Source of the DNA: Burkholderiales bacterium
Lineage (GTDB): Bacteria > Pseudomonadota > Gammaproteobacteria > Burkholderiales > Burkholderiaceae_C
Reading direction: 5' to 3'
Length of the DNA: 64,000 bases
NCBI GenBank assembly: GCA_016191995.1
Contig: JACPVA010000031.1
Location: forward strand, 1 to 64,000
Position 1 is the stretch's first letter, and each line of letters starts with the position of its first letter. The notes beneath the pieces are model-generated. The model did not search any database, was not told the DNA's origin, and saw only the letters and a list, made by a program, of their open reading frames with translations. The position numbers and the translations under genes were made by a program. Of this stretch, positions 1 to 64,000 are shown piece by piece.

Positions 1-138
1 CACACGACCCAGGCGCACCGACTCGGGTGACGATCGACTGCACGCCTCAGATCTTGCCTGCAATACCCGCTGTCGGGGCCCAGCGGGCCTAGTCGAACAG
101 CATCAGAGCGGCTAGGCGTTCGCTAAACTAACAGTATT

Positions 139-150
139 GGGTCAGGTCAC
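139..150 (+). repeat. Half-site of the GGGTCAGGTCAC repeat
   Basis: The 12-base string GGGTCAGGTCAC followed by a partly matching CGTT is one arm of the perfect palindrome found at 27827-27873. Here the second arm is missing. No gene was seen in the first 228 bases. Confidence 0.4.
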
Positions 151-228
151 TCGTTACACATCGTGAAATGCGATGCATGGACCCGGGCAAGACCACGGTG
201 CAAGCGGGGCGGGCGCGCGCCTCGCCCG

Positions 229-858
229 CTAGCGCTCCTTCTCGAACGGCAGCAGCTCGCTGGGCTGGAGCTGCAGGCGCGCCAGGCACTCGCCCTTGAC
301 ATCGCTGAACTTCGTCAGATCCCCCATCACGCAGCGGTCCGCTGCACCCACGCGCAGCGCCGCGATCTCCGCGCACCGGATGCCGCCGAAGACGACGCCG
401 CGCCGGTTGCGGTCGCCGGGGCGCAGCGGGCCGAAGTCGATCGTCCTCGATGCATAGGCCACGCCGACGCCATCCTCAGCCTGGCCCGCATCCTTCGCGT
501 CGCGCCGTCGATAGACGGTGAACTCGGGGACCAGCATGCGGATCTCGTAGCCCAGCGTATTGATGAGGCCGAACTCGAACCGGCATCCGGCCGGGACCTC
601 CTCGCGGCGCTCCAGGAGCAGATCGGCCCTTGCCGGTGGCGCTGCCGGTGCCGCGGTAGCGGAACCTTCGGGCGCTTCCGATCCCGGCACCGCAGCGGCC
701 GGCGCGTCGACGTAGCGCCAGCTGCCGTCGTCCTTCAGCAGCACCCTCCGACCGTCCGGGGCGGTGAGCTCCATGTCGGCCCAGGCCGGCAGCGTGCAAG
801 CCAGGCCGATCGCGGCCACCAGCGCCCATCCGGCGCGCTCCCGTTGCGTTCGCTTCAT
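229..858 (-). CDS. Hypothetical exported protein with a DGSWRYV motif
   Basis: The 209-residue product begins MKRTQRERAG, chosen because this Met directly precedes a clear signal peptide (positive start, hydrophobic stretch to about residue 24, cleavage near AWA). An upstream in-frame Met would put charged sequence before the signal. The mature start, ELTAPDGRRVLLKDDGSW, resembles small periplasmic proteins in which a short beta region containing DGSWRYV follows the signal peptide. A low-complexity Ala/Pro linker follows and then a domain with several Cys. The function is unknown. It lies alone on the minus strand, downstream of the PEP-CTERM gene with a 428-base gap. Confidence 0.7.
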   Translation of the reverse strand: MKRTQRERAGWALVAAIGLACTLPAWADMELTAPDGRRVLLKDDGSWRYVDAPAAAVPGSEAPEGSATAAPAAPPARADLLLERREEVPAGCRFEFGLINTLGYEIRMLVPEFTVYRRRDAKDAGQAEDGVGVAYASRTIDFGPLRPGDRNRRGVVFGGIRCAEIAALRVGAADRCVMGDLTKFSDVKGECLARLQLQPSELLPFEKER

Positions 859-1286
859 TCGATGGATCCTCGATCGAGCATGGCCGGCGGCGGCGCGTCG
901 CCCCTTGGCCGGCAATGCAGCGTCATGCCCGCCCGGGACGGGCGGGCGCGATCTCCGGACGGGGAAGGCGTCCAGCCGCGGGTCGCAGTCCGACAAGCGA
1001 GACATGCTAGCCCACCCGGACCGTTACGCGACGCATCGGCCGAACCGGGCCCGCGTGGATCGTGATCTGCGACCGGACGCGGGCGCGCCGCTCGCCCCGG
1101 ACGATGAAGCAATGCAGCCGCTCGCGGCCAGTTCAGCGCCGATCAGCAGACGGCGCCATCGGATGCCGCACCCGGCCGCCGCGACTGCGCAAGGAATCAG
1201 CCGTATGCCGAGCCCTGGCCGGCACGCACCGGAGATCGAAGCGAGCCCCCGCTCTACGGGATCGTCGCGCGACCTGTCGTCGGTCG
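859..1286. other. Intergenic stretch, 428 bases
   Basis: This region lies between two minus-strand genes. I see no coding frame that looks real, no T-tract terminator and no RNA gene. It is GC-rich like its surroundings. Confidence 0.5.
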
Positions 1287-2096
1287 TCAGGCGCGCCGGC
1301 GGCCGGCGACCCCGGCCCCGAGCAGCGCGATGGCGACGAGCGCGAGCACACCCGGCTCGGGCACGGCCTCGACGCGCAGGTTGTCCAGGCCGACCGCCGA
1401 GCTGCCGTTGTTTCTACCCTCGACCAAGGTGAAGCGCAGCGACTGCGGCGCCGCGGACAGGCTCGCATACTGGATCGACGACGAGAAGCTGCCGCGCGTG
1501 CTGGCATCCGGCGCCGCCAGGCTCAGCAGCGTCATGGCGGTCGTGTCCGCCAACAGCAGTTCGACCAGGAAGTCGTCCGGGTTGGCGACGTCGTTCGCAT
1601 CGAAGACGTAATCGAAGCCGATGCGCAGGACATCCGGACTGCCCAGCGTGATCGGCGCGAGCGCGAAGCTGATCGACATCGTCGACGACGCCGCGGCATT
1701 CGTGCCGCCGTTCGGTGTACTGCCGAGGTTGCCCGAGTCGTCACCGACGACGAGGAACTGGTTTGCCGCCGGGCCGAAGAAGTTGTCGAAGTTGAGGTTG
1801 CCCAAGGTCGGCACCCCGGCGCCGCCGTCGATCGCGTTGTCGCCCCGGCGCACGTTGAAGGCGCTCGCGCTCGCGTTGCCGTTGCCGGTGTTGCTGAAGG
1901 CGACCGACGGCGACCCGCTCAGCTCGGAGGCCGGAATCGAACCGACCGTACGCACCGTCGCCGCCGCATTGATCCCGGTCACGGACTCGAAATCCTCGGC
2001 AAGCAGCAGCTGCACCGGCGCCGCAACCGCCACCGAGCAGGCCGCCGACAGCGCAGCCACGCAAGCCAGACGCATCACCATTCGCATTTCGACCAT
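1287..2096 (-). CDS. PEP-CTERM sorting-domain protein
   Basis: This 269-residue protein is secreted. An N-terminal signal peptide ends near AVAAPVQ, followed by a Ser/Asn/Gly-rich beta-type body. The C-terminus (about 245-269) has the full PEP-CTERM signal: VPEPG, a transmembrane stretch, then GRRRA. PEP-CTERM proteins are recognised by exosortases (EpsH/XrtA type), which remove the tail at the inner membrane; they typically occur with exopolysaccharide loci. No exosortase gene is in the window, so it must lie elsewhere. Several in-frame ATGs (2096, 2087, 2081, 2075) are possible starts. A sigma54-like promoter lies about 60 bases upstream. Confidence 0.9.
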   Translation of the reverse strand: MVEMRMVMRLACVAALSAACSVAVAAPVQLLLAEDFESVTGINAAATVRTVGSIPASELSGSPSVAFSNTGNGNASASAFNVRRGDNAIDGGAGVPTLGNLNFDNFFGPAANQFLVVGDDSGNLGSTPNGGTNAAASSTMSISFALAPITLGSPDVLRIGFDYVFDANDVANPDDFLVELLLADTTAMTLLSLAAPDASTRGSFSSSIQYASLSAAPQSLRFTLVEGRNNGSSAVGLDNLRVEAVPEPGVLALVAIALLGAGVAGRRRA

Positions 2097-2154
2097 CCCG
2101 GAAACTGCCGCAAGCTCTTCCTGCCGAAGAGACGAACCTACTGCGAGTCATGCA

Positions 2155-2170
2155 AGCACGAATCGCGCCA
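2155..2170 (-). promoter_or_regulatory. Sigma54-type -24/-12 promoter of the PEP-CTERM gene
   Basis: Read on the minus strand the site is TGGCGCGATTCGTGCT, against the consensus TGGCACG-N4-TTGCW. The invariant GG and GC are present at exact spacing, with one mismatch in each half. It predicts a start near 2145 and a leader of about 50 bases. PEP-CTERM genes in floc-forming betaproteobacteria are known to depend on RpoN with the PrsK/PrsR two-component system, which makes the match meaningful. It lies in the 379-base divergent gap 2097-2475, which otherwise shows no gene. Confidence 0.55.
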
Positions 2171-2475
2171 CGCCCAGGCACAAATCAGCTTCGTAGTGAA
2201 TTCCGATTCCTCGACAGGGATTTAGCTTCGGTTTGCCGACACTCCGCTGGACGAGGGTCGACCAACGTGTAAAGGAATTCGACATTCGGTCACGGCGCCC
2301 TCGGCTGCAGCCGCCCGCCAAGAATGGCCCGCAGCCGCCATCCGTGCGCGGAATGCGGTGAATTGCCGCAGCTCGGCACCGCCCGCGCCTTCGGGCGTCG
2401 ACCCGCAGGGCCTAGCATCGTCGGCTGCGTGCATGGCCCGTTCCAGCCCGCCATTCGCCGCACCTCAACCAACCG

Positions 2476-4197
2476 ATGCACCCCGCCGTCGCCCAGCTCG
2501 CCGACGCCACGCCGGCGCCACTGACATCCGGCAACCCGCGCTTCGACGATGCCGCGGTGGCCGAGGTCGGGCGCAGCCGCGGCGGCGCAGCGGCCTGGCG
2601 CGCCGCCCTGGCGCGGGTCGGCGCCGAGGGCATCGAAGCCGCCGTCCGCGCCGCGGCGATGGCCGACGGCGCCTTCGCCGTCGGTCTCGTCGACGAAGAC
2701 GGTCGCGGCTTCGCCGCCGTCGACCGCTTCGCCGTCCACACGCTGTGCTGGCGCATCGTCGGCGGCCGGCTGCACATCGCCGAGCGCGCCGACACGCTCG
2801 CGGCGCTGCCTCCACGCGCCGCGATCGACCCGCAGGCGATCCTCGATTTCCTCTACTTCCGCGTCATCCCGTCGCCGCGCACGATCTTCGAAGGCGTCCA
2901 GCGCCTGCCGGCCGCGCACTGCCTGTGGTTCGACCGCGGGCAGGCCAGCGTGCAGCCCTACTGGATCCCGCGCTTCGACGAGCCCGCCCGCGCCGACTTC
3001 CGCACCCTGGCGGCGGAGTTCCGGCAATCGATCCGCGGTGCCGTCGCCGCCAGCCTGGACGGCGGCAAGCCCGCCTGTTTCCTCAGCGGTGGCACCGACA
3101 GCTCCACCGTCGCCGGCATGATCGGCGAGGTCGCCGGCCGCCGCGCCGCGACCTACTCGATCGGCTTCGAGGCCGAGGGCTACGACGAGATGGCCTACGC
3201 GCGCATCGCGGCCAGGCGATTCGGCACCGAGCACCACGAGCTCTACCTCACCCCCGAGCAACTCGTGCGCTCGATCCCGCCGGTGGCGGCGCACTTCGAC
3301 CAGCCCTTCGGCTACTCGTCGGTCGTGCCGGCCTTCCACTGCGCCGAGATGGCGCGCCAGGACGGCGTCACCCGCATGCTCGGCGGCGACGGCGGCGACG
3401 AGCTCTTCGGCGGAAACAGCCGCTACGCCAAGCAGCGCATCTTCGACTGGTACGAGGGCGTGCCGGGGGCGCTGCGCGGCGGCCTGCTGGAGCCGGTGCT
3501 GCAGCGCAGCCCGATCGGCGGCCTGCCGTTGCTGCGCAAGGGGCGCAGCTATATCGAGCAGGCCTCGACCCCGCTGCCGGACCGCATGGAGGCCTACAAC
3601 CTGCTGCTGCGCCTGGGCCCGCGCGAGATCTTCGAGCCCGGCTTCCTCGCCCGCGTCGACATCGCCGACCCGCTCGCGCAGCAGCGCCGGGTCTGGCAGC
3701 AGGTGCAGGGCGCCAGTTCGCTGAACCGGCTGCTCGCCTTCGACTGGCGCTACACCTTGGCCGAGGCCGACCTGCCCAAGGTCTGCGGCAGCGCCGCGCT
3801 GGCCGGCATGTCGGTCGCGTTCCCCTTCCTGGACCAGCGTGTCGTCGACTTCTCGCTGCGACTGCCGACCGACTACAAGCTCAAGGGGCTCAAGCTGCGC
3901 TGGTTCTTCAAGGAGGCGCTGCGCGGTTTCCTGCCCGACGAGATCATCGCGAAGAAAAAGCAGGGTTTCGGCCTGCCGTTCGGGCCCTGGGCACTGCGCC
4001 ACGATGGCCTGCGCGCCTTCGTGCGCGACTCGTTGCAGTCGATCGCGGGCCGCGGCGTCGTCAGGCCGGACTTCGCGCGCGAACTGCTCGACACCCGGCT
4101 GCCGCAGCACCCCGGCTACTACGGCGACATGGTCTGGGTCCTCGTCATCCTCGAGCAGTGGCTGCGCCACCAGCCCGGTGGGGACTGGCATGCCTGA
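2476..4197 (+). CDS. Asparagine-synthase-like protein lacking the glutaminase cysteine
   Basis: The 573-residue product has the two-domain layout of glutamine-hydrolysing asparagine synthase. The C-terminal ATP pyrophosphatase domain is well kept (SGGTDSS at 204-210, then GGDGGDELFGG). The N-terminal Ntn domain is degenerate: the start MHPAVAQ replaces the MCGI that supplies the catalytic Cys2. If active it would therefore need free ammonia, another amine donor, or would catalyse a different adenylation-dependent ligation. Related proteins occur in exopolysaccharide clusters and are thought to modify the glycan. It is the first gene of a plus-strand run; the next gene starts inside its last codons (4190). 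Confidence 0.85.
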   Translation: MHPAVAQLADATPAPLTSGNPRFDDAAVAEVGRSRGGAAAWRAALARVGAEGIEAAVRAAAMADGAFAVGLVDEDGRGFAAVDRFAVHTLCWRIVGGRLHIAERADTLAALPPRAAIDPQAILDFLYFRVIPSPRTIFEGVQRLPAAHCLWFDRGQASVQPYWIPRFDEPARADFRTLAAEFRQSIRGAVAASLDGGKPACFLSGGTDSSTVAGMIGEVAGRRAATYSIGFEAEGYDEMAYARIAARRFGTEHHELYLTPEQLVRSIPPVAAHFDQPFGYSSVVPAFHCAEMARQDGVTRMLGGDGGDELFGGNSRYAKQRIFDWYEGVPGALRGGLLEPVLQRSPIGGLPLLRKGRSYIEQASTPLPDRMEAYNLLLRLGPREIFEPGFLARVDIADPLAQQRRVWQQVQGASSLNRLLAFDWRYTLAEADLPKVCGSAALAGMSVAFPFLDQRVVDFSLRLPTDYKLKGLKLRWFFKEALRGFLPDEIIAKKKQGFGLPFGPWALRHDGLRAFVRDSLQSIAGRGVVRPDFARELLDTRLPQHPGYYGDMVWVLVILEQWLRHQPGGDWHA

Positions 4198-5176
4198 GTC
4201 GCCCCGCGCCGCCGACGCCATCCCCGCCCGGATCGAGGCCGGCGCCCCGCTGGTCAGCGTCGTCATGCCCTGCTACAACGCCGCGGCCTACCTCGAGGAG
4301 GCGGTCGCCAGCGTCATGCGGCAGACGCACCCCGCGGTCGAGCTGATCGTCGTCGACGACGGCTCGCGCGACGGTTCGCCGGCGATCGTCGAGCGGCTGG
4401 CGGCGCAGCACCCCGGTCGCATCCGCCTCGTGGCGCAGGCGAATGCCGGGCCGTACCCGGCGCGCAACCACGGGCTGAAGCTGGCGCGCGGCGACTTCAT
4501 CGCCTTCCTCGACGCCGACGACTGGTGGCGCGAGGACTTCGTCGCCAGGCTGCTCGCCGCACTCGCCGCCGACGAGACCGTCGCGCTGGCCTACTGCGGC
4601 TGGCAGAACGTGGGCCTGGCCGGCGGTCGCGGCGACCCGTTCGTCCCGCCCGACTACGAGCAGGAGGACAAGGCCGCGCGCTTCCTGCGCGCCGCGGCGC
4701 CCTGGCCGATCCACACCGCGCTCGTGCGGCGCCGCGTGCTCGACGAGGTCGGCGGCTTCGACACCGACCTGCCGACCTGCATGGACTACGACCTGTGGCT
4801 GCGCATCGCGGTGTCGCGCCCGATCCGCCTCGTGCCCGAGGTGATGGCCTTCTACCGCCACCACCAGTCCGGCCAGATCACCTCGACGCAGTGGCGCCAG
4901 GCGCGCAACACCTGGTTCGTGAAGAAGAAGTTCGTTCGCGAACATCCGGAGCTCGTGCGCCACCTCTCGCGTGCGCAGCAGCGCCAGCTGATCGAAGGCG
5001 GCCTCCTGAAGCGCGGCTACGACAACTTCTGGCGCCGCGACCTGGAGTCGGCGCAGCGCATCTTCCGCATGGCGCTGGCCAAGGGCGGCTGGGCGCCGCG
5101 CGACCTCAAGTACCTGCTGCCCGCGCTGCTGCCGCCGCGGCTGTACCGCCGCCTCGTCCTCGGGCGCGACCACTGA
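4190..5176 (+). CDS. Family-2 glycosyltransferase
   Basis: This is a 328-residue GT-A enzyme. The ATG at 4190 overlaps the previous stop, and the fold begins at about residue 20 (LVSVVMPCYNAAAYLEEAV). VVDDGSRDGS forms the nucleotide-sugar site, and FLDADDWW carries the DxD metal-binding motif. The C-terminal third is basic and helical, as in EPS and O-antigen GTs that act at the cytoplasmic membrane face. The sugar and acceptor cannot be read from sequence. Its stop overlaps the next start (TGATG), so the two are translationally coupled. Confidence 0.9.
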   Translation: MPESPRAADAIPARIEAGAPLVSVVMPCYNAAAYLEEAVASVMRQTHPAVELIVVDDGSRDGSPAIVERLAAQHPGRIRLVAQANAGPYPARNHGLKLARGDFIAFLDADDWWREDFVARLLAALAADETVALAYCGWQNVGLAGGRGDPFVPPDYEQEDKAARFLRAAAPWPIHTALVRRRVLDEVGGFDTDLPTCMDYDLWLRIAVSRPIRLVPEVMAFYRHHQSGQITSTQWRQARNTWFVKKKFVREHPELVRHLSRAQQRQLIEGGLLKRGYDNFWRRDLESAQRIFRMALAKGGWAPRDLKYLLPALLPPRLYRRLVLGRDH

Positions 5177-6483
5177 TGGGCGCGACGGCCTGGTACCCGC
5201 GGCTGATCGGCTCGCCGGCCGTCCCGTGGCGCATCCGGCACGGCGTGCAGCGCTGGGTCGAGTCGGCCGGCTACGAGCGCTGGCCGGGGCTTTACCGCTG
5301 GCTGCATTTCGGCCGCGCCGCCGACCCGCTGCGGCCGCTGACCGCCGGGCCCCGACATCATTTCTTCGGCTACTACGACAAGACGCCGTGGAGTGCGTCC
5401 GGGCGCCGGCTGCTCGCCCACGAGGCCGACTTCAACGACCGCGCCCCGGGCGCCGACGACCGCGTCGGCATCGGCCTGATCGATCCGGCCGCGCCGCCGA
5501 ACTTCGAGCGCCTCGCCGACGGCCGCGCCTGGAACTGGCAGCAAGGCGCGATGCTGCAGTGGCACCCCGCCGATCCGGAGCACCGCTTCGTCCACAACGA
5601 CCGCCGCAGCGGACGCTTCGTCGGCGTGCTGCGCGACCTGCGCTCGGGCGAGCTCGGCGTGCTCGACCGCCCGGTCTACGCGATCCTGCCCGACGGGCGC
5701 AGCGCCTACAGCGTCGACTTCGCGCGCCTGGCGCTTCACCGCCCGGGCTACGGCTATGCCGGCGGCACCGACCCGCACGCGAACGATCCCTGCCCCGCCA
5801 CCGACGGCATCTGGCGCATCGACCTCGAACGCGGAGGCAGCGAGCTCGTCGTCCCGCTGGCCGAGCTGGCGGCGCGCGACGCCAGGCCGTCGATGCAAGG
5901 GGCCTGGCACTATGTCAACCATGTCCAGCCCTCGCGCGGCGGCGGCCGCATCGCCTTCTTCCACGTCTGGCACCGCGACGCATCGAGCTGGGAGGTGCGG
6001 CTGTACAGCTGCCGCCCCGACGGCCGCGAGCTGAACTGCCTGCTCGATACCGGCTCCGTCTCGCACTACGACTGGCGCGACGACGACACCCTGCTGGTCT
6101 GGGCGCGACAGCCCGATGCCGCGACGTCGCGCTTCCTGCTGCTGGCGCACCAGGCCGAGGGCCAGCCGCCCCGATGCGAGGTCTTCGCCGGCGAGGTACT
6201 GCGCGAGGACGGCCACTGCAGCTTCTCCCCCGACGGCCGCTGGGTGCTCGACGACACCTACCCCGACGCACACGGCAAGCGCACGCTGATGCTGGTGCGC
6301 TTCGCCGACGGCCACCGCATCGACGTCGCCCGGCTGCTGTCGCCCAAGTCGCGCTGGTGGGGCGAGATCCGCTGCGACCTGCACCCGCGCTGGAGCCGCG
6401 ACGGCCGCCAGCTCTGCATCGACTCGGTGCACGACGGCACGCGCCAGATGCACGTCGCCGACGTCGAGCGGATCGTCGGATGA
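5176..6483 (+). CDS. Predicted beta-propeller-like protein of unknown function
   Basis: This 435-residue protein has no signal peptide. After about 50 residues it has HHFFGYYDKTPWS, then recurring segments rich in aromatic residues and Asp-Gly (for example FSPDGRWVLDD and WSRDGRQLCID near the end). These resemble PD40/TolB-type propeller blades. Similar proteins occur beside EPS glycosyltransferases and are sometimes labelled glycosyltransferases without support. No catalytic motif is evident. It is coupled to the GT upstream by a 1-base stop/start overlap, and its own stop overlaps the ATG of a 21-codon ORF (6480). Confidence 0.7.
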   Translation: MGATAWYPRLIGSPAVPWRIRHGVQRWVESAGYERWPGLYRWLHFGRAADPLRPLTAGPRHHFFGYYDKTPWSASGRRLLAHEADFNDRAPGADDRVGIGLIDPAAPPNFERLADGRAWNWQQGAMLQWHPADPEHRFVHNDRRSGRFVGVLRDLRSGELGVLDRPVYAILPDGRSAYSVDFARLALHRPGYGYAGGTDPHANDPCPATDGIWRIDLERGGSELVVPLAELAARDARPSMQGAWHYVNHVQPSRGGGRIAFFHVWHRDASSWEVRLYSCRPDGRELNCLLDTGSVSHYDWRDDDTLLVWARQPDAATSRFLLLAHQAEGQPPRCEVFAGEVLREDGHCSFSPDGRWVLDDTYPDAHGKRTLMLVRFADGHRIDVARLLSPKSRWWGEIRCDLHPRWSRDGRQLCIDSVHDGTRQMHVADVERIVG

Positions 6484-6545
6484 GCGCGCCATGCCGCCCC
6501 AGGCGCTCATCCCGGAGCGCGCAGCGCGACAGGCCAGTCCGGTGA
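6480..6545 (+). CDS. Putative 21-residue bridging ORF (copy A)
   Basis: The ATG at 6480 overlaps the stop of the upstream gene (ATGA). The frame stays open for 21 codons and its TGA (6543-6545) overlaps a GTG (6542) that starts the deacetylase, so it fills the gap exactly with 4-nt overlaps at both ends. The peptide starts MSAPCRPR and is Arg-rich. A related 66-base segment with the same geometry lies at 23915-23980 (peptide start MNAPCRPR). Translation is unproven. In an alternative reading the same DNA is an N-terminal extension of the deacetylase from ATG 6491. Confidence 0.3.
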   Translation: MSAPCRPRRSSRSAQRDRPVR

Positions 6546-7318
6546 GCCGCGTCCTCGTGCTGATGTACCACCAGGTCGACGCGCCGCGGTCGGCGCAGGA
6601 GCAGCGCTTCTGCACCTCGCCGGCCGACTTCGCGGCGCAGATGCAGTGGCTGGCCGGCGCCGGCTACCGCGCCGTCGACCTCGACGCCGTCGTCGGCCAT
6701 GTCAAGGGCTGCGCGATGCTGCCGGAGAAGTCCTTCCACATCAGCTTCGACGACGGCTTCGTCGGCGTCCTCGAGCACGCGCTGCCCACGCTCGCGGCGC
6801 TGCGCATGCCGGCCACGCTGTTCGCCCTGCCGCGGCGCACCGGGCTGACCAACGACTGGATGCACCGGCGCGGCGCGCCGCGCCGCGCGCTGCTGTCGGC
6901 ACCGCAGCTGCAGCTGCTCGCCGACGAAGGCTTCACGATCGGCAGCCACAGCTGCACCCACGCCCGCCTTCCCGAGCTCGATGCCGACGCCGCGCGGCAG
7001 GAGATCGTCGACAGCAAGTCCGAGCTCGAGGCCATGCTCGGCCGCGAGGTGCGCCACTTCGCCTACCCCTACGGACTGTTCGACGAGCGCGTGCGCGAGA
7101 TCGTCGTGCAGGCCGGCTACGCCTCGGCCTGCTCGACACGTTCGGGCTTCAACCGCCCCGGCGAGGACCCGTATCTGCTGCGCCGGATCGACATCGCCGG
7201 TACCGACAAGCAGTGGCAGTTCCGGCAGAAGCTGCAATACGGCAGCAACGAGGCGAAGCGGCTGCAGCCGCTGGCCTATTACGCCGGGCGCCTGCGGGCC
7301 CGACTCGGGCCGGGCTAG
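6542..7318 (+). CDS. NodB-type polysaccharide deacetylase
   Basis: The product is about 258 residues from GTG 6542 (275 from ATG 6491). I prefer the GTG because the conserved fold starts immediately (RVLVLMYHQV) and it overlaps the upstream mini-ORF stop. NodB motifs are complete: FDDGF (motif 1, catalytic base and metal Asp), GSHSCTHARL (metal His pair) and FAYPYG (motif 3). There is no signal peptide, so a cytoplasmic or membrane-face substrate such as a lipid-linked N-acetylated sugar is likely. It belongs to the plus-strand glycan run; a GT2 follows 23 bases later. Confidence 0.88.
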   Translation: MSRVLVLMYHQVDAPRSAQEQRFCTSPADFAAQMQWLAGAGYRAVDLDAVVGHVKGCAMLPEKSFHISFDDGFVGVLEHALPTLAALRMPATLFALPRRTGLTNDWMHRRGAPRRALLSAPQLQLLADEGFTIGSHSCTHARLPELDADAARQEIVDSKSELEAMLGREVRHFAYPYGLFDERVREIVVQAGYASACSTRSGFNRPGEDPYLLRRIDIAGTDKQWQFRQKLQYGSNEAKRLQPLAYYAGRLRARLGPG

Positions 7319-7341
7319 CCCGCGGGCGCAAGGCATCCGCC

Positions 7342-8301
7342 GTGGATTTCAGCGTCATCGTCTGCACCTACAACCGCGCGCACAACCTGCCGCGCTGCCT
7401 GGGCGCACTCGCGCGCCAGCAGGGCACCGACGGCATCGCGTGGGAGGTGCTCGTCGTCGACAACAACTCCAGCGACGCCACGCGCGAGACCGTCGAGCGC
7501 CTCGCGCGCGAGCTGCCGATCACGATCCGCTACGCGCACGAGGCCGAGCAGGGCCTGAACCACGCGCGCAATACCGGCATCCGCGAGTCGCGCGGCACCT
7601 GCTTCGGCTATGTCGACGACGATATCGAGGTCTGCCCCGCGTGGCTCGCCGCGCTGCACGCGAACTTCGTCGCCAACGATGCCGACGCCGTTGGCGGGCG
7701 CATCCACCTCGACCCCGGCATCACGCTGCCGGCCTGGATCCGCGACGACCAGACCAAGGGCTTTCTCGGCTTCCAGGACTTCGGCGACGAGGGCTTCCGC
7801 ATGGATGGCCGGCGCCGCTACCCTTTCGGCGGCAACATGTCGTTCAACCGCCGCGTCGTCGACCGCATCGGCTTCTTCAACCCGCGGCTGGGGCGCAAGG
7901 GAAGCGGGCAGAAGCGATCCGAGCTGTTCAAGGGCGCCGAGACCGACTACTTCCACCGCCTGTCGGACAGCGGCGACGCGCGCATCTTCTACGAGCCGCG
8001 CGCCATCGTCTACCACCAGGTGCAGCCGTTCCAGCTGACGAAGCAATACTTCCGCACCATCCACTCCAACGCCGGCTACCAGCGCGCCTACTTCGACGAC
8101 ACCGCGTTCGCGCACACCATCCTCGGCGTGCCGCGCTACATGTACCCGATGCTGCTGCGCAGCGTCGCTCGCTACCTGGGCCAGCTCGTCACGCGCGGGC
8201 CCGACTTCGCGTTCCGCCAGCAGATGAACGTCGGTCATCTGATCGGGACGATGCTCGGCTACCATCGTCGCGCCCGTCGGGCGCTGGAGCACCCCGCGTG
8301 A
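7342..8301 (+). CDS. Family-2 glycosyltransferase
   Basis: The 319-residue product starts at GTG 7342, with an AAGG about 8 bases upstream and the fold beginning at residue 2 (DFSVIVCTYNRAHNLPRCL). Key GT2 elements are VVDNNSSDAT, the metal site YVDDDIEV, and FGGNMSFNRR with a later GAETDYFHRL segment that holds the general-base region. The C-terminus is basic with a short hydrophobic helix. It resembles the GT at 41003 in layout. The substrate is not predictable. Confidence 0.88.
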   Translation: MDFSVIVCTYNRAHNLPRCLGALARQQGTDGIAWEVLVVDNNSSDATRETVERLARELPITIRYAHEAEQGLNHARNTGIRESRGTCFGYVDDDIEVCPAWLAALHANFVANDADAVGGRIHLDPGITLPAWIRDDQTKGFLGFQDFGDEGFRMDGRRRYPFGGNMSFNRRVVDRIGFFNPRLGRKGSGQKRSELFKGAETDYFHRLSDSGDARIFYEPRAIVYHQVQPFQLTKQYFRTIHSNAGYQRAYFDDTAFAHTILGVPRYMYPMLLRSVARYLGQLVTRGPDFAFRQQMNVGHLIGTMLGYHRRARRALEHPA

Positions 8302-8377
8302 GGCCCGCCGAGCCGCACCGGTGCCCGCGCGGCGGCCAGGGACGACCGGGTTGCACGCGGCGCGCCGCGCGTTTCGG

Positions 8378-9352
8378 ATGCCACGCCTGACGGTCCTCAT
8401 CTGCACCCACGATCGAGCAGGCCTGCTGGCCAGGACGCTCGATTCGCTGCGTGCGGCTGCACGACCCACCAGCTGGCAGGTCGACATCCTCGTCGCCGCG
8501 AACGCGTGCACCGACGGCACGCACGCCTTGCTCGAGGGCTGGGCCGCCGCCCCATCCGGCGGCCTGCCGCTCGCCTGGTTCGCCGAGCCCAAGCCCGGCA
8601 AGTCCAACGCGCTCAACAGCGCGATCCCGCGCATCGGCTCCGACCTCGTCGCCTTCGTCGACGACGACCACCGCGTGCACGCGCGCTACCTCGCCGCCAT
8701 CTGCGAGGCCGCCGACGCCTACCCGAACGCCGACCTGTTCTGCGGCCGCATCCTGCCCGACTGGGACGGCTCCGAGCCGCCGTGGGTGCACGACGACGGC
8801 CCCTACCGCATCTACCCGCTGCCCGTGCCACGCTTCGACAAGGGCGACGAACCGCTCGAGCTCGACGCCACGCGCGGCATCCCCGGCGGCGGCAACCTCT
8901 TCCTGCGCAGCGGCTGGCTGCGTCGTGTCGGCCCCTTCGCGACGGACCTCGGCCCGTCCGGGCACGACCTCGGCGGGTCGGAAGACCTGGACTGGGTGCT
9001 GCGCGCGCTGCAGCTCGGCGCGCGGCTGCAATACGTTCCCGATGTCGTGCAGTACCACTTCGTCGACGCCGAACGCCTCGAGCTGGGCTACCTGCTGCGC
9101 AAGGCCTACAAGCGCACGGCATCGACCGTGCGCGTCGATGCGGCGATGTCGCCGACCAGCGGTCGCAGGGTGCCGCGCTATGTCTTTCGCAAGCTCGCGG
9201 TCTATGCCTTCAAGGCCGCGACCGCACTCGGCATGGCACGGCGGCGCTTCTACCTGGTCCGGACCGCAGCCGCGCTCGGCGAGGTGGCCGGACACCTGGC
9301 GCGCCCTGGCCGCAGCGACCCGGACCGACCGGCGCCATCGCCCGATCGTTGA
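8378..9352 (+). CDS. Family-2 glycosyltransferase
   Basis: The 324-residue product starts at ATG 8378, since the fold begins at once (MPRLTVLICTHDRAGLLART); an earlier in-frame Met adds unrelated residues. The family signatures are AANACTDGTH, the metal motif FVDDDHRV, GGGNLFLR, and GGSEDLDWVLRAL in the acceptor/base region. A hydrophobic C-terminal helix suggests peripheral membrane attachment. It lies between another GT2 and a sulfotransferase in the same transcription unit. Confidence 0.88.
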   Translation: MPRLTVLICTHDRAGLLARTLDSLRAAARPTSWQVDILVAANACTDGTHALLEGWAAAPSGGLPLAWFAEPKPGKSNALNSAIPRIGSDLVAFVDDDHRVHARYLAAICEAADAYPNADLFCGRILPDWDGSEPPWVHDDGPYRIYPLPVPRFDKGDEPLELDATRGIPGGGNLFLRSGWLRRVGPFATDLGPSGHDLGGSEDLDWVLRALQLGARLQYVPDVVQYHFVDAERLELGYLLRKAYKRTASTVRVDAAMSPTSGRRVPRYVFRKLAVYAFKAATALGMARRRFYLVRTAAALGEVAGHLARPGRSDPDRPAPSPDR

Positions 9353-9358
9353 GGTGGC

Positions 9359-10309
9359 ATGCCGCGCCTGCGCAACCTGCACAAGCTGCTCGACCCCGAG
9401 ATCCGCGCCAAGAACCTGCGCGCGCTGCGCTGGGAGCTGCGCGGGCTGTGGTGGGACCTGGCGCGCCCGTCCGTGCCCGACCCGGTCTTCCTCGTAGGCT
9501 GCTCGCGCTCGGGCACCACGATCACCTACGAGACGCTGGCCGCGGCGCCGCAGTTCCTCAGCTTCGGCTGGGAGATCCCGCAGTTCTGGGACGGCCTGGT
9601 CGGGCCGCTGAACAACGGCTGGGACTCGGAGGCCGCCGGCGCCGAGCACGCGCGCCCGGCGCATCGCCGCGCCGCGCTGCGCCACTTCTACCAGCGCCTC
9701 GGCGCCGGCTGGGTGCTCGACAAGACCTGCATCAACGTGATGCGCATCCCCTACCTGCACGCGCTGTTCCCGCAGGCGAAGTTCGTCTACATCCACCGCG
9801 ACGGGCGCGACAACGTCAGCTCGATGATCGACGGCTGGCACCTGGGCCGCAGCGACGGCCGCTTCGAGCTGTCCTACACGCTCGGCCCCTGCCCGGAGGA
9901 GGTCGCGATCGAGGGCGGGCGCTTCCGCGAATGGGCCTTCTTCCTGCCCCCGGGCTGGCGCGCCTACAACCGCGCGAGCCTGGCCGAGGTCTGCGCCTTC
10001 CAGTGGGTCAGCGCCAACCGACTCGCGCTCGACGCCCGCGCCGCGATCCCGCCCGGGCAGTGGGTGCAGCTGCGCTACGAGGATATCTTCGAGCGCCCGG
10101 TCGAGATGTTCCGCGGCGCGTTCGAGCGCCTGGGCGTGCCGTTCAGCGCCGAGCTCGAGGCCCGCTGCGCCAACCTGCGCCCGACCAGCGTCGTCAAGGG
10201 TGCGCCGCGGCAGCAGAAGTGGCGCGAGCACAACCCCGACGCGATCGAGCGCATCCTGCCCATGATCCGCCCGCTGATGACCGAGCTGGGCTACGACCCC
10301 GATGACTGA
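9359..10309 (+). CDS. PAPS-dependent sulfotransferase
   Basis: This 316-residue cytosolic sulfotransferase shows the 5'-phosphosulfate loop FLVGCSRSGTTITYE (about 41-55) and the 3'-phosphate site FVYIHRDGRDNVSSMI (about 141-156). These bind PAPS and position the acceptor hydroxyl. A GAGG lies just before the ATG and only 6 bases separate it from the GT2 upstream. Its stop overlaps the next GT2 start by 8 bases. The setting points to sulfation of the glycan or of a lipid-linked intermediate. It is one of five sulfotransferases in the window, all from different subfamilies. Confidence 0.9.
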   Translation: MPRLRNLHKLLDPEIRAKNLRALRWELRGLWWDLARPSVPDPVFLVGCSRSGTTITYETLAAAPQFLSFGWEIPQFWDGLVGPLNNGWDSEAAGAEHARPAHRRAALRHFYQRLGAGWVLDKTCINVMRIPYLHALFPQAKFVYIHRDGRDNVSSMIDGWHLGRSDGRFELSYTLGPCPEEVAIEGGRFREWAFFLPPGWRAYNRASLAEVCAFQWVSANRLALDARAAIPPGQWVQLRYEDIFERPVEMFRGAFERLGVPFSAELEARCANLRPTSVVKGAPRQQKWREHNPDAIERILPMIRPLMTELGYDPDD

Positions 10310-11201
10310 ACGCGCGCCCACGGTCAGCGTCGTCGTGCCCGCCTACAACGTGGCCTGGTGCGTGCGCAAGGCCGTCGACAGCGTGCTGGCGCAGGACTGG
10401 CGCGACTTCGAGCTCGTCGTCGTCGACGACGGCAGCACCGACGATACCGCCGAGGTGCTCGCGTCCTACGGCGACGCGGTCCGCGTCCTGCGGCAGCGCA
10501 ACGGCGGCATGTCCAGCGCGCGCAATGCCGGCATCCGCGCCGCGCGCGGCGAACTTATCGCCTTCCTCGACGCCGACGACTGGTGGCTGCCGGCCAAGCT
10601 CAGCCGCCAGGTCGCGCTGATGCAGGGTCGCCCGGGGCTGGGTTTCTGCTCCTGCGCCGCGCGCGTCGTCGACATGGACGGCGCACAGCTCAACCTCTGG
10701 CGCTGCCCGCAGTGGCAGGGCCCGCTGCTGGTCTACCTGTTCCAGGGCGGCGCCAGCGTGCCCGGCAGCAGCTCGGCCGTGCTGGCACGGCGCGAGCTGG
10801 TGCTGGCCGCCGGCTGCTTCGACGAGAGCCTGCGCGGCGCCGAGGACCCGGACCTGTGGATCCGGCTTGCCGCGGTGGCCGACTACGCTTGCATCGACGA
10901 GCCGCTGGTCGGCATCCTGCGCCGCCCGGGCAGCGTCAGCCGCAACCTCGAGGCGATGCGCGACTCGACGCTGCGCATGATGCGCAAGAACCGCCACCTG
11001 CTGCCGCGCGATCTGCAGGGCGGCTACTGGCGGGCCTGCGTGGCCGGCCTCTGCGGCGACTTCGCGAAGTGGCGCTACCGCGAAGGGCAACGCGGCGCGG
11101 CGTTGCGGGAAGTGATGCACATGCTCGCACTGTCGCCGGTCGGGCAAGGCCGTCTTGCGCTCGGGCTGCTGCGCGACATCGCGCTGGGTCGGCCGATGTG
11201 A
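10302..11201 (+). CDS. Family-2 glycosyltransferase
   Basis: The 299-residue GT-A enzyme has TVSVVVPAYNVAWCVRKAVD at the start, VVVDDGSTDDT for nucleotide binding, FLDADDWW as the DxD site and RGAEDPDLWIRLA in the acceptor/base segment. Its ATG lies inside the end of the sulfotransferase gene, so the two are probably co-translated. It is the last gene of the plus-strand run, which meets the minus-strand GT4 gene 52 bases later. No convincing terminator hairpin was seen in that convergent gap. Confidence 0.88.
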   Translation: MTERAPTVSVVVPAYNVAWCVRKAVDSVLAQDWRDFELVVVDDGSTDDTAEVLASYGDAVRVLRQRNGGMSSARNAGIRAARGELIAFLDADDWWLPAKLSRQVALMQGRPGLGFCSCAARVVDMDGAQLNLWRCPQWQGPLLVYLFQGGASVPGSSSAVLARRELVLAAGCFDESLRGAEDPDLWIRLAAVADYACIDEPLVGILRRPGSVSRNLEAMRDSTLRMMRKNRHLLPRDLQGGYWRACVAGLCGDFAKWRYREGQRGAALREVMHMLALSPVGQGRLALGLLRDIALGRPM

Positions 11202-11253
11202 CGCTCCGTCGGCTGCGCAGCCCGCACGCCGAGCCGCCATACGATGGTCGTGG

Positions 11254-12393
11254 CTATGTCGGCCCGTACCAAGGCAGCACCGCGTCGACGATGCGGGGCC
11301 AGCGGAACCCGGCCGCGAATCGCCGGCACGCGGCCTCGTCGAATTCCTCGGGGGACGCCAGAAAGCGCCGCAGCGCCGCGCCGACGCTGTCCACGTCGGG
11401 CTGCTCGACGAACATCCCGCTGACTCCCTCGGCGACCGCCTCGGCCGCACCGGCCTGACGCGCCGCCAGCGACGGCAGGCCGCTGGCCGCGGCCTCCAGG
11501 TAGACGATGCCGAAGCCCTCGTGGCTGCCCGGCAGCACCGACGCCGTCAGCACGAACAGGTCGGCCTGCCCGTAGGCGCGCATCAGCGCGGCGTCGTCGA
11601 CGCGGCCGAGGAATCGCACCCGTCCCGCCAGCCCCAGGCTGCGCGCCAGCGCCTCGAGCTCGCCGCGCCGGTGGCCGTCGCCGATCACCGTGTACTCGAA
11701 GTCGAACTCGCCGGCCAGCCCCGCGAGCGCTCGCAGCACGACGTCGACATTCTTGCGCGGCTCCGACAGGCGGCACACCGTCAGCAGGCGCCGCGGCGCG
11801 CCCGCCGGCGCGCGCTCGCGCTGCACCTCGAAGAACTTCCCAGCCACGCCGACATAGGCCACCGTCGTGCGGCCGGCGCAGGCCGGGTGCCGGCGCAGGA
11901 ACTCGGCCTCGGTGTAGCGGCTGTTGGCGACGATGCGGCGCGCGCGCGGCATCGCGCGCGCCATCAGGCGGCGCGTGCGCCAGGCCCAGAGCGGCTGCAG
12001 CCAGCGCGGGTCCAGGTCCGCGAAACGCCACAGCAGCGTCATCCCCTGCAGGCCGATCTGCGCCATCGGCACGCGCGGCCACAGGAAGTCGTTGCCATGC
12101 ACCGACACCACCGTCGGCAGCCCCTCGAGCGCGAGCCAGGCATAGCCTGCATTCATCGCGTGCCAGATATCCGCCCGATGCGCGCGCAGCACCTCGCGGT
12201 CCAGGTTGCGGCGCTGCGCCAGCACCGGGCGCACCTCGATCCCCGGCAGGTTCGCCTCGCCGGCAGGGTGGCGGATCGTGAAGACCGTCACCTCGTGCCC
12301 GCGGCGCGCGAGCTCGCACGCGAACTCGCACGCGTAGGTCTCCACCCCGCCGACGTCGGGCGGGAACTCCGGGCTGACGATGCCGACCCGCAT
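11254..12393 (-). CDS. Family-4 glycosyltransferase
   Basis: This is a 379-residue GT-B enzyme. The N-terminal acceptor domain starts MRVGIVSPEFPPDVGGVET, the usual glycine-rich entry of GT4 proteins. The C-terminal donor domain includes FLGRVDDAALMRAYGQADLF and the E-x7-E motif in HEGFGIVYLEAAASG (nucleotide-sugar ribose and phosphate contacts). It is retaining by family rule; the donor is unknown. It is the most distal gene of a minus-strand run, 36 bases after a sulfotransferase gene. Confidence 0.9.
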   Translation of the reverse strand: MRVGIVSPEFPPDVGGVETYACEFACELARRGHEVTVFTIRHPAGEANLPGIEVRPVLAQRRNLDREVLRAHRADIWHAMNAGYAWLALEGLPTVVSVHGNDFLWPRVPMAQIGLQGMTLLWRFADLDPRWLQPLWAWRTRRLMARAMPRARRIVANSRYTEAEFLRRHPACAGRTTVAYVGVAGKFFEVQRERAPAGAPRRLLTVCRLSEPRKNVDVVLRALAGLAGEFDFEYTVIGDGHRRGELEALARSLGLAGRVRFLGRVDDAALMRAYGQADLFVLTASVLPGSHEGFGIVYLEAAASGLPSLAARQAGAAEAVAEGVSGMFVEQPDVDSVGAALRRFLASPEEFDEAACRRFAAGFRWPRIVDAVLPWYGPT

Positions 12394-12429
12394 GCGTGCG
12401 ACCAGGCGCCGCCGACCCCCGCCGCGCGC

Positions 12430-13224
12430 TCAGCCCGGCAGCAGCCGCTGGACCTTCATCGCCAGCGCGCGCTTGAGCTTCGTCTTCGCCACTGCCGCCG
12501 CGAAACCCGCGTGGCGCTGCCTGAAGTCGCGGTTCCAGGCGACAGCGAAGTCGTACAGCTTGCGGTCCAGCGGCGTCTTTTCGGCGATCAGCGGCGCGAC
12601 GCGCTCGACCTCGGCCGGCGTCAGGAAGCGCTCGGAGCGGTTCTGGTCGCGGAAGAAGCGCCGGATGCCCAGCTCGTGGTACAGGAACATCGCATCCTCG
12701 TCGAAGTTCTCCGTCGTGCCGACGAAGTAGAACTTCTGCAGCACGGCGCGCAGCGCCGGCTCCGACACGTCGGGCCCGTCGGCGAAGCCGTACTTGACGA
12801 GGTCGCCGAGCATGCCGTCGTGCATGCCGCGGCTCGCCTCCAGCCAGTCCTCGAACCGAGGCAGCGCGGCCGGGTCGATCGTGCCCTTGCGGATGCCCTG
12901 CTGCATCCGGTAGTTGTAGAACGAGATCGTCTTGTCGATCGGGTCGCGCAGAAAGGTCACGTAGCGGCACGGGCGGTCGAACAGCTCGTGGATGCCGTGG
13001 TAGACCTCATGGCCGTAGATCACCCGCAGCCGGCGCCGTTGCTCGTCCGGCAGCGACTGCAGCCGGGCGAACACGTCCTCGCGCCTGAGGCGCGCGTCGT
13101 CTGCGCGGTAAAGGGCGACGATCTCCTCCGGCGCGAAGTTGTGCTCGATGTGGTGGCGGAAGGTCGTGCCGGCCGACTTCGGGATGTGCAGGAAGATGTA
13201 GATCGCGTCGTTCGTCGTCTTCAT
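12430..13224 (-). CDS. Sulfotransferase, family-2 type
   Basis: The 264-residue product starts MKTTNDAIYIF at 13224. IFLHIPKSAGTTFRHHI gives the PAPS 5'-phosphosulfate loop (about 10-26) and YVTFLRDPIDKTISFY the 3'-phosphate segment. This is the sulfotransferase family 2 pattern shared by carbohydrate sulfotransferases and heparan/chondroitin-type enzymes. The bacterial members usually lack a membrane anchor, as here. It sits between an exostosin-like GT (11 bases upstream) and a GT4 gene. Confidence 0.88.
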   Translation of the reverse strand: MKTTNDAIYIFLHIPKSAGTTFRHHIEHNFAPEEIVALYRADDARLRREDVFARLQSLPDEQRRRLRVIYGHEVYHGIHELFDRPCRYVTFLRDPIDKTISFYNYRMQQGIRKGTIDPAALPRFEDWLEASRGMHDGMLGDLVKYGFADGPDVSEPALRAVLQKFYFVGTTENFDEDAMFLYHELGIRRFFRDQNRSERFLTPAEVERVAPLIAEKTPLDRKLYDFAVAWNRDFRQRHAGFAAAVAKTKLKRALAMKVQRLLPG

Positions 13225-13235
13225 GGGCGTGGCGC

Positions 13236-14411
13236 TCAGGTCGTCGTCTCGTGTCTCGATGCCGCGTCGTCGGGATGCGCGGCGCTGCGCCCGGCCACCT
13301 CCACCTGCGGCCGCTGCAACCCCAGGCGCGAGCAGATCCCGGCCGCCAGCCGCGCATAGTCCAGCGCCGGCCGCATCGCGTGCACCCGGGCGCGCATCGC
13401 CAGCACCGCGGGCTCGGGCATGGCCGCGATGCGGTCGACCGCCGCCGCCCAGCCGTCGCGGCCGACCGCGATGCAGTTGCCGCCGTCGGCCAGCTCGATC
13501 CCGTACAGGTCCAGCTCGCTCGCGTCGAGCACCGGGATGCTGCCTCGCAGCAGCGCCTCCAGCGGCCGGTGCGTCACGCGCGAATAGCCCAGCGGGCACA
13601 GCGTGAAGTCCGACTGCGTCAGCGTCTGCACGAACTCCACCGGCGTCAGCCCCTGCGGCGCGGCGTCGGAATACTCGCACCAGAACATCGGCTGGCCACC
13701 CGGGCTGGCGATCGCAGTGCCGCTCGGCGAGACGAAGCGCTCGCGCACCGCGTCCAGGATCGCCAGCCGCGGCTGCGGGTCGCGGCAGCCCATGAAGTTC
13801 GCGCGCAGCGGGCGCGCGACGTGCGGATCCCAGTCGCGCGCGTGCATCACCGTCTGCTTGTCGCGGTCGCTGAGGAACTGCGAGTGCACGTCGAAGCCGA
13901 CCATGTCGCGCCGACGCCCGGCCGCGAAAAGGTCGACCTTGTGGAAGCCGTCCTTGTACAGCACGCGGTCGACGCGCCGCGCAGCCGCGCCCAAGGACCG
14001 CAGCTCCAGCCCCTGCAGCCTGAGCGCCTCGGCCCAGCGCCGGCTGCGGTCGCCGGCGCTGATCAGCGTGATGGCGCGCGCCCGCGCCGCCAGCGGCGGC
14101 AGCTCGCGCAGCACATCGTGCGTGCGCGGGAAGCACTGCACGATCAGGCGGTCAAGCACCTCGGGCCGCTGCGCGGCATCGCGGCCGACGATGCGCACGC
14201 CGTCGATGCCCTGCACGCGCTGCTGGATGCTGCTCGCCAGGCGCGCGCCCGGCTCCGCATCGGCCGTCCAGATCGACACGCCGATGCCGCACTCGCTCAG
14301 CGCGCGGCAGACGGTGAAGGTCAGCGACTCCGGGCGGAAGACGAGGTATCCGACGCGCAGGCCGGTCCCGCCGCCCGCGCCCTCCGGCGCATCGCGCAGC
14401 GGATGCGTCAC
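13236..14411 (-). CDS. Exostosin-like glycosyltransferase (GT47-like)
   Basis: The 391-residue product starts at GTG 14411, whose GTGA overlaps the stop of the upstream fusion gene. The exostosin signature is in the C-terminal half: SDFTLCPLGYSRVTHRPLE, then LLRGSIPVLDA. There, eukaryotic exostosins and plant GT47 enzymes bind nucleotide sugar. The N-terminal half is less conserved and no transmembrane anchor is visible. Exostosin-like enzymes make glucuronic-acid/GlcNAc-type or galactosyl/xylosyl linkages; which applies here is unknown. Clustering with sulfotransferases fits a sulfated glycan. Confidence 0.8.
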   Translation of the reverse strand: MTHPLRDAPEGAGGGTGLRVGYLVFRPESLTFTVCRALSECGIGVSIWTADAEPGARLASSIQQRVQGIDGVRIVGRDAAQRPEVLDRLIVQCFPRTHDVLRELPPLAARARAITLISAGDRSRRWAEALRLQGLELRSLGAAARRVDRVLYKDGFHKVDLFAAGRRRDMVGFDVHSQFLSDRDKQTVMHARDWDPHVARPLRANFMGCRDPQPRLAILDAVRERFVSPSGTAIASPGGQPMFWCEYSDAAPQGLTPVEFVQTLTQSDFTLCPLGYSRVTHRPLEALLRGSIPVLDASELDLYGIELADGGNCIAVGRDGWAAAVDRIAAMPEPAVLAMRARVHAMRPALDYARLAAGICSRLGLQRPQVEVAGRSAAHPDDAASRHETTT

Positions 14412-15739
14412 GTCCGACCCGCGCCCTTGGGCTGCACCCGGTGCGCGCCGAGCCGCAACCACTCGCTGTTGTAGGCCGGCTCCGCGCCGTCCGCGCCCAG
14501 CAGCAGGTGCGTGCCCGACGCCGCGATCAGCGCCTGTGCGGCCGCCGCGCGCCACTCGTCGACGGGCTCGAAACCGGCGCCCATCGTGCCCGCCGACTCC
14601 AGCTGCGCGCACAGCGCCAGCGCGTGGCTGCCACCCTGGCCGCCCGCCGCGCGCGCCGCGTGCTCGTCGCCTACGTCCTCGTGTTGCATCAGCGGCAGAC
14701 GTTGCACCTCGCCGCCGGCCACACGCCGGAAGGCCCCCTTGCCGGTCCGCCCGTGCAAGGTCACGCCCGTGGCCGGCGCGTGCACGACACCGTAGATCGG
14801 CACCCCGTCCTCGACCAGTGCGATGTCGACCGAGAAGTCGCCACGCCCCTGCGCGAAGGCCTCCGTCCCGTCCAGCTGGTCGACCAGCCACAGGTGGTTC
14901 CAGCGCTTGCGCTGCGCATGGGGCGGTGCGTCCTGGCCGGGGTGCAACACCGGCAGCCCCGGCGTGCGCCGGTTCAGCCCGGCGGCGATCAGCTTGCAGG
15001 CCGCGCGCGCGGCCGCGGCGGCATCGGCGCGCGCCGCCACCCGCAGCGTGCGGCGCAGCGCACCGAGCGCGCCACCGGCCGCCCCGGCTCGCGACCTGGC
15101 CTCGTCGGCGACCGGCCCCGTGTAGCGCGCCAGCAGCTCGTCCCCCGCCGCCTGAGCGATCGCCACGATGTCCTCGATGTCGATCCAGCGGATCTGCGTC
15201 ACGTTGGCCTTCGGGAACGGCGCGTCCGGCACCGGCCGGCCGAGGAAGGCGCACAGCTCGTCCCAGCCCTGGCCGGCGCCCAGGTCCAGCTCGAGCAGGT
15301 CGCCGGGCCGGCCGCGGAAATGCTCGCGCACCCCGGCCACGAAGCGGTCGTAACCGGCGGCGAAGCGCGGCTCGTCGAACACATTGGTGCCGTACAGATC
15401 CTCGAACAGCTTGCGGTGCGCCTCGCTCTGCGCCGCCGCGGAGCGCTCGTTGAACTGCTTGCGGCACGACTGCAGCCAGCCCGCGCGGTCGCGCACCGTC
15501 AGGATGAACTTCGAGCCCGGGAAGCGCGCGTCCAGCTCGCGGTAGAAGCTCGGGATCGGCGTATCGGTCAGCGCGTCGTGTGCCAGCACCGTGTCGAGGT
15601 CGATCGACGCCAGGTCGCCGGGCAGGTAGCGCAGCGCGCCCATGCAGTCCTTCGTCCTGTAGCCCAGTCGCTGCAGCGCCTGCGCCAGGCTCGACGTCCC
15701 GGTCTTCGACAGGCCGATACCGAAGATCTTCGACTGCAT
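14408..15739 (-). CDS. Sulfotransferase fused to a degenerate CysQ-like domain
   Basis: The 443-residue product has two parts. Residues 1-205 are a sulfotransferase with FGIGLSKTGTSSLAQAL (6-22) and KFILTVRDRAGWLQS (77-91). Residues about 240-436 follow CysQ (PAP phosphatase, inositol-monophosphatase fold): RTPGLPVL, WLVDQLDGTEAF (284-295), DFSVDIALVEDGVPIYGVVHAP (301-322), EWRAAAAQALIAASG and YNSEWL. The metal-binding Glu pair expected after PVL is replaced by HPG, the usual final WD is WR, and the domain is shorter than the usual roughly 250 residues. The Asp pair of DQLDGT remains. CysQ removes PAP, the product inhibitor of sulfotransferases; here the domain is probably inactive and may bind PAP or be structural. 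It heads the minus-strand run. Confidence 0.75.
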   Translation of the reverse strand: MQSKIFGIGLSKTGTSSLAQALQRLGYRTKDCMGALRYLPGDLASIDLDTVLAHDALTDTPIPSFYRELDARFPGSKFILTVRDRAGWLQSCRKQFNERSAAAQSEAHRKLFEDLYGTNVFDEPRFAAGYDRFVAGVREHFRGRPGDLLELDLGAGQGWDELCAFLGRPVPDAPFPKANVTQIRWIDIEDIVAIAQAAGDELLARYTGPVADEARSRAGAAGGALGALRRTLRVAARADAAAAARAACKLIAAGLNRRTPGLPVLHPGQDAPPHAQRKRWNHLWLVDQLDGTEAFAQGRGDFSVDIALVEDGVPIYGVVHAPATGVTLHGRTGKGAFRRVAGGEVQRLPLMQHEDVGDEHAARAAGGQGGSHALALCAQLESAGTMGAGFEPVDEWRAAAAQALIAASGTHLLLGADGAEPAYNSEWLRLGAHRVQPKGAGRT

Positions 15740-15922
15740 GGCTCCCGCGGTCCCCGTGCCCGTCCGGCGCCATGGCGGCAGACCGACGACGGGGCGCAGT
15801 CATTATTCACGCGCATGCTGCCGGCCGGCACGGCCGGGGGCGCGGCTTCCGTGCCCTATGCGACAGAATGGGTTTTTTCGGGCACCAGCGCGCATCCGGC
15901 GCCGCCCAGCAACCCGCCGACC

Positions 15923-17914
15923 ATGATCCGCAAGCTGCTGCCCGCCCTCGCCGCGCTCGTCGCCCTCGCTGCGCTGCTGTGGGTCTGGCGCCCCGGGGAC
16001 CTGCAGGATGCGCTGGCCGACGGCCCGTTCCGCTCGACGGCCGGGTTCCAGCCCTACCCGCTGCCGATCGCGCACACCGACCGCCTGTTCGACATCGGCG
16101 TGGTCGACGCCGACGGCGACGGCCGGCTCGACATATTCACGTCCAACCACCACTTCCGCCAGTCGCTGCTGCTGGCCGACGGCAAGGGCGGCTGGCGCGA
16201 CGTCATCGGCGACTGGGGGCTGGACCAGAGCGGCGAGTTCCCGCTCGCCGAGCTCGCCTTCCTCGCGCCCAAGCCCGATGCGCCCGGCATCTATGTCTAC
16301 TGGTACGGCACCAACCTCGTCGTCAAGGCGCACCAGCTGGCGCAGGCCGGGCCCTGGCGCGGGTCGATGAGCGTCTACAGCGGCGTCAAGATCACCGGCC
16401 GCGAGGGCTTCGACGCCGAGGCGCACGAGTCGCGCGAAGGCCAGGTCGTGCGCACGCGCGTCGACTTCGCCCCGAAGTCCGACGGCATGCTGGTGCTGAC
16501 CCCCGGCAGCCAGGGGCTGCCGCTGGACTTCCGCTTCGAGGGCGGCGTGCAGCCGGCGCAGATCTTCGTCGGCCTCGGCAAGGTGCCGCCGAAGGCGCTC
16601 GACTTCTCGCTGGCCAACCGCGACCGGCACGGCATGGCCTGGGCCGACTTCAACGCCGACGGCGTGCTCGACGTCTTCGTCAACCGCGGCGCGCTCGGCG
16701 GCTCGCTGCGCGCCTTCCCGTCCGAGGTCACCGCCGCCGTGCGCGACGAACTGCTGCTCAGCCAGGGGCCGGGCCGCTTCGCCGACGCCGCCGCGCAGCT
16801 CGGCATCGAGAAGCAGGGCTGCTCAGGCCGGCACGCGATGTGGGTGGATTACGACGGCGACGGGCTGCTGGACCTGTTCGTCAACTGCTACGACCGCGAG
16901 AGCGTCGACGGCGACTACCCGAAGCAGCTCTACCGCCAGTCGCCCGCAGGGGTGCTGCGCAACGTCGCCGACGAGGTCGGCATCGGGCTGACCGACCAGC
17001 AGATGGCCAGCCTGCTGTGGCTGGATGTCGATGCCGATGGCGACCAGGATCTGCTCGCCTACCAGGAGGAGGGCCTGATCCTCTACCGCCACGGCGACGG
17101 TGTCTACCGGCGCGAGGTCGTCGCCCCGCGCCCACCCGGCGAAGAGCGGATCGTCGCCGTCACGCGCAGCGCGGCATGGTTCCACGACGGCAAGCTGGCG
17201 GCTGCCGACTACGACCGCGACGGCCGCATCGACGTCTTCTCCGCATCCAAGCGAGGCAACATGCTGCTCAGGAGCGAGGGCAAGGGCTTCGAGGTCGTGG
17301 ATCCGACGCGCGTCGGATTGCCCGCCACCAGCACCTACGCCGCATGGGTCGATTTCGACGACGACGGCCGGCCGGACCTGCATCTGTTTCCGCAAGGCCT
17401 GTATCGCCACACCGAAGCCGGCACCTTCGAGCGCACCGGCATCCTCGAGACCCGCCCCGACCGCTTTCGCTCGGCGATCGTGAGCTGGCCGGACCTCGAT
17501 GGCGACGGCCGCCGGGACCTGCTCGTCGCCCTAGACGAGAACCCCGACTTCGACCCCTGGTGGCAGTTCGGCAAGGCCGAGGCGCCGCGCTCGCGCTGGC
17601 AGGTGATGGCGCTTCGCAATGCCAGCTCGGCATCGCATCGCTGGCTGCAGGTCGATCTTCGCGGCGGCCCCGGCAACCCGCAGGGCGTGGGCGCCGTCGT
17701 CTCCGTCATCGGCGCCGACGCGGTCCAGGCGCAGCTGGTCGGCGGCGCCGAAGGCTCGTTCTTCTCGCAAGGCCACTACCGCAGCTACTTCGGACTCGGG
17801 CCGGGGCCTCGCATCGAGGCCCTGCGCGTACGCTGGCCCGATGGGATCGAACAGACCCTGCCCGCACCGTCCCCCGACCAGCGCATCGTGGTCGAGCGCC
17901 CGCGATCCCCATAG
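15923..17914 (+). CDS. FG-GAP/VCBS repeat protein with ASPIC/UnbV-like C-terminus
   Basis: The 663-residue product starts MIRKLLPALAALV with a signal anchor (about 4-22). At least seven calcium-loop repeats follow, such as DADGDGRLD, DFNADGVLD, DYDGDGLLD, DVDADGDQD, DYDRDGRID, DFDDDGRPD and DLDGDGRRD, typical of an FG-GAP beta-propeller. The last 100 residues (GNPQGVGAVVSV, then SQGHYRSYFGLG) match the ASPIC/UnbV domain that often ends such proteins. It is probably periplasmic or surface-exposed and may bind glycan or act in adhesion. It is divergent from the fusion gene, with a 183-base promoter gap. Confidence 0.85.
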   Translation: MIRKLLPALAALVALAALLWVWRPGDLQDALADGPFRSTAGFQPYPLPIAHTDRLFDIGVVDADGDGRLDIFTSNHHFRQSLLLADGKGGWRDVIGDWGLDQSGEFPLAELAFLAPKPDAPGIYVYWYGTNLVVKAHQLAQAGPWRGSMSVYSGVKITGREGFDAEAHESREGQVVRTRVDFAPKSDGMLVLTPGSQGLPLDFRFEGGVQPAQIFVGLGKVPPKALDFSLANRDRHGMAWADFNADGVLDVFVNRGALGGSLRAFPSEVTAAVRDELLLSQGPGRFADAAAQLGIEKQGCSGRHAMWVDYDGDGLLDLFVNCYDRESVDGDYPKQLYRQSPAGVLRNVADEVGIGLTDQQMASLLWLDVDADGDQDLLAYQEEGLILYRHGDGVYRREVVAPRPPGEERIVAVTRSAAWFHDGKLAAADYDRDGRIDVFSASKRGNMLLRSEGKGFEVVDPTRVGLPATSTYAAWVDFDDDGRPDLHLFPQGLYRHTEAGTFERTGILETRPDRFRSAIVSWPDLDGDGRRDLLVALDENPDFDPWWQFGKAEAPRSRWQVMALRNASSASHRWLQVDLRGGPGNPQGVGAVVSVIGADAVQAQLVGGAEGSFFSQGHYRSYFGLGPGPRIEALRVRWPDGIEQTLPAPSPDQRIVVERPRSP

Positions 17915-17985
17915 CCGGTCGACGAAGTCCGGCCCCGACCGCGGTCGACCCGCCGACAAGTCCGGCGCCTCATCTGCCCGACACG

Positions 17986-18666
17986 ATGATCATCTCGCAC
18001 ACGCACCGCTTCATCTTTCTCAAGTCCACCAAGACCGCGGGCACGAGCATCGAGGCCGCGCTCTCGCAGCACTGCTCGGGCGACGATGTCGTCACCGAGC
18101 TGGGCGACTACCGCCACAACCGGGACGAGAGCGGCAACTGGGTCCATCGCGCGATGAACGCCGCCGGCTTCGACCAGGAGGAGCCGGCGCTGTCGGTTCG
18201 CGACAAGCTCGGGCCGCGGATCTGGCAGGAGTACTTCAAGTTCAGCATCGCGCGCAACCCCTGGGACCGCGCGGTCTCGTCGTTCTCCTGGCACAAGCGG
18301 CGAAGCCCCAAGCCCCGCGCCGGCCTGTTGCACAAGCTCGGTCTCGCGGGCGACGAGATCGACGCGCTTCGCCCCGCCTTCGCCGAGTTCGTCCGCGACG
18401 AGCTGAAGACCAACGACCGCTTCTACCTCATCGACGGCGAGCTCTGCGTCGACTATGTCATCCGCTACGAGCAGCTGCAGCAGGGCTACGACGAGGTTTG
18501 CAATCGCATCGGCGTCGCGAGCAGCACGCTGCCGCGCCTGAAGAGTGGCATCCGCGAGGGTGGCCGGCACTATCGCGACTACTTCGACGCCGCGACGCGC
18601 GACCTGGTGGCGCATCGTCACGCGCACGACCTGCGCCTGTTCGGCTACGTCTTCGAGGAGCGCTAG
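17986..18666 (+). CDS. Sulfotransferase, family-2 type
   Basis: This 226-residue protein has FIFLKSTKTAGTSIEAAL (about 8-25) as its PAPS loop and FKFSIARNPWDRAVSSFSW as the 3'-phosphate site. The arrangement and the small size match bacterial members of sulfotransferase family 2. The ATG at 17986 lies 71 bases after the FG-GAP gene. Its stop is 3 bases before the next gene, an asparagine-synthase-like protein, so the two probably share an mRNA. The acceptor is unknown; the context suggests a glycan. Confidence 0.85.
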   Translation: MIISHTHRFIFLKSTKTAGTSIEAALSQHCSGDDVVTELGDYRHNRDESGNWVHRAMNAAGFDQEEPALSVRDKLGPRIWQEYFKFSIARNPWDRAVSSFSWHKRRSPKPRAGLLHKLGLAGDEIDALRPAFAEFVRDELKTNDRFYLIDGELCVDYVIRYEQLQQGYDEVCNRIGVASSTLPRLKSGIREGGRHYRDYFDAATRDLVAHRHAHDLRLFGYVFEER

Positions 18667-18669
18667 ACG

Positions 18670-20598
18670 ATGGCGGGAATCGCCGGCGCCGCGGCAGGCG
18701 GGCATCCGGCCGAACACGCCGGCCTGGTCGCCCGGATGGCGCAGCGCCTGGCCTACCACGCCGGCAGTCGCGCCGAGCATTGGCAATCTGCCGGAGAGCC
18801 TGCGGGACAGGTCGCTGTGTGCGGTGTCCGCACGAGCGAGACGGCGGACTCGCCGCGGCCCATCGTCGGCGATCGCACCGGGGTATGCCTGGTCCTGTTC
18901 GGCGAATGCGTGGGCTACGAGGACGAACGTCGCCAGCTCGAGCGCCGCGGCCATGCGTTCGGCGACGGCGCGTGCAGCGACGCGCTGTTCTGCCTGCGCC
19001 TGTACGAGGAGCACGGCCGCGACGCCTTCGCGCGGCTGAGCGGTTCGTTCTGCCTCGTCATCCACGACCCGCGCACGCGCGAGCTGCTGCTCGTCAGCGA
19101 CCGCCTCGGCTCGCGCCCGCTCTTCTACGGCACGACCGCCGACGCGGCGCTGGTCTTCGCGACCCAGGTGTCCGCCGTGCTCGAGTCGGCGCAGATCGCA
19201 CGCAGCCTGGACCGCGGCGCGATCCTCGAGTTCTGCGCCAACCAGCGCGTGTTCGGCACCAAGACCTATCACCAGGGGGTCGGCATCCTCCCGCCGGCGA
19301 CCGTGCTGCGCTACCACGACGGCCGGGTCACGCTCGAGCCCTACTGGCAGCTCCAGTACCGGCCGCAGCCGGGTTCGATCGAGGACTACGCGGACGAACT
19401 CGCCTCCACCATGCGCCGCGCCGTGCGCCGCATCACCGACAAGGGCCGGCGCACGGCGCTGCTGCTCAGCGGCGGCCTGGACGCGCGCATGATCCTCGCC
19501 GCCTCCGAGGCCGAGCTGAGCTGCTACACCTTCGGCGACTACGAGAATTTCGAGACCGAGGTCGCGCGTCGCGTGACCGGGCTCAAGGGCAACGCGTTCC
19601 ACTTCCTGCAGCGCGACCCCGACCAGTACGCCGCCATGGTCGACACCGCCGTCGAGGTCGGCAGCGGCATGCACCCGTTCAACCACGCGCACGCGCTCGG
19701 TTTCATCGACCGGATCCGCGGCGACTGCGACGCCATCACGCACGGCTACGGGACCGAGATCCTGTTTCGTGGCACCAGCCTGCCGCGCCGCAAGCGCAGA
19801 CTGCTGGGGATCGACCTCGGCCCGCAGCTGGACGACGGCTTCCGCGACGCCGACCTCCCGCGCCGCCTGCTGGATCGGGGTTACTCGCTGACCGGCAAGG
19901 GCATGCTCGAGCTGCTGACGCCGGCCGCGCGCCAGACCCTGGAGGACCGGCGCGCCGCGACGACGCGCGATCTCATCGAGGCGGCGCGCGGCCACACCGC
20001 CGGGCCGCACGATGCCTTTCTGTGGCCGGACATCTACTATCGCAGCCGCTTTCCGTCCTTCGTCTTCGAGCTGTCGATGCGGCCCTTCATCGCCGAACGC
20101 AGCATCGACTTCGACAACGAGATCATCGACCTGCACCTGCGCATGCCGGTGCAGGTGCGCTGCGGCAACGCGCTGTGGCTGCGCGCGATGGAGCGCCTGG
20201 ACCGTCGCGTCGCGCACGCCGTCACCGCCAACACCGGCTACTCGCCGTTCACGCCGCCGGCGCTCGTGTCGGCGCTCGACCGGGCCCGGTCGGCCATCGG
20301 CCTGCCGTCCAGGCGTGAGAGCTCGATGCGCGCCGCGCAATCGGCCTCGTCGCGGTCGGCCGATGGCCTGTCGCCGATCTCCTGGCCCAGGTTCGACAAC
20401 ATGATCCGCGAGAATCCGGCCATGCGGGCGATGATCGTCGAGACGCTGCACGATCCCGCGGCGCTGTCGCCCGAGATCTTCGACCCGGCCAAGGTCGACC
20501 GCCTCGTCGGCGATCATCTGGCCGGCCGCGTTCATGCCCGCGACGTCCTGTTCGCGCTGCTGACGCTGGGCCGATGGTGCAGGAAGTACGCCGCGTGA
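18670..20598 (+). CDS. Asparagine-synthase-like protein with both active sites altered
   Basis: The 642-residue product follows the asparagine synthase plan but begins MAGIAG where the enzymes have MCGIAG: the glutaminase nucleophile Cys2 is Ala. The rest of the Ntn domain is recognisable (RLSGSFCLVIHDPRTRELLL, then DRLGSRPLFY). The ATP loop reads SGGLDAR (267-273), with Ala where SGGxDS has Ser. It is therefore unlikely to make asparagine from glutamine. It may be a scaffold or ligase for an amide or phosphoramidate-type glycan modification, but this is guesswork. It is the second such protein in the window, and is unlike the first beyond the fold. Confidence 0.8.
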   Translation: MAGIAGAAAGGHPAEHAGLVARMAQRLAYHAGSRAEHWQSAGEPAGQVAVCGVRTSETADSPRPIVGDRTGVCLVLFGECVGYEDERRQLERRGHAFGDGACSDALFCLRLYEEHGRDAFARLSGSFCLVIHDPRTRELLLVSDRLGSRPLFYGTTADAALVFATQVSAVLESAQIARSLDRGAILEFCANQRVFGTKTYHQGVGILPPATVLRYHDGRVTLEPYWQLQYRPQPGSIEDYADELASTMRRAVRRITDKGRRTALLLSGGLDARMILAASEAELSCYTFGDYENFETEVARRVTGLKGNAFHFLQRDPDQYAAMVDTAVEVGSGMHPFNHAHALGFIDRIRGDCDAITHGYGTEILFRGTSLPRRKRRLLGIDLGPQLDDGFRDADLPRRLLDRGYSLTGKGMLELLTPAARQTLEDRRAATTRDLIEAARGHTAGPHDAFLWPDIYYRSRFPSFVFELSMRPFIAERSIDFDNEIIDLHLRMPVQVRCGNALWLRAMERLDRRVAHAVTANTGYSPFTPPALVSALDRARSAIGLPSRRESSMRAAQSASSRSADGLSPISWPRFDNMIRENPAMRAMIVETLHDPAALSPEIFDPAKVDRLVGDHLAGRVHARDVLFALLTLGRWCRKYAA

Positions 20599-20678
20599 GG
20601 CGGCAGCGCGCTTCACACCACCGCGCGCATCGGACAGGCCCGGGCGTGCGCGCCCGATAGACAGTCGAGGGTTCCCGC

Positions 20679-21011
20679 ATGCCCGTCATCTCGCCCCCCA
20701 TCCTCGTCGCCATCGGCATCCTCGCCACCGCCTTCGCGCAGATCCTGCTCAAGCAGTCGGCGCAGCACGCGGTGCTGACGACGCCCTGGGTCGGCTTCGT
20801 CGGCGTCGCCGCGGCGTCCTACGCGCTGTCGTTCCTGCTCTACGCGCTGATCCTCAAGCACTATCCGCTCAACAAGGTCTACCCGGCGATGACGGTGGCG
20901 CAGATCGTGCTGATCACGCTGTACGGCCTGACCGTCGGCGAGGTGGTCGACCTGCGCCACGGCCTCGGTTTGCTGCTCGGCGTGGCGGCGATCTACCTCA
21001 TCCTCGCCTAG
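20679..21011 (+). CDS. Small four-helix membrane protein (SMR/ArnE-like)
   Basis: The 110-residue protein is almost entirely four transmembrane helices with short loops (first helix ILVAIGILATAFAQILLK, last HGLGLLLGVAAIYLILA). The Gln-Leu-Leu-Lys in helix 1 and the motif NKVYPAMTVAQIVLITL resemble the EamA/SMR group. This includes ArnE/ArnF-type undecaprenyl-phosphate-sugar flippase subunits as well as EmrE. In a glycan cluster a lipid-linked sugar flippase role is the more likely. It starts 80 bases after the asparagine-synthase-like gene with a GAGG upstream. Confidence 0.75.
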   Translation: MPVISPPILVAIGILATAFAQILLKQSAQHAVLTTPWVGFVGVAAASYALSFLLYALILKHYPLNKVYPAMTVAQIVLITLYGLTVGEVVDLRHGLGLLLGVAAIYLILA

Positions 21012-21048
21012 CCCGGCCGGGCGGCAGTGGGCATCAGGGGCCGGCGAC

Positions 21049-22659
21049 GTGAGGGTGACGGTCGTCGGCGCGGGCGTGGCGGGATGTCATGCGGCGCTGA
21101 CGCTGCTCGAGCGCGGGCATGAGGTCGACCTGTGGGACGTCGGCCGCGACGACCCCGTGCCGGCACTGCCCGGCGTCGGCTTCCACGCGCTGAAGGACGA
21201 GCTGCCGCAGCCGGTCGAGCACTTCCTCGGCACCGACCTGCGCGCGCTGGTCCCACCCGTCGTGCCCGAGCTGCTGCGCTACCCGCCGTCGCGCAACTTC
21301 CTCGCTGCCGCCGACGACCCGCTGCTGGGCTTCGCGCACGACGGCTTCCACCCCTACGCGTCGCTCGCCACCGGCGGGCTGGCCAACGGCTGGGGCGCCA
21401 ACGCGCTGGCCTACGACGACGACGACCTCGCCGGCTGGCCGGTCTCGTCGTCGGAGATGGACGCTGCCTACCGCACCGCCTTCGCCCGCGTGCCGGTGGC
21501 CGGCCCGGCGCACGACGACCTGTCGCCGCACCTGCGCGGTGTGCAGGTCTCGCAGCCGGCGCTGCCGCTGAGCACGGCGGACCGCATCCTGCTGGACCGC
21601 TATGCCGCGCGACGCAGTGAGCTGGCCGCGCGCGGCATCGTGATCGGCCACGCGCGCATGGCCGTCGTCACCGACCCCGCGCGGCCCGACGCCTGCGACC
21701 GCTGCGACCGCTGCCTGTGGGGCTGCCCGCGCGGCGCGATCTACAACCCCGCGCGCTCGACGCTGGCCGCCTGCGCCGCACACGCGCGCTTCCGCCACCT
21801 GCGCGGGCGGCTGGTGATCTCGCTGGCCGCACGCGACGGCCGCGTCACCGCCTTGCGCTACCTCGACATCGCCACCGACACCGTCCACGAGCAGCCCTGC
21901 GAGCTCGTCGTGCTGGCTGCCGGCGCGCTGCAGACCGGCGCCATCTTCCTGCGCACGCTGCACGCGGCGCACCCGCACCTGCCTCCGCGGTCGGCGGCGC
22001 TGATGGATACCGCCGTCGTCAAGCTGCCCTATGTCTGCCTGCGCGCCATCGGCCGCCCGGCCGACGAGCGCAGCTTCCAGTTCAACCGCCTGCTGATGGG
22101 GCTGGTCGGCCCCGGCGGCCCCGGCGACGAGACCCCGCGCTACCTGCACGCCGAGCTGCTGCACCTGACCAGCCTCGTCTACCACCCGCTGATCGAGCGC
22201 ATGCCCTTCGACACCCGCACCGCCGCGCGGCTGTTCTTCGCGCTGCGCTCGGCGCTCGGCGTCGTCACGCTCTTCATGCCCGACCGCCCGGCCGACGACA
22301 ACCACCAGCTACTGGCCGACACCGGCGGCCGCTGGCCGCAGGTGACGCTGCGCTATCGCGAGACGCCGCAGGCCGCGGCCGCGATCGACGCTGCCGCCGC
22401 ACGCATGCGCGCCGCGCTGCGCACGCTGGGCTGCGTGCCGCGCGGCGTCGCGCGATCGCCGGCCGGTGGCGGCATCCACTACGCCGGCACGGTGCCGATG
22501 GGCGACGGCGCGCAGCGCTGCGGCGCCGACGGCCGCAGCAACGCGTTTGCCAACCTCTACATCGGCGACGGCGCGGCCTTCCCGACGCTGCCGAGCAAGT
22601 CGATCACGATGTCGCTGGCCGCGCACGCGATCCGCGTCGCCGGGGGGCTGCGCAGATGA
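21049..22659 (+). CDS. GMC-type FAD oxidoreductase with a Cys cluster
   Basis: The 536-residue product starts at GTG 21049. VTVVGAGVAGCHAALTLLERG is the FAD Rossmann motif. GGLANGWGANAL and GWPVSSSEMDAAYR match the GMC flavin region, and the C-terminus (IHYAGTVPMG ... ANLYIGDGAAFPTLPSKS) matches the GMC C-terminal domain. A striking insert, CDRCDRCLWGCP (CX2CX2CX3CP), looks like a single [4Fe-4S] or metal site. Related GMC enzymes in EPS clusters keep such a motif. It probably oxidises a sugar or lipid-linked alcohol. Its stop overlaps the next ATG (ATGA), pairing it with an SDR. Confidence 0.82.
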   Translation: MRVTVVGAGVAGCHAALTLLERGHEVDLWDVGRDDPVPALPGVGFHALKDELPQPVEHFLGTDLRALVPPVVPELLRYPPSRNFLAAADDPLLGFAHDGFHPYASLATGGLANGWGANALAYDDDDLAGWPVSSSEMDAAYRTAFARVPVAGPAHDDLSPHLRGVQVSQPALPLSTADRILLDRYAARRSELAARGIVIGHARMAVVTDPARPDACDRCDRCLWGCPRGAIYNPARSTLAACAAHARFRHLRGRLVISLAARDGRVTALRYLDIATDTVHEQPCELVVLAAGALQTGAIFLRTLHAAHPHLPPRSAALMDTAVVKLPYVCLRAIGRPADERSFQFNRLLMGLVGPGGPGDETPRYLHAELLHLTSLVYHPLIERMPFDTRTAARLFFALRSALGVVTLFMPDRPADDNHQLLADTGGRWPQVTLRYRETPQAAAAIDAAAARMRAALRTLGCVPRGVARSPAGGGIHYAGTVPMGDGAQRCGADGRSNAFANLYIGDGAAFPTLPSKSITMSLAAHAIRVAGGLRR

Positions 22660-23918
22660 GGGGCGATCTCTTCCCGCTGTGGCAGGTCGACCGGCAGGAG
22701 TACGCGCTGGCCTGCCGCCACCTCGGCGTCGAGCCGGTCGATGCCTTGTACGAGCGGCTGGTACGCCACCTCGCCGCCGCGCCCTTCGCCAACCCGCCGC
22801 CCACCGGGCTGGCCCGGCAGCTCGCGCGCCCGCCGCTGAGCGCGTTCCGGCTCGCGCGGCTGGACCAGGCGAGCCGCTGGTTCTTCCCCGGCCACCCGGT
22901 GCGGCATCTGCTGAACGCCGCGCTCGCGCTGCACGAGTGCCATGGCCCCAGCTACCGGGCACTGAGCCGCACCGTCACCGGCCCCGCCGTCTGGGGCGCG
23001 ATGGCCGGCTGGGGGCTGCGCCACCTCGCCGGCGCGGCGGTGACGCTGCCCTGGCTCGCCATGCGCGCCGCGGCATGGCTGCTGGCGCGGCCCTTCGCGC
23101 GCGAGGCGGACTTGCGCGGACGGCAGGTGCTGATCACCGGCGTCGGCCGCGGCCTGGGGCGCGACCTGATGCTGGAGTGCCTGGAGCGCGGCGCCGCGGT
23201 CGTCGGCACCGTGCGCACGCCGGATGCCGCGCGCGCGCTCGCCGCCGAGCTGCCGGCCGCGGCGCCGCTGCGACTGCTGGCGGCGGACCTGGCCCAGCCG
23301 GGCGCGCTGGCGGCGGCGCTGCGCGGCAGCGGGGTCGATCCGCAGGCTCTGCAGATGGCGGTGCTGTGCGCCGGCACCAAGCACGCCGGGGCCGACGCGC
23401 TCGACCCCGCCACCGTTCGCGATACGGTCCAGGTCAACCTGCTGGCCGGCGTCGAACTGGCGCAGTGGTTCACGGGCGATGGCGCCGGCGGCGCGCCGGG
23501 ACCGGCACCCGATCGCCGCGGCGCCGAGCCGCGGCGGCTGGTCGTCGTCTCCAGCATCGGCCGCTGGCACGGCATGCATGGATCGGGCGGCTACAACGCG
23601 TCCAAGGCGGCGCTGAGCATCTGGGCCGAGAGCGCCGAGATGGACCTGCAGCGCCGCGCGCCCGGCGTCTTCGGCGTCACCGTCGTCGAGCCGGGGCTGT
23701 TCGCCTCCGGCATGGTGCAGTCCGGCGGCGCGGTGCGCGGGCTGCTCGCGCCGCGCCGCCGCGTCGCCGCGGCGATCCTGGATGGCGCCGCCGCCGGCCG
23801 GCGCGCGATCCGCCCGCCATGGTGGTTCGCGGCCCTGACCTGGGGCGTGCTGCTCGGCGGGCGGCGCTTGCGTGCGTATCTGTTCGGCCGCGTCAAGCCG
23901 CCGGCGCCGCCCGCATGA
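22656..23918 (+). CDS. Short-chain dehydrogenase with an N-terminal extension
   Basis: The 420-residue product has an unassigned N-terminal domain of about 150 residues (helical, with a hydrophobic segment AAVTLPWLAMRAAAWLLA) followed by an SDR: VLITGVGRGLGRDLM (NAD(P) Gly motif), CAGTK, and YNASK with the catalytic Tyr and Lys preceded by VVVSSIG. The extension may anchor it or bind the partner. ATGA overlap with the GMC oxidoreductase suggests a two-step redox change on one substrate, for example an epimerisation through a keto intermediate. This pairing is inference. Confidence 0.85.
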   Translation: MRGDLFPLWQVDRQEYALACRHLGVEPVDALYERLVRHLAAAPFANPPPTGLARQLARPPLSAFRLARLDQASRWFFPGHPVRHLLNAALALHECHGPSYRALSRTVTGPAVWGAMAGWGLRHLAGAAVTLPWLAMRAAAWLLARPFAREADLRGRQVLITGVGRGLGRDLMLECLERGAAVVGTVRTPDAARALAAELPAAAPLRLLAADLAQPGALAAALRGSGVDPQALQMAVLCAGTKHAGADALDPATVRDTVQVNLLAGVELAQWFTGDGAGGAPGPAPDRRGAEPRRLVVVSSIGRWHGMHGSGGYNASKAALSIWAESAEMDLQRRAPGVFGVTVVEPGLFASGMVQSGGAVRGLLAPRRRVAAAILDGAAAGRRAIRPPWWFAALTWGVLLGGRRLRAYLFGRVKPPAPPA

Positions 23919-23980
23919 ACGCGCCGTGTCGTCCCCGAGCGCTCGTCCCGAAGCGCGACGCGCGCAGGGTCGTCCAGTGA
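23915..23980 (+). CDS. Putative 21-residue bridging ORF (copy B)
   Basis: This has the same geometry as 6480-6545: the ATG overlaps the SDR stop, 21 codons follow, and the TGA (23978-23980) overlaps GTG 23977, a likely start of the YdjC-type gene. The peptide begins MNAPCRPR. By eye the two 66-base segments share about three quarters of their bases, with mostly transition differences and compensating single-base shifts, so they look homologous. The peptide sequences diverge after residue 8, which could mean the nucleotide sequence is what is conserved. Expression is unproven. Confidence 0.3.
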   Translation: MNAPCRPRALVPKRDARRVVQ

Positions 23981-24954
23981 GTACGCCAGAACACCCCCCG
24001 AGCGCTGATGCCGCAGCGCGCCGCGCGGAGTCTCGCGCCTTGAGCGACGCCCGCGAACCCGCCTGGCTGATCGTCAATGCCGACGACTACGGCTATTACG
24101 GCGGCGTCAGCCGCGGCATCCTCGACGCCGCCGCGCAGGGTATCGTCACCGCGACCGGCGTGCTCGCCAACGCGGCGCGCTTCGACGACGACGTGCCGGC
24201 GCTGCGCGAATGCAGCGCGCTGGACGCCGGCGTGCACCTCAACCTGACCAGCGGCGAGCCGCTCGCCGCACCGATGCGCGCGGCGCTGGCGCGCTGGGGA
24301 GGGCGCTTCCCGGGCAAGTTCGCGATCGCGCGCGCGGTCGCCACCGGCGCCGTGCCGATCGCGGCGGTGGAGTCCGAGTGGCGGGCGCAGATCGAGCGCT
24401 GCCTGCGCGCCGGGCTGGCGCTGCGCTTCCTTAACTCGCACGAGCATGTCCACATGCACCCGCGACTGTTCGGGCTGGCGCAGCGGCTATGCGCCGCGTA
24501 CGGCATCGAGCACCTGCGCTTCACGGCCGCCACACCGGCGCCGGCGCGGACCGCCGCGGCGCGCGGCGCCGGTGCGCGGCTGCGCGGCGCGATCGTCGGT
24601 GTGCTGGCGGCGGCCGCGCGGGCCAGGCTGGACCGGCCGGTGGCGCGCTTCCTCGGCCTGGAGTGCAGCGGGCGCCTGGGCCGCGCCGACCTGGACGCGA
24701 TCGCCGCCGGGTTGCAGCCGGGCGAGGTGTACGAGCTGATGTGCCACCCGGGCCGGCCGGCGCCGGGCGATGTCGACGACGCCAGGCTGCTGGGGTATCA
24801 CGACTGGCAGGGCGAATTCGCGGCGCTGACGGCGCCGGGATTGCGCGATCGGCTGGCCGCGGCCGGGGTGCAGCTGATCGGTTACCGCGAGCTCGAGGTC
24901 GCGGGCGGGCGGCTCGTCGTGCGCGCCCCGGGTGACGCCGCGACAACAAACTGA
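23977..24954 (+). CDS. YdjC/ChbG-family carbohydrate deacetylase
   Basis: The product is about 325 residues from GTG 23977. Conserved sequence begins at WLIVNADDYGYYGGVSRGI, which holds the catalytic NADD motif. GVHLNLTSG and SHEHVHMHP supply the metal-binding His residues, and YELMCHPGRP completes the family pattern. ChbG deacetylates chitooligosaccharides, and HpnK-type members act on sugar-lipid intermediates, so this one probably removes an acetyl group from a glycan precursor. The start is uncertain; GTG 23926 and TTG 24040 are also in frame. Confidence 0.82.
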   Translation: MSTPEHPPSADAAARRAESRALSDAREPAWLIVNADDYGYYGGVSRGILDAAAQGIVTATGVLANAARFDDDVPALRECSALDAGVHLNLTSGEPLAAPMRAALARWGGRFPGKFAIARAVATGAVPIAAVESEWRAQIERCLRAGLALRFLNSHEHVHMHPRLFGLAQRLCAAYGIEHLRFTAATPAPARTAAARGAGARLRGAIVGVLAAAARARLDRPVARFLGLECSGRLGRADLDAIAAGLQPGEVYELMCHPGRPAPGDVDDARLLGYHDWQGEFAALTAPGLRDRLAAAGVQLIGYRELEVAGGRLVVRAPGDAATTN

Positions 24955-25168
24955 AATTGGCGCACGCCGCCCTGGACCCAGAGCCCCTCCCCCATCCCGC
25001 CCTGTCCCTGTCGATGATTCGTGCACTCGTTCGGCGTTGGCGCCGATTCGACGCATCGAACGCGCAGCACCTGCCTAGAATCCCGCCGCCGTACGCCCTG
25101 CCTACGGCTTGGGCCGGATCGAGCGATTCGCTCCCCGACCTTCCACTTGACCTCCCCGGCGCCTTCCA

Positions 25169-26680
25169 GTGAATAGACGCGACCCGCTCTGGCTCCTCCT
25201 CGCCTTCGTCCTGGGCTTGGCCGGCCTTGCTTTGGTGGGTGCCGTAACCTTCCGCACGATGTCGGCGGCCGGCGAGATCGGCCTGGGGAAGCGCCAGTGG
25301 CTGCTGGCCGGTGCTGGCGTGCTGGCCTGGGGCATCGGCGCCTTCGTGCTCCAAGGGCGCAGCCAGTCGCTGCTGATCGCGCGAGCCGCGCATGGGCTGC
25401 TGCTGACGCTGGGGGCTGGGCTGATCGCAGCGCTGCTGCTGCTGATGGCCCATCGCTCAGCCGCGCTCGGGGCCGCGCGCGACGAGGCACAACAGCGGAC
25501 GGTCTACCTGGGCAGCCGCTTGAACGCGGTCCAGTCGCTCGCGATCCACGCGCGCCGCTCTGCGCTCGGCTGTATGCCCGGGACGACCCAGCCGACGCGG
25601 CCGATCGAGCTGAAGCCGGTCGCGACCGGCTTGTCGATGCCGGTATACGTGACGCACGCCAACGACGGCAGCGGTCGCCTGTTCGTGGTCGAGAAAGCCG
25701 GCACCATCCGCGTGGTCAGGAACGGTTCGATTCTCGAAACACCGTATCTCGATCTGCGCAGCCAGGTCCTGTCGGAGGCGTCGCAGCCACCCGGGCACCA
25801 GGAGCAGGGGCTGTTGAGCGTCGCCTTCCACCCCGACTTCGCGCGCAACGGACGCCTGTTCGTCAACTACACGTCGCAGCCAGGCGGCAAGACGATCGTC
25901 GCCGAGTACAAGGCGGACCCCGCGGCCGATGTCGCCGATGCCACGAGTGCCAGGACGCTCCTCGAACAGGGCCGCCCCGAGCCTTTCCACAACGGCGGCC
26001 TGATGAAGTTCGGCCCCGATGGATTCCTCTACATCGGCATGGGCGACGGCGGCCGGTTCCAGGCCGGGCAGGACCTGTCGACGCTGCTGGGCAAGCTGCT
26101 GCGTATCGACGTCGACGCCGGCCAGCCTTACGCCATCCCGCGCGACAACCCCTTCGTCGGCCAGGCGGGGGCCAAGGGCGAGGTCTACGCGCTCGGCATG
26201 CGCAATCCCTGGCGCTTCAGTTTCGATCGCTGCGATGCAAGCCTCTTCCTGGGCGACGTCGGCGCCCGATCGTGGGAGGAGGTCAGCCTCATCGTCCCTG
26301 GCGGCAACTACGGCTGGGCAAGGATGGAAGGGATGCACTGCAACCCCAAGCCCCTGTGCGACATGAGCGGACTGGTCAAGCCGATCGCCGAGTACGGCCA
26401 CCTGGACCTGGACGAACAGGGCGGCCAATCGGTCACCGGCGGCCACGTCTACCGCGGCACGCAGGCGCCCGAACTGCGCGGCCACTACCTCTTTGCCGAC
26501 TTCTTCACGACCCGGATCTGGACGCTTTACCAGTCTCGCGACGACGCCTACACGTGGAAGCGCGTCGAACTGCTGAAGGCTGGATTCCCGGTCAGCTCCT
26601 TCGGCGAAGGCCCGGACGGGGAGCTTTATGTCGTGGACTACTCGGGCGGAATTCACCTGTTGACCCAGGCGGCCCAGTAA
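25169..26680 (+). CDS. Membrane-anchored sorbosone/glucose-dehydrogenase-like protein
   Basis: The 503-residue product starts at GTG 25169. Three transmembrane helices (about 6-28, 43-61, 73-95) and a linker precede a six-bladed propeller of the PQQ-dependent sugar dehydrogenase (GSDH) family: GLSMPVYVTHANDGSGRLFVVEKAG, GLLSVAFHPDF, FLYIGMGDGG, GMRNPWRFSFD and a terminal YVVDYSGGIHLL. A multi-helix anchor fused in front is unusual; such domains are normally secreted. The propeller would face the periplasm. It lies 214 bases after the YdjC gene, in a gap where no gene was seen. Confidence 0.82.
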   Translation: MNRRDPLWLLLAFVLGLAGLALVGAVTFRTMSAAGEIGLGKRQWLLAGAGVLAWGIGAFVLQGRSQSLLIARAAHGLLLTLGAGLIAALLLLMAHRSAALGAARDEAQQRTVYLGSRLNAVQSLAIHARRSALGCMPGTTQPTRPIELKPVATGLSMPVYVTHANDGSGRLFVVEKAGTIRVVRNGSILETPYLDLRSQVLSEASQPPGHQEQGLLSVAFHPDFARNGRLFVNYTSQPGGKTIVAEYKADPAADVADATSARTLLEQGRPEPFHNGGLMKFGPDGFLYIGMGDGGRFQAGQDLSTLLGKLLRIDVDAGQPYAIPRDNPFVGQAGAKGEVYALGMRNPWRFSFDRCDASLFLGDVGARSWEEVSLIVPGGNYGWARMEGMHCNPKPLCDMSGLVKPIAEYGHLDLDEQGGQSVTGGHVYRGTQAPELRGHYLFADFFTTRIWTLYQSRDDAYTWKRVELLKAGFPVSSFGEGPDGELYVVDYSGGIHLLTQAAQ

Positions 26681-26862
26681 CCGCAACGTCGCCATCCTTC
26701 GAAGACGCCTTCCGTTGGGGGGTGGTCCTCGGCTGCCTGGGCGCATCCGGCGCCATCGGCGTCGAGGCATCGGGCTCAGCTCGAGTATGAGAGCATTCGA
26801 CGCAGTGGGGCAGTGCGCTTGCGGCCAGAGCCTTGACCCCCAACCCCGCCACGGGCGCCCGC

Positions 26863-27093
26863 ATGCAGGAGCTGGATCGCATCACCCACCGCCCCGATGT
26901 CATGGGGGGCAAGGCCTGCGTACGCGGCATGCGCGTGACTGTCGGCACCATCGTCGGCCAGGTCGGCGCGGGACGAACGATCGAGCAGCTGCTGCAGGCC
27001 TACCCCTACCTCGAGCGCGAGGACATCCTGCAGGCGCTGCGCTACGCCGCGTGGCGGGCCGAAGAGCGCGAGGTGCAGCTGGCCGCCCCATGA
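26863..27093 (+). CDS. DUF433 antitoxin
   Basis: The 76-residue protein contains HRPDVMGGKACVRGMRVTV and a helix-rich C-terminus (YLEREDILQALRYAAW), the standard DUF433 pattern. A TTG at 26833 would add ten residues. DUF433 proteins are the antitoxins paired with DUF5615 PIN-like toxins, whose gene normally starts inside the antitoxin stop. Here the expected ATG is present at 27090 but the toxin breaks off after about 21 residues. The antitoxin itself looks intact. Confidence 0.82.
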   Translation: MQELDRITHRPDVMGGKACVRGMRVTVGTIVGQVGAGRTIEQLLQAYPYLEREDILQALRYAAWRAEEREVQLAAP

Positions 27094-27290
27094 GGCTGCT
27101 CGTCGACATGAACCTCGCGACTCGCCGGGCGAAGTGGTTGCAGGCCACAGGCCGCCGCTGTCAACGCCGGCCGGAAAGCCAAGCGTGGTGCAGGCGCCGC
27201 GTTGCGGATCCCCCTTTGGCGCGAATCCGTCATCAGGCCGAGCTCGCGTCCCGGAACGCCCGCAGGACGGAGTTGATGCGGGTCTGGTAG
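27090..27290 (+). pseudogene. Truncated DUF5615 (PIN-like) toxin
   Basis: The ATG overlaps the DUF433 stop (ATGA). The first residues MRLLVDMNLATRRAKWLQAT match the N-terminus of DUF5615 toxins, including the conserved Asp that starts the PIN-like active site. From about residue 22 onward the frame turns into Arg-rich sequence without family similarity and runs antisense into brnA. The rest of the roughly 110-residue toxin is absent, so it cannot be functional. Deletion associated with acquisition of the adjacent BrnTA module is one explanation. Confidence 0.65.
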
Positions 27291-27460
27291 CCCGGGCCCT
27301 GCGCCTTGAACCATTCGAGCACATCCTGGTCGATGCGCAGCGAGATGAGCTCCTTGTTCGGCACCGGCTGCAGGCCCCGCCGGACGATCCCCTTGACGAC
27401 GTGCATCGGATCGAACTCCGGATGATCGGCGGTCGGCCGGCCCTTGTTCGAGGCACTCAT
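27233..27460 (-). CDS. brnA: BrnA-family antitoxin
   Basis: The 75-residue product starts MSASNKGRPTADHPEFDP at 27460, 13 bases after the brnT stop; a longer frame would overlap brnT heavily. The C-terminal half (ELISLRIDQDVLEWFKAQG, then YQTRINSVLRAFRD) is the ribbon-helix-helix DNA-binding fold of BrnA. BrnA neutralises BrnT and represses the shared promoter. The order toxin then antitoxin is the usual one for this family. Confidence 0.88.
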   Translation of the reverse strand: MSASNKGRPTADHPEFDPMHVVKGIVRRGLQPVPNKELISLRIDQDVLEWFKAQGPGYQTRINSVLRAFRDASSA

Positions 27461-27473
27461 CAGGCGTGACCAG

Positions 27474-27749
27474 TCAGTCCCCGACTTCGCTGAAGTAGCG
27501 GCGCGCTTCGCGGGGGGTCGCTTTGCGGAAGGAGATGATGCGGATTTCATCTTCGGTCTCGGTGTGGACGATCGACACCGGCACGCCGGCCAGGAGCCCC
27601 AGCGTCACGAAGCGCTGCTCGCCATAGGCGAACCGATCATCCTCGTAGGTAAACGTGAGGCCCTCGAAGACGCTCGCAGCGTCCACGAAGTCCAGGCCAT
27701 GCGCCTCGAGGTTGAGGACACGCTTGCGCGCGGACCAGGCGAAGCGCAT
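27474..27749 (-). CDS. brnT: BrnT-family ribonuclease toxin
   Basis: The 91-residue protein shows the DUF497/BrnT pattern: FAWSARKRVLNLEAHGLDF, then ASVFEGLTF, with the C-terminal RIISFRKATPREARRYF typical of the RelE-like fold. BrnT cleaves RNA and forms a 2:4 complex with BrnA. It appears complete. The -10-like element lies so close to the ATG that the message may be leaderless. Confidence 0.88.
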   Translation of the reverse strand: MRFAWSARKRVLNLEAHGLDFVDAASVFEGLTFTYEDDRFAYGEQRFVTLGLLAGVPVSIVHTETEDEIRIISFRKATPREARRYFSEVGD

Positions 27750-27755
27750 TTACAC

Positions 27756-27783
27756 ATTGTAGCTACGCAAGTAGAAGACGCAA
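27756..27783 (-). promoter_or_regulatory. Possible brnTA promoter and operator
   Basis: On the minus strand TACAAT (27761-27756) is a good -10, with TTGCGT (27783-27778) as a weak -35 at 16-base spacing. The -10 ends 6 bases before the brnT ATG, implying a leaderless transcript. The 8-base palindrome GTAGCTAC (27759-27766) overlaps the -10 and could be part of a BrnA operator, since BrnA autoregulates through inverted repeats. Confidence 0.4.
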
Positions 27784-27826
27784 GGCACGGCGACTTTCGC
27801 GGCGCGCGCGCCGCGGGTCCGCGCCG

Positions 27827-27873
27827 GGGGTCAGGTCACGCGTTCCGTATTCCGGAACGCGTGACCTGACCCC
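27827..27873. repeat. Perfect inverted repeat, 21-base arms (REP-like)
   Basis: Bases 27827-27847 (beginning GGGGTCAGGTCACGCG) are the exact reverse complement of 27853-27873, with a 5-base loop TATTC. It lies between the divergent brnT and gtrB-like genes, so it is not positioned as a terminator. Partial copies of its outer arm occur at 139-150, 53681-53690 and 55173-55184. Such structures are typical of REP elements mobilised by RAYT transposases, though no transposase gene is in the window. Confidence 0.7.
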
Positions 27874-27981
27874 TTCGACATGAGGCCGGATTCACGGATT
27901 GGGCCGCCCGCGACGCAGGGCCGCCGCGGCACCGTCGCGGTTTGCGTGTAGCCTTCGCGCGCCCTGCCCGCAACCGCGTCC

Positions 27982-29037
27982 ATGGACCCGCGCCAACCCC
28001 CCCTCGTCAGCGTCGTCGTGCCCGCGCACAACGAGGCGCAGGGCATCGCGAAGGCCACCGACGTCATCGGCGGCGTGCTCGACGGCTGCGGCGTGCGCTG
28101 GGAGATCGTCGTCGTCGACGACGGCAGCCGCGACGGCACCTTCGACCGCGTGGCGGAGATCGCCCGCCGCGACCCGCGCATCAAGGGCATCCGCTTCTCG
28201 CGCAACTTCGGCAAGGAGGCCGCGCTGCTGGCCGGCCTGGCGCACGCCCGCGGCGACGCCGTCGTCACCATCGACGCCGACCTGCAGCACCCGCCGGCGC
28301 TGATCCCGCAGATGATCGAGCACTGGCGCGGCGGCGCCAAGGTGGTCGATGCCGTCAAGCGCAGCCGCGATACCGACGGCGTGCTGGTGCGGCTGCGCGC
28401 GCGCGTCTTCAATGCGCTGCTGACGCGGCTGGGCGGCATCCGGGTCGAGAATTCGTCGGACTTCAAGCTGCTGGACCGCACCGTCGTCGACGCCATCGCG
28501 CGGCTGCTGCCCGAGCGCCGGCGCTTCTACCGCGGGCTGACCGAGTGGGTCGGCTACCGGCGCGTCAGCCTGCCGTTCGACGTCGCCGAGCGCCATGCCG
28601 GCGAAGGCAAGTGGACGCTGTGGAAGCTGGTCGAGCTGGCGCTGACGGCCACCATCTCCTTCACCAGCGCGCCGCTGCGCATCGTCACCGTGCTGGGCTT
28701 CTTCACGCTCGCGTTCGGCTTCGTCGTCGGCGCCGAGGCGATCGTCGGCTGGGCGCGCGGCCGCGCCGTGTCGGGCTTCACGACCACCATCGCCACGCTG
28801 CTGATCATCGGCAGCGCGATCATGATCAGCCTGGGCATCATCGGCGAGTACATCGCCAAGATCTACGACGAGATCAAGGCGCGGCCGGCCTACCTGGTCG
28901 ACGGCCAGGTCGGGATCGAGCCCGCGCCGCAGGCCCGCGCGGCCGTGTCCGCACCGGAGCCCGCGGTCACACTGCCGGCAGCGCCGATGCCGCCTGCCGC
29001 AGCGGCAGCGCAAGCTCGGGACCTGCGGGTCGGGTAA
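27982..29037 (+). CDS. GtrB-like polyprenyl-phosphate glycosyltransferase
   Basis: The 351-residue product has a cytosolic GT2 domain (VSVVVPAHNEAQGIAKATD, VVDDGSRDGTFD, DxD in TIDADLQHPP) and two C-terminal transmembrane helices (about 235-258 and 268-292), as in GtrB, DPM1 and PglI-type enzymes. These transfer a sugar to undecaprenyl phosphate. It is followed after 4 bases by a GtrII-like gene, forming a glucosylation pair. The usual GtrA flippase gene is not adjacent. Confidence 0.85.
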   Translation: MDPRQPPLVSVVVPAHNEAQGIAKATDVIGGVLDGCGVRWEIVVVDDGSRDGTFDRVAEIARRDPRIKGIRFSRNFGKEAALLAGLAHARGDAVVTIDADLQHPPALIPQMIEHWRGGAKVVDAVKRSRDTDGVLVRLRARVFNALLTRLGGIRVENSSDFKLLDRTVVDAIARLLPERRRFYRGLTEWVGYRRVSLPFDVAERHAGEGKWTLWKLVELALTATISFTSAPLRIVTVLGFFTLAFGFVVGAEAIVGWARGRAVSGFTTTIATLLIIGSAIMISLGIIGEYIAKIYDEIKARPAYLVDGQVGIEPAPQARAAVSAPEPAVTLPAAPMPPAAAAAQARDLRVG

Positions 29038-29041
29038 GGCC

Positions 29042-30640
29042 GTGCGCGATGCGTCTTCCGCATCCCTCGAGGCGCGGCTCGCCGCCCGCTGGGCGCGCAT
29101 AGCCCGCGCCAGCAAGATCGGCTTCCTCGTCGCGGTCTGCACGAGCCTGCTCGCGTTCGGCTTCGAGATGACGAACCTGACGCTGCACCACGACGACCTG
29201 AACCATCTGTTCGTCGGCAAGCCGCTGGTGGGCTGGTACCTGGGCCGCTTCGTGCACGCGTGGCTGTTCTGGTACGGGCAGCAGGGGCTGTTCCTGCCGT
29301 TCCTGGACATGACCGTCGGCATCGCGCTGATGGCCGTCTACGGCGTGCTGGTGGCGCGGTTCTGGGGCGCGCAGCGCACGCTGGACGTGGCCCTGGTCGC
29401 CGCCATCGTCTGCGTCTTCCCCTACATGGCGCATGTGTACCAGTACAACTCGGTCATGATCGCCTACCCGCTGGCGCACCTGCTGGCCGCCACGGGCGTG
29501 GTGCTGGCCGCGCGCGCGCGGCCGCTGCCGGTGCTGGCCGGCGCGCTGCTGCTCTTCGTCGCCTTCTCGACCTACCAGGCGGTGCTGGCGAATGCGGTCA
29601 CGCTGGGGCTGGTGTGGCTGCTGATGCGCGCGGTCTTCCCCGCTGACGCGGCCGTCGCCGGCGCACCTGCGCCCGGCACGCCCGCAAGCGGCGCCGCCAC
29701 AGCGGGCGCGCGCTCCGCCCCCTGGGCCGCCGCCGCGATGCTGCTGGCGGTGGGCCTGGGCGGCGTGCTGCACGTGCTGGCGGTGTGGTCGCTGGACGTG
29801 CCGATGGACGCCGCGCAAGGCGCCGACGAGGCCTTCAGCCTGCACAGCCGGCTGGAGCACGGCCTTCAGCTCGGGCGTGCGCTGGCCGCCGTGGTGCAGG
29901 AGTCGCGCGCCTTCTTCGTCTGGCCCGAGGCCTACCTCCCGCAACCGCTGAAGGCGTTGCACGCGCTGCTCGTCGCCGCCGCCGCGCTGGCCTGCCTGAT
30001 CGTGCCGCGCGGCGTCAAGGCCAAGACGGTGGCGCTGGTGCTGCTGGGGCTGGCGCTGCTGGCGCCGCGCACGCTGCAGCTGATGCACCCGGGCGGCACC
30101 TTCCACAAGCTCACGCTGACCGCCTATGCGCTGGTGATCGCCGGCGCGGCGCTGCTCGTCGCGCGGTCGGCCGGCCGCGCGCTGCGCAGCGGGGTGCTGG
30201 CAGCCGGCGCGCTGCTGCTGGCCGGCTACATCGTCCAGTGCAACTGGGTCTCGACCGTCAACCTGCTGAACACGCAGGCGCACATCGCCACGGTGACGCA
30301 GGTGCTGGCGCGCGTGCGTGCGCTGCCGGCAGGCGGCTGGGACGGCCGCACGATCGCCGTCGTCGGCCGCTACGACATGGCGGGCGACTTCCCCTACCAC
30401 GGCGCGACCGGCGTGGCCAGCGAGTACCTGGGCGCGCGCCACATGGCCTTCATCGCGCGGCTGCTGCGCGACGAGGCGCGGTTCGTCGAGCCCGAGGCCG
30501 CAGCGCCGGGCGTGGCCGCATTCGCCGCCGGCCGGCCGGCGTGGCCGCACCCGGACAGCGTGGGAATCGTCGACGGCGTCGGCGTCGTCGTGCTGGCGCG
30601 CATGCCGGCCACGCAGGCCGACGATCGGCAGGTGCGGTGA
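29042..30640 (+). CDS. GtrII-like membrane glucosyltransferase
   Basis: The 532-residue product starts at GTG 29042 and has about ten predicted transmembrane helices. Early periplasmic motifs are LTLHHDDLNHLF (an acidic pair likely involved in catalysis) and, between helices, FPYMAHVYQYNSVMIAYPLAH, matching the GtrII/GT-C glucosyltransferase family. These use undecaprenyl-phosphate-sugar made by GtrB to add side-branch sugars to polysaccharide in the periplasm. It is paired with the GtrB-like gene 4 bases upstream. TA remnants flank the pair, suggesting a mobile cassette. Confidence 0.78.
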   Translation: MRDASSASLEARLAARWARIARASKIGFLVAVCTSLLAFGFEMTNLTLHHDDLNHLFVGKPLVGWYLGRFVHAWLFWYGQQGLFLPFLDMTVGIALMAVYGVLVARFWGAQRTLDVALVAAIVCVFPYMAHVYQYNSVMIAYPLAHLLAATGVVLAARARPLPVLAGALLLFVAFSTYQAVLANAVTLGLVWLLMRAVFPADAAVAGAPAPGTPASGAATAGARSAPWAAAAMLLAVGLGGVLHVLAVWSLDVPMDAAQGADEAFSLHSRLEHGLQLGRALAAVVQESRAFFVWPEAYLPQPLKALHALLVAAAALACLIVPRGVKAKTVALVLLGLALLAPRTLQLMHPGGTFHKLTLTAYALVIAGAALLVARSAGRALRSGVLAAGALLLAGYIVQCNWVSTVNLLNTQAHIATVTQVLARVRALPAGGWDGRTIAVVGRYDMAGDFPYHGATGVASEYLGARHMAFIARLLRDEARFVEPEAAAPGVAAFAAGRPAWPHPDSVGIVDGVGVVVLARMPATQADDRQVR

Positions 30641-30818
30641 CCGCAGATGCAGACCTTCGAGAGAAAGTGCTCGCACCACCGAACGACGAGAGATGCATCA
30701 CGCACGCGTCGCCGACTTCCCGAGATTCGTACGGCGGTAGGGCCGCCCGACAAGGACGGCTCGCCAGAGTCGATCCTCTCCCGGTTGCGCGCGTAGACCG
30801 CATCCCCTGGAGGTAGCC

Positions 30819-31037
30819 ATGGATGCCAGCCTTGTCAGCCATGACCCCGACGTCATGAGTGGAGCGGTCTGCTTCACGGGCACCCGCGTGCCCGTGAAGC
30901 ACCTGTTCGATTACCTGGAAGGAAGCTCGACGCTCGAGGACTTCCTGGAGGACTTCCCCTCCGTCTCGCGCGACCGCGCGGTCGCCGTCCTGGAGGCGGC
31001 TCACGCGCTCCTTGCTGCCGATGCGTCTGCCGCTTGA
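30819..31037 (+). CDS. DUF433 antitoxin
   Basis: The 72-residue protein (VSHDPDVMSGAVCFTGTRVP, then FLEDFPSVSRDRAVAVLEAA) is a typical DUF433 antitoxin and looks intact. A GGAGG lies 7 bases before the ATG. The next ORF (31021) overlaps its end, as in functional DUF433-DUF5615 operons, but is only 34 codons long. It is not a recent copy of the 26863 antitoxin; the sequences differ throughout. Confidence 0.85.
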   Translation: MDASLVSHDPDVMSGAVCFTGTRVPVKHLFDYLEGSSTLEDFLEDFPSVSRDRAVAVLEAAHALLAADASAA

Positions 31038-31125
31038 CGACTCGGCCCCGGCCAGGCTGCCACGCTCGCTGCCTGAGCACGCCGCTCCGCCCGAAGCGCT
31101 CGACCTTGTCAATACTGATGCCTGA
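31021..31125 (+). pseudogene. Truncated DUF5615 toxin remnant
   Basis: An ATG inside the end of the antitoxin gene opens a 34-codon frame starting MRLPLDDSAPARLPRSLPEH. This matches the N-terminal beta-alpha unit of DUF5615 toxins (pattern M-R-hydrophobic-LDE-LP-RL-LPGH). The conserved Asp is kept but the frame ends shortly afterwards at 31125. The catalytic remainder is missing, so only the antitoxin survives. Confidence 0.6.
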
Positions 31126-31210
31126 CCCGATGGCCTCTGAGTCGAAAGGCCCTGCCGCCGAAGCTTGCCACCATGCTCGGGCTCGAACTGGAGCAACGAC
31201 GTTGGCAGCC

Positions 31211-33295
31211 ATGCCGCAGGTCGAGCACGCCCCCCCACTGTCGTCGATTCCCCCCCTCCTGCCTGGCGCCCCTGGCGCACTCGAGGGCACCGCTACATCC
31301 CCTATCGACGTGGCGGATCTGTTCGCCCAAGCCGCGCGCCTGGCCTCCGGCAACGACACAGTCGTCGCCCTGCACACCATGCGGCGCGTTCACCTGCCCC
31401 TGGACGCCGGCGCCGAAGCCCTGGTCGACACCTTCCCGCCGCACCCCGGCGCAGCCTGCGCCTTCGTGCGGCTGCCCGCCGGCCCGGCGCGCAGCGTGCG
31501 GCTGGCGTTCGACGGCGCCGACGAGGCGCTGCCCTGCGCCGCCGGCGGCTGGCTTCTGCGCGAGGCCGGCGCCGGGCGCGGGCACGCGTGCTACTGGCTC
31601 CCTCAGCCCCCGTCGCTGCGCAGGCTCGACGCGAACGGCCGCATCCTGTGGCAGCAGGCGATGCCAATGCCGGACCTGCGCGCCGGCGATGCGGGCGCGG
31701 TGCTGGCGCTGGACGTGGCGGCCGACGCCCTCCTGGACCTGACGGTCTGGCGGCTCGACGCGCCAGATTCGCTGGACGCCCTCGACGCCCTCGACGCCCT
31801 CGATGCCCTCGACGCCCCGCTGGCCCTGGAGCGCCAGCGCTGGTTTCTGCGCAGCTCGCACGCCACGCTCGACAGGCTGGCCGGCGTCTACGAGTGCCTG
31901 GTGCACGGCTGGGTCTACGACATCCGCTTCGCGCGCCGGCCGCGCTTCCCCGGCCGCACCTGGCGCATCTGCTCGGAGAACGAGGCCTACTCGCTGTACA
32001 TGCTCCTCAACGGCCTGGAGCGCGCCTCCGGCCGGGCGCTGTACACGCTGATCAAGCGCCAGATCGTCGGCTCGCTCGTCGCGCGCCAGGCGGGCGACGG
32101 CGGCTGGCACCACGGCGAGTGGACCGACCTGATGGAGAGCCACTTCCGGCTGCACGCCGCCGGCGTGCTGGTGCTGGAGGCGGCGTTCGAGGAGGCGCCC
32201 GACCCCGCCGTGGGCCGCGCGCTGGACGCCGCCGCCGCCTTCCTGGGCCGCGCCACCGACCGCACCGACATCGGCACCTGGTTCCTGCACGACGCGCTGG
32301 AGCAAAGCGTCGAGCGCGCCACCGCCGAGGGCGCGCCCGTGTGGGAGCCCACGCGCATGCTCGGCGCGTCGCCCACCAACAAGCTGATCCTCAACTCGCA
32401 CCTGGACGGCATCGTCACGCTGGACCGCCACCGCGAGCTGACGGGCGACCAGCGCCACGCCGCCACGCTCGAGTCGGCGCGGGCGGCAGCGCTGGCGGTG
32501 CTGGGCGCGCGGCCGGCCGAGTGGATGTACCGCCCGGCCTACCGCGCGCTGGCGCTGACGCTGCTGCCCGCCGAGCGCGTGCAGGCGCTGTCGCTGCCGG
32601 CCAGGGCCGTCAGGCGCCTCGTCCCCCGCTACCTGGTGCCCAACCTGTACCGGCTCAAGTGGCGCTACCCGCGGCTGGTCATGCCCGGCGGCCTGATCGA
32701 CCGCCACCTGGCGCCCAAGCACTACGGCACGACCTACCACCCGGTCAACCTGATGGACGTGGTCCGGCTGATGCGGCGCTTCCCGTGCGACGAGCTGCGC
32801 CGCATCGTCGACGATGCCGTCGACGCGGTGACGCGCACCGGGCTGCTCGAGTTCTGGGTGCAGACCCGGCGCAAGCAGCCGATCGGCTACTGGGTCGAGG
32901 CGATCTACCAGCTCTGCACGCTGGACCCGGCGCCCGCGTACCGCGCCCACCTGGCGCGCGCGATGCTGGCCGCCGAGTCGCTGGGCTTCGGGCTGCCGCC
33001 GACGCTGCTCGGCGCCGACCCCGAGGTGACGCCGCACGCGGCGCAGCGCCCCTGCCCGTCGCCGCGCGACCCCAGGCTGCGCGTGGCCAACCTGGGGCGC
33101 GGGGAGCGCAGCGAGATCGTCGTCGTCAACACGGGAGATGAGGCGGTGGGGCTGGAATGGGACGGCGCCGCGCCCGCCATCGTGCGCTGGGTATCGTCCG
33201 ATGCCGGCGCCGATGGCTCGGGGCCTGCAACGCCGGCCAGCATCCACCCCCGCGGGTGGGCATGGGGTATCGGCGGGGCGCCAGACCCGGCCTGA
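31211..33295 (+). CDS. Large protein of unknown function, probable alpha/alpha-toroid
   Basis: The product is about 694 residues from ATG 31211; earlier in-frame starts (31118, 31130) cannot be excluded. It has no signal peptide. Residues about 220-600 are helical repeats with SENEAYSLYMLLNGLERASG, GGWHHGEWTDLMESHFRLH and SHLDGIVTLDRHRELTG. This spacing of aromatic/His-rich helices is reminiscent of (alpha/alpha)6 carbohydrate-active enzymes such as uronate epimerases, lyases or prenyltransferase-like toroids. No family could be named. A 9-base tandem repeat codes an Asp-Ala-Leu tract at about 189-202. Confidence 0.6.
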   Translation: MPQVEHAPPLSSIPPLLPGAPGALEGTATSPIDVADLFAQAARLASGNDTVVALHTMRRVHLPLDAGAEALVDTFPPHPGAACAFVRLPAGPARSVRLAFDGADEALPCAAGGWLLREAGAGRGHACYWLPQPPSLRRLDANGRILWQQAMPMPDLRAGDAGAVLALDVAADALLDLTVWRLDAPDSLDALDALDALDALDAPLALERQRWFLRSSHATLDRLAGVYECLVHGWVYDIRFARRPRFPGRTWRICSENEAYSLYMLLNGLERASGRALYTLIKRQIVGSLVARQAGDGGWHHGEWTDLMESHFRLHAAGVLVLEAAFEEAPDPAVGRALDAAAAFLGRATDRTDIGTWFLHDALEQSVERATAEGAPVWEPTRMLGASPTNKLILNSHLDGIVTLDRHRELTGDQRHAATLESARAAALAVLGARPAEWMYRPAYRALALTLLPAERVQALSLPARAVRRLVPRYLVPNLYRLKWRYPRLVMPGGLIDRHLAPKHYGTTYHPVNLMDVVRLMRRFPCDELRRIVDDAVDAVTRTGLLEFWVQTRRKQPIGYWVEAIYQLCTLDPAPAYRAHLARAMLAAESLGFGLPPTLLGADPEVTPHAAQRPCPSPRDPRLRVANLGRGERSEIVVVNTGDEAVGLEWDGAAPAIVRWVSSDAGADGSGPATPASIHPRGWAWGIGGAPDPA
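31775..31816 (+). repeat. In-frame 9-base tandem repeat (GACGCCCTC, about 4.7 copies)
   Basis: Three perfect units (31775-31801), one with a single change (GATGCCCTC, 31802-31810) and a partial unit encode a run of Asp-Ala-Leu. Because the unit is a multiple of three, slippage would lengthen or shorten the protein without a frameshift. Confidence 0.85.
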
Positions 33296-33379
33296 CGCGA
33301 GCTGCGGCGCGAGGCCGGGCGGATGAGCCTGGTGGCAAATGCGCCGCGATGTAGCGTCTAGAGAGGAGAAGGACTGGAG

Positions 33380-33401
33380 GTCCGGCGGCGACGCCGCGGA
33401 C
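33380..33401. terminator. Possible shared terminator hairpin
   Basis: A near-perfect GC dyad (GTCCGGCGGC ... GCCGCGGAC) lies in the convergent gap between the large unknown gene (ending 33295) and the DUF4926 gene (ending 33444). It is followed on the plus strand by CTTCGGGGGTTTCG rather than a clean T-run, so it is a weak call. Confidence 0.35.
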
Positions 33402-33443
33402 TTCGGGGGTTTCGATTGAAGACCCTCGAGGCCCTTCCCGCAC

Positions 33444-33647
33444 TCAGGCGGTTTGCGCTTGTTGCGCGAGGCACACCTGCTCCGGAGTGACGGCGACGAC
33501 CCTCAGGTTCTCGTCCTGATCGGGCTCGAAGTCGACGTCCATCGAGCCGTCCGCGTAGAGCTCGATCACCGTGCCAAGCACTCCCGCGCGCACGCCATGC
33601 GGCAGATCCGCAACCGCAGCCACCGCGTCAAACAGCTTGAACGTCAT
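33444..33647 (-). CDS. DUF4926 protein
   Basis: The 67-residue protein MTFKLFDAVAAVADLPHGV with GVLGTVIELYADGSMDVDF has the SH3-like pattern of DUF4926, a small family usually found next to a second tiny gene. Its ATG overlaps the stop of the DUF6883 gene (33644-33647), so both come from one transcript. Pairings of DUF4926 with DUF6883 look like toxin-antitoxin or small defence modules, but to my knowledge no activity has been shown. Confidence 0.8.
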   Translation of the reverse strand: MTFKLFDAVAAVADLPHGVRAGVLGTVIELYADGSMDVDFEPDQDENLRVVAVTPEQVCLAQQAQTA

Positions 33648-34003
33648 CCTTTGCCCCTCAGAACAATGGCCGTCGTGAGTTGCGGCACGCCACCCGGTTC
33701 ACGCACGATCCAGCCAGTGCGCACAGTAGCACGTCCCCTAGGGCCTGTCACCTCAATGTCCGCCTGAAACTTCTCGCCATGCGGATCCGTGCCGCGGTTC
33801 ACCGCCGGCACCAGCGGCAGGCCGCTGCGGATCGCCTCCTCGAGCAGGTGCCGGTTTTCGACCGTGACGCCCAAGACGGAGGCGAACAGGCGCGCCTTGT
33901 GCCCGCCCACATCGTGCGCCGGGTTGAGGACGTAGCCGGCGATCTTGGCGTCTGGGATCACGGCGTCCTCCGCTCTCGGCACTGCTTGCGGATGTGGCAC
34001 CAT
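33644..34003 (-). CDS. DUF6883 protein
   Basis: The product is about 119 residues from ATG 34003 (MVPHPQAVPRAED). The family core is clear: VIPDAKIAGYVLNPAHDVGG with HKARLF, then EKFQADIEV and RTGWIVREPGGVPQLTTA. Longer in-frame starts (34054, 34219) would add sequence outside the domain. DUF6883 proteins are often found in contact-dependent toxins or as stand-alone partners of DUF4926. Here it is first in the pair and is the likelier effector, which is inference. Confidence 0.78.
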   Translation of the reverse strand: MVPHPQAVPRAEDAVIPDAKIAGYVLNPAHDVGGHKARLFASVLGVTVENRHLLEEAIRSGLPLVPAVNRGTDPHGEKFQADIEVTGPRGRATVRTGWIVREPGGVPQLTTAIVLRGKG

Positions 34004-34122
34004 GCGCAGATTCTCCCCCAGCCACACCGTCCAATACCCATCTGGCGCCCCCATCTTCACCGTACCCAGCGAGTCGGCCCACTTCAGTACGACCGCATCG
34101 ATGCCGACACCGTGGAGACAAC

Positions 34123-34356
34123 ATGATGGACATCCGGCCGATCCGCACCGAGGCCGACTACCGTGCCGCGCTCGCCGAGGTGGCACCGCTGTTCGACCGC
34201 GAGCCAGAGCCCGGCACACCGCAGGGCGACCGCTTCGACGTCCTGGTCACGCTCATCGAGACCTACGAGCGCCAGCACTTCCCGATCGCCGCGCCGGACC
34301 CCATCGAGGCCATCCGCTTTCGCATGGAGCAGCAAGGCACGACCCTCGCAGATTGA
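34123..34356 (+). pseudogene. HigA-type antitoxin truncated before its HTH
   Basis: The 77-residue frame begins MMDIRPIRTEADYRAALAEV and continues with RFDVLVTLIETYERQHFPI and IEAIRFRMEQQGTTLAD, an excellent match to the N-terminal half of HigA antitoxins. Those continue with a helix-turn-helix up to about residue 125; here a TGA ends the frame at 34356 and the HTH is not found downstream. No higB toxin is adjacent. A GGAG precedes the ATG, so a short protein could still be made. Confidence 0.7.
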
Positions 34357-34408
34357 CGCAACGTACGTTAATGCGTACCATCAAGCTTCCTCGATCAGGA
34401 AAGCCGAG

Positions 34409-34651
34409 ATGACCACCCTCACTGCGAGCCAGGCACGCGCCAACCTGTATCGGCTCATCGACCAGGCCGCCGAGTCACATCAGCCAATTCATATCGCCGG
34501 AAAGCGAACAAGTGCGGTCCTGCTTTCAAGCGAAGATTGGGAAGCAATTCAAGAAACGCTATACCTCCTTTCCATCCCCGGCATGCGGGAATCTATCAAG
34601 GAGGGCATGGCTGAGCCCCTTGGCAAGACTGCCAAGGAGCTTGAATGGTGA
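34409..34651 (+). CDS. yefM: YefM/Phd-family antitoxin
   Basis: The 80-residue product begins MTTLTASQARANLYRLIDQA. The N-terminal DNA-binding half and the C-terminal toxin-binding tail (ESIKEGMAEPLGKTAKELEW) match YefM. Its stop lies inside the first codons of yoeB (7-base overlap), the normal arrangement for this type II module. The pair is visibly lower in GC than its neighbours, consistent with recent acquisition. YefM with YoeB represses the operon. Confidence 0.92.
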   Translation: MTTLTASQARANLYRLIDQAAESHQPIHIAGKRTSAVLLSSEDWEAIQETLYLLSIPGMRESIKEGMAEPLGKTAKELEW

Positions 34652-34911
34652 GTTGGCAGGTTGTTTATTCGAAACACGCGCAGAAGGACGCAAGGAAACT
34701 GGCGGCTGCCGACCTGAAGGCCAAGGCATTGGAACTCCTGGCCGTTCTTGCTGCCGACCCGTTTCAAGACCCACCGCCGTACGAGAAGCTCGTGGGCGAT
34801 CTGGCTGGCGCGTATTCACGACGCATCAACATTCAGCATCGTCTGGTTTACCAAGTCTTCCCAGAGGAGCGGGTGGTTCGCGTGCTGCGTATGTGGACAC
34901 ACTATGAGTAA
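34645..34911 (+). CDS. yoeB: YoeB-family mRNA interferase toxin
   Basis: The 88-residue product keeps the YoeB signature: PFQDPPPYEKLVGDLAGAYS, RRINIQHRLVYQV and the terminal VLRMWTHYE, in which the His-Tyr pair takes part in ribosome-dependent mRNA cleavage. The length equals the family norm and no disruption is visible, so the YefM-YoeB module is probably active. It is the only clearly intact type II module between 33.6 and 35 kb. Confidence 0.93.
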   Translation: MVSWQVVYSKHAQKDARKLAAADLKAKALELLAVLAADPFQDPPPYEKLVGDLAGAYSRRINIQHRLVYQVFPEERVVRVLRMWTHYE

Positions 34912-34972
34912 GGGTCCTTGCGATATTACAGTGGGTCCCTGATTAACTGCCCAGCCGTGGACGCATGGGATC

Positions 34973-35164
34973 TTGACCGCCCTGGATCGGTTGACGGGAT
35001 TCCTCGGTGGCGACTGCTCCGCGGCGGGCATCGAAGACGCGGCAGCCCACTTCGACGTCAGCGAGCGCACGGTGGAGGCGCTGCTGGCCAACAGCGGCGC
35101 GATCCCCGCCTCATGGGTGTCCGACTACACGCAGACCCGGCCGCCGTACTCGATGGGGGCCTGA
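34973..35164 (+). CDS. Possible small HTH-like fragment
   Basis: A 63-codon frame from TTG 34973 encodes AAAHFDVSERTVEALLANSG, which looks like one helix-turn-helix, followed by a short tail. I do not recognise the family. It may be the 3' end of a decayed regulator in this TA-rich zone. The remainder of the gap between yoeB (34911) and the lyase gene (35385) shows no other gene. Confidence 0.3.
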   Translation: MTALDRLTGFLGGDCSAAGIEDAAAHFDVSERTVEALLANSGAIPASWVSDYTQTRPPYSMGA

Positions 35165-35384
35165 TCGCGGACGGTCGGAGTATCTGCCTCGCCGCGACTC
35201 GAGACCTTCGAATCCCGCCGCAGGCGCTGTCGAAGGCCGGGCGGGCGCCTTGTTCTGGATGACCTCCAGGGCCCGGATTCGGGTTCGCCGGACGCGCGAG
35301 CCGCTGAGGAAGAGTCGCCCATCGGCAGTGGCCAAGGTCGTTCCCGAGCGCCCGCACCTACGGCAAGGTCTCCTGCGCGAACAC

Positions 35385-36452
35385 CTACTTCTCCCCCGGC
35401 CGCCCCCGACAGGCCACCAGATGGTCCGGCGGCTCGGGCGCCAGTTGGCGGGCGACGGGCAGGTACCTGGCGTCCAGGTAGGCCGCCATCCAGAACAGGG
35501 CGCGCGCACCGGCCGGGTCCCACGGGCCCGAGAAGCCGGGCACGCCGGCCGCGGCACGCCTGCGGTCGAAGGCCCCTTGCGGCGGGTCGAACTCGCGGTG
35601 CGTCCGCTCGCCACGGACGTAGGGCAGCAGCCAGTCGAGCGCAGCGTTAAGGCGCTGCGCCACGTCCGGGTCGCGCTCGGGCGCGTGCGGGCCGGCCGAG
35701 GCCAGCAGCAGGCCGGTGGCGACCAACGGCTCGAGCGTGTAGACCGCATAGTGGACGGCGTTGCGCTTGCGGAAGTCGAAGGTCGTCCCGTCGGGCGCGA
35801 TGGCGCGCAGCACCTGCTCCCGGAGGTACCGGTGCACGTCGGCCAGAGCCTGGGCATCGTCGAGCGCCAGCGCGATCGACGCGGCGATGTGGATACGATG
35901 GCTGCGCCAGTTGTCGATCATCTTGCTCTTGCGCAGCCTGGCCATGTGCCCGCGCTGGATGCCTTGGAGCCAAACGTCGATGACAACGCGGTCGCCACCG
36001 TCGAGTTCGCCGCGCAGAAGGGCGTAGCCCTCGACCAGCGTCGGCAGTTGCGCCTCGTCGATCGGGTTGGCTTCCGTCCGATAGGTCCGGGCCCAGGCGA
36101 GCAGCAGGTCGCGCGCGGCGCGCACGAAGCGCGCATCGCCGCCCAGGCGCCACGCGTGCGCGAGCAATCGCACCTTGTCGAAGTCGCGCTTCGCCTCCCG
36201 GCTGCGGATCGCCGTCAGCGAGCTGGGTAGGCGGCCTTCGGTCTGCAGCCTCGGCACCGGCTGCGGCCTGGACCTGGCCGCCTCCGAGGCATCGCGGGCG
36301 ATGCGCGCGACTAGTTCAGGCCCGGCTTGCCCAAAGCCTTGGCACCACGGTGCACCATAGGCCGTGTCGTGCGGCGCCAACTGAATCAGGAGCGCCAGTC
36401 CCACAAACAGACTCCCGGCGGAGATCGAGGGCGACTGGGGGTTCATCGGCAT
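35385..36452 (-). CDS. Alginate-lyase-family periplasmic enzyme
   Basis: The 355-residue product has a signal peptide (hydrophobic 13-26, cleavage near TAYGA; ATG 36446 is an alternative start). The mature part matches the (alpha/alpha)-toroid alginate lyase family: AHAWRLGGDARFVRAARDLL, NPIDEAQLPTLVEGY, NWRSHRIHIAASIALAL (the Asn/Trp/Arg/His active-site segment) and HYAVYTLEPLV. The substrate may be a uronic-acid glycan, perhaps the one exported by the neighbouring ABC transporter, as lyases often trim or clear periplasmic polymer. It is divergent from wzm across 387 bases. Confidence 0.8.
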   Translation of the reverse strand: MPMNPQSPSISAGSLFVGLALLIQLAPHDTAYGAPWCQGFGQAGPELVARIARDASEAARSRPQPVPRLQTEGRLPSSLTAIRSREAKRDFDKVRLLAHAWRLGGDARFVRAARDLLLAWARTYRTEANPIDEAQLPTLVEGYALLRGELDGGDRVVIDVWLQGIQRGHMARLRKSKMIDNWRSHRIHIAASIALALDDAQALADVHRYLREQVLRAIAPDGTTFDFRKRNAVHYAVYTLEPLVATGLLLASAGPHAPERDPDVAQRLNAALDWLLPYVRGERTHREFDPPQGAFDRRRAAAGVPGFSGPWDPAGARALFWMAAYLDARYLPVARQLAPEPPDHLVACRGRPGEK

Positions 36453-36839
36453 CGAGCGCGCGCCCCCATGGCCAGAAGGAGCCGTGAGAGCGTCTGCAGC
36501 CCAGTATAGGGATCGCGAGCCGCGCTGCTGGGGCGTGCCCGACCGCAGCCCCCCCCCGCGCCGACAAGCGCCTCAGCCGGCCCGGCGCGGCCCGCGCCCG
36601 CTGCCATGCCCAGCGGAAAACATCCCCACGTTCGAGGGGTGCGCCCCCGTGCAGCATTGCGCGCGATCGGTGGCACAGCGCACGAATCCCGCACGACGAT
36701 GCTCGCGGCGGCGGGGGCGCCGCGTCAATAATGACCGGCCCAAAGCTTGCCACCCGGCCGCGCGGCCCAATGGCAAGTCCGACGCCATAGCGCCAGGCGA
36801 TCCCAGGCCGGGCCGTCAAACGCCACGCATCATCACCCC
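36453..36839. other. Divergent intergenic region upstream of wzm
   Basis: These 387 bases separate the minus-strand lyase gene and wzm. No real gene or RNA was recognised. TGGCAAGTCCGACGCC at 36771-36786 has the GG and GC spacing of a sigma54 promoter but a poor -12 half, so it is not annotated as one. Confidence 0.5.
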
Positions 36840-37688
36840 ATGTCGGACCAAGTCACCGTCTACACCCCCGACTCCGCACTCGCATCGCCGCGCAAGATGG
36901 TGGTGGACATGTTCCGCGACCTGCTGCGCGGCCGAGAGATGGCGTGGCGGCTGGCGGTGCGCGACATCCAGGCGCAGTACCGGCAGGCGCTGCTGGGCAT
37001 CGTCTGGGCCTTCATCGGCCCTCTGGCGACCACGATCACGTGGGTGTTCCTGAGTAGCTCGGGCGTCGTCGCCGTCGGCAAGACGGACGTGCCCTACCCG
37101 GTCTACGTGCTCACCGGCACGCTGCTGTGGTCCATCCTGAGCGACTCGATCAACGGGGTGCTGACGCAGACCAGCAGCGCGCGCGCGCTGCTGGCCAAGC
37201 TCAACTTCCCGCGCGAGGCGCTGCTGCTGGCCGGGATCTACAAGCAGCTCTTCCACACCGGCATCAAGGTGGTGCTGCTGCTGCTGGCCCTGCTGTGGGT
37301 GGGCGTGACCCCGGGCTGGAGCCTGCTGCTGTTCCCGCTCGGGGTGGCGTCGCTGCTGCTGGTGGGCACGGCAATCGGGCTAATGGTCACGCCGGTCGGG
37401 ATGCTCTACACCGACGTCCAGCGCATCGTGCCCTTCCTTATGAATTTCATGATGTACCTGACGCCGGTGGTCTTCCCGATGCCCAAGGAGGGTTGGGTGG
37501 CCACGCTGTACCAGGTCAACCCCTTCACGCCGCTGGTGGACACGGCGCGGAGCTGGTTCACCAGCATGCCGGCCGAGATGCTGGGCTACTTCCTGATCGT
37601 CAACGCCGTGGCGGCCTGCATGCTGCTGGTGTTCTGGGCCGCGTGGCGGCTGGCGATGCCGATCATCATCGAGCGCATGAGCGCGTGA
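36840..37688 (+). CDS. wzm: Polysaccharide ABC transporter permease
   Basis: The 282-residue product starts MSDQVTVYTPDSAL. A cytosolic N-terminal segment with RDLLRGREMAWRLAVRDIQAQYRQA precedes six transmembrane helices (the first is LLGIVWAFIGPLATTITWVF), the ABC-2 membrane domain of Wzm/RfbA/TagG exporters. With Wzt it moves undecaprenyl-diphosphate-linked polysaccharide across the inner membrane. The ATG follows a long gap and wzt begins 7 bases after its stop. Confidence 0.9.
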   Translation: MSDQVTVYTPDSALASPRKMVVDMFRDLLRGREMAWRLAVRDIQAQYRQALLGIVWAFIGPLATTITWVFLSSSGVVAVGKTDVPYPVYVLTGTLLWSILSDSINGVLTQTSSARALLAKLNFPREALLLAGIYKQLFHTGIKVVLLLLALLWVGVTPGWSLLLFPLGVASLLLVGTAIGLMVTPVGMLYTDVQRIVPFLMNFMMYLTPVVFPMPKEGWVATLYQVNPFTPLVDTARSWFTSMPAEMLGYFLIVNAVAACMLLVFWAAWRLAMPIIIERMSA

Positions 37689-37695
37689 GCCACCG

Positions 37696-38952
37696 ATGAG
37701 CGACGAAGCACTGATCAAGGTCGAGGGGCTGTCCAAGAAGTTCTGCCGCAGCCTGAAGCGGTCGCTGTGGTACGGCATGCAGGACCTGGGCAACGAGCTG
37801 GTCGGGCGCCGTCACGGCGGCAACGGTGATCTGCGCCCGGACGAATTCTGGGCCGTACGCGACGTTAGCTTCGAGCTGCGCCGCGGCGAGTGCCTGGGCC
37901 TGATCGGCCACAACGGTGCCGGCAAGACGACGCTGCTGCGCATGCTCAACGGCCTGATCAAGCCCGACGCCGGCCGCATCGAGATGCGCGGGCGCGTCGG
38001 CGCACTGATCGCGCTGGGCGCGGGCTTCAACCCCATCCTGACCGGGCGCGAGAACATCTACACCAACGCGTCGGTGTTGGGCATTCCCAGGCAGCACGTC
38101 GACGCCAAGCTCGACGAGATCATCGCCTTTGCCGAGATCGGCGAGTTCATCGACATGCCGGTGCGGAATTACAGCTCGGGCATGAGCGTTCGGCTGGGGT
38201 TCGCCGTCGCAGCCGTCCTGATCGAGCCCGACATCCTGTTTCTGGACGAGGTTCTAGCGGTCGGCGATATTGGATTCGTCGTCAAGTGCCTGAACACGGT
38301 CCGGCGAATTACCAGCAACGCCGCTGTAGTCTTCGTATCGCACAACATGCAGCATGTTTCATCTTTCTGTACTCGCGTGCTGGTCATGGACCATGGCAAG
38401 ACGATGCTGAACACCCCGATGACTTCTGAAGGCATTGATAAGTATTACGGGCTCGTGAAGAGCCAGATTCAGGTTTCCGGCGACGGCGGCTCAAAGGTTC
38501 TCGATCTGACACTTTGGATTTCAGATCGTCAGCTGGATGGGTCCGAGCCGGTCGTCGAGCAGGGAGAACACTTGCGCGCGATTCTCGAAGTTGTAGTCGA
38601 CAGCGGGCGTAGGGTCTACCCCGTCCTCAGCATCCATGACGAGTCGTTGGCCCCCATCATCTACATGGATCTAACAGATGGAGCCGGATCCCAAATCTTG
38701 CTCGGAAGCGGCAAACATACCCTTGGTTTCCAAATCGGAAAGACGGACCTTAATGCAGGAAAATACTCATTCATTATCTCGCTTCGAGATCAAGATACTG
38801 GCGAGATTTTGGCACGAATTCAGGGTATTAGACCCTTCCGGGTGAATGCGGATCGCATCCATTGGGGCAAGATAGTTCGACGCTCTATCGTTGAAGTTCG
38901 ATCGCACGATACCGAAAAGGCGAAGGCCGAGCCGGTCTCTGCATCAGCTTGA
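37696..38952 (+). CDS. wzt: Polysaccharide ABC transporter ATPase with C-terminal glycan-binding domain
   Basis: The 418-residue product has Walker A GHNGAGKTTL (71-80), signature YSSGMSVRLGFA (about 158-170), Walker B ILFLDEVLAVGD and the H-loop VFVSHN. Residues from about 255 form a second, beta-rich domain that in Wzt proteins recognises the chain terminus and sets export specificity. The first half is very GC-rich. Composition and codon use change from about 38.16-38.3 kb, inside the ATPase domain, to much lower GC, which continues through the next two genes. The gene therefore appears to be a recombinant. Confidence 0.93.
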   Translation: MSDEALIKVEGLSKKFCRSLKRSLWYGMQDLGNELVGRRHGGNGDLRPDEFWAVRDVSFELRRGECLGLIGHNGAGKTTLLRMLNGLIKPDAGRIEMRGRVGALIALGAGFNPILTGRENIYTNASVLGIPRQHVDAKLDEIIAFAEIGEFIDMPVRNYSSGMSVRLGFAVAAVLIEPDILFLDEVLAVGDIGFVVKCLNTVRRITSNAAVVFVSHNMQHVSSFCTRVLVMDHGKTMLNTPMTSEGIDKYYGLVKSQIQVSGDGGSKVLDLTLWISDRQLDGSEPVVEQGEHLRAILEVVVDSGRRVYPVLSIHDESLAPIIYMDLTDGAGSQILLGSGKHTLGFQIGKTDLNAGKYSFIISLRDQDTGEILARIQGIRPFRVNADRIHWGKIVRRSIVEVRSHDTEKAKAEPVSASA

Positions 38953-39011
38953 GTCAGCGCATATTGAACCCATGGATGCGCATGATTCGATTCATCGAAA
39001 TATCTATTCCG

Positions 39012-39017
39012 TAGAAT
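39012..39017 (+). promoter_or_regulatory. Weak -10-like element upstream of the methyltransferase gene
   Basis: TAGAAT lies in the 122-base AT-richer gap between wzt and the methyltransferase gene, with TTCATC 15 bases upstream (38991-38996) as a poor -35. It could give the low-GC cassette its own promoter. Confidence 0.22.
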
Positions 39018-39074
39018 GAAACTTAGGTTGATATATCACCGCCTTCCGGCAGTTGCGACCCGGATAGAGACCTT

Positions 39075-39815
39075 GTGATGCCACGGCAACGCATAGGGTC
39101 TTGGACTCGAAATTTGCCGATCGGACTGCAGTTCATACTCCTAAGGCCGGCGATCGATCGATTGATTGACTCTGTCAAGAGCGACGGCTTGACGTACTTG
39201 ACACGCAAGAAGCTGCGTTCGATTGCCCAGGCTTGTCTCTCAGCGCACAGATTAGGTGTGGGCGGCAGATTCGTTGAGGCTGGCTGCGCACTCGGTGGCT
39301 CGACGGTGGTGATCGCGAACTTGCTGCCGCGGCAGTCAGATCTCTACGTGTACGATACCTTTGCCGGGAGGCCGCCCCCCACCGAGAGGGATTCAGCCGA
39401 TGTGCACGAACGCTACAAGATCATTAGCAGCGGCAAGTCGATCGGCATCAACGGATCTACATATTACGGCTACCGATATGATTTATTCGAAAGCGTAACC
39501 AAGACGATCTCGACGCGGGTGCCAGAATGGCAGTCGCGGCGAGTTCATCTCGTCAAAGGCCTAGTTCAGGACACACTTCCCGACGACCAGAGTGTTGCTT
39601 TCGCCCACGTCGATGTCGATTGGTATGACCCTGTTGCAGTCTGTACTCGCAGAATATTTCCGCAGCTTGTTGTTGGCGGCTCCATTATTTTCGACGACTA
39701 TCTTGATTACGCGTCCTGCAAGAACGCCGTGGACGAGTATTTCTCGCAATTCAATGACAAAGTGTGCATCGACACTTCAGCCGGCTCTTGTAGAGTGACA
39801 AAGTTGCGAGAATAG
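39075..39815 (+). CDS. TylF/MycF-family O-methyltransferase
   Basis: The 246-residue product starts at GTG 39075 or ATG 39078. The SAM motif is GRFVEAGCALGGSTVVIANL, YVYDTFAGRPPP follows as in TylF-type macrocin O-methyltransferases, and HVDVDWYDPV ... GGSIIFDDY supplies the Mg-binding Asp residues. These enzymes methylate sugar hydroxyls, and related genes occur in O-antigen clusters as chain-modifying or chain-ending enzymes. This fits a Wzt with a specificity domain. GC is much lower than in the flanking genes. Confidence 0.85.
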   Translation: MMPRQRIGSWTRNLPIGLQFILLRPAIDRLIDSVKSDGLTYLTRKKLRSIAQACLSAHRLGVGGRFVEAGCALGGSTVVIANLLPRQSDLYVYDTFAGRPPPTERDSADVHERYKIISSGKSIGINGSTYYGYRYDLFESVTKTISTRVPEWQSRRVHLVKGLVQDTLPDDQSVAFAHVDVDWYDPVAVCTRRIFPQLVVGGSIIFDDYLDYASCKNAVDEYFSQFNDKVCIDTSAGSCRVTKLRE

Positions 39816-40951
39816 TGCCGCGTTCAAATTCAAGCGAACGCTTGAAATCCCACTTGATTGCACTCCCTGCAAGTCGAAATATCAGACATACGGTGACTGC
39901 TGCTCAAACCATTTCGCCTGATCAGTCACGCAGCGCAGCTCTGTCGTTTCTGCGGAGGCAGGTCTCTGAAGTCCTCGATCCACTGATCCCGTCACGCTCC
40001 GACGTTGCGTTAGTCGACTATCCGCATTATTCCAACGTTGGCGATAGCGCAATCTATCTTGGGGAATTGGCTTACTTGCGTGCGCGGGGCTGCACGATTA
40101 AGTATGTCGATAGCCATCGAACGCATGATATTCGGGCCCTAAGAAATGCGGTCTCGCACGGAATCATCTTGATTAATGGCGGAGGGAATTTTGGCGACAT
40201 CTATCCGCTTCATCAACGCTTCAGAGAGTCGTTGCTGGGCAACTTTGCTGGAACGCGAATAATCCAGCTGCCGCAGTCAGTGCATTTCGATAGCTCGGCA
40301 GCATGGGAAGCCTCTCGCTCGGTCTTCTCATCGCATTCGGATTTCCACATGGTTGTTCGGGATAAGGCCAGTTTCGATCTTGTCCGATCCGGCTATGAGG
40401 CATCGGCATATCTCTGCCCGGACATGGCGTTTATGGTCGACCTGCCACAGTGGGTCCCCGCTTTGGCCAATGTAGATCAGTTAGTGCTTTCACGAACGGA
40501 TGGCGAGAAAGCCAGCGCAGAGTTGACGTCAGTCTTAAGTGGCCAGAACTTGCTCGTGTGTGACTGGCTCGGCGAGTCACGCCTGCGAGAAGATCGGCTT
40601 TTCAAGTGGGCAACGCGCGCAAGGAAATCGAACAACTCCCGCTGGCCGCAATGGTCTCTAGCGCTGGCAATTCGATTGGCGGCGGATCGAATGGCCAAGC
40701 AGCGGTTGAACAGAGGACTTGAGCTGATCCAAGGTGGCCGCAGCTTGGTAACCGACCGCCTGCATGCCGTCATCCTTGGCTGGATGAGCGGGATGCAGGT
40801 CTACTATGCCGACAATCGATATCGCAAGTTGGGCAACGTCTTAGACACCTGGCTACCAAACCGGGACGATCTGTCGGCCCATGAGACGCTCGATGCAGCA
40901 CTTGCCGCGGCTCGCGCGGCCTCCGGCGCGTTCGCTGCCAACGGCGCTTAG
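39815..40951 (+). CDS. Polysaccharide pyruvyltransferase
   Basis: The 378-residue product starts at GTG 39815, overlapping the previous TAG. DYPHYSNVGDSAIYLGELAY, LINGGGNFGDIYP and SLVTDRLHAVILGWMSG are the signature blocks of the polysaccharide pyruvyl transferase family (CsaB/EpsO-like, GT-B fold). They transfer pyruvate from phosphoenolpyruvate to sugars as a ketal, adding negative charge. It belongs to the low-GC cassette that begins in wzt; composition rises again near its end. Confidence 0.88.
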   Translation: MPRSNSSERLKSHLIALPASRNIRHTVTAAQTISPDQSRSAALSFLRRQVSEVLDPLIPSRSDVALVDYPHYSNVGDSAIYLGELAYLRARGCTIKYVDSHRTHDIRALRNAVSHGIILINGGGNFGDIYPLHQRFRESLLGNFAGTRIIQLPQSVHFDSSAAWEASRSVFSSHSDFHMVVRDKASFDLVRSGYEASAYLCPDMAFMVDLPQWVPALANVDQLVLSRTDGEKASAELTSVLSGQNLLVCDWLGESRLREDRLFKWATRARKSNNSRWPQWSLALAIRLAADRMAKQRLNRGLELIQGGRSLVTDRLHAVILGWMSGMQVYYADNRYRKLGNVLDTWLPNRDDLSAHETLDAALAAARAASGAFAANGA

Positions 40952-41002
40952 CGGGCGTCAGTCCTCGTTGACAAGCGATGCGCGCGTCCACTGCCGGGGC
41001 AA

Positions 41003-41971
41003 GTGATGGATGAGTCGGTATTTGTTTCGTTGGCCATCTGCACCTACAACCGGGCCGCGATGCTTGGCGAGACGCTGGAAAGCTTCGCAACGGCGCACCT
41101 CGGGTGTGCGGCGCCGTTCGAGCTTCTGGTCGTGGACAACAACAGCAGCGACGGCACGGCCGACGTGGTCGCCGGGTTCGCGGCGGCCCATCCGCATATC
41201 CCGGCCCGCTGCATCCGCGAGTCCCGCCAAGGGTTGAGCCACGCGCGCAACCGGGCCGCGGCCGAGGCCGCGGGGGCAGTGATCGTCTATTGCGACGATG
41301 ACGTGTACTTCGACAGCAACCTTGTCGATGCCTATGCGGACGCATTCCGCAACGACAAGAGCCTGGTCGCCGTGGCGGGCCGGATCGATCCCTGGTTCGA
41401 GGCGCAGCGGCCGCCCTGGCTGCAGGACGGGCTGCTCCGACCCTACAGCATCACGCTGTACGGGGACACGCCCCGCCTGCTCGACGCCAAAGAGAAGCCC
41501 ATCGGTGCCAACATGGCGGTGCGGCGGGGTGACCTCCTAGCATGCGGGGGCTTCAACCCCAGGCTGGGCCGCGATGGGCGGTCACTGCTGTCTAACGAGG
41601 AGAATCTCCTCTTCGCCCAGTTGCGTCGGCAGGGCGGTGCCTTCGCCTACCTCCCGGCAGCACGTGTCCGCCATCGGATCCCCCCGGACCGACTGACCGA
41701 GGATTGGCTCATTTCGCGCTATTACTGGCAGGGCATCTCAGACGCCGTGCTGGAGACTGAGACGAAGGTCGAGTCCCGGATTTCGATGCTGCGCGGGGCC
41801 TGGGCCGATCTCCGCAAGGTCCTGCGGATGACCCGCCCGCGGTCGCTGGACCCTCGGGCGTGGTACTGGCAGGTGCGGCGCCCGGGCATGGCTGTCGGCC
41901 CGCGACTGGCCTACAGCTGGGGGCGGGCCCGCGGCCGGCTGACGGAGGCCTTCGCGCCGCGACCCGCATGA
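41003..41971 (+). CDS. Family-2 glycosyltransferase
   Basis: The 322-residue product starts at GTG 41003 or ATG 41006. FVSLAICTYNRAAMLGETLE, VVDNNSSDGT, the metal motif YCDDDVYFD and GANMAVRRGDLL define a GT2. The C-terminal third is basic, with SRYYWQGISDAVLE. It resembles the GT2 at 7342 in motif order. High GC resumes here, so this gene lies outside the presumed imported cassette. Its stop overlaps the ATG of a 55-codon frame of doubtful status (41968). Confidence 0.88.
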   Translation: MMDESVFVSLAICTYNRAAMLGETLESFATAHLGCAAPFELLVVDNNSSDGTADVVAGFAAAHPHIPARCIRESRQGLSHARNRAAAEAAGAVIVYCDDDVYFDSNLVDAYADAFRNDKSLVAVAGRIDPWFEAQRPPWLQDGLLRPYSITLYGDTPRLLDAKEKPIGANMAVRRGDLLACGGFNPRLGRDGRSLLSNEENLLFAQLRRQGGAFAYLPAARVRHRIPPDRLTEDWLISRYYWQGISDAVLETETKVESRISMLRGAWADLRKVLRMTRPRSLDPRAWYWQVRRPGMAVGPRLAYSWGRARGRLTEAFAPRPA

Positions 41972-42135
41972 GCTCCCCGGCGCAGAATCCGATGCGCTCG
42001 CAGTCTTCGCCTCCCGGCCGCCCGCAGGCCGTTCGTGCGGGCTCGGGCCGTGGGCTCGCCACACGGCCGCCATTGAAGGCGATGGGCGGCATGCCCCGCG
42101 CTTCCAGCGCGTCCCGCGCCCACTCCCGGGGCTAG
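41968..42135 (+). CDS. Doubtful 55-codon frame filling the gap between two GT genes
   Basis: The ATG overlaps the GT2 stop (ATGA) and the frame ends at TAG 42135, 5 bases before the next GT start. The product would be Pro/Ser/Arg-rich without recognisable domain. It is listed because the same bridging geometry recurs at 43352 and 44607; long open frames are common by chance in such GC-rich DNA. Confidence 0.15.
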   Translation: MSSPAQNPMRSQSSPPGRPQAVRAGSGRGLATRPPLKAMGGMPRASSASRAHSRG

Positions 42136-42140
42136 CGCCG

Positions 42141-43355
42141 ATGCCCTTCGTCGTCGCCAGCCTGCCCGGGCGTGGTCAGCCCAATCCCTACGTGGATCTG
42201 TTCTACGACGCCCTGCTGCCGCACGGGATCACGCTGGTCGGCGAGCCGCAGCTGACGCAGTCCTGGGGCAGCGAGCACTTCAGCCGCATCGACGCGATCC
42301 ACCTCCATTGGCCCGAGTATCTGTGGCGCGACAACCTGGCGCCGCCACCAACTAGCGACACCTGGCGCGCGCGCGTGCGACGCCATGTGCCAGGTGCATG
42401 GCGGATCCTGGGCGCCTTCTACGGCGCAGCCGACTCCCCGGCTGCGCGGGAGGCCCGGCGCCGCGAGGCGCGTGGGCGCAGCGTCGACTTCCTCATGGAC
42501 TACATCGACGCCGCCCGCGCGGTGGGCGTATCCATCTTCTGGACCGCGCACAACCTCGAGAGCCACGAGGGCTGGGACGACGTCGACGAGCGGGCTTTCT
42601 CGCTCCTGGCCGAACGCGCCGATCTGGTCATCTGCCACTCGCGATGCGCCAGCGCCGACTTCACCGCACGATACGGCGGCAGCAGCAGGGTCGTCGTGAT
42701 GCCGCACGGCAACTACGACGGTGTGTATCCCGATCCGAGACCGCGTGCGCAGGTCCTGGGTGAGCTCGGGCTGGACCCCGAGCGGCCGACCGTCGGCTGC
42801 GTCGGCGCGATCCGTGGCTACAAGGGCATCGACCTGGCCGTGGAGGCCGTGCGGCGTCTGGACGGCCGGGTCCAGATGCTCTGCGCGGGCAAGCCGCGCA
42901 AGATGGCCGGCTTTCTGGAGTCGTTCGGACCGGCGGGGCCGGGCCCGGGGTTCGCGCTCGTGCCGCGTGCGCTCGGCGACCAGGAATTTGCCGATTACAG
43001 TGCCGCGTGCGATCTGCTGCTCTTGCCGTACAGGCGCATCACCGGCAGCGGCGCCCTTCTCGCTGCACTGACCTTCGGCCGCGCCGTGGTCACGTCGGAC
43101 CTGCCCTACTTCCGTGAGATGCTGAGGGGCGACTCCGCTGCCGGATGCCTGAGCAGGCCGGGCGACAGCGCTGCGCTGGCCGACTCGATCGTCCGCATGC
43201 TGCAGCTCGACGCGCAGACGCGTGCCGCCGCGGCGCGCGCACTGGCCGACGAGTACGCCTGGCCGAAGGTGGTGGTGCCGGTGGTCGAGGCGATCAGGTC
43301 CATCGAGGCTCGCCGAGCCGGCAGGCTTGGCGGCGCAGGGAAATCCATGCCATGA
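42141..43355 (+). CDS. GT-B glycosyltransferase (GT4-like)
   Basis: The 404-residue product starts MPFVVASLPGRGQPNPYVDL. The acceptor domain includes IDAIHLHWPEYLW and FWTAHNLESHEGW, typical of a group of GT-B enzymes in EPS loci. The donor domain has VGCVGAIRGYKGIDLAVEA and ALLAALTFGRAVVTSDLPYF. The classical E-x7-E motif is not evident. It acts at the cytoplasmic face; donor and linkage are unknown. Its stop overlaps the ATG of a 39-codon bridging frame. Confidence 0.82.
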   Translation: MPFVVASLPGRGQPNPYVDLFYDALLPHGITLVGEPQLTQSWGSEHFSRIDAIHLHWPEYLWRDNLAPPPTSDTWRARVRRHVPGAWRILGAFYGAADSPAAREARRREARGRSVDFLMDYIDAARAVGVSIFWTAHNLESHEGWDDVDERAFSLLAERADLVICHSRCASADFTARYGGSSRVVVMPHGNYDGVYPDPRPRAQVLGELGLDPERPTVGCVGAIRGYKGIDLAVEAVRRLDGRVQMLCAGKPRKMAGFLESFGPAGPGPGFALVPRALGDQEFADYSAACDLLLLPYRRITGSGALLAALTFGRAVVTSDLPYFREMLRGDSAAGCLSRPGDSAALADSIVRMLQLDAQTRAAAARALADEYAWPKVVVPVVEAIRSIEARRAGRLGGAGKSMP

Positions 43356-43471
43356 CCTGCGGCACATGCCTCCACGCTTACCCATTGCGCACTCGACTCA
43401 TCGAGCAGGTCCGGGTGAGCTCGTCAGGAACGGGTCGGGGGCGCAGCGGTGCATCGCGAGTCCGAGCATGA
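43352..43471 (+). CDS. Putative 39-codon bridging frame
   Basis: The ATG overlaps the previous stop (ATGA) and the TGA (43469-43471) overlaps the ATG of the next GT gene (43468), so it spans the gap exactly. The peptide starts MTCGTCLHAYPLRTRL, with a CxxC. It may simply couple translation of two GT genes. Chance cannot be excluded. Confidence 0.22.
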   Translation: MTCGTCLHAYPLRTRLIEQVRVSSSGTGRGRSGASRVRA

Positions 43472-44610
43472 AGCTCCTCATGTTCTGGTTCCGGCGCGAC
43501 TGGGGCCAATTTGGCCGCGCCTACGAGAAGATCGCCGCGCAGCTCTCGCTGCAACCCGGCGTGGCGCGTCTGGTGTGCGTGCTGCCGCCCGTGCCGGCCG
43601 ATCCTGGGCGCTGGGGTTGGCCGCTGGCCTTTCACCACCGGACGCCACGGCTCGTCGTCGTCAGCCAACGCGGCAATGTCGTGCCGACCGCGGGCGCAGG
43701 CCACCGCCTTCGCACCTGGCTCAACACCCGCCTGCCCGATCTCGCGCTGCGGCTTTGGCTGCGGGGACAGGGTTTTCGGGCGTCCAATACGCTGCTGTGG
43801 CTCTACCCCGTGCACGCCTACATCGACAAGCTGTGCCGCCTGGTGCCCCACCGCCACACCGTCGTCCAGATCGTCGACAACAACGCCGAGCTGCAGTCGC
43901 TCACCGACGACAAGCGGCGGGCTGCCGTCGGGCAGTACGAGAGCCTGTCGCGCGCCGCCGACTGCGTGGTGGTCTCTTCGGCGTCCAACCTGGAGGCTTT
44001 CTCGCGGTTCAACCCCCGCTGCCTGTTGTTCGAGAACGCGGTCGACCCGGCCTTTCTTCGCGCGCCTTCCGAACTGCCCAGCCGCCGCAATGGCGCACGC
44101 CCGCGCCTGGGCTACGTCGGCTGGATCACCGAGCGCACCGACCTGCCCTTGCTGGCGCGGCTGGCCCGCGATCGGCCGCAGTACGACATCGTCCTCGCAG
44201 GGCCCGACAAGGACGATGCGCTGGGCAAGCTGCTGGCGCTGCCGAACGTGCAATGGCTGGGGACGGTGCCGCAGGACGAGGTTCCCGAGCTGATCGCGTC
44301 GTTCGACGTCTGCCTGATGCCGCACCGCGACACGGCCTACAGCCGCAGCATGAGCCCGCTCAAGCTTTTCCAGTACCTCGGCTCGGGCCGGCCCATCGTG
44401 TCGACGGTGGTCGCCGGCGTCGATCGCTGGCGCCATCTCGTCGCGGTGGCGGGCTCGCCGGCCGACTTCGTCGCCGCCGTCGACGCGGCGCTCGGCAGCG
44501 ACTCGCTGGAGTCGGCCGCCGCACGCATCGACGCCGCTGCGCGGGAGACCTGGGAGTTGCGGGTAGGCGCCATGTACCGAGCCGTCGTCGACGTGGTGGA
44601 CGCCCGGTGA
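43468..44610 (+). CDS. GT-B glycosyltransferase
   Basis: This 380-residue protein begins MKLLMFWFRRDWGQFGRAYE. LWLYPVHAYIDKL and DNNAELQSL lie in the acceptor domain; LGYVGWITERTDLPLLARLA, LGTVPQDEVPELIASFDVCL and SPLKLFQYLGSGRPIVSTVV form the donor-binding half. The last segment is characteristic of GT4/GT1-type enzymes of surface glycan clusters. The substrate is unknown. Its TGA overlaps GTG 44607, the start of another bridging frame. Confidence 0.82.
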   Translation: MKLLMFWFRRDWGQFGRAYEKIAAQLSLQPGVARLVCVLPPVPADPGRWGWPLAFHHRTPRLVVVSQRGNVVPTAGAGHRLRTWLNTRLPDLALRLWLRGQGFRASNTLLWLYPVHAYIDKLCRLVPHRHTVVQIVDNNAELQSLTDDKRRAAVGQYESLSRAADCVVVSSASNLEAFSRFNPRCLLFENAVDPAFLRAPSELPSRRNGARPRLGYVGWITERTDLPLLARLARDRPQYDIVLAGPDKDDALGKLLALPNVQWLGTVPQDEVPELIASFDVCLMPHRDTAYSRSMSPLKLFQYLGSGRPIVSTVVAGVDRWRHLVAVAGSPADFVAAVDAALGSDSLESAAARIDAAARETWELRVGAMYRAVVDVVDAR

Positions 44611-44720
44611 CAGCCCTCTCGCTCGCCGCCTCGTCGGGCAGGTCGCCAAGCCCTGCTCTGCCATGCATGCCGCGGATGTCGCCCCCTTGGCGGCGCCGCC
44701 CGCGCGGCACCACCGGATGA
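44607..44720 (+). CDS. Putative 37-codon bridging frame
   Basis: GTG 44607 overlaps the GT stop (GTGA) and the TGA (44718-44720) overlaps ATG 44717 of the next gene. The product would be Pro/Arg-rich with a CMPRMSPPWRRRPRG tail and no known domain. It has the same geometry as 43352-43471 and the two 21-codon frames. Confidence 0.2.
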   Translation: MTALSLAASSGRSPSPALPCMPRMSPPWRRRPRGTTG

Positions 44721-45658
44721 ACGCCCCTTCGACCGCCACCATGCAAGCCTTCGACGATCTGGCGGCGCGCACGGTCGTCTGCATGACGACCCACGACCGG
44801 GTCGACTGTGCGCGGATCAACCAGGAGGTCGTCAAGCTCAACTACGGCCATCCGCTGCGCATCGTCCATGCCTGCTCGGATCCGCTGTACGAGCCCTATC
44901 TGGAGGACCTGCTGGTCCGCTGCGAGCCGAAGCCGCTCAAGGAGGGCGCGCTGAACCTGCTGCGCAACGCCGTCGAGCACGCGATCGATGCGTTCGCGCC
45001 GCAGTTCATCGTCCACCTCGAGGCGGACACCTGGCTACTGCGCGAGGCGGTGCTCTTCAGGTACATCGACGCCCTGGCGGCCGATGAGTCCAAGGTGCTC
45101 GCCGCGTCGACCTGGAGCGAGGACACGCTGGACTGGCGCGACTGCACGGGGCGGGCCCGGCCAACGGGGTCGGGGCCGGTCGCGCGCGTCGCGCACGCGG
45201 CAGCACGGGCGCTCCGCGGGATGGGTTACGGCGTCGGGCTGGCGAACACGGGCACCTACGCGACGCAGTTCTTCGTGCTGCGCAACCGGCGCGACGTCGT
45301 CGGCGCGGTGCTGGGCATGCGGGCGGTCCGCGGCAGCGGATTGGAGGCGAGCCTGTATCGCGCGCTGCACGGCGGGTTCAGCACAGACCAGGTCTTGCCC
45401 ATGCCCGAGCGCGAGCCGGTCGCGCCCCTGCATCGCTACTGGTGCGATGCGCTCGACCTGTGCTGCCAACATTGGCCCGCGGCAGGTACCGCCGCCGACC
45501 CGCGCCCCCCGTCGAACCCGCTGCACGTCCCTTCCGCCGCCCCGGGCAAGCGCGAGTCGCTGCTGAGGCGATCGTCGTCGTGGCGCGGCGAGCATCTGAA
45601 TCGGCTGCTGGCAGCGCAGGATCTGGGCTACTACAACGCGGGCGCGAAGCGCTACTGA
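44717..45658 (+). CDS. Unassigned protein, probable GT-A-like glycosyltransferase
   Basis: The 313-residue product starts MNAPSTATMQAFDDL. RTVVCMTTHDRVDCARINQE at the start and FIVHLEADTWLLREAVLF with an EAD metal-like motif, followed by a conserved LANTGTYATQFFVLRNRR segment, suggest a GT-A fold similar to eukaryotic-type or capsule GTs. No exact family was recognised. Its position between a GT-B and a GT2 gene supports a role in chain assembly. Confidence 0.6.
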   Translation: MNAPSTATMQAFDDLAARTVVCMTTHDRVDCARINQEVVKLNYGHPLRIVHACSDPLYEPYLEDLLVRCEPKPLKEGALNLLRNAVEHAIDAFAPQFIVHLEADTWLLREAVLFRYIDALAADESKVLAASTWSEDTLDWRDCTGRARPTGSGPVARVAHAAARALRGMGYGVGLANTGTYATQFFVLRNRRDVVGAVLGMRAVRGSGLEASLYRALHGGFSTDQVLPMPEREPVAPLHRYWCDALDLCCQHWPAAGTAADPRPPSNPLHVPSAAPGKRESLLRRSSSWRGEHLNRLLAAQDLGYYNAGAKRY

Positions 45659-45700
45659 GCTCGCGCCCCGCACAACCCGCGCGCCACCACGTCTCACGCC

Positions 45701-46747
45701 ATGTCGAGCAACGGAGCGTCGACGCCGCCGCAGGTGACTATCGTCGTCCTGAACTGGAACGGCCACGCGGACACGGCAGGCTGCCTGGATTCGCTGCGCG
45801 CCGTGGTCGGCGAGCGCGTGAAGGTGCTCGTGGTCGACAACGGCTCGACCGACGGCTCGGTGCCCGCGATCCGCGCCGCGCACCCTGGCGTCGAGCTGAT
45901 CGAGACCGGCGCCAACCTGGGCTACGCCGGCGGCAACAACGTCGGCATCGCGCGCGCGGTGGCCGATGGCGCCGACTTCGTGCTGGTGCTGAACAACGAC
46001 ACCACCTGCGCGCCCGACCTGGTCGACAGGCTGCTGGAGGCGGCCGCGCGCCACCCGCGCGCGGGCTTCCTGTGCCCGCGCATGCTGTACATGGACGACC
46101 CGCAGCGCGTGTGGTTCGACGGCGCGCGCTGGAAGGGCGACGCGTTGACCTTCGGCTTCCCCGGCAAGGATCGCCCCGAGGCGGAGCTGGGCAGCGGGGA
46201 CCACGACACCGACTACGCCTGCGGCGCCGCGCTGTTCGTGCGTGCGCAGGTGGTGCGCGAGGTGGGCCTGTTCGACGAACGCTACTTCCTGGTGTGGGAG
46301 GAGTCGGACTGGTGCTACCGCGCGCGTGCGGCGGGCTGGACCAGCATGGTCGTGCCGGCGGCGCGGATCTGGCACAAGGTGGGCGCCGCGTTCGGCTCCG
46401 AGGAGTCGCCGCTGCGCACCTACTTCTCGGCGCGCAACAAGCTGGTGTGGCTGGCGCGGCATGGCAGCGCGGGCGAGCGGCTGCGTGCGTTGGCCGCCGC
46501 GGTGCGCGCGGCGCTGCCGCGCTGGCAGGTGTCGGGCGATACGGCGGCGCCGTGGCTCAAGCGGCTGCTGTGGGCGGCACGCGACTGGGCGCGCTCGGCC
46601 GCCGGGCGCGGCGAGCGCGTCAACTACCTGGCGCGGCGGCTGGCGCTGCTGGACTTCGTGCGCGGCCGGCTGGGGCCGCCGCCTGCCGCGGTCCTGGAGC
46701 TGAACCGGCGTTGGGGGGCCCGGCGCAGCGGGCAGGCGCGGGCTTGA
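45701..46747 (+). CDS. Rhamnosyltransferase-like family-2 glycosyltransferase
   Basis: The 348-residue product starts MSSNGASTPPQVTIVVLNWNG. VLVVDNGSTDGSV, NLGYAGGNNVGIARA, LNNDTTCAPD (metal site) and CGAALFVRAQVV with EESDWCYRARAAGW are typical of WbbL/RfbF-type GT2 enzymes, many of which transfer rhamnose from dTDP-rhamnose. The specificity is inference. It is the last gene of the wzm-wzt run, convergent with the gene at 46835. Confidence 0.87.
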   Translation: MSSNGASTPPQVTIVVLNWNGHADTAGCLDSLRAVVGERVKVLVVDNGSTDGSVPAIRAAHPGVELIETGANLGYAGGNNVGIARAVADGADFVLVLNNDTTCAPDLVDRLLEAAARHPRAGFLCPRMLYMDDPQRVWFDGARWKGDALTFGFPGKDRPEAELGSGDHDTDYACGAALFVRAQVVREVGLFDERYFLVWEESDWCYRARAAGWTSMVVPAARIWHKVGAAFGSEESPLRTYFSARNKLVWLARHGSAGERLRALAAAVRAALPRWQVSGDTAAPWLKRLLWAARDWARSAAGRGERVNYLARRLALLDFVRGRLGPPPAAVLELNRRWGARRSGQARA

Positions 46748-46834
46748 GCGGGGGCGGCCGCCGCGCGCCCTCGGTCAACGTGCCAACGCCGTGCAGCGGC
46801 GATCGGCTCTGCGAACTGGCTTGTCGCCTTCCCG

Positions 46835-47227
46835 TCAACGCCTGCCCTTCAGCATGCGCGCCAGCGCCATCGACGACTCGAGGTTCTGCCGAAGCGGGCA
46901 CTCCGCGGTCATGTACCGCTTGGTGTACCCGAACTCTGCGAGCGCTCTCTCGGCGAAAAACTCACGGTCACGCCGGCTCAGCGTCGCCCGCTGTGCGGCG
47001 ACGAGGTAGATCTGGCCGGGGCAGATGTGGTTCATCGCCTTGCCGCAGATCTTCGGGATCGAGTAATCGGGGTGCCCCTTGTATCTCGGGTCACCGTGGC
47101 GGCTCCAGCAGTACTCGGGCAGCCGCTGCTTCTCGGCCACGTTCAGCGTCGGCCGCTTGGCGTCGGCCGCGGTCGGCGCCAGCAGCGCGGCCGACATCGT
47201 CAGGAAAACCATTGCACGGATCCACAT
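46835..47227 (-). CDS. Small exported Cys-containing protein
   Basis: The 130-residue product starts MWIRAMVFLTMSAALLAP at 47227, giving a clean signal peptide ending near ADA; ATG 47257 is also possible. The mature part has LPEYCWSRHG, IPKICGKAMNHICPGQIYL and a late Cys. Tyr-Cys and Met-Asn-His-Cys blocks of this kind also appear in TPR proteins of exosortase-linked EPS loci, so it may be a minimal relative. The function is unknown. Confidence 0.65.
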   Translation of the reverse strand: MWIRAMVFLTMSAALLAPTAADAKRPTLNVAEKQRLPEYCWSRHGDPRYKGHPDYSIPKICGKAMNHICPGQIYLVAAQRATLSRRDREFFAERALAEFGYTKRYMTAECPLRQNLESSMALARMLKGRR

Positions 47228-47294
47228 CCCGGCTACCCTCTGCAGTGCGGCCCCCATGTCGGCCGTTACGCCGAGCGTACCTCGCCATGGGCCG

Positions 47295-48410
47295 ATGATC
47301 GACTACCCCACGTCGCTGCTGCGTCGAATCCTGCTCGCGCCGGCCCTGGTCGCCGGCGCTGCGGTGGCTGCCCAGGCCGCACCCGCGGTGACCAGGGTCT
47401 ACGGCGTCGTCGCCAGTTACGGCGACAAGCGCGCCAATCCCCGCGGGCCGGCCACGCTGGCCAAGATCCTGCGCTCGGTGCACGCCTTCTACGACCAGGG
47501 CAGCGGCGGCCGGCACGAGTTCGTCGCCAAGGTCCACCCGCAGGTGCTGGCGCTGGCGCAGCCGCGGCCCGACGGCAGCTGCCGGCTGCCGGACCCGGGC
47601 GTGCTGTCCGCCGCGCTGCGTGACGCCGGCATCGACCTGGCCACTTACGACGCGCTGGCGCTGGTCGTGCCCGCGTCCAGGGACGGATGCAAGGGCGGCG
47701 TGCAGACCGCCTTCGTCCACCGCGACGCCAGCGGCCGTGCGCGCCGGGTGCCGCTGGCGGTGTCGTGGTCGCTCACCGACCGCTTCGTCGCGCACGAGAT
47801 CCTGCACACGCACGGCCTGGGGCATGCCAAGGCGCTGGTCTGCCGAGGAGCGTCGCTGGGGGCCGACTGCACGCCGCGGGAGTACGGCAACGTCTGGGAT
47901 CTGATGGGCAACGGCAGCTTCCAGATGCTGTCGGCGCCGCTCCGCACGCTCATGGGCTGGGCCGTTCCCGTGCTGCACGCCTCCGGCCGCGCCAGCTACA
48001 CCCTCGGCGCGCCGACCCGCCCTGGTGGCCTGCCGACCGCGGTGCAGGTTCCGCTGGCGTTCACGGGCAACGATTTGGTGACGGTGACGCAGCCACTTCA
48101 GCTGTGGATCGAATACCGGCCGCCGATCGGCTTCGACAAGCGCATGGCCTCGCCGAGCCTCGTCAACTTCGCCACCGGCGCGATGGTCAACATCACCGGC
48201 GCCTGGCAGGGCCGCGTCGGCCGCGCGGTCCGCACGGTCGCCTGCCCAGTAGCGTCGCCGTGCCTCGTCGACACGACGCCCGAGACCGGCTCGTTCAAGG
48301 ATGCCGGGCTGGCACCGGGAAGAACCTGGACCGAGCCCTTCACCGGGATACAGGTCACGGTGCGATCGAGCGGCGAAGAGACGCTCGAGGTCAACGTAGC
48401 TTTGCCGTGA
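47295..48410 (+). CDS. Exported zinc metallopeptidase (gametolysin/M11-like)
   Basis: The 371-residue product starts MIDYPTSLLRRILLAPAL at 47295 and has a signal peptide cleaved near AQA. The zinc motif HEILHTHGLGH (HExxHxxGxxH, from residue 167) is complete, preceded by RFVA and followed by a Met-turn-like WDLMGNG. This is the metzincin pattern, here closest to bacterial gametolysin-like peptidases. It would act in the periplasm or outside. Its relation to the glycan cluster is unclear. It starts 67 bases after the divergent gene at 47227. Confidence 0.83.
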   Translation: MIDYPTSLLRRILLAPALVAGAAVAAQAAPAVTRVYGVVASYGDKRANPRGPATLAKILRSVHAFYDQGSGGRHEFVAKVHPQVLALAQPRPDGSCRLPDPGVLSAALRDAGIDLATYDALALVVPASRDGCKGGVQTAFVHRDASGRARRVPLAVSWSLTDRFVAHEILHTHGLGHAKALVCRGASLGADCTPREYGNVWDLMGNGSFQMLSAPLRTLMGWAVPVLHASGRASYTLGAPTRPGGLPTAVQVPLAFTGNDLVTVTQPLQLWIEYRPPIGFDKRMASPSLVNFATGAMVNITGAWQGRVGRAVRTVACPVASPCLVDTTPETGSFKDAGLAPGRTWTEPFTGIQVTVRSSGEETLEVNVALP

Positions 48411-48552
48411 TGCGGCCCCCGGGGCTTCGCGCCGCCGCATCCGGGCCGCCAGATTGCCGCGCGTATCAGATGGCCGCCGGCGCGCCCGCAGCCTGTTGTC
48501 GCGAAGCGCATTGTTTGCCCGGTAACGCCCGTCCTCGCGCGGCCGGCCTATA

Positions 48553-49359
48553 TCAGGTTCTGTGCCACGAACCGTACTCCTTGATTCGTGACAGAACCGC
48601 ATCGTAGATCCTGCGGTTGGGCTCGCAAAGCTCCCGAACCCGCGCATCGATCTGTGGCGTTATCTCCCGCTGTTGCTCCTCGGCCGTACGTGGGTTCTTG
48701 TTGTGGTGCTCGATAGGCAACGTAATGCCCAAGAGGCGTTCGCAGTCCGCAGTCAGGACGTTCATGTGCTCAAGCAGTCCGACGACAGGGAAACGCTGAA
48801 GGTTATCGACGGCTCGGTCGATGGCATCATCCGAGTCGGAATCATCCGCCGACATCAGAGCGCTCACATAACTACTACCGAGACTACGCGCCTGGGGAGA
48901 TTCTATGTAGACCTCGAGGGGTTCACTGATGCGGAAGTGATCCTGCCCAGGTTTGTCACGATTGAAGAAGTAGTGGGAGTACCACCGGGCGACCGGATCG
49001 CGAAGGATCGTCATGAAATGCCATTCAGCACTGAAAACCTTCCATGCGATATCACTGTAAACGAAGTGGCCCGAGATATATCGGTTGCGCTGAACTGCCA
49101 TATGGTACAGAAGCAAGCGGGTTCGGAAACCGTGCATGGTCTCCTGAAGCAGTTCGGCTGCAAACTTGGAAGCCGGCGCATCGAGGTGCACGACGGAGTG
49201 GCCCGAGCTCTTGTAGATTCTGCGAAGGGCCGCATCCAGCGACGTACCGCCACACTTCGGCAGATGCAAGAAGAACAGGCGCTGAGTTGCGACTGCCGGT
49301 TCCTGCAGCCGTTTGTTCTCTTGGTCGCGGCGAAAGTAGTTCTTCAGGAATTGGTGCAT
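48553..49359 (-). CDS. Sulfotransferase, family-2 type, low GC
   Basis: The 268-residue product starts MHQFLKNYFRRDQEN at 49359. LFFLHLPKCGGTSLDAALR is the PAPS loop and HFMTILRDPVARWYSHYFFN the 3'-phosphate site. Base composition and codon choice are clearly different from the flanking genes and similar to the 38.2-40.9 kb cassette, suggesting an independent or related transfer. The gene stands alone, convergent with the metallopeptidase gene. Confidence 0.87.
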   Translation of the reverse strand: MHQFLKNYFRRDQENKRLQEPAVATQRLFFLHLPKCGGTSLDAALRRIYKSSGHSVVHLDAPASKFAAELLQETMHGFRTRLLLYHMAVQRNRYISGHFVYSDIAWKVFSAEWHFMTILRDPVARWYSHYFFNRDKPGQDHFRISEPLEVYIESPQARSLGSSYVSALMSADDSDSDDAIDRAVDNLQRFPVVGLLEHMNVLTADCERLLGITLPIEHHNKNPRTAEEQQREITPQIDARVRELCEPNRRIYDAVLSRIKEYGSWHRT

Positions 49360-49675
49360 TGCCGTCTTTCTATCCGTGCTGCAGTCGAACCCGGCGTGGA
49401 ATAGCAGCCAGCACAACCGCCAAGGTACCAAAGGCATCGACTTCGGGGCGGCACTTCATCGGCACGTCCGCGCCGGCTGCATCGCTTGGGGCGCTCAAGC
49501 TGTCGTCTGCGCGCGGGTGCGCAATCACCCGATATCCGCCGCGGCGTCGACACCGCGGCGACGCTCCGGCCGCGACTGCCGCGCCCGCACGCCTGGAACA
49601 GCGGCTGAACGGGGTCACTGGCAGAACACCCGCCGGCACTCGCGCTGCCAATACGCGGCATGAACGAATCGAGGA
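49360..49675. other. Intergenic stretch, 316 bases
   Basis: This is the upstream region of the low-GC sulfotransferase gene and the end of the dgkA run. Composition changes from AT-richer to GC-rich across it. No gene, RNA or clear promoter was recognised. Confidence 0.45.
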
Positions 49676-50116
49676 TCATGCCCACAACGCGATCGCCCAC
49701 ACCATCACGACGGTCACCAGGCTGACCATCACCGCCGCGCTGCCCAGGTCCTTGGCCCGCCCCAGCAGCGGATGGTGGTCGACACTCAGCGCATCGGCGA
49801 TCGCCTCGATGGCGGAGTTGAGCAGCTCGACGACGAAGACGAAGAGGATGCTGGCCGCCATCGCCGCCGCCTGCCAGCGGCCGGGGGCCAGCCACGGCGT
49901 GGCCACCAGCATCGGGATGCCGATCGCGAGCTCCTGGCGGAACGCGGCCTCGTGGCGGATCGCCGATTGCAACCCGGCGGCCGAATAGCGCGCGGCCGCG
50001 GCGATGCGGGACAGCCCGCCGCGGCTCTTGAACGCCGAGGTCGGCCGATCGCGCGGCCCGGGCGGCTCGGGCGGCTCCGACGGCGGCTCGCGCGGCGGGG
50101 TACGCGGCATGCTCAT
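49676..50116 (-). CDS. dgkA: Diacylglycerol kinase
   Basis: The product is about 146 residues from ATG 50116 (50110 also possible), with a Pro-rich N-terminal extension of about 30 residues before the roughly 120-residue DgkA core. RYSAAGLQSAIRHEAAFRQE, three membrane helices and VVELLNSAIEAIADALSVD carry the conserved catalytic Glu and Asn residues. DgkA phosphorylates diacylglycerol at the inner membrane, recycling the by-product of phospholipid headgroup transferases. Its place at the end of an operon with an alkaline-phosphatase-superfamily membrane protein suggests exactly that role. Confidence 0.88.
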   Translation of the reverse strand: MSMPRTPPREPPSEPPEPPGPRDRPTSAFKSRGGLSRIAAAARYSAAGLQSAIRHEAAFRQELAIGIPMLVATPWLAPGRWQAAAMAASILFVFVVELLNSAIEAIADALSVDHHPLLGRAKDLGSAAVMVSLVTVVMVWAIALWA

Positions 50117-50249
50117 CCGCGGCCTGGCGGGAAGCGGGCGCGCTGGCGCCCGCCTGCGGGCCGCCGCATTGGACAGGGCCGGGCGCCTGCGCGAGAGCCG
50201 CTGCCGGCGCGCCCGCCACAGGCCTGGCCGCGCCGCGCCGCGTCCGCTG

Positions 50250-51479
50250 TCATGGCCGACGCCGCGCATAGACCAGCAGCTCGTCGCCCCAGCCGCGCCG
50301 CTCGATCGGCTCGAGGGCGAACCGGGTATGGCGCGCGAGCGCGTTCGTCAGCGGCTGTGCGCGCTGCAGCAGGTCCAGCCATCTCTGCAGCAGGCCGGAG
50401 GACGTGGGCGCACCGCGATCGGCGGCACGCGGCGCTGCGGCATCGGCCGCGGCGGGCGCCTCGGGCCTGGCAGCCGTTCCCGCCAAGGCAGCCTCGGCCC
50501 GTTCGCCCGCTGGCAGCGGCGCCGGCGCCGGCACGGCCCCACCCTGCCCCCGCGTGCGCAGCCGCAACCGCAGCTCGTTGAGCGCGTGGCCGGCCCACAT
50601 AAGCGTGTACTGGTAGAGGTTGTTGCCGTCGCCGCGCTGGGTGCGAACCTCGACGACCTCGAAGCCGCAGTCGCGCAGCAGGCGCGGCAAGGTGCTGCGC
50701 GAGAAGAACCACAGGTGCGTGGGCGGGCACATCCACGGCCACCACACGCCGGCCACGCGCGATCCGAAGCTCTCGGCGTTCGGCACCCGGATCCCGAGCA
50801 CCCCGCCTGGCCTGAGCAGGCTCGCGAGCCTGAGGATCTGGGCCTTGGGGTCGCGCGAGTGCTCCAGCACATGCCACAGGATCGCCGCGTCGAAGCTGCC
50901 CGGCTCCAGAGGGGCCTCGCCGAGGTCGCTGCCGAAGACCTCCAGCCCGAAGTGCTCGCGCGCATAGGCCGCCGCGGCACCCGAGAGCTCGACCCCCGCG
51001 ACGTCCCATCCCATGTCCCGCGCCAGCGCGAGCGAATGCCCGTAGGCGGCCCCGACCTCGAGCAGGCGCCCGCGCTCGGGCCGCCAGCGCTCGAGCTCGG
51101 CGATGCGTGCGATGTTGCGCTCGCGCGCGGCGGCGTAGCGCTCGAGCGACACCGCGTAGTTGCGCGCGTAGTGGTCGCTGAGCTCCTGCGCGGTCGGGGT
51201 CGGCCAGACGAACTGCAACCCGCAGCCGAGGCAGCGGTAGACCGGGTAGCCGCGCTGCACGAAGCGCTGCGCGCGCGAGGTCGAGCCGCAGACGAGGCAC
51301 GCGCTGCCCGGCGGCGGGGCCGCCGCGGCGGCCCCGCCGGCCGGCGCGGCGGGCAAGTCGGTCGAGGTCTCCACGGGTCCTCGCTGGGGTGCTGGCGGTG
51401 GCGCCGGGTCGAGCGGGCGCGGGCGACCGCCCTGCCCCGCGGCGGCGCGGGGCCCGCGGGATTCGTCCGGGGCCTTCAT
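50250..51479 (-). CDS. SAM-dependent methyltransferase with zinc-ribbon-like start
   Basis: The 409-residue product has a Pro/Ala-rich N-terminal stretch, then SACLVCGSTSRAQRF ... YRCLGCGLQFVWP (two CxxC pairs). The class I methyltransferase fold follows: LLEVGAAYGHSLALARDMGW as motif I and FDAAILWHVLEHSRDP as the post-II segment. This layout is common in methyltransferases of surface glycan and natural-product clusters. The acceptor is unknown. Its ATG overlaps the stop of the membrane transferase gene by 4 bases. Confidence 0.85.
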   Translation of the reverse strand: MKAPDESRGPRAAAGQGGRPRPLDPAPPPAPQRGPVETSTDLPAAPAGGAAAAAPPPGSACLVCGSTSRAQRFVQRGYPVYRCLGCGLQFVWPTPTAQELSDHYARNYAVSLERYAAARERNIARIAELERWRPERGRLLEVGAAYGHSLALARDMGWDVAGVELSGAAAAYAREHFGLEVFGSDLGEAPLEPGSFDAAILWHVLEHSRDPKAQILRLASLLRPGGVLGIRVPNAESFGSRVAGVWWPWMCPPTHLWFFSRSTLPRLLRDCGFEVVEVRTQRGDGNNLYQYTLMWAGHALNELRLRLRTRGQGGAVPAPAPLPAGERAEAALAGTAARPEAPAAADAAAPRAADRGAPTSSGLLQRWLDLLQRAQPLTNALARHTRFALEPIERRGWGDELLVYARRRP

Positions 51480-53656
51480 GGCGCGACGCAGCCGGTGCCG
51501 GCGGGCGCGGCCGCCGGTGCCTGGGGCGCCGAGCCTGCCGCCGACGCCGCCGCACGCGGCCGGCCGAGCTCGTCGGCAAGCAGCCAGCCGTCGAGGATCG
51601 CGCGCAGCCGCGCCGCCACGTCCGGATACCGGGCCAGCACGTCGCGCTGGCAGCCCGGGTCGTCGGCGATGTCGAACAGCTTGTACAGCGCGCCACGGTT
51701 CAACGGCTGGTACGAGAGCTTCCAGTTGCCGACGCGCACCATGCGGTCCTTGGCCTCGACGACGACCTGCATGTAGCGCGGCTTCAGCGCGATCATGCCG
51801 CTCGCCTTGTCGGGGACCTCGAGCAGCTCGGGCAGGTGCGGGTAGCGGATGTGGTCGTCCGGGGTGCCGGGCAGGTCGGTCAGCCAGACGCCGGTCTCGT
51901 AGAAGGCCGGCAGCTCCTGCACCAGGGGCTCGCCGCGCAGCAGCGGCGCCAGCGACACGCCCTCCACCGTCGGCGGCACAGGCACGCCGGCCAGCTCGAG
52001 CAGCGTCGGCGCGAGGTCGATCGTGCGCACGACCTCGCCCGCCTTGCGCGGCTGCGGGTGGCGCGGGTCGGCGACGATGATCGGCACCCGGGCCGAGAAA
52101 TCGCCCACCGCGGTGTTGCCCTGGCCCCAGGTCTCGTGCTCGAAGAACTCGAACCCGTGGTCGCTGTAGACGACGACGATGGTGTCGTCGGCCAGCCCCG
52201 AGGCCTGCAGGTAGTCGAGCACGCGAGCGACCTCGTCGTCGAAATTGCGCACGCAGCCGTCGTACAGGTCGATGATCTGTTCCAGGTCGAACTCGGACCT
52301 GGGCTCGCCCTGGCGGCGGATGATCTCCCAGGGGTCGCGCAGCTTGGCCATGCCGAACTTGGACTCGCCGCGGTAGGCGGGGTCGGAGAACATCTGGTAG
52401 TAGGGGTGCTTGGACGTGAACGGCGGGTGTGTCGTCGCCATGAACGACATGATGAAGAAGGGTTCGTCCTTGCGCGCCAGGCGCGCGATCATGCGCCGTG
52501 TGTCCAGCCCGATCTCCTCGGTCAGCGGGATGCCGCCCAGGTAGTAGACCTCGGGCAGGAAGACCTTGCCGAGGCGCCCCTGGGTGAACAGCGACAGGAA
52601 CAGCCGCAGGTCCTTAGGCCCCTGGCGCAGCAGGTACTTGATATTCCACTGGTCGGTCGGCATGTCGGCGTGCTCGAAGCCGAAGTCGAACTTCTCGGCG
52701 TCCGAGCCGGCCCAGTCGCAGACGATCGCCGACCGGTAGCCCACCCCGCGCAGGATGCTGGGCAGCGCGGGCACGGGCAGCCGCGTCTGCTCGGGCGTGA
52801 CGAAGGTGTCGCGCACGCCGTGCGTATGCGGCCAGGTGCCGGTCAGCATCGACACCACGCTGGGCGCGGTGCGCGCACAGGGGACGTAGCAGTCGGTCAG
52901 GATGGTCGCGCGCCGCGCCAGGCGGTCCAGCGCCGGCGTCAGCGCGCGGCGGTAGCCGGCGCCGCCCAGGCGGTCGGCGCGCAGCGTGTCGGAGCCGATC
53001 ATCAGGATATTGGGCCGGCCGGGCTTCTTCGCCTGCCGCACGGGCGCGGGCTCGGGCCCGCTGCCGGCCAGCCGCCAGGCGGCCACGCCTGCGGCGGCCA
53101 GCACGAGCACGACGGCGGCCGCGATCCAGCCGCCGCGCGACGCCAGCACCGCCGCGCCGGCGGCCAGCCACAGCGCGAGCACGCCGAACAGCAACGCGTC
53201 GAGCAGCCTCAGCCGGGCCGGCGTCAGCCGATCCCAGACCGGCAGCAGCCGCGCCGTCGAGTAGAGGAAGGAGCTCGCGATGACGCCGGGCGAGTGCAGC
53301 AGCGTGTGCAGGAACTGCCGCGCCGTCAGCAGCAGGATGGCGGCCAGCGCTGCCGCTGCGGCCGCGATGGCATCGAAGGGCGCGCCCAACACCAGCGTGC
53401 CCAGCGCGTAGGCCAGCGCCCCGGTGAGCCCAAGCGCGAACGCGATGACGAACGCGTAGAAGGCCAGCCGCGCGAGCGACCCCGCTAGATAGAGCCGGTA
53501 GTGCCGCAGCACCTCCTCGGTCATCTGCGGGCCGGTGCGCGTGAAGTCGCTCAGCGACTTGACGAGGACGAGCAGCGTGAAGACCCCGGCCGCCACCGCA
53601 TCGGCCACGGTGGCGCGCAGCATGGTGTCCAGCGCGAGGGCGTCGAACGGGTTCAC
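51476..53656 (-). CDS. Membrane sulfatase-superfamily protein, likely headgroup transferase
   Basis: The 726-residue product starts at GTG 53656. Five transmembrane helices fall at about 17-34, 57-75, 76-92, 96-113 and 152-195 (the last region holds a further hydrophobic pair), then a periplasmic alkaline-phosphatase-superfamily domain. Metal residues are in ILMIGSDTLRADRL (D223) and VYSDHGFEF. At the nucleophile, sulfatases have CxPxR; here CARTAPSVVSMLTG aligns Thr263 with that Cys, as in phosphoethanolamine or phosphoglycerol transferases (EptA, MdoB, LtaS). The membrane layout and dgkA downstream favour such a transferase over a sulfatase. Confidence 0.75.
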   Translation of the reverse strand: MNPFDALALDTMLRATVADAVAAGVFTLLVLVKSLSDFTRTGPQMTEEVLRHYRLYLAGSLARLAFYAFVIAFALGLTGALAYALGTLVLGAPFDAIAAAAAALAAILLLTARQFLHTLLHSPGVIASSFLYSTARLLPVWDRLTPARLRLLDALLFGVLALWLAAGAAVLASRGGWIAAAVVLVLAAAGVAAWRLAGSGPEPAPVRQAKKPGRPNILMIGSDTLRADRLGGAGYRRALTPALDRLARRATILTDCYVPCARTAPSVVSMLTGTWPHTHGVRDTFVTPEQTRLPVPALPSILRGVGYRSAIVCDWAGSDAEKFDFGFEHADMPTDQWNIKYLLRQGPKDLRLFLSLFTQGRLGKVFLPEVYYLGGIPLTEEIGLDTRRMIARLARKDEPFFIMSFMATTHPPFTSKHPYYQMFSDPAYRGESKFGMAKLRDPWEIIRRQGEPRSEFDLEQIIDLYDGCVRNFDDEVARVLDYLQASGLADDTIVVVYSDHGFEFFEHETWGQGNTAVGDFSARVPIIVADPRHPQPRKAGEVVRTIDLAPTLLELAGVPVPPTVEGVSLAPLLRGEPLVQELPAFYETGVWLTDLPGTPDDHIRYPHLPELLEVPDKASGMIALKPRYMQVVVEAKDRMVRVGNWKLSYQPLNRGALYKLFDIADDPGCQRDVLARYPDVAARLRAILDGWLLADELGRPRAAASAAGSAPQAPAAAPAGTGCVAP

Positions 53657-53686
53657 GGCCTGTGCGGGGTCGGCCTGTGCGGGGTC
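53657..53686. repeat. Tandem 15-base direct repeat next to a start codon
   Basis: GGCCTGTGCGGGGTC occurs twice head-to-tail (53657-53671 and 53672-53686), directly before the GTG start of the membrane transferase gene on the minus strand. The second copy runs into GGGGTCAGGT (53681-53690), a half-site of the 27827 palindrome. Confidence 0.7.
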
Positions 53687-53731
53687 AGGTCCGCTGGACG
53701 GTGCCCGACAGCGCGGCGGACCGGGGCGCCA

Positions 53732-54010
53732 TCAGCGCCGCGGCGCGCCGCCCTTGCGCGCGAGCAGGAAGGCGGCCATGGCGTCGATCGACCCGAGGTT
53801 GTCGATATTGATCTCCTCCTGCGCCAGCGGCAGCGCGTAGGCCTGCTCGAACCAGACGACGAGCTCGAGCACGGCGCTGGAGTCGAGCAGCCCGGTGGCG
53901 GGGATGATGTCGTCGTCGGCGATGCCGCTGGCGTCCATGCCCAGCGTGCGCGCCAGCGCGACGACCTTGTCGCGGATCGCGGCCTTGACGGCCTCGGGTT
54001 GCAGGTTCAT
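53732..54010 (-). CDS. Acyl carrier protein
   Basis: The 92-residue product contains GLLDSSAVLELVVWFE, where Ser44 after Asp43 is the expected phosphopantetheine attachment site, and a typical helix IV region (NLGSIDAMAAFLL). It is not the fatty-acid synthesis AcpP (no DSLD). The ATG overlaps the stop of the E2-like gene (ATGA), so the lipoyl protein and ACP are made together. It implies an acyl-thioester intermediate specific to this operon. Confidence 0.87.
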   Translation of the reverse strand: MNLQPEAVKAAIRDKVVALARTLGMDASGIADDDIIPATGLLDSSAVLELVVWFEQAYALPLAQEEINIDNLGSIDAMAAFLLARKGGAPRR

Positions 54011-55161
54011 GCGGCGGCTCCCTCGGTCGGCTGCGGCGGCTGCGGCGGCTGCGCCAGCGCCTGCAGCAGCTGCACGACGTCGGCCCCCGACAGCAGCCGG
54101 TGGTCGTAGGTGGCGCCCAGCACCGCGCGGCCCGTGGCGCGCGGCGCCGAATGGGCGACGATCAGCCCGGTGTGCGGCGGCAGGATAGGGACATGGCGGC
54201 TGACCTGCCAGCGCGCCATGCTGGTGAAGGCGATCGTCGCGCCCGTCAGCTCGGCGCTGCCCAGCCGGTGCGCCAGCGCCCGGCGCTGCAGCGCGCCCAG
54301 CGCATCGACGAAGCCGGCGGCGTCGAGCCGCGCGGCGTCGCGCACGACGGCCAGGTACAGCGTCGCGCCGGCCTGCACCGTGAAGCCGAGGTTGACCTCG
54401 GTGTAGCGGTAGCGGCGCTCGCCGACGATGGCGGCGTTCAGCCTCGGCTGCTGCGCGGCCAGCTCGACCAGCCGCCAGGCCATCAGCGGCATCAGCGGCG
54501 GCATCAGCAGGCGATGCCGATCGGCGAAGCCCTTGGCCCAGGCGTCCCAGGGCTGCGGGTCGTATTCCAGCTCGATATAGCCCGGCACGGCGTGGTCGCG
54601 GTGCCACAGCACGGTGGCGAGCATGCCGTGCTCCTCGGGCGACAGGGTCTCGAAGACGCCTGCGGCGCCGGGTGCGCGCTCGGCGGCCGCGGCCGGCGTC
54701 CGTGGCGCACTGCCAGCCGGCGCGCCGCCGGGCGCCGCAGCGCCCTGCGACACCAGCCAGGTGTCGATGTCGGCCTCGGTCAGGCGCGCAGCGGCGGCGG
54801 GGACCTGCTCGGCGCGCAGGCCGAGCGCCTTCAGCCGCGCGCGCGCGCCGGCGGTCGGCCGGCCCGGCGCGCCGGCAGCGGCCTGCACCAGGGCGGCGTC
54901 GGCCTCGGGGACGGGCTCGTCGGGGTGGTCGCCCAGCCACAGCAGCACCGAGCCGACCGCGGCCTGCGCGCCGAGCTCGGCGACGACGGCCAGCACATGG
55001 CCGCCGCGCTCGGCCTGGACCTCGAGCACCGACTTGTCGGTCTCGACCGCGCCGACGAGCTGCCCGGGCTCGACGATGTCGCCGGGCCCGACCTTCAGCT
55101 CGACGACGGTGACGACGTCGTCGTTGTTGTTGACGCGCGGGACGCGAAGCGGGTGCGGCAT
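54007..55161 (-). CDS. Lipoyl-domain E2-like acyltransferase
   Basis: The 384-residue product has an N-terminal lipoyl domain (AVETDKSVLEVQAERGG, Lys43 the attachment site), an E3-binding-type helix pair (about 103-137, with RLKALGLRAEQVPAAAARLTEADI) and the chloramphenicol-acetyltransferase-fold E2 domain. Its active-site motif is DHRLLSG (353-359) where E2 enzymes have DHRxxDG: the catalytic His is kept but Asp is Ser. It may transfer an acyl group from lipoate to the adjacent ACP rather than to CoA. No E3 gene is present in the window. Confidence 0.82.
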   Translation of the reverse strand: MPHPLRVPRVNNNDDVVTVVELKVGPGDIVEPGQLVGAVETDKSVLEVQAERGGHVLAVVAELGAQAAVGSVLLWLGDHPDEPVPEADAALVQAAAGAPGRPTAGARARLKALGLRAEQVPAAAARLTEADIDTWLVSQGAAAPGGAPAGSAPRTPAAAAERAPGAAGVFETLSPEEHGMLATVLWHRDHAVPGYIELEYDPQPWDAWAKGFADRHRLLMPPLMPLMAWRLVELAAQQPRLNAAIVGERRYRYTEVNLGFTVQAGATLYLAVVRDAARLDAAGFVDALGALQRRALAHRLGSAELTGATIAFTSMARWQVSRHVPILPPHTGLIVAHSAPRATGRAVLGATYDHRLLSGADVVQLLQALAQPPQPPQPTEGAAA

Positions 55162-55181
55162 GCGGCGGGGTTGGGGTCAGG

Positions 55182-57227
55182 TCAGAACATGTCGGCGACG
55201 CGCTCGACGATGGCGTCGACGTCCGGGATGAGCTGCCGCTCGAGGCTGCGCGCCGACGCGATCGGCACCGGCGGGGTGCCGATGCGGATCAGCGCGCCGG
55301 CGAATCCGTCCTCGGCCAGGCAGGCGGCGATCTCGGCGGCGATGCCGTACTCGGCGTGCGACTCCTCGACGATCGCCACCCGCGCGCGCTGCAGCAGGTG
55401 GCCGATCAGCGTGCCGCGCGGCATCGGCGCGAGCAGCGACGGGCTGACGATCTCGACCGCGAGCTCCTCCTCGTCCTCGAGCCTGCGCGCGGCCTCCTCG
55501 ACGACCGGCAGCATGCCGCCGAAGCCGACAAGCGTGACATCGGGCGCCTGCGCGCCGCGGCGCAGCGTCGGGAACAGCTCCGCGGCAGCGTCGCCATCGT
55601 GCGCCGGCAGCTCGGCATAGCCGGCGCGGTCGAGCTTCTCGCCGTACAGCAGCTTGTGCTCGAGGAAGACGACCGGGTAGGGCCAGCGCAGCGTGGCGTC
55701 GACGAGCATGCGCCCGGCCGGGTGGCGGTGGCTGGGGTAGACGACGGTCAGCCCCGGCACCGAGCCGAGCAGGTTCTCCGGGCTCTGGCTGTGCGTCGGG
55801 CCGTAGCCGCGCCGGCCGCCGCAAGGCGTGCGGATGACCAGCGGCACCGGCATGGCGTCGAACATGCCGGGGAACTTGACCGCGTGGTTGTAGAGCTGGT
55901 CCATGCACAGGGTCAGGAAGTCGGCGAACATGACCTCCATCACCGGCCGCAGGCCCGCCAGCGCGAGGCCGATCGACGCCCCGGTGACGCCGGCCTCGCT
56001 GATCGGGGTCGAGATGACGCGGCCGGCGAAGCGCGTCGACAGCCCCTGCGTGACCTTGAACGCGCCGCCGTAGGGCTCGTGCAGGTCCTGCCCGATCAGC
56101 AGCACCTCGGGTGCCGTCTGCAGCAGATGGCCGAGCGCGGCGTTGAGCGCCTGGCGCATGCCGGTGCCGGGCGGCGGGTCGGGTAGCGCCGGCGGGGCCG
56201 ACGACAGCGGCAGCGCGAAGATATGCCGCGGCGGCTCGGCGTAGCGGGCCTCCGGCGAGGCCTCGGCGCGCTCGCGCACCTGCTCGACGAAGCGCGCGTT
56301 GCGCGCCTCGATGCGCTCGCGCGTGGCGTCGGGCAGGCGGCGGCCGAGTGCGGCCAGCGGGTCGCGGCGGCGGATGCCGTCGAGCTCCTCGCCGTCGCGC
56401 AGGTCGTCGCCCTTGCTGTGCGGGCCCATGCGCTGCGTGTCGAGGACGAGCAAGCCGGGGCCGCCGGCGGCGCGCAGCTCGGCGACGGCGGCGGCGACGC
56501 GGTCGCAGAACTCGGGGTCGTCGTCGGCGAAGCGCCAGGTCGGCAGCCCGAAGGCGGCGCCGCGCGCCTCCAGGCTGCCGCCCATGGTCTCGCGCGTGTA
56601 GGTGGTCTGCGCGATGCCGTTGTTCTCGACCACGACGAGCAACGGCGCGCGCCAGACCGACGCCAGGTTCATGCTCTCGTACAGCAGACCCTGGCCGAGC
56701 GTGCCGTCGCCGACGATCGTCGCCACCAGCGCGCCGCCGCCGCGCAGCTTGCGCGCCAGCGCCAGCCCGGCACCGATGCCGGTCATGCCGCCTTGCACGC
56801 CGTTGCTGTGGAAGTGGCCGGCGGCGATATGCTGGCTGCCGCCGCGGCCGCGGCAGACGCCGGCCTCGCGGCCCATGATCTCGGCGACCAGGCCGACGAA
56901 GTCGCCCGCATAGGTCAGGAAGTGGCCGTGGTTGCGGTGGTTGGACAGCACCGCGTCGTCGGCATGGTCGAGCGCGCGCACGACCGCCATCGCGGCCAGC
57001 TCCTGGCCGATGCAGGTATGCGTGGTGCCCGACACCAGCCCGCGCGCGAACTGGTCGAGGATCAGCTGCTCGGTCGAGCGCACGAGGTGGCCCCAGGCGA
57101 ACAGCGACTCGGCGTCCAGCCCGATCAGCGGCCGGCCCGAGGGCGAGCGGCCGAAGCCGGGCAGCGGCGGCGCGGCGCCGGGGCCGAGGGCGTCGAGGAC
57201 GTCGAGGGGCGAGGCGATTCGATCCAT
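55182..57227 (-). CDS. Fused E1 alpha/beta 2-oxoacid dehydrogenase
   Basis: The 681-residue product starts MDRIASPLDVLDALG. Residues about 40-345 are the TPP-binding E1 alpha part (THTCIGQELAA, GMTGIGAGLALA, GDGTLGQG ... VENN at 173-203). Residues about 360-681 are E1 beta (IGQDLHEPYGGAFKVTQGL, TPISEAGVTGASIGLA, then GYGPTHSQSPE). E1 decarboxylates a 2-oxoacid and acylates the lipoyl arm of E2. Branched-chain, pyruvate or acetoin-type substrates are possible. It starts a minus-strand run and is divergent from a GNAT gene. Confidence 0.88.
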   Translation of the reverse strand: MDRIASPLDVLDALGPGAAPPLPGFGRSPSGRPLIGLDAESLFAWGHLVRSTEQLILDQFARGLVSGTTHTCIGQELAAMAVVRALDHADDAVLSNHRNHGHFLTYAGDFVGLVAEIMGREAGVCRGRGGSQHIAAGHFHSNGVQGGMTGIGAGLALARKLRGGGALVATIVGDGTLGQGLLYESMNLASVWRAPLLVVVENNGIAQTTYTRETMGGSLEARGAAFGLPTWRFADDDPEFCDRVAAAVAELRAAGGPGLLVLDTQRMGPHSKGDDLRDGEELDGIRRRDPLAALGRRLPDATRERIEARNARFVEQVRERAEASPEARYAEPPRHIFALPLSSAPPALPDPPPGTGMRQALNAALGHLLQTAPEVLLIGQDLHEPYGGAFKVTQGLSTRFAGRVISTPISEAGVTGASIGLALAGLRPVMEVMFADFLTLCMDQLYNHAVKFPGMFDAMPVPLVIRTPCGGRRGYGPTHSQSPENLLGSVPGLTVVYPSHRHPAGRMLVDATLRWPYPVVFLEHKLLYGEKLDRAGYAELPAHDGDAAAELFPTLRRGAQAPDVTLVGFGGMLPVVEEAARRLEDEEELAVEIVSPSLLAPMPRGTLIGHLLQRARVAIVEESHAEYGIAAEIAACLAEDGFAGALIRIGTPPVPIASARSLERQLIPDVDAIVERVADMF

Positions 57228-57478
57228 GGTCGGTACGGGCGCGGCGCGGCATCGTCGTGCCGGCCGCGGGGACTGCGGATTCTGGGCCAGCGCGCTCGCG
57301 CCGCGAGCCGGCGCGGCGCAGCCGGCGGCGGCGATGACCAAATCTTGCCGGTTCGCCGCTGCGGCCGAGCCGGCGGCGCCGATTTGTACCGGCGGCGCGC
57401 GCCGCCGACGCACGCGGCCCGGGTGGCTGACGCTACATTCGGCCGGATCGACCCGATCGACCCGATGCAGCCGCGCCG
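57228..57478. promoter_or_regulatory. Divergent control region with an imperfect dyad
   Basis: This 251-base gap between the E1 gene and the GNAT gene contains CAAATC (57339-57344) and GATTTG (57381-57386). Inside them are GCCGG and CCGGC, giving an imperfect inverted repeat of about 48 bases centred between the two genes. It could be a regulator operator. Clear -35/-10 elements were not found. Confidence 0.3.
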
Positions 57479-58339
57479 ATGGCCCTGCCGACCCTGCACC
57501 CGATCCACGACGACGACCTGCCCGAGTTCTGCCGCTTCCTGACCGAGCACCTGAGCGCCGAGCGCTCGGCGCAGGACTGGGCACAGGCCTTCCTGCAGGG
57601 CTGGTGCGCCGACAAGCCGAACAACGGCTTCCTGCTGCGGCACGAGGGGCGCATCGTCGGCGGCATCGGCGCGATCTACGCCGAGCGCATGCTGCGCGGG
57701 CGGGCCGAGCGCTTCTGCAACATCACGAGCTGGTGCGTGCTCGACGAGTTCCGCACCCAGAGCGGGCGGCTGGCGATGGCGGTGGTGTCGCAGCCCGGCT
57801 GGCATTTCACGGACCTGACCCCGACCGAGGTCGTCTCCAGGACGCTGCAGTTCTTCAAGTTCAAGCCGATGGACGAGCGCCACCTGGTGTGGCCGAACCT
57901 GCCCTGGCCCGGCGTCCTGGCCGGCGTGCGGGTGGCGACCGACCCCGAGCACATCGCCGCGCTGCTGGCGCCCGACGATGCGCGCACCTTCCGCGACCAC
58001 CGGCATCTGCCCTGGCTGCGCCACCTCGCGGTCGGCCGCGGCGACGCCTGGTGCCATGTCGTGTGGCGAACGACGCGGCTGAAGAACCTGACCGGGGCGA
58101 TGGTGCTGGCCTTCAGCGACGCCGAGCTCTTCCTGCGCCACCGGATGACGCTGGCCAGCCACCTGCTGCTGCGCCACGGCATGCCGTTCACGCGCGTCGA
58201 GGCACGGCTGCTGCCGCGGCTGCCGCGGCCTGCTCTCGAGCTGGCCGGCTACCGCAACAAGGTCTTCCGCAGCGAGACGCTGCAGCCGGCCGACATCAGC
58301 AACCTCTATAGCGAGCTGGTGGCGCTGGACCTGTCATGA
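57479..58339 (+). CDS. GNAT-like acyltransferase
   Basis: The 286-residue product has an N-terminal LHPIHDDDLPEFCRFLTEHL as in GNAT proteins, GGIGAIYAERMLRG, and a later CVLDEFRTQSGRLAMAV where the acyl-CoA or acyl-carrier pyrophosphate loop is expected. The C-terminal half has no clear family. Such proteins next to deacetylases in EPS loci are thought to N- or O-acylate sugars. Divergence from the E1-E2-ACP run makes it a candidate user of the acyl group produced there (inference). Its stop overlaps the next ATG. Confidence 0.65.
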   Translation: MALPTLHPIHDDDLPEFCRFLTEHLSAERSAQDWAQAFLQGWCADKPNNGFLLRHEGRIVGGIGAIYAERMLRGRAERFCNITSWCVLDEFRTQSGRLAMAVVSQPGWHFTDLTPTEVVSRTLQFFKFKPMDERHLVWPNLPWPGVLAGVRVATDPEHIAALLAPDDARTFRDHRHLPWLRHLAVGRGDAWCHVVWRTTRLKNLTGAMVLAFSDAELFLRHRMTLASHLLLRHGMPFTRVEARLLPRLPRPALELAGYRNKVFRSETLQPADISNLYSELVALDLS

Positions 58340-59409
58340 GGCACCCCGAGGCCGCGCCCGCGATGGCGCACGACCGCAGCACGCCCGGCTGGCCCGCCGG
58401 GCGCGAGCCGCTGCGGCTGCCGGCATCGACGCGGCCGATCTTGACGGTGGTGATCCACACCGAGGAGGAGTTCGACTGGGACAAGCCGCACGACCGCGGC
58501 GCGACGACCGTCGAGCACCTGCGCCACCTCGGCCGCGCGCAGTCGCTGTTCGACGAGTTCGGCATCGTGCCGAACTATGTCGTCGACTACCCGGTGGCGG
58601 CGGCCGGCGACGCCGCGGCACTGCTTAAGGGCTATGCCGACAGCGGCCGCGCACTGATCGGCGCCCACCTGCACCCCTGGGTCTCGCCGCCGCATGCCGA
58701 GCCGGTGAACGCCTTCAACTCCTACCCGGGCAACCTGCCGCCCGAGCTCGAGGAGGCCAAGCTGCGCGAGCTGACGGAGCGGATCGAGCACCGCTTCGGC
58801 AGCCGGCCGCGGACCTACCTGGCCGGGCGCTACGGGTTCGGGCCGAATACGGCGCGCATCCTCGAGGCGCTGGGCTACGAGGTCGACATCAGCCCGGCGG
58901 TGCCGATCGACTTCTCGGCCGACGGCGGGCCGGACTACTCGGGCTTCACGAGCCATCCATACTGGTTCGGCCAGCGGCGGCGGCTGCTCGGGCTGCCGGG
59001 CAGCGGCGGCTATGTCGGTGCGCTGCGCCGCGGCGGCACGCCGCTGTACCGGCGGCTGACCGCGCCAGCGATGCGGCGCGCGAAGATCGCCGGCGCGGTG
59101 GCGCGGCTGCGGCTGCTGGAACGCATCCGGCTGTCGCCGGAGGACTACGACGGCTCCGCGATGCAACGGCTGACGGCGACGCTGCTGGCCGACGGGGTAC
59201 GTATCTTCGTCTTCAGCTTCCACTCGCCGTCGGTGATGCCGGGCTGCACGCCGTATGTCCGCAACGACGCCGAGCTGGAGCGCTTCCTGGCACGCTGCCG
59301 GCGCTACTTCGAGCATTTCATGCGCAGCCTCGGCGGCCAGACGATGACGCCGCTGCAGCTCAAGGACCTGCTGCAAGGCCAGGCAGCGACACGAGGAGCC
59401 ACGCCATGA
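58336..59409 (+). CDS. WalW-like polysaccharide deacetylase
   Basis: The 357-residue product lacks a signal peptide. [14 protein letters not shown] is the metal and base region, [12 protein letters not shown] supplies His ligands, and [14 protein letters not shown] and FVFSFHSPS complete the WalW-type subfamily of NodB-fold deacetylases, found in LPS and capsule loci. It would act on an N-acetyl sugar in the cytoplasm. The start overlaps the GNAT stop (ATGA) and its stop overlaps the hddA ATG, so all three are co-translated. Confidence 0.83.
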
Positions 59410-60437
59410 TCATCCGCGCACGCGCGCCGCTGCGCCTGGGGCTGGGCGGCGGCGGCACCGACGTGTCGCCCTACTGCGACCTGCATGGCGGGTTGGTGCT
59501 GAACGCGACGATCGACAAGTACGCCTACGCCGTCATCGAGCCGCTGGAGCCCGCCGACGGTGTGCAGTTCACGGCCGCCGACAAGCAGGAGCAATGGCGC
59601 GGCGAGGCCGAGCCGGTGCTGGCGCTGGACGGCCGGCTCGACCTGCACAAGGGCGTCTACAACCGCATCGTGCGCGACTTCAATGGCGGCCGGCCGCTGC
59701 CGCTGCGGATGACGACGCACACCGACGCGCCGCCGGGGTCGGGGCTGGGGTCGTCGTCGACGCTGGTGGTATCGATGATCAAGGCCTTCGTCGAGTGGCT
59801 CAACCTGCCGCTGGGCGAGTACGACATCGCGCGGCTCGCGTTCGAGATCGAGCGCCACGACGTCGGGCTGTCGGGCGGCCGCCAGGACCAGTATGCGGCG
59901 ACTTTCGGCGGCTTCAACTTCATGGAGTTCCACCCGCAGGAGCGGGTCGTCGTCAACCCGCTGCGGATCAAGAACTGGATCGTCTCGGAGCTGGAGGCGT
60001 CGCTGCTGCTGTACTTCGGCGGCGTCTCGCGCGACTCGGCGCGCATCATCGACGAGCAGGCCGGCAACGTGAAGGCTGGCGACGGCGGCGCGATCGACGC
60101 CATGCACGCGCTCAAGCACGAGGCGCTGGCGATGAAGGAGTGCCTGCTCAAGGGCGACTTCGACGGTTTGGTCGAGTCGATGGAGGCCGGCTGGCAGGCC
60201 AAGAAGCGCATGGCGCGCAGCATCTCCAACCCGCAGATCGACGCCAGCTACGAGCTGGCCAGGCGCGCCGGGATGCGCGCCGGCAAGGTCAGCGGCGCCG
60301 GCGGCGGCGGCTTCATGATGCTGCTCGTCGACCCGGTGCGGCGCATGGACGTGATGCGCGCGCTGGCGCAGACCAACGGGCAGGTTTTCAGCTGCCACTT
60401 CACCGAGATCGGGACCCAGGGATGGAAGATCTACTGA
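59406..60437 (+). CDS. hddA: D-glycero-alpha-D-manno-heptose-7-phosphate kinase
   Basis: This 343-residue GHMP kinase shows [17 protein letters not shown] at the start, [15 protein letters not shown] as the ATP-binding motif and [15 protein letters not shown] near the end. [13 protein letters not shown] is typical of the HddA branch. It makes D-glycero-alpha-D-manno-heptose 1,7-bisphosphate for GDP-heptose, the donor for heptose in S-layers, capsules and O-antigens. AGGAG precedes the ATG, and gmhA overlaps its end by 16 bases. Confidence 0.93.
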
Positions 60438-61027
60438 GCGAGGGCGTCGCCGGGCAGTTCCGGCAGACGGCGGACAACCTGCGCGCGATGAGCGAGGACG
60501 CAGCACTGCGCGCGGCGGTGGTCGCGGTGGCCGGCGCCTGCGTCGAGGCGCTGCGGCGCGGTGGCAAGATCCTGTTCGCCGGCAACGGCGGCAGCGCCGC
60601 CGACGCCCAGCACCTGGCGGGCGAGCTCGTCAGCCGCTTCGACTACGACCGCCCGGGGCTGGCGGCGTTCGCGCTCTCGACCGACACCTCGGTGCTGACC
60701 GCGATCGGCAACGACTACGGCTACGAGCGCGTCTTCGCGCGCCAGGTCGAGGCGGTCGGGCAGCGCGGCGACGTGCTGGTCGCGATCTCGACCTCGGGCC
60801 GATCGCCGAATATCCTGGCCGCGCTCGAAGCGGCGCGCGCGAAGGGCCTGGTGACGGTCGGCATGACCGGGCGCGGCGGCGGGCGCATGCCCGAATACTG
60901 CGACCACCTGCTGCGCACGCCGTCGGACGCGACGCCGCGCATCCAGGAGGGGCACATCGCGATGGGCCACGCGATCTGCTGGTTGATCGAGCGCGCGCTG
61001 TTCCCGCAGCCGGCACCGGCGGCGTAG
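60422..61027 (+). CDS. gmhA: Sedoheptulose-7-phosphate isomerase
   Basis: The 201-residue product contains [20 protein letters not shown] (phosphosugar-binding loop of the SIS fold), [20 protein letters not shown] and [14 protein letters not shown], all diagnostic of GmhA. It converts sedoheptulose 7-phosphate to D-glycero-D-manno-heptose 7-phosphate, the first step of the heptose pathway. The ATG at 60422 lies within hddA and hddC starts directly after its stop. The length is normal. Confidence 0.93.
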
Positions 61028-61753
61028 ATGCAGGCGATCGTGCTGGCCGGCGGGCTGGGCACGCGGCTACGAAGCGCCGTGCCCGACCTGCCGAAACCGA
61101 TGGCGCCGGTGGCGGGGCGGCCGTTCCTGGCCTGGATCCTCGACCAGCTCGAGGGCGCCGGCTTCGCGCGCGCGGTGCTGGCGGTGGGCTACCGGCACGA
61201 GGCGATCCGCGACCACTTCGGCGACCGCCACGGCGCGCTGGCGCTGCGCTACAGCGTCGAGGACCGGCCGCTGGGCACCGGGGGTGCGCTGCGGCTGGCG
61301 TGCGATCAGGCCTACGACCAGGCGGACGACCCGGCGGGCGACGACGCGATCTTCGTGCTCAACGGCGACACCTTCGTCGAGCTCGACCACCGCGCGATGC
61401 GCGCGGCTCACGGTGCGGCGGGCGCCGCACTGAGCATCGCGGTGCACCGCGTCGACGACACCGCGCGCTACGGCGCGCTGGAGCTGCGCGACGGACGCGT
61501 GTGCGGCTTCATCGAGAAGGGCCGGCGCGGCCCGGGCTGGATCAACGCCGGCGTCTACCTGCTGGCGCGCGGGCTGCTGCGGCAGCTGCCGGCGGGCCGC
61601 GCGCTGTCCTTCGAGCAGGAACTGCTGGTGCCGCAGGTGCGGTCGCTGCGCCCGCCGGCCTTCGTCGCCGAGGGCCTGTTCATCGATATCGGGGTGCCCG
61701 AGGATTACGCGCGGGCGCAGGGCTTGTTCGCGCGGCGTGCAGCGCGGCACTGA
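61028..61753 (+). CDS. hddC: D-glycero-alpha-D-manno-heptose-1-phosphate guanylyltransferase
   Basis: This 241-residue nucleotidyltransferase begins MQAIVLAGGLGTRLRSAVPD with LPKPMAPVAGRPF, the pyrophosphorylase signature, and has FVLNGDTFVEL (metal Asp) and GWINAGVYLL. With hddA and gmhA alongside, HddC (GDP-heptose synthesis) is the best call, although single-gene similarity would also allow other sugar-1-phosphate nucleotidyltransferases. An orphan hicB-like gene separates it from gmhB. Confidence 0.88.
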   Translation: MQAIVLAGGLGTRLRSAVPDLPKPMAPVAGRPFLAWILDQLEGAGFARAVLAVGYRHEAIRDHFGDRHGALALRYSVEDRPLGTGGALRLACDQAYDQADDPAGDDAIFVLNGDTFVELDHRAMRAAHGAAGAALSIAVHRVDDTARYGALELRDGRVCGFIEKGRRGPGWINAGVYLLARGLLRQLPAGRALSFEQELLVPQVRSLRPPAFVAEGLFIDIGVPEDYARAQGLFARRAARH

Positions 61754-61826
61754 TCAGCGCGCATCGCGGCCCGGGACTCGCAGCGAGCGATCCGCGACAA
61801 TCGCACGCATCGACCGTGGAGGCCCC

Positions 61827-62054
61827 ATGCAACTCACCGCTGTCCTCACGCCCGCCGAGGAAGGGGGCTTCGTCGCGCTGAATCCGGAGACCGGCACCAC
61901 GTCGCAGGGCGAGACGGTCGCGGAGGCGATCGCCAACCTCAAGCAAGCGACGGAGCTCTATCTGCAGGAGTTCCCCCTCGCCTCGACCGGCCACCCGCTC
62001 GTCACGGTGTTCACTGTGGCCGAGCCGGCCGATGCCCTCGTTGCCAGCCCGTGA
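61827..62054 (+). CDS. HicB-like protein without a HicA partner
   Basis: The 75-residue product starts MQLTAVLTPAEEGGFVALNP. EEGGFVALNPETGTTSQGET with EAIANLKQATELYL is the partially degraded RNase H fold of HicB antitoxins. A GTGGAG lies before the ATG. HicB normally neighbours HicA, a roughly 60-residue dsRBD-like RNase, but none is found on either side. It sits inside the heptose operon between hddC and gmhB, and may be a leftover or a repurposed regulator. Confidence 0.8.
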   Translation: MQLTAVLTPAEEGGFVALNPETGTTSQGETVAEAIANLKQATELYLQEFPLASTGHPLVTVFTVAEPADALVASP

Positions 62055-62124
62055 GGCCGCCGCCCCACTCTTCGCCCAGGACGTTCTGCAAGCGCGGGCC
62101 GCCCCCGGCCGCACGGTGACGCCC

Positions 62125-62721
62125 ATGCCCCCCGCGCGCGCCCTCTTCCTCGACCGCGACGGTGTCGTCAACATCGACCGGCACTATGTCCATCGCGTCG
62201 AGGACTTCGAGTTCGTCGACGGGATCTTCGACCTGTGCGCCCGGGCGCGCGCGCTCGGCTACCGGCTGGTCGTCGTCACGAACCAGGCCGGCATCGCCCG
62301 CGGCTACTACGGCGAGGCCGACTTCCAGCGGTTGACGCAGTGGATGCTCGGCGTGTTCGAGGCGCGCGGCACGCCGATCGACCGCGTCTACCACTGCCCC
62401 TACCACCCGACCGCTGGGCTGGGCGCGTACCGGCGCGAGTCCTTCGACCGCAAGCCGAACCCCGGCATGCTGCTGCGCGCGCGCGACGAACTGGGGCTGG
62501 ACCTGGCGGCGAGCGCCTTCATTGGCGACAAGGATTCGGACATGGCGGCCGGCCGTGCCGCCGGGGTCGGGCGGCTGATCCGGCTGCTGACGCCGGACGA
62601 CGAAGCGGCTGCGCCGCAGGCGGCCGACGTGACGAAGGTCGCCAGCCTCGCAGAGGCGGCGGCGCTGCTCGAGCCTGATGATTTACCGCTCAGGCAAAGC
62701 TCGCCGATACGCGCAGATTGA
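62125..62721 (+). CDS. gmhB: D-glycero-D-manno-heptose-1,7-bisphosphate 7-phosphatase
   Basis: The 198-residue HAD phosphatase starts MPPARALFLDRDGVVN (nucleophile and acid Asp). VVTNQAGIARGYYGE, CPYHPTAGLGAYRRESFDRK and FIGDKDSDMAAGRAAG are typical of GmhB. The zinc-binding loop is only half present: CPYH is kept, but the usual CxCRKP is SFDRKP, so the structural zinc is probably absent. It supplies heptose 1-phosphate to HddC, completing the GmhA-HddA-GmhB-HddC pathway. Its end overlaps the convergent RES gene. Confidence 0.9.
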   Translation: MPPARALFLDRDGVVNIDRHYVHRVEDFEFVDGIFDLCARARALGYRLVVVTNQAGIARGYYGEADFQRLTQWMLGVFEARGTPIDRVYHCPYHPTAGLGAYRRESFDRKPNPGMLLRARDELGLDLAASAFIGDKDSDMAAGRAAGVGRLIRLLTPDDEAAAPQAADVTKVASLAEAAALLEPDDLPLRQSSPIRAD

Positions 62722-63298
62722 GTAACGCGCGCAGGGCACCCTTCGTATCCGGCAGCCGCGAGTAGGTCGGTTCGCCGAGCTTGGCGCTGGCTCGATCGAA
62801 GACCACGACGGCGCGTTCGCTGTTGACATGCCGCGACATATACAGAAGCCCATCCGCACACACCGGGTGGCGCGCCAGCGCCCTCGACCAACGCTGTGGG
62901 ATGTCATAAGGCACGATCGTCGAGATCGCACTCGATCCCACCATAGACTTCAGTGCCGCCCCCGTGAGGTCGATCAGAACCAATGGGTTGCCCTTGAATC
63001 GGGCGCAATACCGGGTCTCGATCTCAGCTGCAGCGACCTCGAACCTTCCCTTGACGGGCATCTCGTCGTGAAGCACGGTTTCTGCGATCGCGACCTCCAG
63101 GCTCAGGCCCAGATAGCATGTCCCGTATCGGCGCGCCTTGACTCGACTGGGGTCGTCGAACCGGTTCGATGCCGATCGACCGAAGAACGGCTCGCCTGAA
63201 CCGTATCGAGAGATACGGTAAAGCTTGGCAGGCGCGACTTCGATGGTTCTGAGCGGCTGCGAGGCCAGATCTCGCGGCGGCAACGGCAGCGAGGTCAT
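62690..63298 (-). CDS. RES-domain toxin
   Basis: The 202-residue product shows KLYRISRYGSGEPFFGRSAS, NRFDDPSRVKARRYGTCYLG and LSLEVAIAETVLHDE, the conserved blocks of RES proteins, with the Arg, Tyr and Glu that line the NAD-binding pocket. RES toxins degrade NAD+ and are held in check by a partner encoded immediately upstream, as here (7-base gap). Its 3' end overlaps gmhB by 32 bases tail-to-tail. Confidence 0.87.
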   Translation of the reverse strand: MTSLPLPPRDLASQPLRTIEVAPAKLYRISRYGSGEPFFGRSASNRFDDPSRVKARRYGTCYLGLSLEVAIAETVLHDEMPVKGRFEVAAAEIETRYCARFKGNPLVLIDLTGAALKSMVGSSAISTIVPYDIPQRWSRALARHPVCADGLLYMSRHVNSERAVVVFDRASAKLGEPTYSRLPDTKGALRALLNLRVSASFA

Positions 63299-63305
63299 GC
63301 GCTGC

Positions 63306-63947
63306 TCAGCGTTCAGCGAACCCTTGCGCTGCGGTGCGCACGCGCGAGTAGCGGCCCTGCGCCAGCGCGTCCAGTGGCGTCAGGCCCTCGAGAGAAGCCT
63401 TCTTCGTCAGGAAGAACTGCAGCTTGCTCGCTCCCGGCAGCTCGCCGAGCGCCTTGCTGACGGACTCGAGTTGTCGCCGCTCGTAGCGTGGATCCGCGAA
63501 GAAGGACGGGTAGTAGCGCTGGCCACCCACCTCCACGTAGAAGACTCGCTGGGCGGACAATGCCTTGCTCAGCGCCTGACGCGTGATGTGCAGGGCCTCG
63601 GCAAAGCCTGCCGGCTCCACGAGCACACCATCGCTGACCAGCCTGGAAAGGAACTTGCCGGCCCGATCGCGTTCGACCTGCGAAACGAGGCGGCGGTCAC
63701 CCGTTGCCAGGCGCGCGCGGATCTCTTCGAGCTTCGAGGCCAGGTCGCCGAGTTCCGTCGCCAGTTGCTCGGCGCCCGAGTCCTCCTTTCGGGACTTGAT
63801 GCCTCCCTCGACCAGGACCGCGCGGGGCGCACCAACCACCCGGTCGGCGGCGCTCGCGAATCGTTGCAGCGAGCTCCAGAAGGCTTGCGCCTCAGCGGCA
63901 GAGGCGCGGCCGTTCGCCGATCGCGGCTTGGCGGCAAGTGTTGGCAT
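63306..63947 (-). CDS. Antitoxin partner of the RES toxin (HTH, MbcA/ParS-like tail)
   Basis: The 213-residue product starts MPTLAAKPRSANGR, chosen because GGAGGTGC precedes this ATG at good spacing. A predicted coiled-coil stretch (about 65-95, EQLATELGDLASKLEEIRAR) is followed by an HTH-like FAEALHITRQALSKALSAQR and a C-terminal segment TPLDALAQGRYSRVRTAAQG. The last resembles the toxin-blocking tail of Xre/MbcA/ParS antitoxins. It differs from the commoner Xre-type partner by its N-terminal part. Antitoxin-then-toxin order is standard for RES modules. Confidence 0.72.
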   Translation of the reverse strand: MPTLAAKPRSANGRASAAEAQAFWSSLQRFASAADRVVGAPRAVLVEGGIKSRKEDSGAEQLATELGDLASKLEEIRARLATGDRRLVSQVERDRAGKFLSRLVSDGVLVEPAGFAEALHITRQALSKALSAQRVFYVEVGGQRYYPSFFADPRYERRQLESVSKALGELPGASKLQFFLTKKASLEGLTPLDALAQGRYSRVRTAAQGFAER

Positions 63948-64000
63948 GAAAGCACCTCCGATCGAGGGATGCATTGTGCGCCGACAACGCATCCTAGTCA

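Follow-up and report, generated by a model that had tools for sequence, protein, structure and literature searches.

A block of five genes in a glycan locus of a Burkholderiales bacterium, encoding a PDH-like E1, an E2, an acyl carrier protein (ACP), a GNAT-like acyltransferase and a CE4-fold deacetylase-like protein, looks like a kit for exchanging the acetyl group of an amino sugar for another acyl group, which would be a new use of the PDH-like family. On balance, we favour its reading as a polysaccharide N-acyl-exchange module that follows the logic of NodB and NodA. The TPP-dependent E1 would start from a two-carbon unit (glycolaldehyde is the likeliest, drawn from xylulose 5-phosphate or another ketose phosphate) and would use it to reductively acylate the lipoyl domain of E2. 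From there, the acyltransferase domain of E2 would hand the acyl group on to the dedicated ACP, at its phosphopantetheine, and not to CoA, and the lipoyl arm would be re-oxidised by a housekeeping E3. The CE4-type deacetylase would act on an amino sugar, either in the glycan of the locus or in its precursor, and strip off the N-acetyl group, and the freed amine would receive the acyl group from the ACP via the tandem-GNAT protein. Of these steps, loading of the ACP by E2 is very probable and use of this ACP by the GNAT protein is probable; glycolyl is, by a slight preference, the acyl group on the ACP, and the swap of N-acetyl for N-acyl has about an even chance of being correct. If true, the mechanism offers a CoA-independent route from central sugar metabolism to the chemistry of surface polysaccharides, accounts for orphan E1-E2-ACP sets and for an unnamed GNAT family of exopolysaccharide loci, and predicts bacteria that carry unusual N-acylated, perhaps N-glycolyl, sugars.

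Gene content and conservation of the locus

The initial annotation of the window, i.e., the whole stretch of 64,000 nucleotides that was analysed, described a six-gene run with a divergent GNAT-like gene, and all of these genes were recovered, the run by Pfam and the GNAT-like gene by its AlphaFold2 fold. The described ATGA overlap of the E2 and ACP genes is exact, and the AP-superfamily and methyltransferase genes likewise overlap by ATGA. The features of the region are:

49676..50116, minus strand: DgkA diacylglycerol kinase, start codon uncertain; outside the conserved module (Pfam, 3e-30)
50250..51479, minus strand: class I methyltransferase; outside the conserved module (Pfam, 5.1e-28)
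51476..53656, minus strand: membrane AP-superfamily protein (726 aa), downstream of the ACP; outside the conserved module (Pfam Sulfatase, 1.7e-45)
53732..54010, minus strand: dedicated ACP (92 aa) with Asp-Ser phosphopantetheine motif (Pfam PP-binding, 4.3e-5, 24.1 bits, cut-off 20.8; alignment)
54007..55161, minus strand: E2-like protein (384 aa) with lipoyl domain (ETDK), shortened subunit-binding-like region and acyltransferase domain with DHRLLSG (Pfam Biotin_lipoyl, 2.3e-9, and 2-oxoacid_dh, 1.7e-15, covering only profile positions 61-221 of 232; alignment)
55182..57227, minus strand: fused, TPP-dependent E1 alpha/beta (681 aa, single ORF) with motifs GRRGYGPTHSQ and GPHSKGDD, grouping with ACP-linked E1s (Pfam E1_dh, 1.8e-38, Transket_pyr, 1.7e-31, and Transketolase_C, 2.7e-17; trees)
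57228..57478, no strand: intergenic region from which the E1 and GNAT operons diverge
57479..58339, plus strand: tandem-GNAT acyltransferase-like protein (286 aa), proposed ACP-dependent N-acyltransferase (AlphaFold2, fold search, conservation)
58336..59409, plus strand, start maybe 58363: CE4/NodB-fold deacetylase-like protein, distantly WalW-like, its gene overlapping the 3' end of the GNAT gene (AlphaFold2, fold search, GNAT fusion in relatives)
59406..61753, plus strand: three genes further downstream in the GNAT operon, like HddA, GmhA and HddC (GDP-heptose supply); associated with the module but outside its core (best NCBIfam matches, each below the curated cut-off)

The run contains no E3 gene, as had been described, and this was rejected as a clue, because E3 can act in trans: three E3 loci over the cut-off lie elsewhere in the genome, together with one LipA match and two PPTase-family matches.

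An E2-seeded scan of genome contigs with two peptide patterns yielded 25 related loci, several on short stretches. E1 was called in 23 of these and the ACP in 21 (directly after E2 in 19, about 10 kb off in two); the GNAT protein was found in 21 and the deacetylase in 17, both counts including two fusions, and HddC and GmhA occurred in two loci and one locus, respectively. The gaps in these counts fall mostly on short contigs or on an exosortase-type variant. The conserved unit consists of E1-E2-ACP with the divergent GNAT-like protein and the CE4-fold deacetylase-like protein. Its gene order, in which deacetylase-GNAT and E1-E2-ACP point away from each other, is found again in another family of the order, with 50-70% identity, and in further loci, and the arrangement is therefore not a matter of chance. 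Moreover, in two alphaproteobacterial loci (L035 and L036) the deacetylase and the GNAT protein form a single polypeptide encoded directly after E1-E2-ACP. No deacetylase was called in the exosortase-type variant (L030-L033), so that the acyl swap would not be universal. A search of viral contigs and plasmids with the E2 gave no match.

E1, E2 and the carrier protein

In the E1 tree (midpoint root), a group of 22 rows was split from 15 ordinary E1s with support of 100/100; it comprises the E1s of the module and those related to them, together with RenH and two E1s of Streptomycetaceae. The cassette rows of the tree were RenH and the two Streptomycetaceae sets, not the published Nap/Qnc/Scl proteins; the Streptomyces E1s derive from sets of ACP-E1a-E1b-E2 layout. 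The motif RGYGPTHSQ occurs in 21 of the 22 E1s of the module group and in none of the 15 ordinary ones, and a long branch separates the module E1s from those of NRPS pathways. Two candidate relatives (L106 and L107; E1 matches of 1e-138 and 1e-133) proved to be ordinary E1s and served as controls.

For E2, the alignment revealed that the lipoyl start PRVNNNDD resembles the Streptomyces PKLNNNDD, and the joining of module and NRPS E2s in the tree is not robust (support 62/53, long branches). The GSGxxG loop of the subunit-binding domain, a feature of housekeeping 2-oxoacid dehydrogenases, is lacking in the module E2; it was absent from 16/16 ACP-type E2s and present in 4/4 controls. The lipoyl Lys, the E2 His and the ACP Ser are conserved. 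Loss of the Asp in DHRxxDG was also considered as a marker of ACP use; it was weakened by a second E2 of the same genome, which reads DHRFVNG, and by L101, which keeps DHRVADG.

The module shares a TPP-dependent E1 alpha and beta, a lipoyl-acyltransferase E2 and a discrete ACP with the Nap/Qnc/Scl/Din glycolicacyl-ACP cassettes (NapB-NapC-NapD, QncN-L-M, SclQ1-4). Passages of PMC6335953 credit QncN/L/M with making a C2-glycolicacyl unit and attaching it, and propose the same role for SclQ1-4, and passages of PMC7570522 assign a hydroxyethyl unit to NapB/NapD homologues and include a KASIII protein in a Nap-type system. Unlike in the Nap/Qnc/Scl cassettes, E1 alpha and beta are fused in the module; moreover, those cassettes have an NRPS as client, whereas the module has a GNAT protein and a deacetylase in a glycan locus, with no NRPS or KASIII seen. 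Four further E1s of the module group (L103, L104, L105 and L108) have as partner a hexapeptide acyltransferase-like protein of PglD/NeuD type to which a lipoyl-type domain is fused, an arrangement that differs from that of the window in its hexapeptide fold and in having no ACP in the fusion. At one of these loci (L104) an E3-like gene lies near the E1.

The GNAT-like and deacetylase-like partners

Searches against the sequences of solved structures gave no match for the GNAT protein and weak matches only for the deacetylase (best E 0.25), and predicted folds were therefore used for both. The sole Pfam match of the former was to GNAT (PF00583), below threshold (E 0.036, 14.8 bits, cut-off 20.7). 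The AlphaFold2 model of the protein (mean pLDDT 87.2) shows tandem GNAT domains, the best rows being tied at Z around 13 to Eis, NMT and glucosamine N-acetyltransferase (Eis 3r1k: Z 13.8, rmsd 4.3, 258 residues). The deacetylase had no Pfam match at an E limit of 10 (with filters that drop most matches above 0.1), neither to NodA/NodB models nor to PF01522. Its AlphaFold2 model has a NodB-type fold (Z 21.5 to 3rxz, rmsd 3.4, 246 residues; Z 17.0 to ArnD) and also aligns to GH57 glycosidases, a related barrel, with Z up to 16.9. The canonical CE4 metal motif is HxxxHP, whereas the deacetylase carries an invariant HLHPW (H-L-H-P). Similarity to WalW-like deacetylases is distant (25.5% over 70% for a protein annotated WalW).

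The pairing of a sugar N-deacetylase with an ACP-dependent sugar N-acyltransferase is that of NodB-NodA in Nod factor synthesis. The module differs from that system in the lack of Pfam matches to the NodA/NodB models, in its short acyl group, presumably supplied by E1-E2, in its polysaccharide locus and, among relatives, in the fused deacetylase-GNAT form. Passages of PMC5080398 describe NodA as an acyl-ACP-dependent sugar N-acyltransferase. The fused form recalls the arrangement of heparan N-deacetylase/N-sulfotransferase (NDST), to which the deacetylase model aligns (NDST1, Z 14.8). NDST is bifunctional, combining a deacetylase with the transferase that places a new substituent on the amine set free; NDST puts on sulfate and the module would put on an acyl group, and no homology is claimed for the transferase halves.

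Neighbours were scored within 6 kb of 38 GNAT copies in relatives, which come from few genera (14/213 in a phylum survey) and are not independent, 13 of them sitting less than 6 kb from a stretch end. An ACP was found near 17 copies, a count that is partly circular since 8 training ACPs came from the same loci (8/8 match Pfam PP-binding, 6 above cut-off); 151.5 kb of control DNA from other genomes gave no ACP match. A CE4-type deacetylase accompanied 12 copies and a loader candidate 14 (E1 in four, HAD-IIIC in six, AMP ligase in four), so that at least one of ACP, loader and deacetylase was near 26 copies and none near 12. The GNAT of L067 was found by profile and is absent from the gene calls.

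The GNAT family also occurs in XrtA/exosortase-associated loci with TIGR03098-TIGR03101 (ligase, PLP decarboxylase, hydrolases 1 and 2), where ligase and decarboxylase may be the loader in place of E1-E2. Both hydrolases lie, over cut-off, between ACP and GNAT in L030-L033, and ligase, decarboxylase and ACP lie near the GNAT in Sinorhizobium and Aureimonas. Within the open-licence literature, no paper was found that joins exosortase, acyl carrier protein, pyruvate dehydrogenase and exopolysaccharide, and none among the matches listed combined 'lipoyl domain' with N-acetyltransferase, PglD or NeuD. In the PEP-CTERM paper PMC1569441, the terms acyl-CoA, acyl carrier, hydrolase, dehydrogenase and decarboxylase do not occur; PMC7293339 mentions both exosortase and acyl carrier protein.

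Two generalizations are proposed, with an evenly balanced chance of holding jointly. One is that the tandem GNAT is a general ACP-dependent acyltransferase with an exchangeable loader (E1-E2, HAD-IIIC, or AMP ligase with PLP decarboxylase). The other is that a class of PDH-like acyl makers is dedicated to amino-sugar acylation: an E1 of the glycolicacyl group would charge a lipoyl arm, and the sugar would receive the acyl group either via E2, ACP and a deacetylase-coupled GNAT, as in the window, or straight from a lipoyl domain to which an acyltransferase of PglD/NeuD-like type is fused. With the exchangeable loaders and the deacetylase-GNAT fusion, the prediction lends itself to testing one gene at a time.

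Alternative explanations

The same machinery might carry another acyl group, with E1 using a 2-oxoacid (pyruvate, hydroxypyruvate or a branched one) and the ACP bearing acetyl or another acyl. The E1 profile matches are to PDH E1 families, the sequence does not by itself reveal the substrate, and the long branch between module and NRPS E1s would suit such a difference. This is nevertheless unlikely, as the E1 groups and shares motifs with cassettes of glycolyl-ACP layout, and the use of acetyl-ACP to N-acetylate a just-deacetylated amine would be futile. That the genes represent a duplicate of some housekeeping or catabolic 2-oxoacid dehydrogenase, with an ACP next to it that has no relation to it, is scarcely credible: the domain content is that of PDH, but the E1s form a separate group, the window offers a glycan setting, and the homologous operons with E3 and without ACP that would have spoken against the initial annotation did not turn up, there being no E3 homologue in the 25 loci and an ACP directly after E2 in most of them. 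It is also quite improbable that the acyl group of the ACP ends up in a lipid or a small secondary metabolite and not in a polysaccharide. E1-E2-ACP relatives do serve NRPS pathways, the ACP weakly matches an ornithine-lipid ACP model (32 bits, cut-off 130), and GNAT relatives lie beside an adenylating enzyme and a halogenase in Rhizobium T1473 and beside an NRPS in L082, so that not all GNAT clients are glycans. The run itself, however, contains no NRPS, called ORFs of the window reach 726 aa at most, and no NRPS or PKS was present among the 30 of 52 called window genes first scanned; glycosyltransferases and an ABC exporter surround the module, an EpsH (exosortase) gene lies on the same contig, and the partner has a CE4 fold.

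Somewhat less unlikely than a different 2-oxoacid-derived acyl group, and still doubtful, is that the GNAT and the deacetylase act on different substrates, the former acylating a nucleotide sugar or an O-position and the latter making a free amine for charge. No CE4-type deacetylase lies within 6 kb of 26 of the 38 GNAT copies, none was called in the exosortase-type loci L030-L033, and four E1 relatives serve PglD-like proteins; PglD-type proteins act on nucleotide sugars. Against it stand the single deacetylase-GNAT polypeptide of L035 and L036 and the adjacency of the two genes in the window and in many relatives. The proposals of the initial annotation that E1 and E2 serve the ACP, and that the acyl group is used by a transferase to decorate the glycan, gained support: in the tree the module E1 falls with E1s from NRPS cassettes that load an ACP, and the conserved transferase partner is the divergent GNAT, which had merely been mentioned. 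The other half of that proposal, in which the AP protein adds a phospho-headgroup and DgkA recycles diacylglycerol, makes for a combined module that is highly improbable. The AP, methyltransferase and DgkA genes are co-directional and closely spaced with the ACP gene, and in G088, which also has the module, a partial AP homologue lies some 29 kb from it. Homologues of the three occur, however, in 0/25 related loci (tblastn 1e-5; several stretches short), and on this ground they were rejected as module parts. The E1 alpha/beta-E2-ACP run is real, but the conserved unit is not that of the initial annotation, whose interval 49676-58339 includes these three genes and omits the deacetylase gene.

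The 43 further loci (L046-L082, L101-L105 and L108) gave weak methyltransferase matches only (L066 and L050, 28-30%). Three diverged loci (L047, L055 and L056) have a methyltransferase between E2 and ACP (Pfam on L047 and L055), with no tblastn match to that of the window. In the nine stretches of G088, G201 and G129, the search turned up a partial AP homologue. Finally, the position of the sulfatase Cys is taken by Thr in the AP protein of the window, and this membrane protein may, judged from that motif, still be a headgroup transferase in its own right.

Gene content of the window and conservation of the module

Pfam searches bore out the genes that had been recognised in the initial annotation (DgkA, a methyltransferase, a sulfatase-type AP protein, an ACP, a lipoyl E2 and a fused E1 alpha/beta), and the ATGA overlap at the E2-ACP junction proved exact. 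The domain scan covered 30 of the 52 ORFs called in the window, plus two later ones, and neither the GNAT-like gene nor its downstream neighbour had an accepted match in Pfam or NCBIfam. The source genome (4.55 Mb, 199 contigs; the window is 1-64000 of contig C138) encodes E3, lipoate synthase and PPTases, and the glycan locus around the module contains glycosyltransferases, amidotransferase-like proteins, a PgaB-like deacetylase and an ABC-2 exporter. Further features were observed in and near this region:

Window 2476-4197 and 18670-20598: a pair of amidotransferases resembling asparagine synthase, within the glycan locus; both score below the cut-off of the XrtA amidotransferase model, which one matches in its rear part and the other in its front part
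Window 48553-49437: ORF downstream of DgkA, without a Pfam match at E 0.01, carrying an LPKCGGTSL motif that we take to be sulfotransferase-like
Window 51476-53656: AP-superfamily membrane protein with Thr (in TAPSVVSMLTG) at the position that is Cys or Ser in sulfatases, a feature of phosphotransferases
C138 84464-85216: EpsH-type exosortase gene, about 20 kb past the window; two further such genes lie on contig C52

Of 399 genomes of the order, five had a match to E2, among them the source genome and one at only 29% identity. Three genomes of another family have retained the order deacetylase, GNAT, divergent E1, E2, ACP at 50-70% identity. Scanning genome_contigs by E2 alignment yielded 25 loci, these three genomes included, and genes were called in all of them. 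E1 was called in 23, ACP was present in 21 (directly after E2 in 19, and about 10 kb off in L033 and L034; L-numbers denote stretches fetched from other genomes), GNAT in 21 (19 separate genes and two fusions), and the deacetylase in 17, fusions counted. On the short contigs L017, L028 and L037 (4.1-4.4 kb) neither GNAT nor deacetylase was seen, and GNAT was not seen in the L034 stretch. HddC homologues occurred in two loci and a GmhA homologue in one, and homologues of DgkA, the methyltransferase, the AP protein and E3 in none of the 25. This pattern delimits a five-gene module, and the headgroup half that had been proposed to belong to it (AP protein and DgkA) therefore drops out. In the module-bearing genome G088, homologues of several window glycosyltransferases were located on the module contig, as was a partial AP homologue about 29 kb away.

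The arrangement of the module varied. Type A, the layout of the window, is mostly betaproteobacterial going by record titles (Burkholderiaceae, Hydrogenophilales, Tepidiphilus, Gallionellaceae and Thiobacillaceae, with L040 as Gammaproteobacteria), several records being titled just Pseudomonadota or bacterium. In type B (L030-L033) there is no deacetylase, and ACP and GNAT flank two hydrolases known from exosortase A systems, hydrolase 2 (TIGR03101) and hydrolase 1 (TIGR03100), each above cut-off in all four loci; in L033, E1-E2 is set apart, with a TIGR03098 ligase and a TIGR03099 decarboxylase in between. ACP and hydrolase 2 were also present in L034. The alphaproteobacterial type C (L035, L036) has E1-E2-ACP followed by a single protein of 619 or 698 aa, which consists of the deacetylase at its N-terminus (45-50% identical) and the GNAT at its C-terminus (34-38%). 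That deacetylase and GNAT act one after the other is hinted at most strongly by this fusion, which comes right behind the carrier. The diverged loci L047, L055 and L056 display a row of E1, E2, methyltransferase (by Pfam on L047 and L055), ACP, GNAT and deacetylase.

Lineage of E1 and E2 and relatives outside the module

Among plasmid sequences, the module E1 was most similar to RenH, which is encoded on the renieramycin plasmid, and to E1 alpha and E1 beta genes from Streptomyces. In L083, a PKS and a condensation-domain protein are followed by ACP, E1 alpha, E1 beta and E2; in L086, a stretch lacking annotation, E1 alpha, E1 beta and E2 were called, with a weak ACP match immediately upstream. 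In midpoint-rooted trees of hand-chosen rows, module- and cassette-type E1s were split from the other rows with branch support of 100/100, both with 29 rows (16 against 13) and with 37 rows (22 against 15). The motif RGYGPTHSQ was found in 21 of the 22 group E1s (L105 has RAYGATHSQ) and in none of the 15 others, and HSKGDD in all 16 group E1s of the first tree. The E2 tree was not resolved; the lipoyl Lys and active-site His were retained in 20 of 20 E2s compared, a GSGxxG loop was absent from 16 of 16 ACP-type E2s and present in 4 of 4 controls, and the module E2s had a PxxNNND start in common with the two Streptomycetaceae E2s, as far as the sequences extended to it.

PMC6335953 states that a C2-glycolicacyl unit is produced and attached under the direction of QncN, QncL and QncM, and proposes a like role for SclQ1-4; deletion of sclQ1-4 left residual product, and glycolic acid restored production. 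In PMC7570522, NapB/NapD homologues are assigned to the hydroxyethyl unit from a pentulose phosphate, and a KASIII is named as a possible loader.

Eleven genomes of the phylum had an E1 match at 1e-130 or better. The window and loci of the L047/L055/L056 type account for four of these; L101 and L102 have E1-E2 followed by a PPTase-domain protein; in L103, L104 and L105 the partner of E1 is a hexapeptide protein to which a lipoyl domain, recognised by Pfam, is fused. L106 and L107 turned out to be ordinary E1s. A survey of the class found E1 in 2 of 369 genomes, the window counted, and added L108, with the layout of L103-L105 and a lipoyl part matched by the E2 profile and weakly by Pfam.

L102 5980-12074: a single run of ACP-like ORF, HAD-IIIC-like protein, E1, E2 and PPTase-domain protein
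L103 10441-11619, L104 7710-8810, L105 7323-8426 and L108 6705-7853: PglD/NeuD-like hexapeptide protein carrying a fused lipoyl-type domain, beside an E1 that groups with that of the module
L104 11727-13049: E3-like gene near E1 and the fusion, 33% over 462 aa to the E3 of the source genome

Hexapeptide repeats scored above cut-off in all four fusions, and PglD_N above it in L105 and L108, below it in L103 and not at all in L104; a DegT aminotransferase adjoins the fusion in L103 and L108. These fusions and their neighbours make it likely that, away from antibiotic pathways, E1s of this group can have an amino sugar as client, and in the fusions direct acyl transfer from lipoyl to sugar is possible.

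GNAT, deacetylase and the proposed pathway

Structure prediction (pLDDT 87) gave the GNAT a tandem-GNAT fold, with Eis, N-myristoyltransferases and a glucosamine N-acetyltransferase among its best fold matches, which are tied since all lie near Z 13. The deacetylase model (pLDDT 79) aligned best to polysaccharide deacetylases (3rxz: Z 21.5, rmsd 3.4, 246 residues; ArnD: Z 17.0) and more poorly to GH57 enzymes and NDST1. HLHPW is invariant in the candidate deacetylases and deviates from the textbook metal motif, so that their activity is putative.

In the order, 6 of 399 genomes matched the GNAT profile. The phylum survey had 28 positives among 398 genomes, and these fall into 14 of 213 genera. 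In 37 stretches with 38 GNAT copies (the phylum matches minus that of the window, plus one order match), the region within 6 kb held a CE4-type deacetylase for 12 copies, a loader candidate for 14 (HAD-IIIC 6, E1 4, AMP ligase 4) and an ACP for 17, by a profile trained partly on eight ACPs of these loci themselves. Pfam matched all eight (six above cut-off, two slightly under), and the profile had no match on ten control stretches from other genomes (151,502 bases). At least one of the three partners accompanied 26 of the 38 copies and none accompanied 12; 13 of all 38 copies lie less than 6 kb from a stretch end. HAD-IIIC proteins are able to load glyceryl units onto ACPs.

The analysis gives good support to the core idea of the initial annotation, in which E1-E2 loads an ACP that serves glycan decoration, and sharpens it. 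Homology to the published cassettes indicates that E1-E2 would load the ACP, and gene neighbourhood, fold and the deacetylase-GNAT fusion are consistent with acyl transfer from ACP to the sugar. The system would newly join two known logics: glycolyl-ACP loading, probable here and typical of NRPS cassettes of the Qnc/Nap type, and a putative exposure of an amine followed by its re-acylation, as with NodB/NodA.

GNAT relatives occurred on 54 plasmid records, of which five were inspected. An exosortase-type AMP ligase, a PLP decarboxylase and an ACP lie near the relative in Aureimonas and in Sinorhizobium meliloti pSymB:

L042 14953-18983: polysaccharide region of pSymB, from a species used in the laboratory, where the GNAT relative lies with a carrier protein, a PLP decarboxylase and an AMP ligase of exosortase type

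A HAD-IIIC protein is divergent from the relative on a Paludibaculum plasmid, a deacetylase adjoins that of a Sulfitobacter plasmid, and in Rhizobium T1473 it occurs with an adenylating enzyme and a halogenase. Beside GNAT in L048, L051 and L060, Pfam identified HAD-IIIC, ACP and MaoC plus an SDR protein, the last two of which suggest that the acyl group is processed further. In L082 (5104-10285), an NRPS with condensation, adenylation, carrier and thioesterase domains adjoins the GNAT relative.
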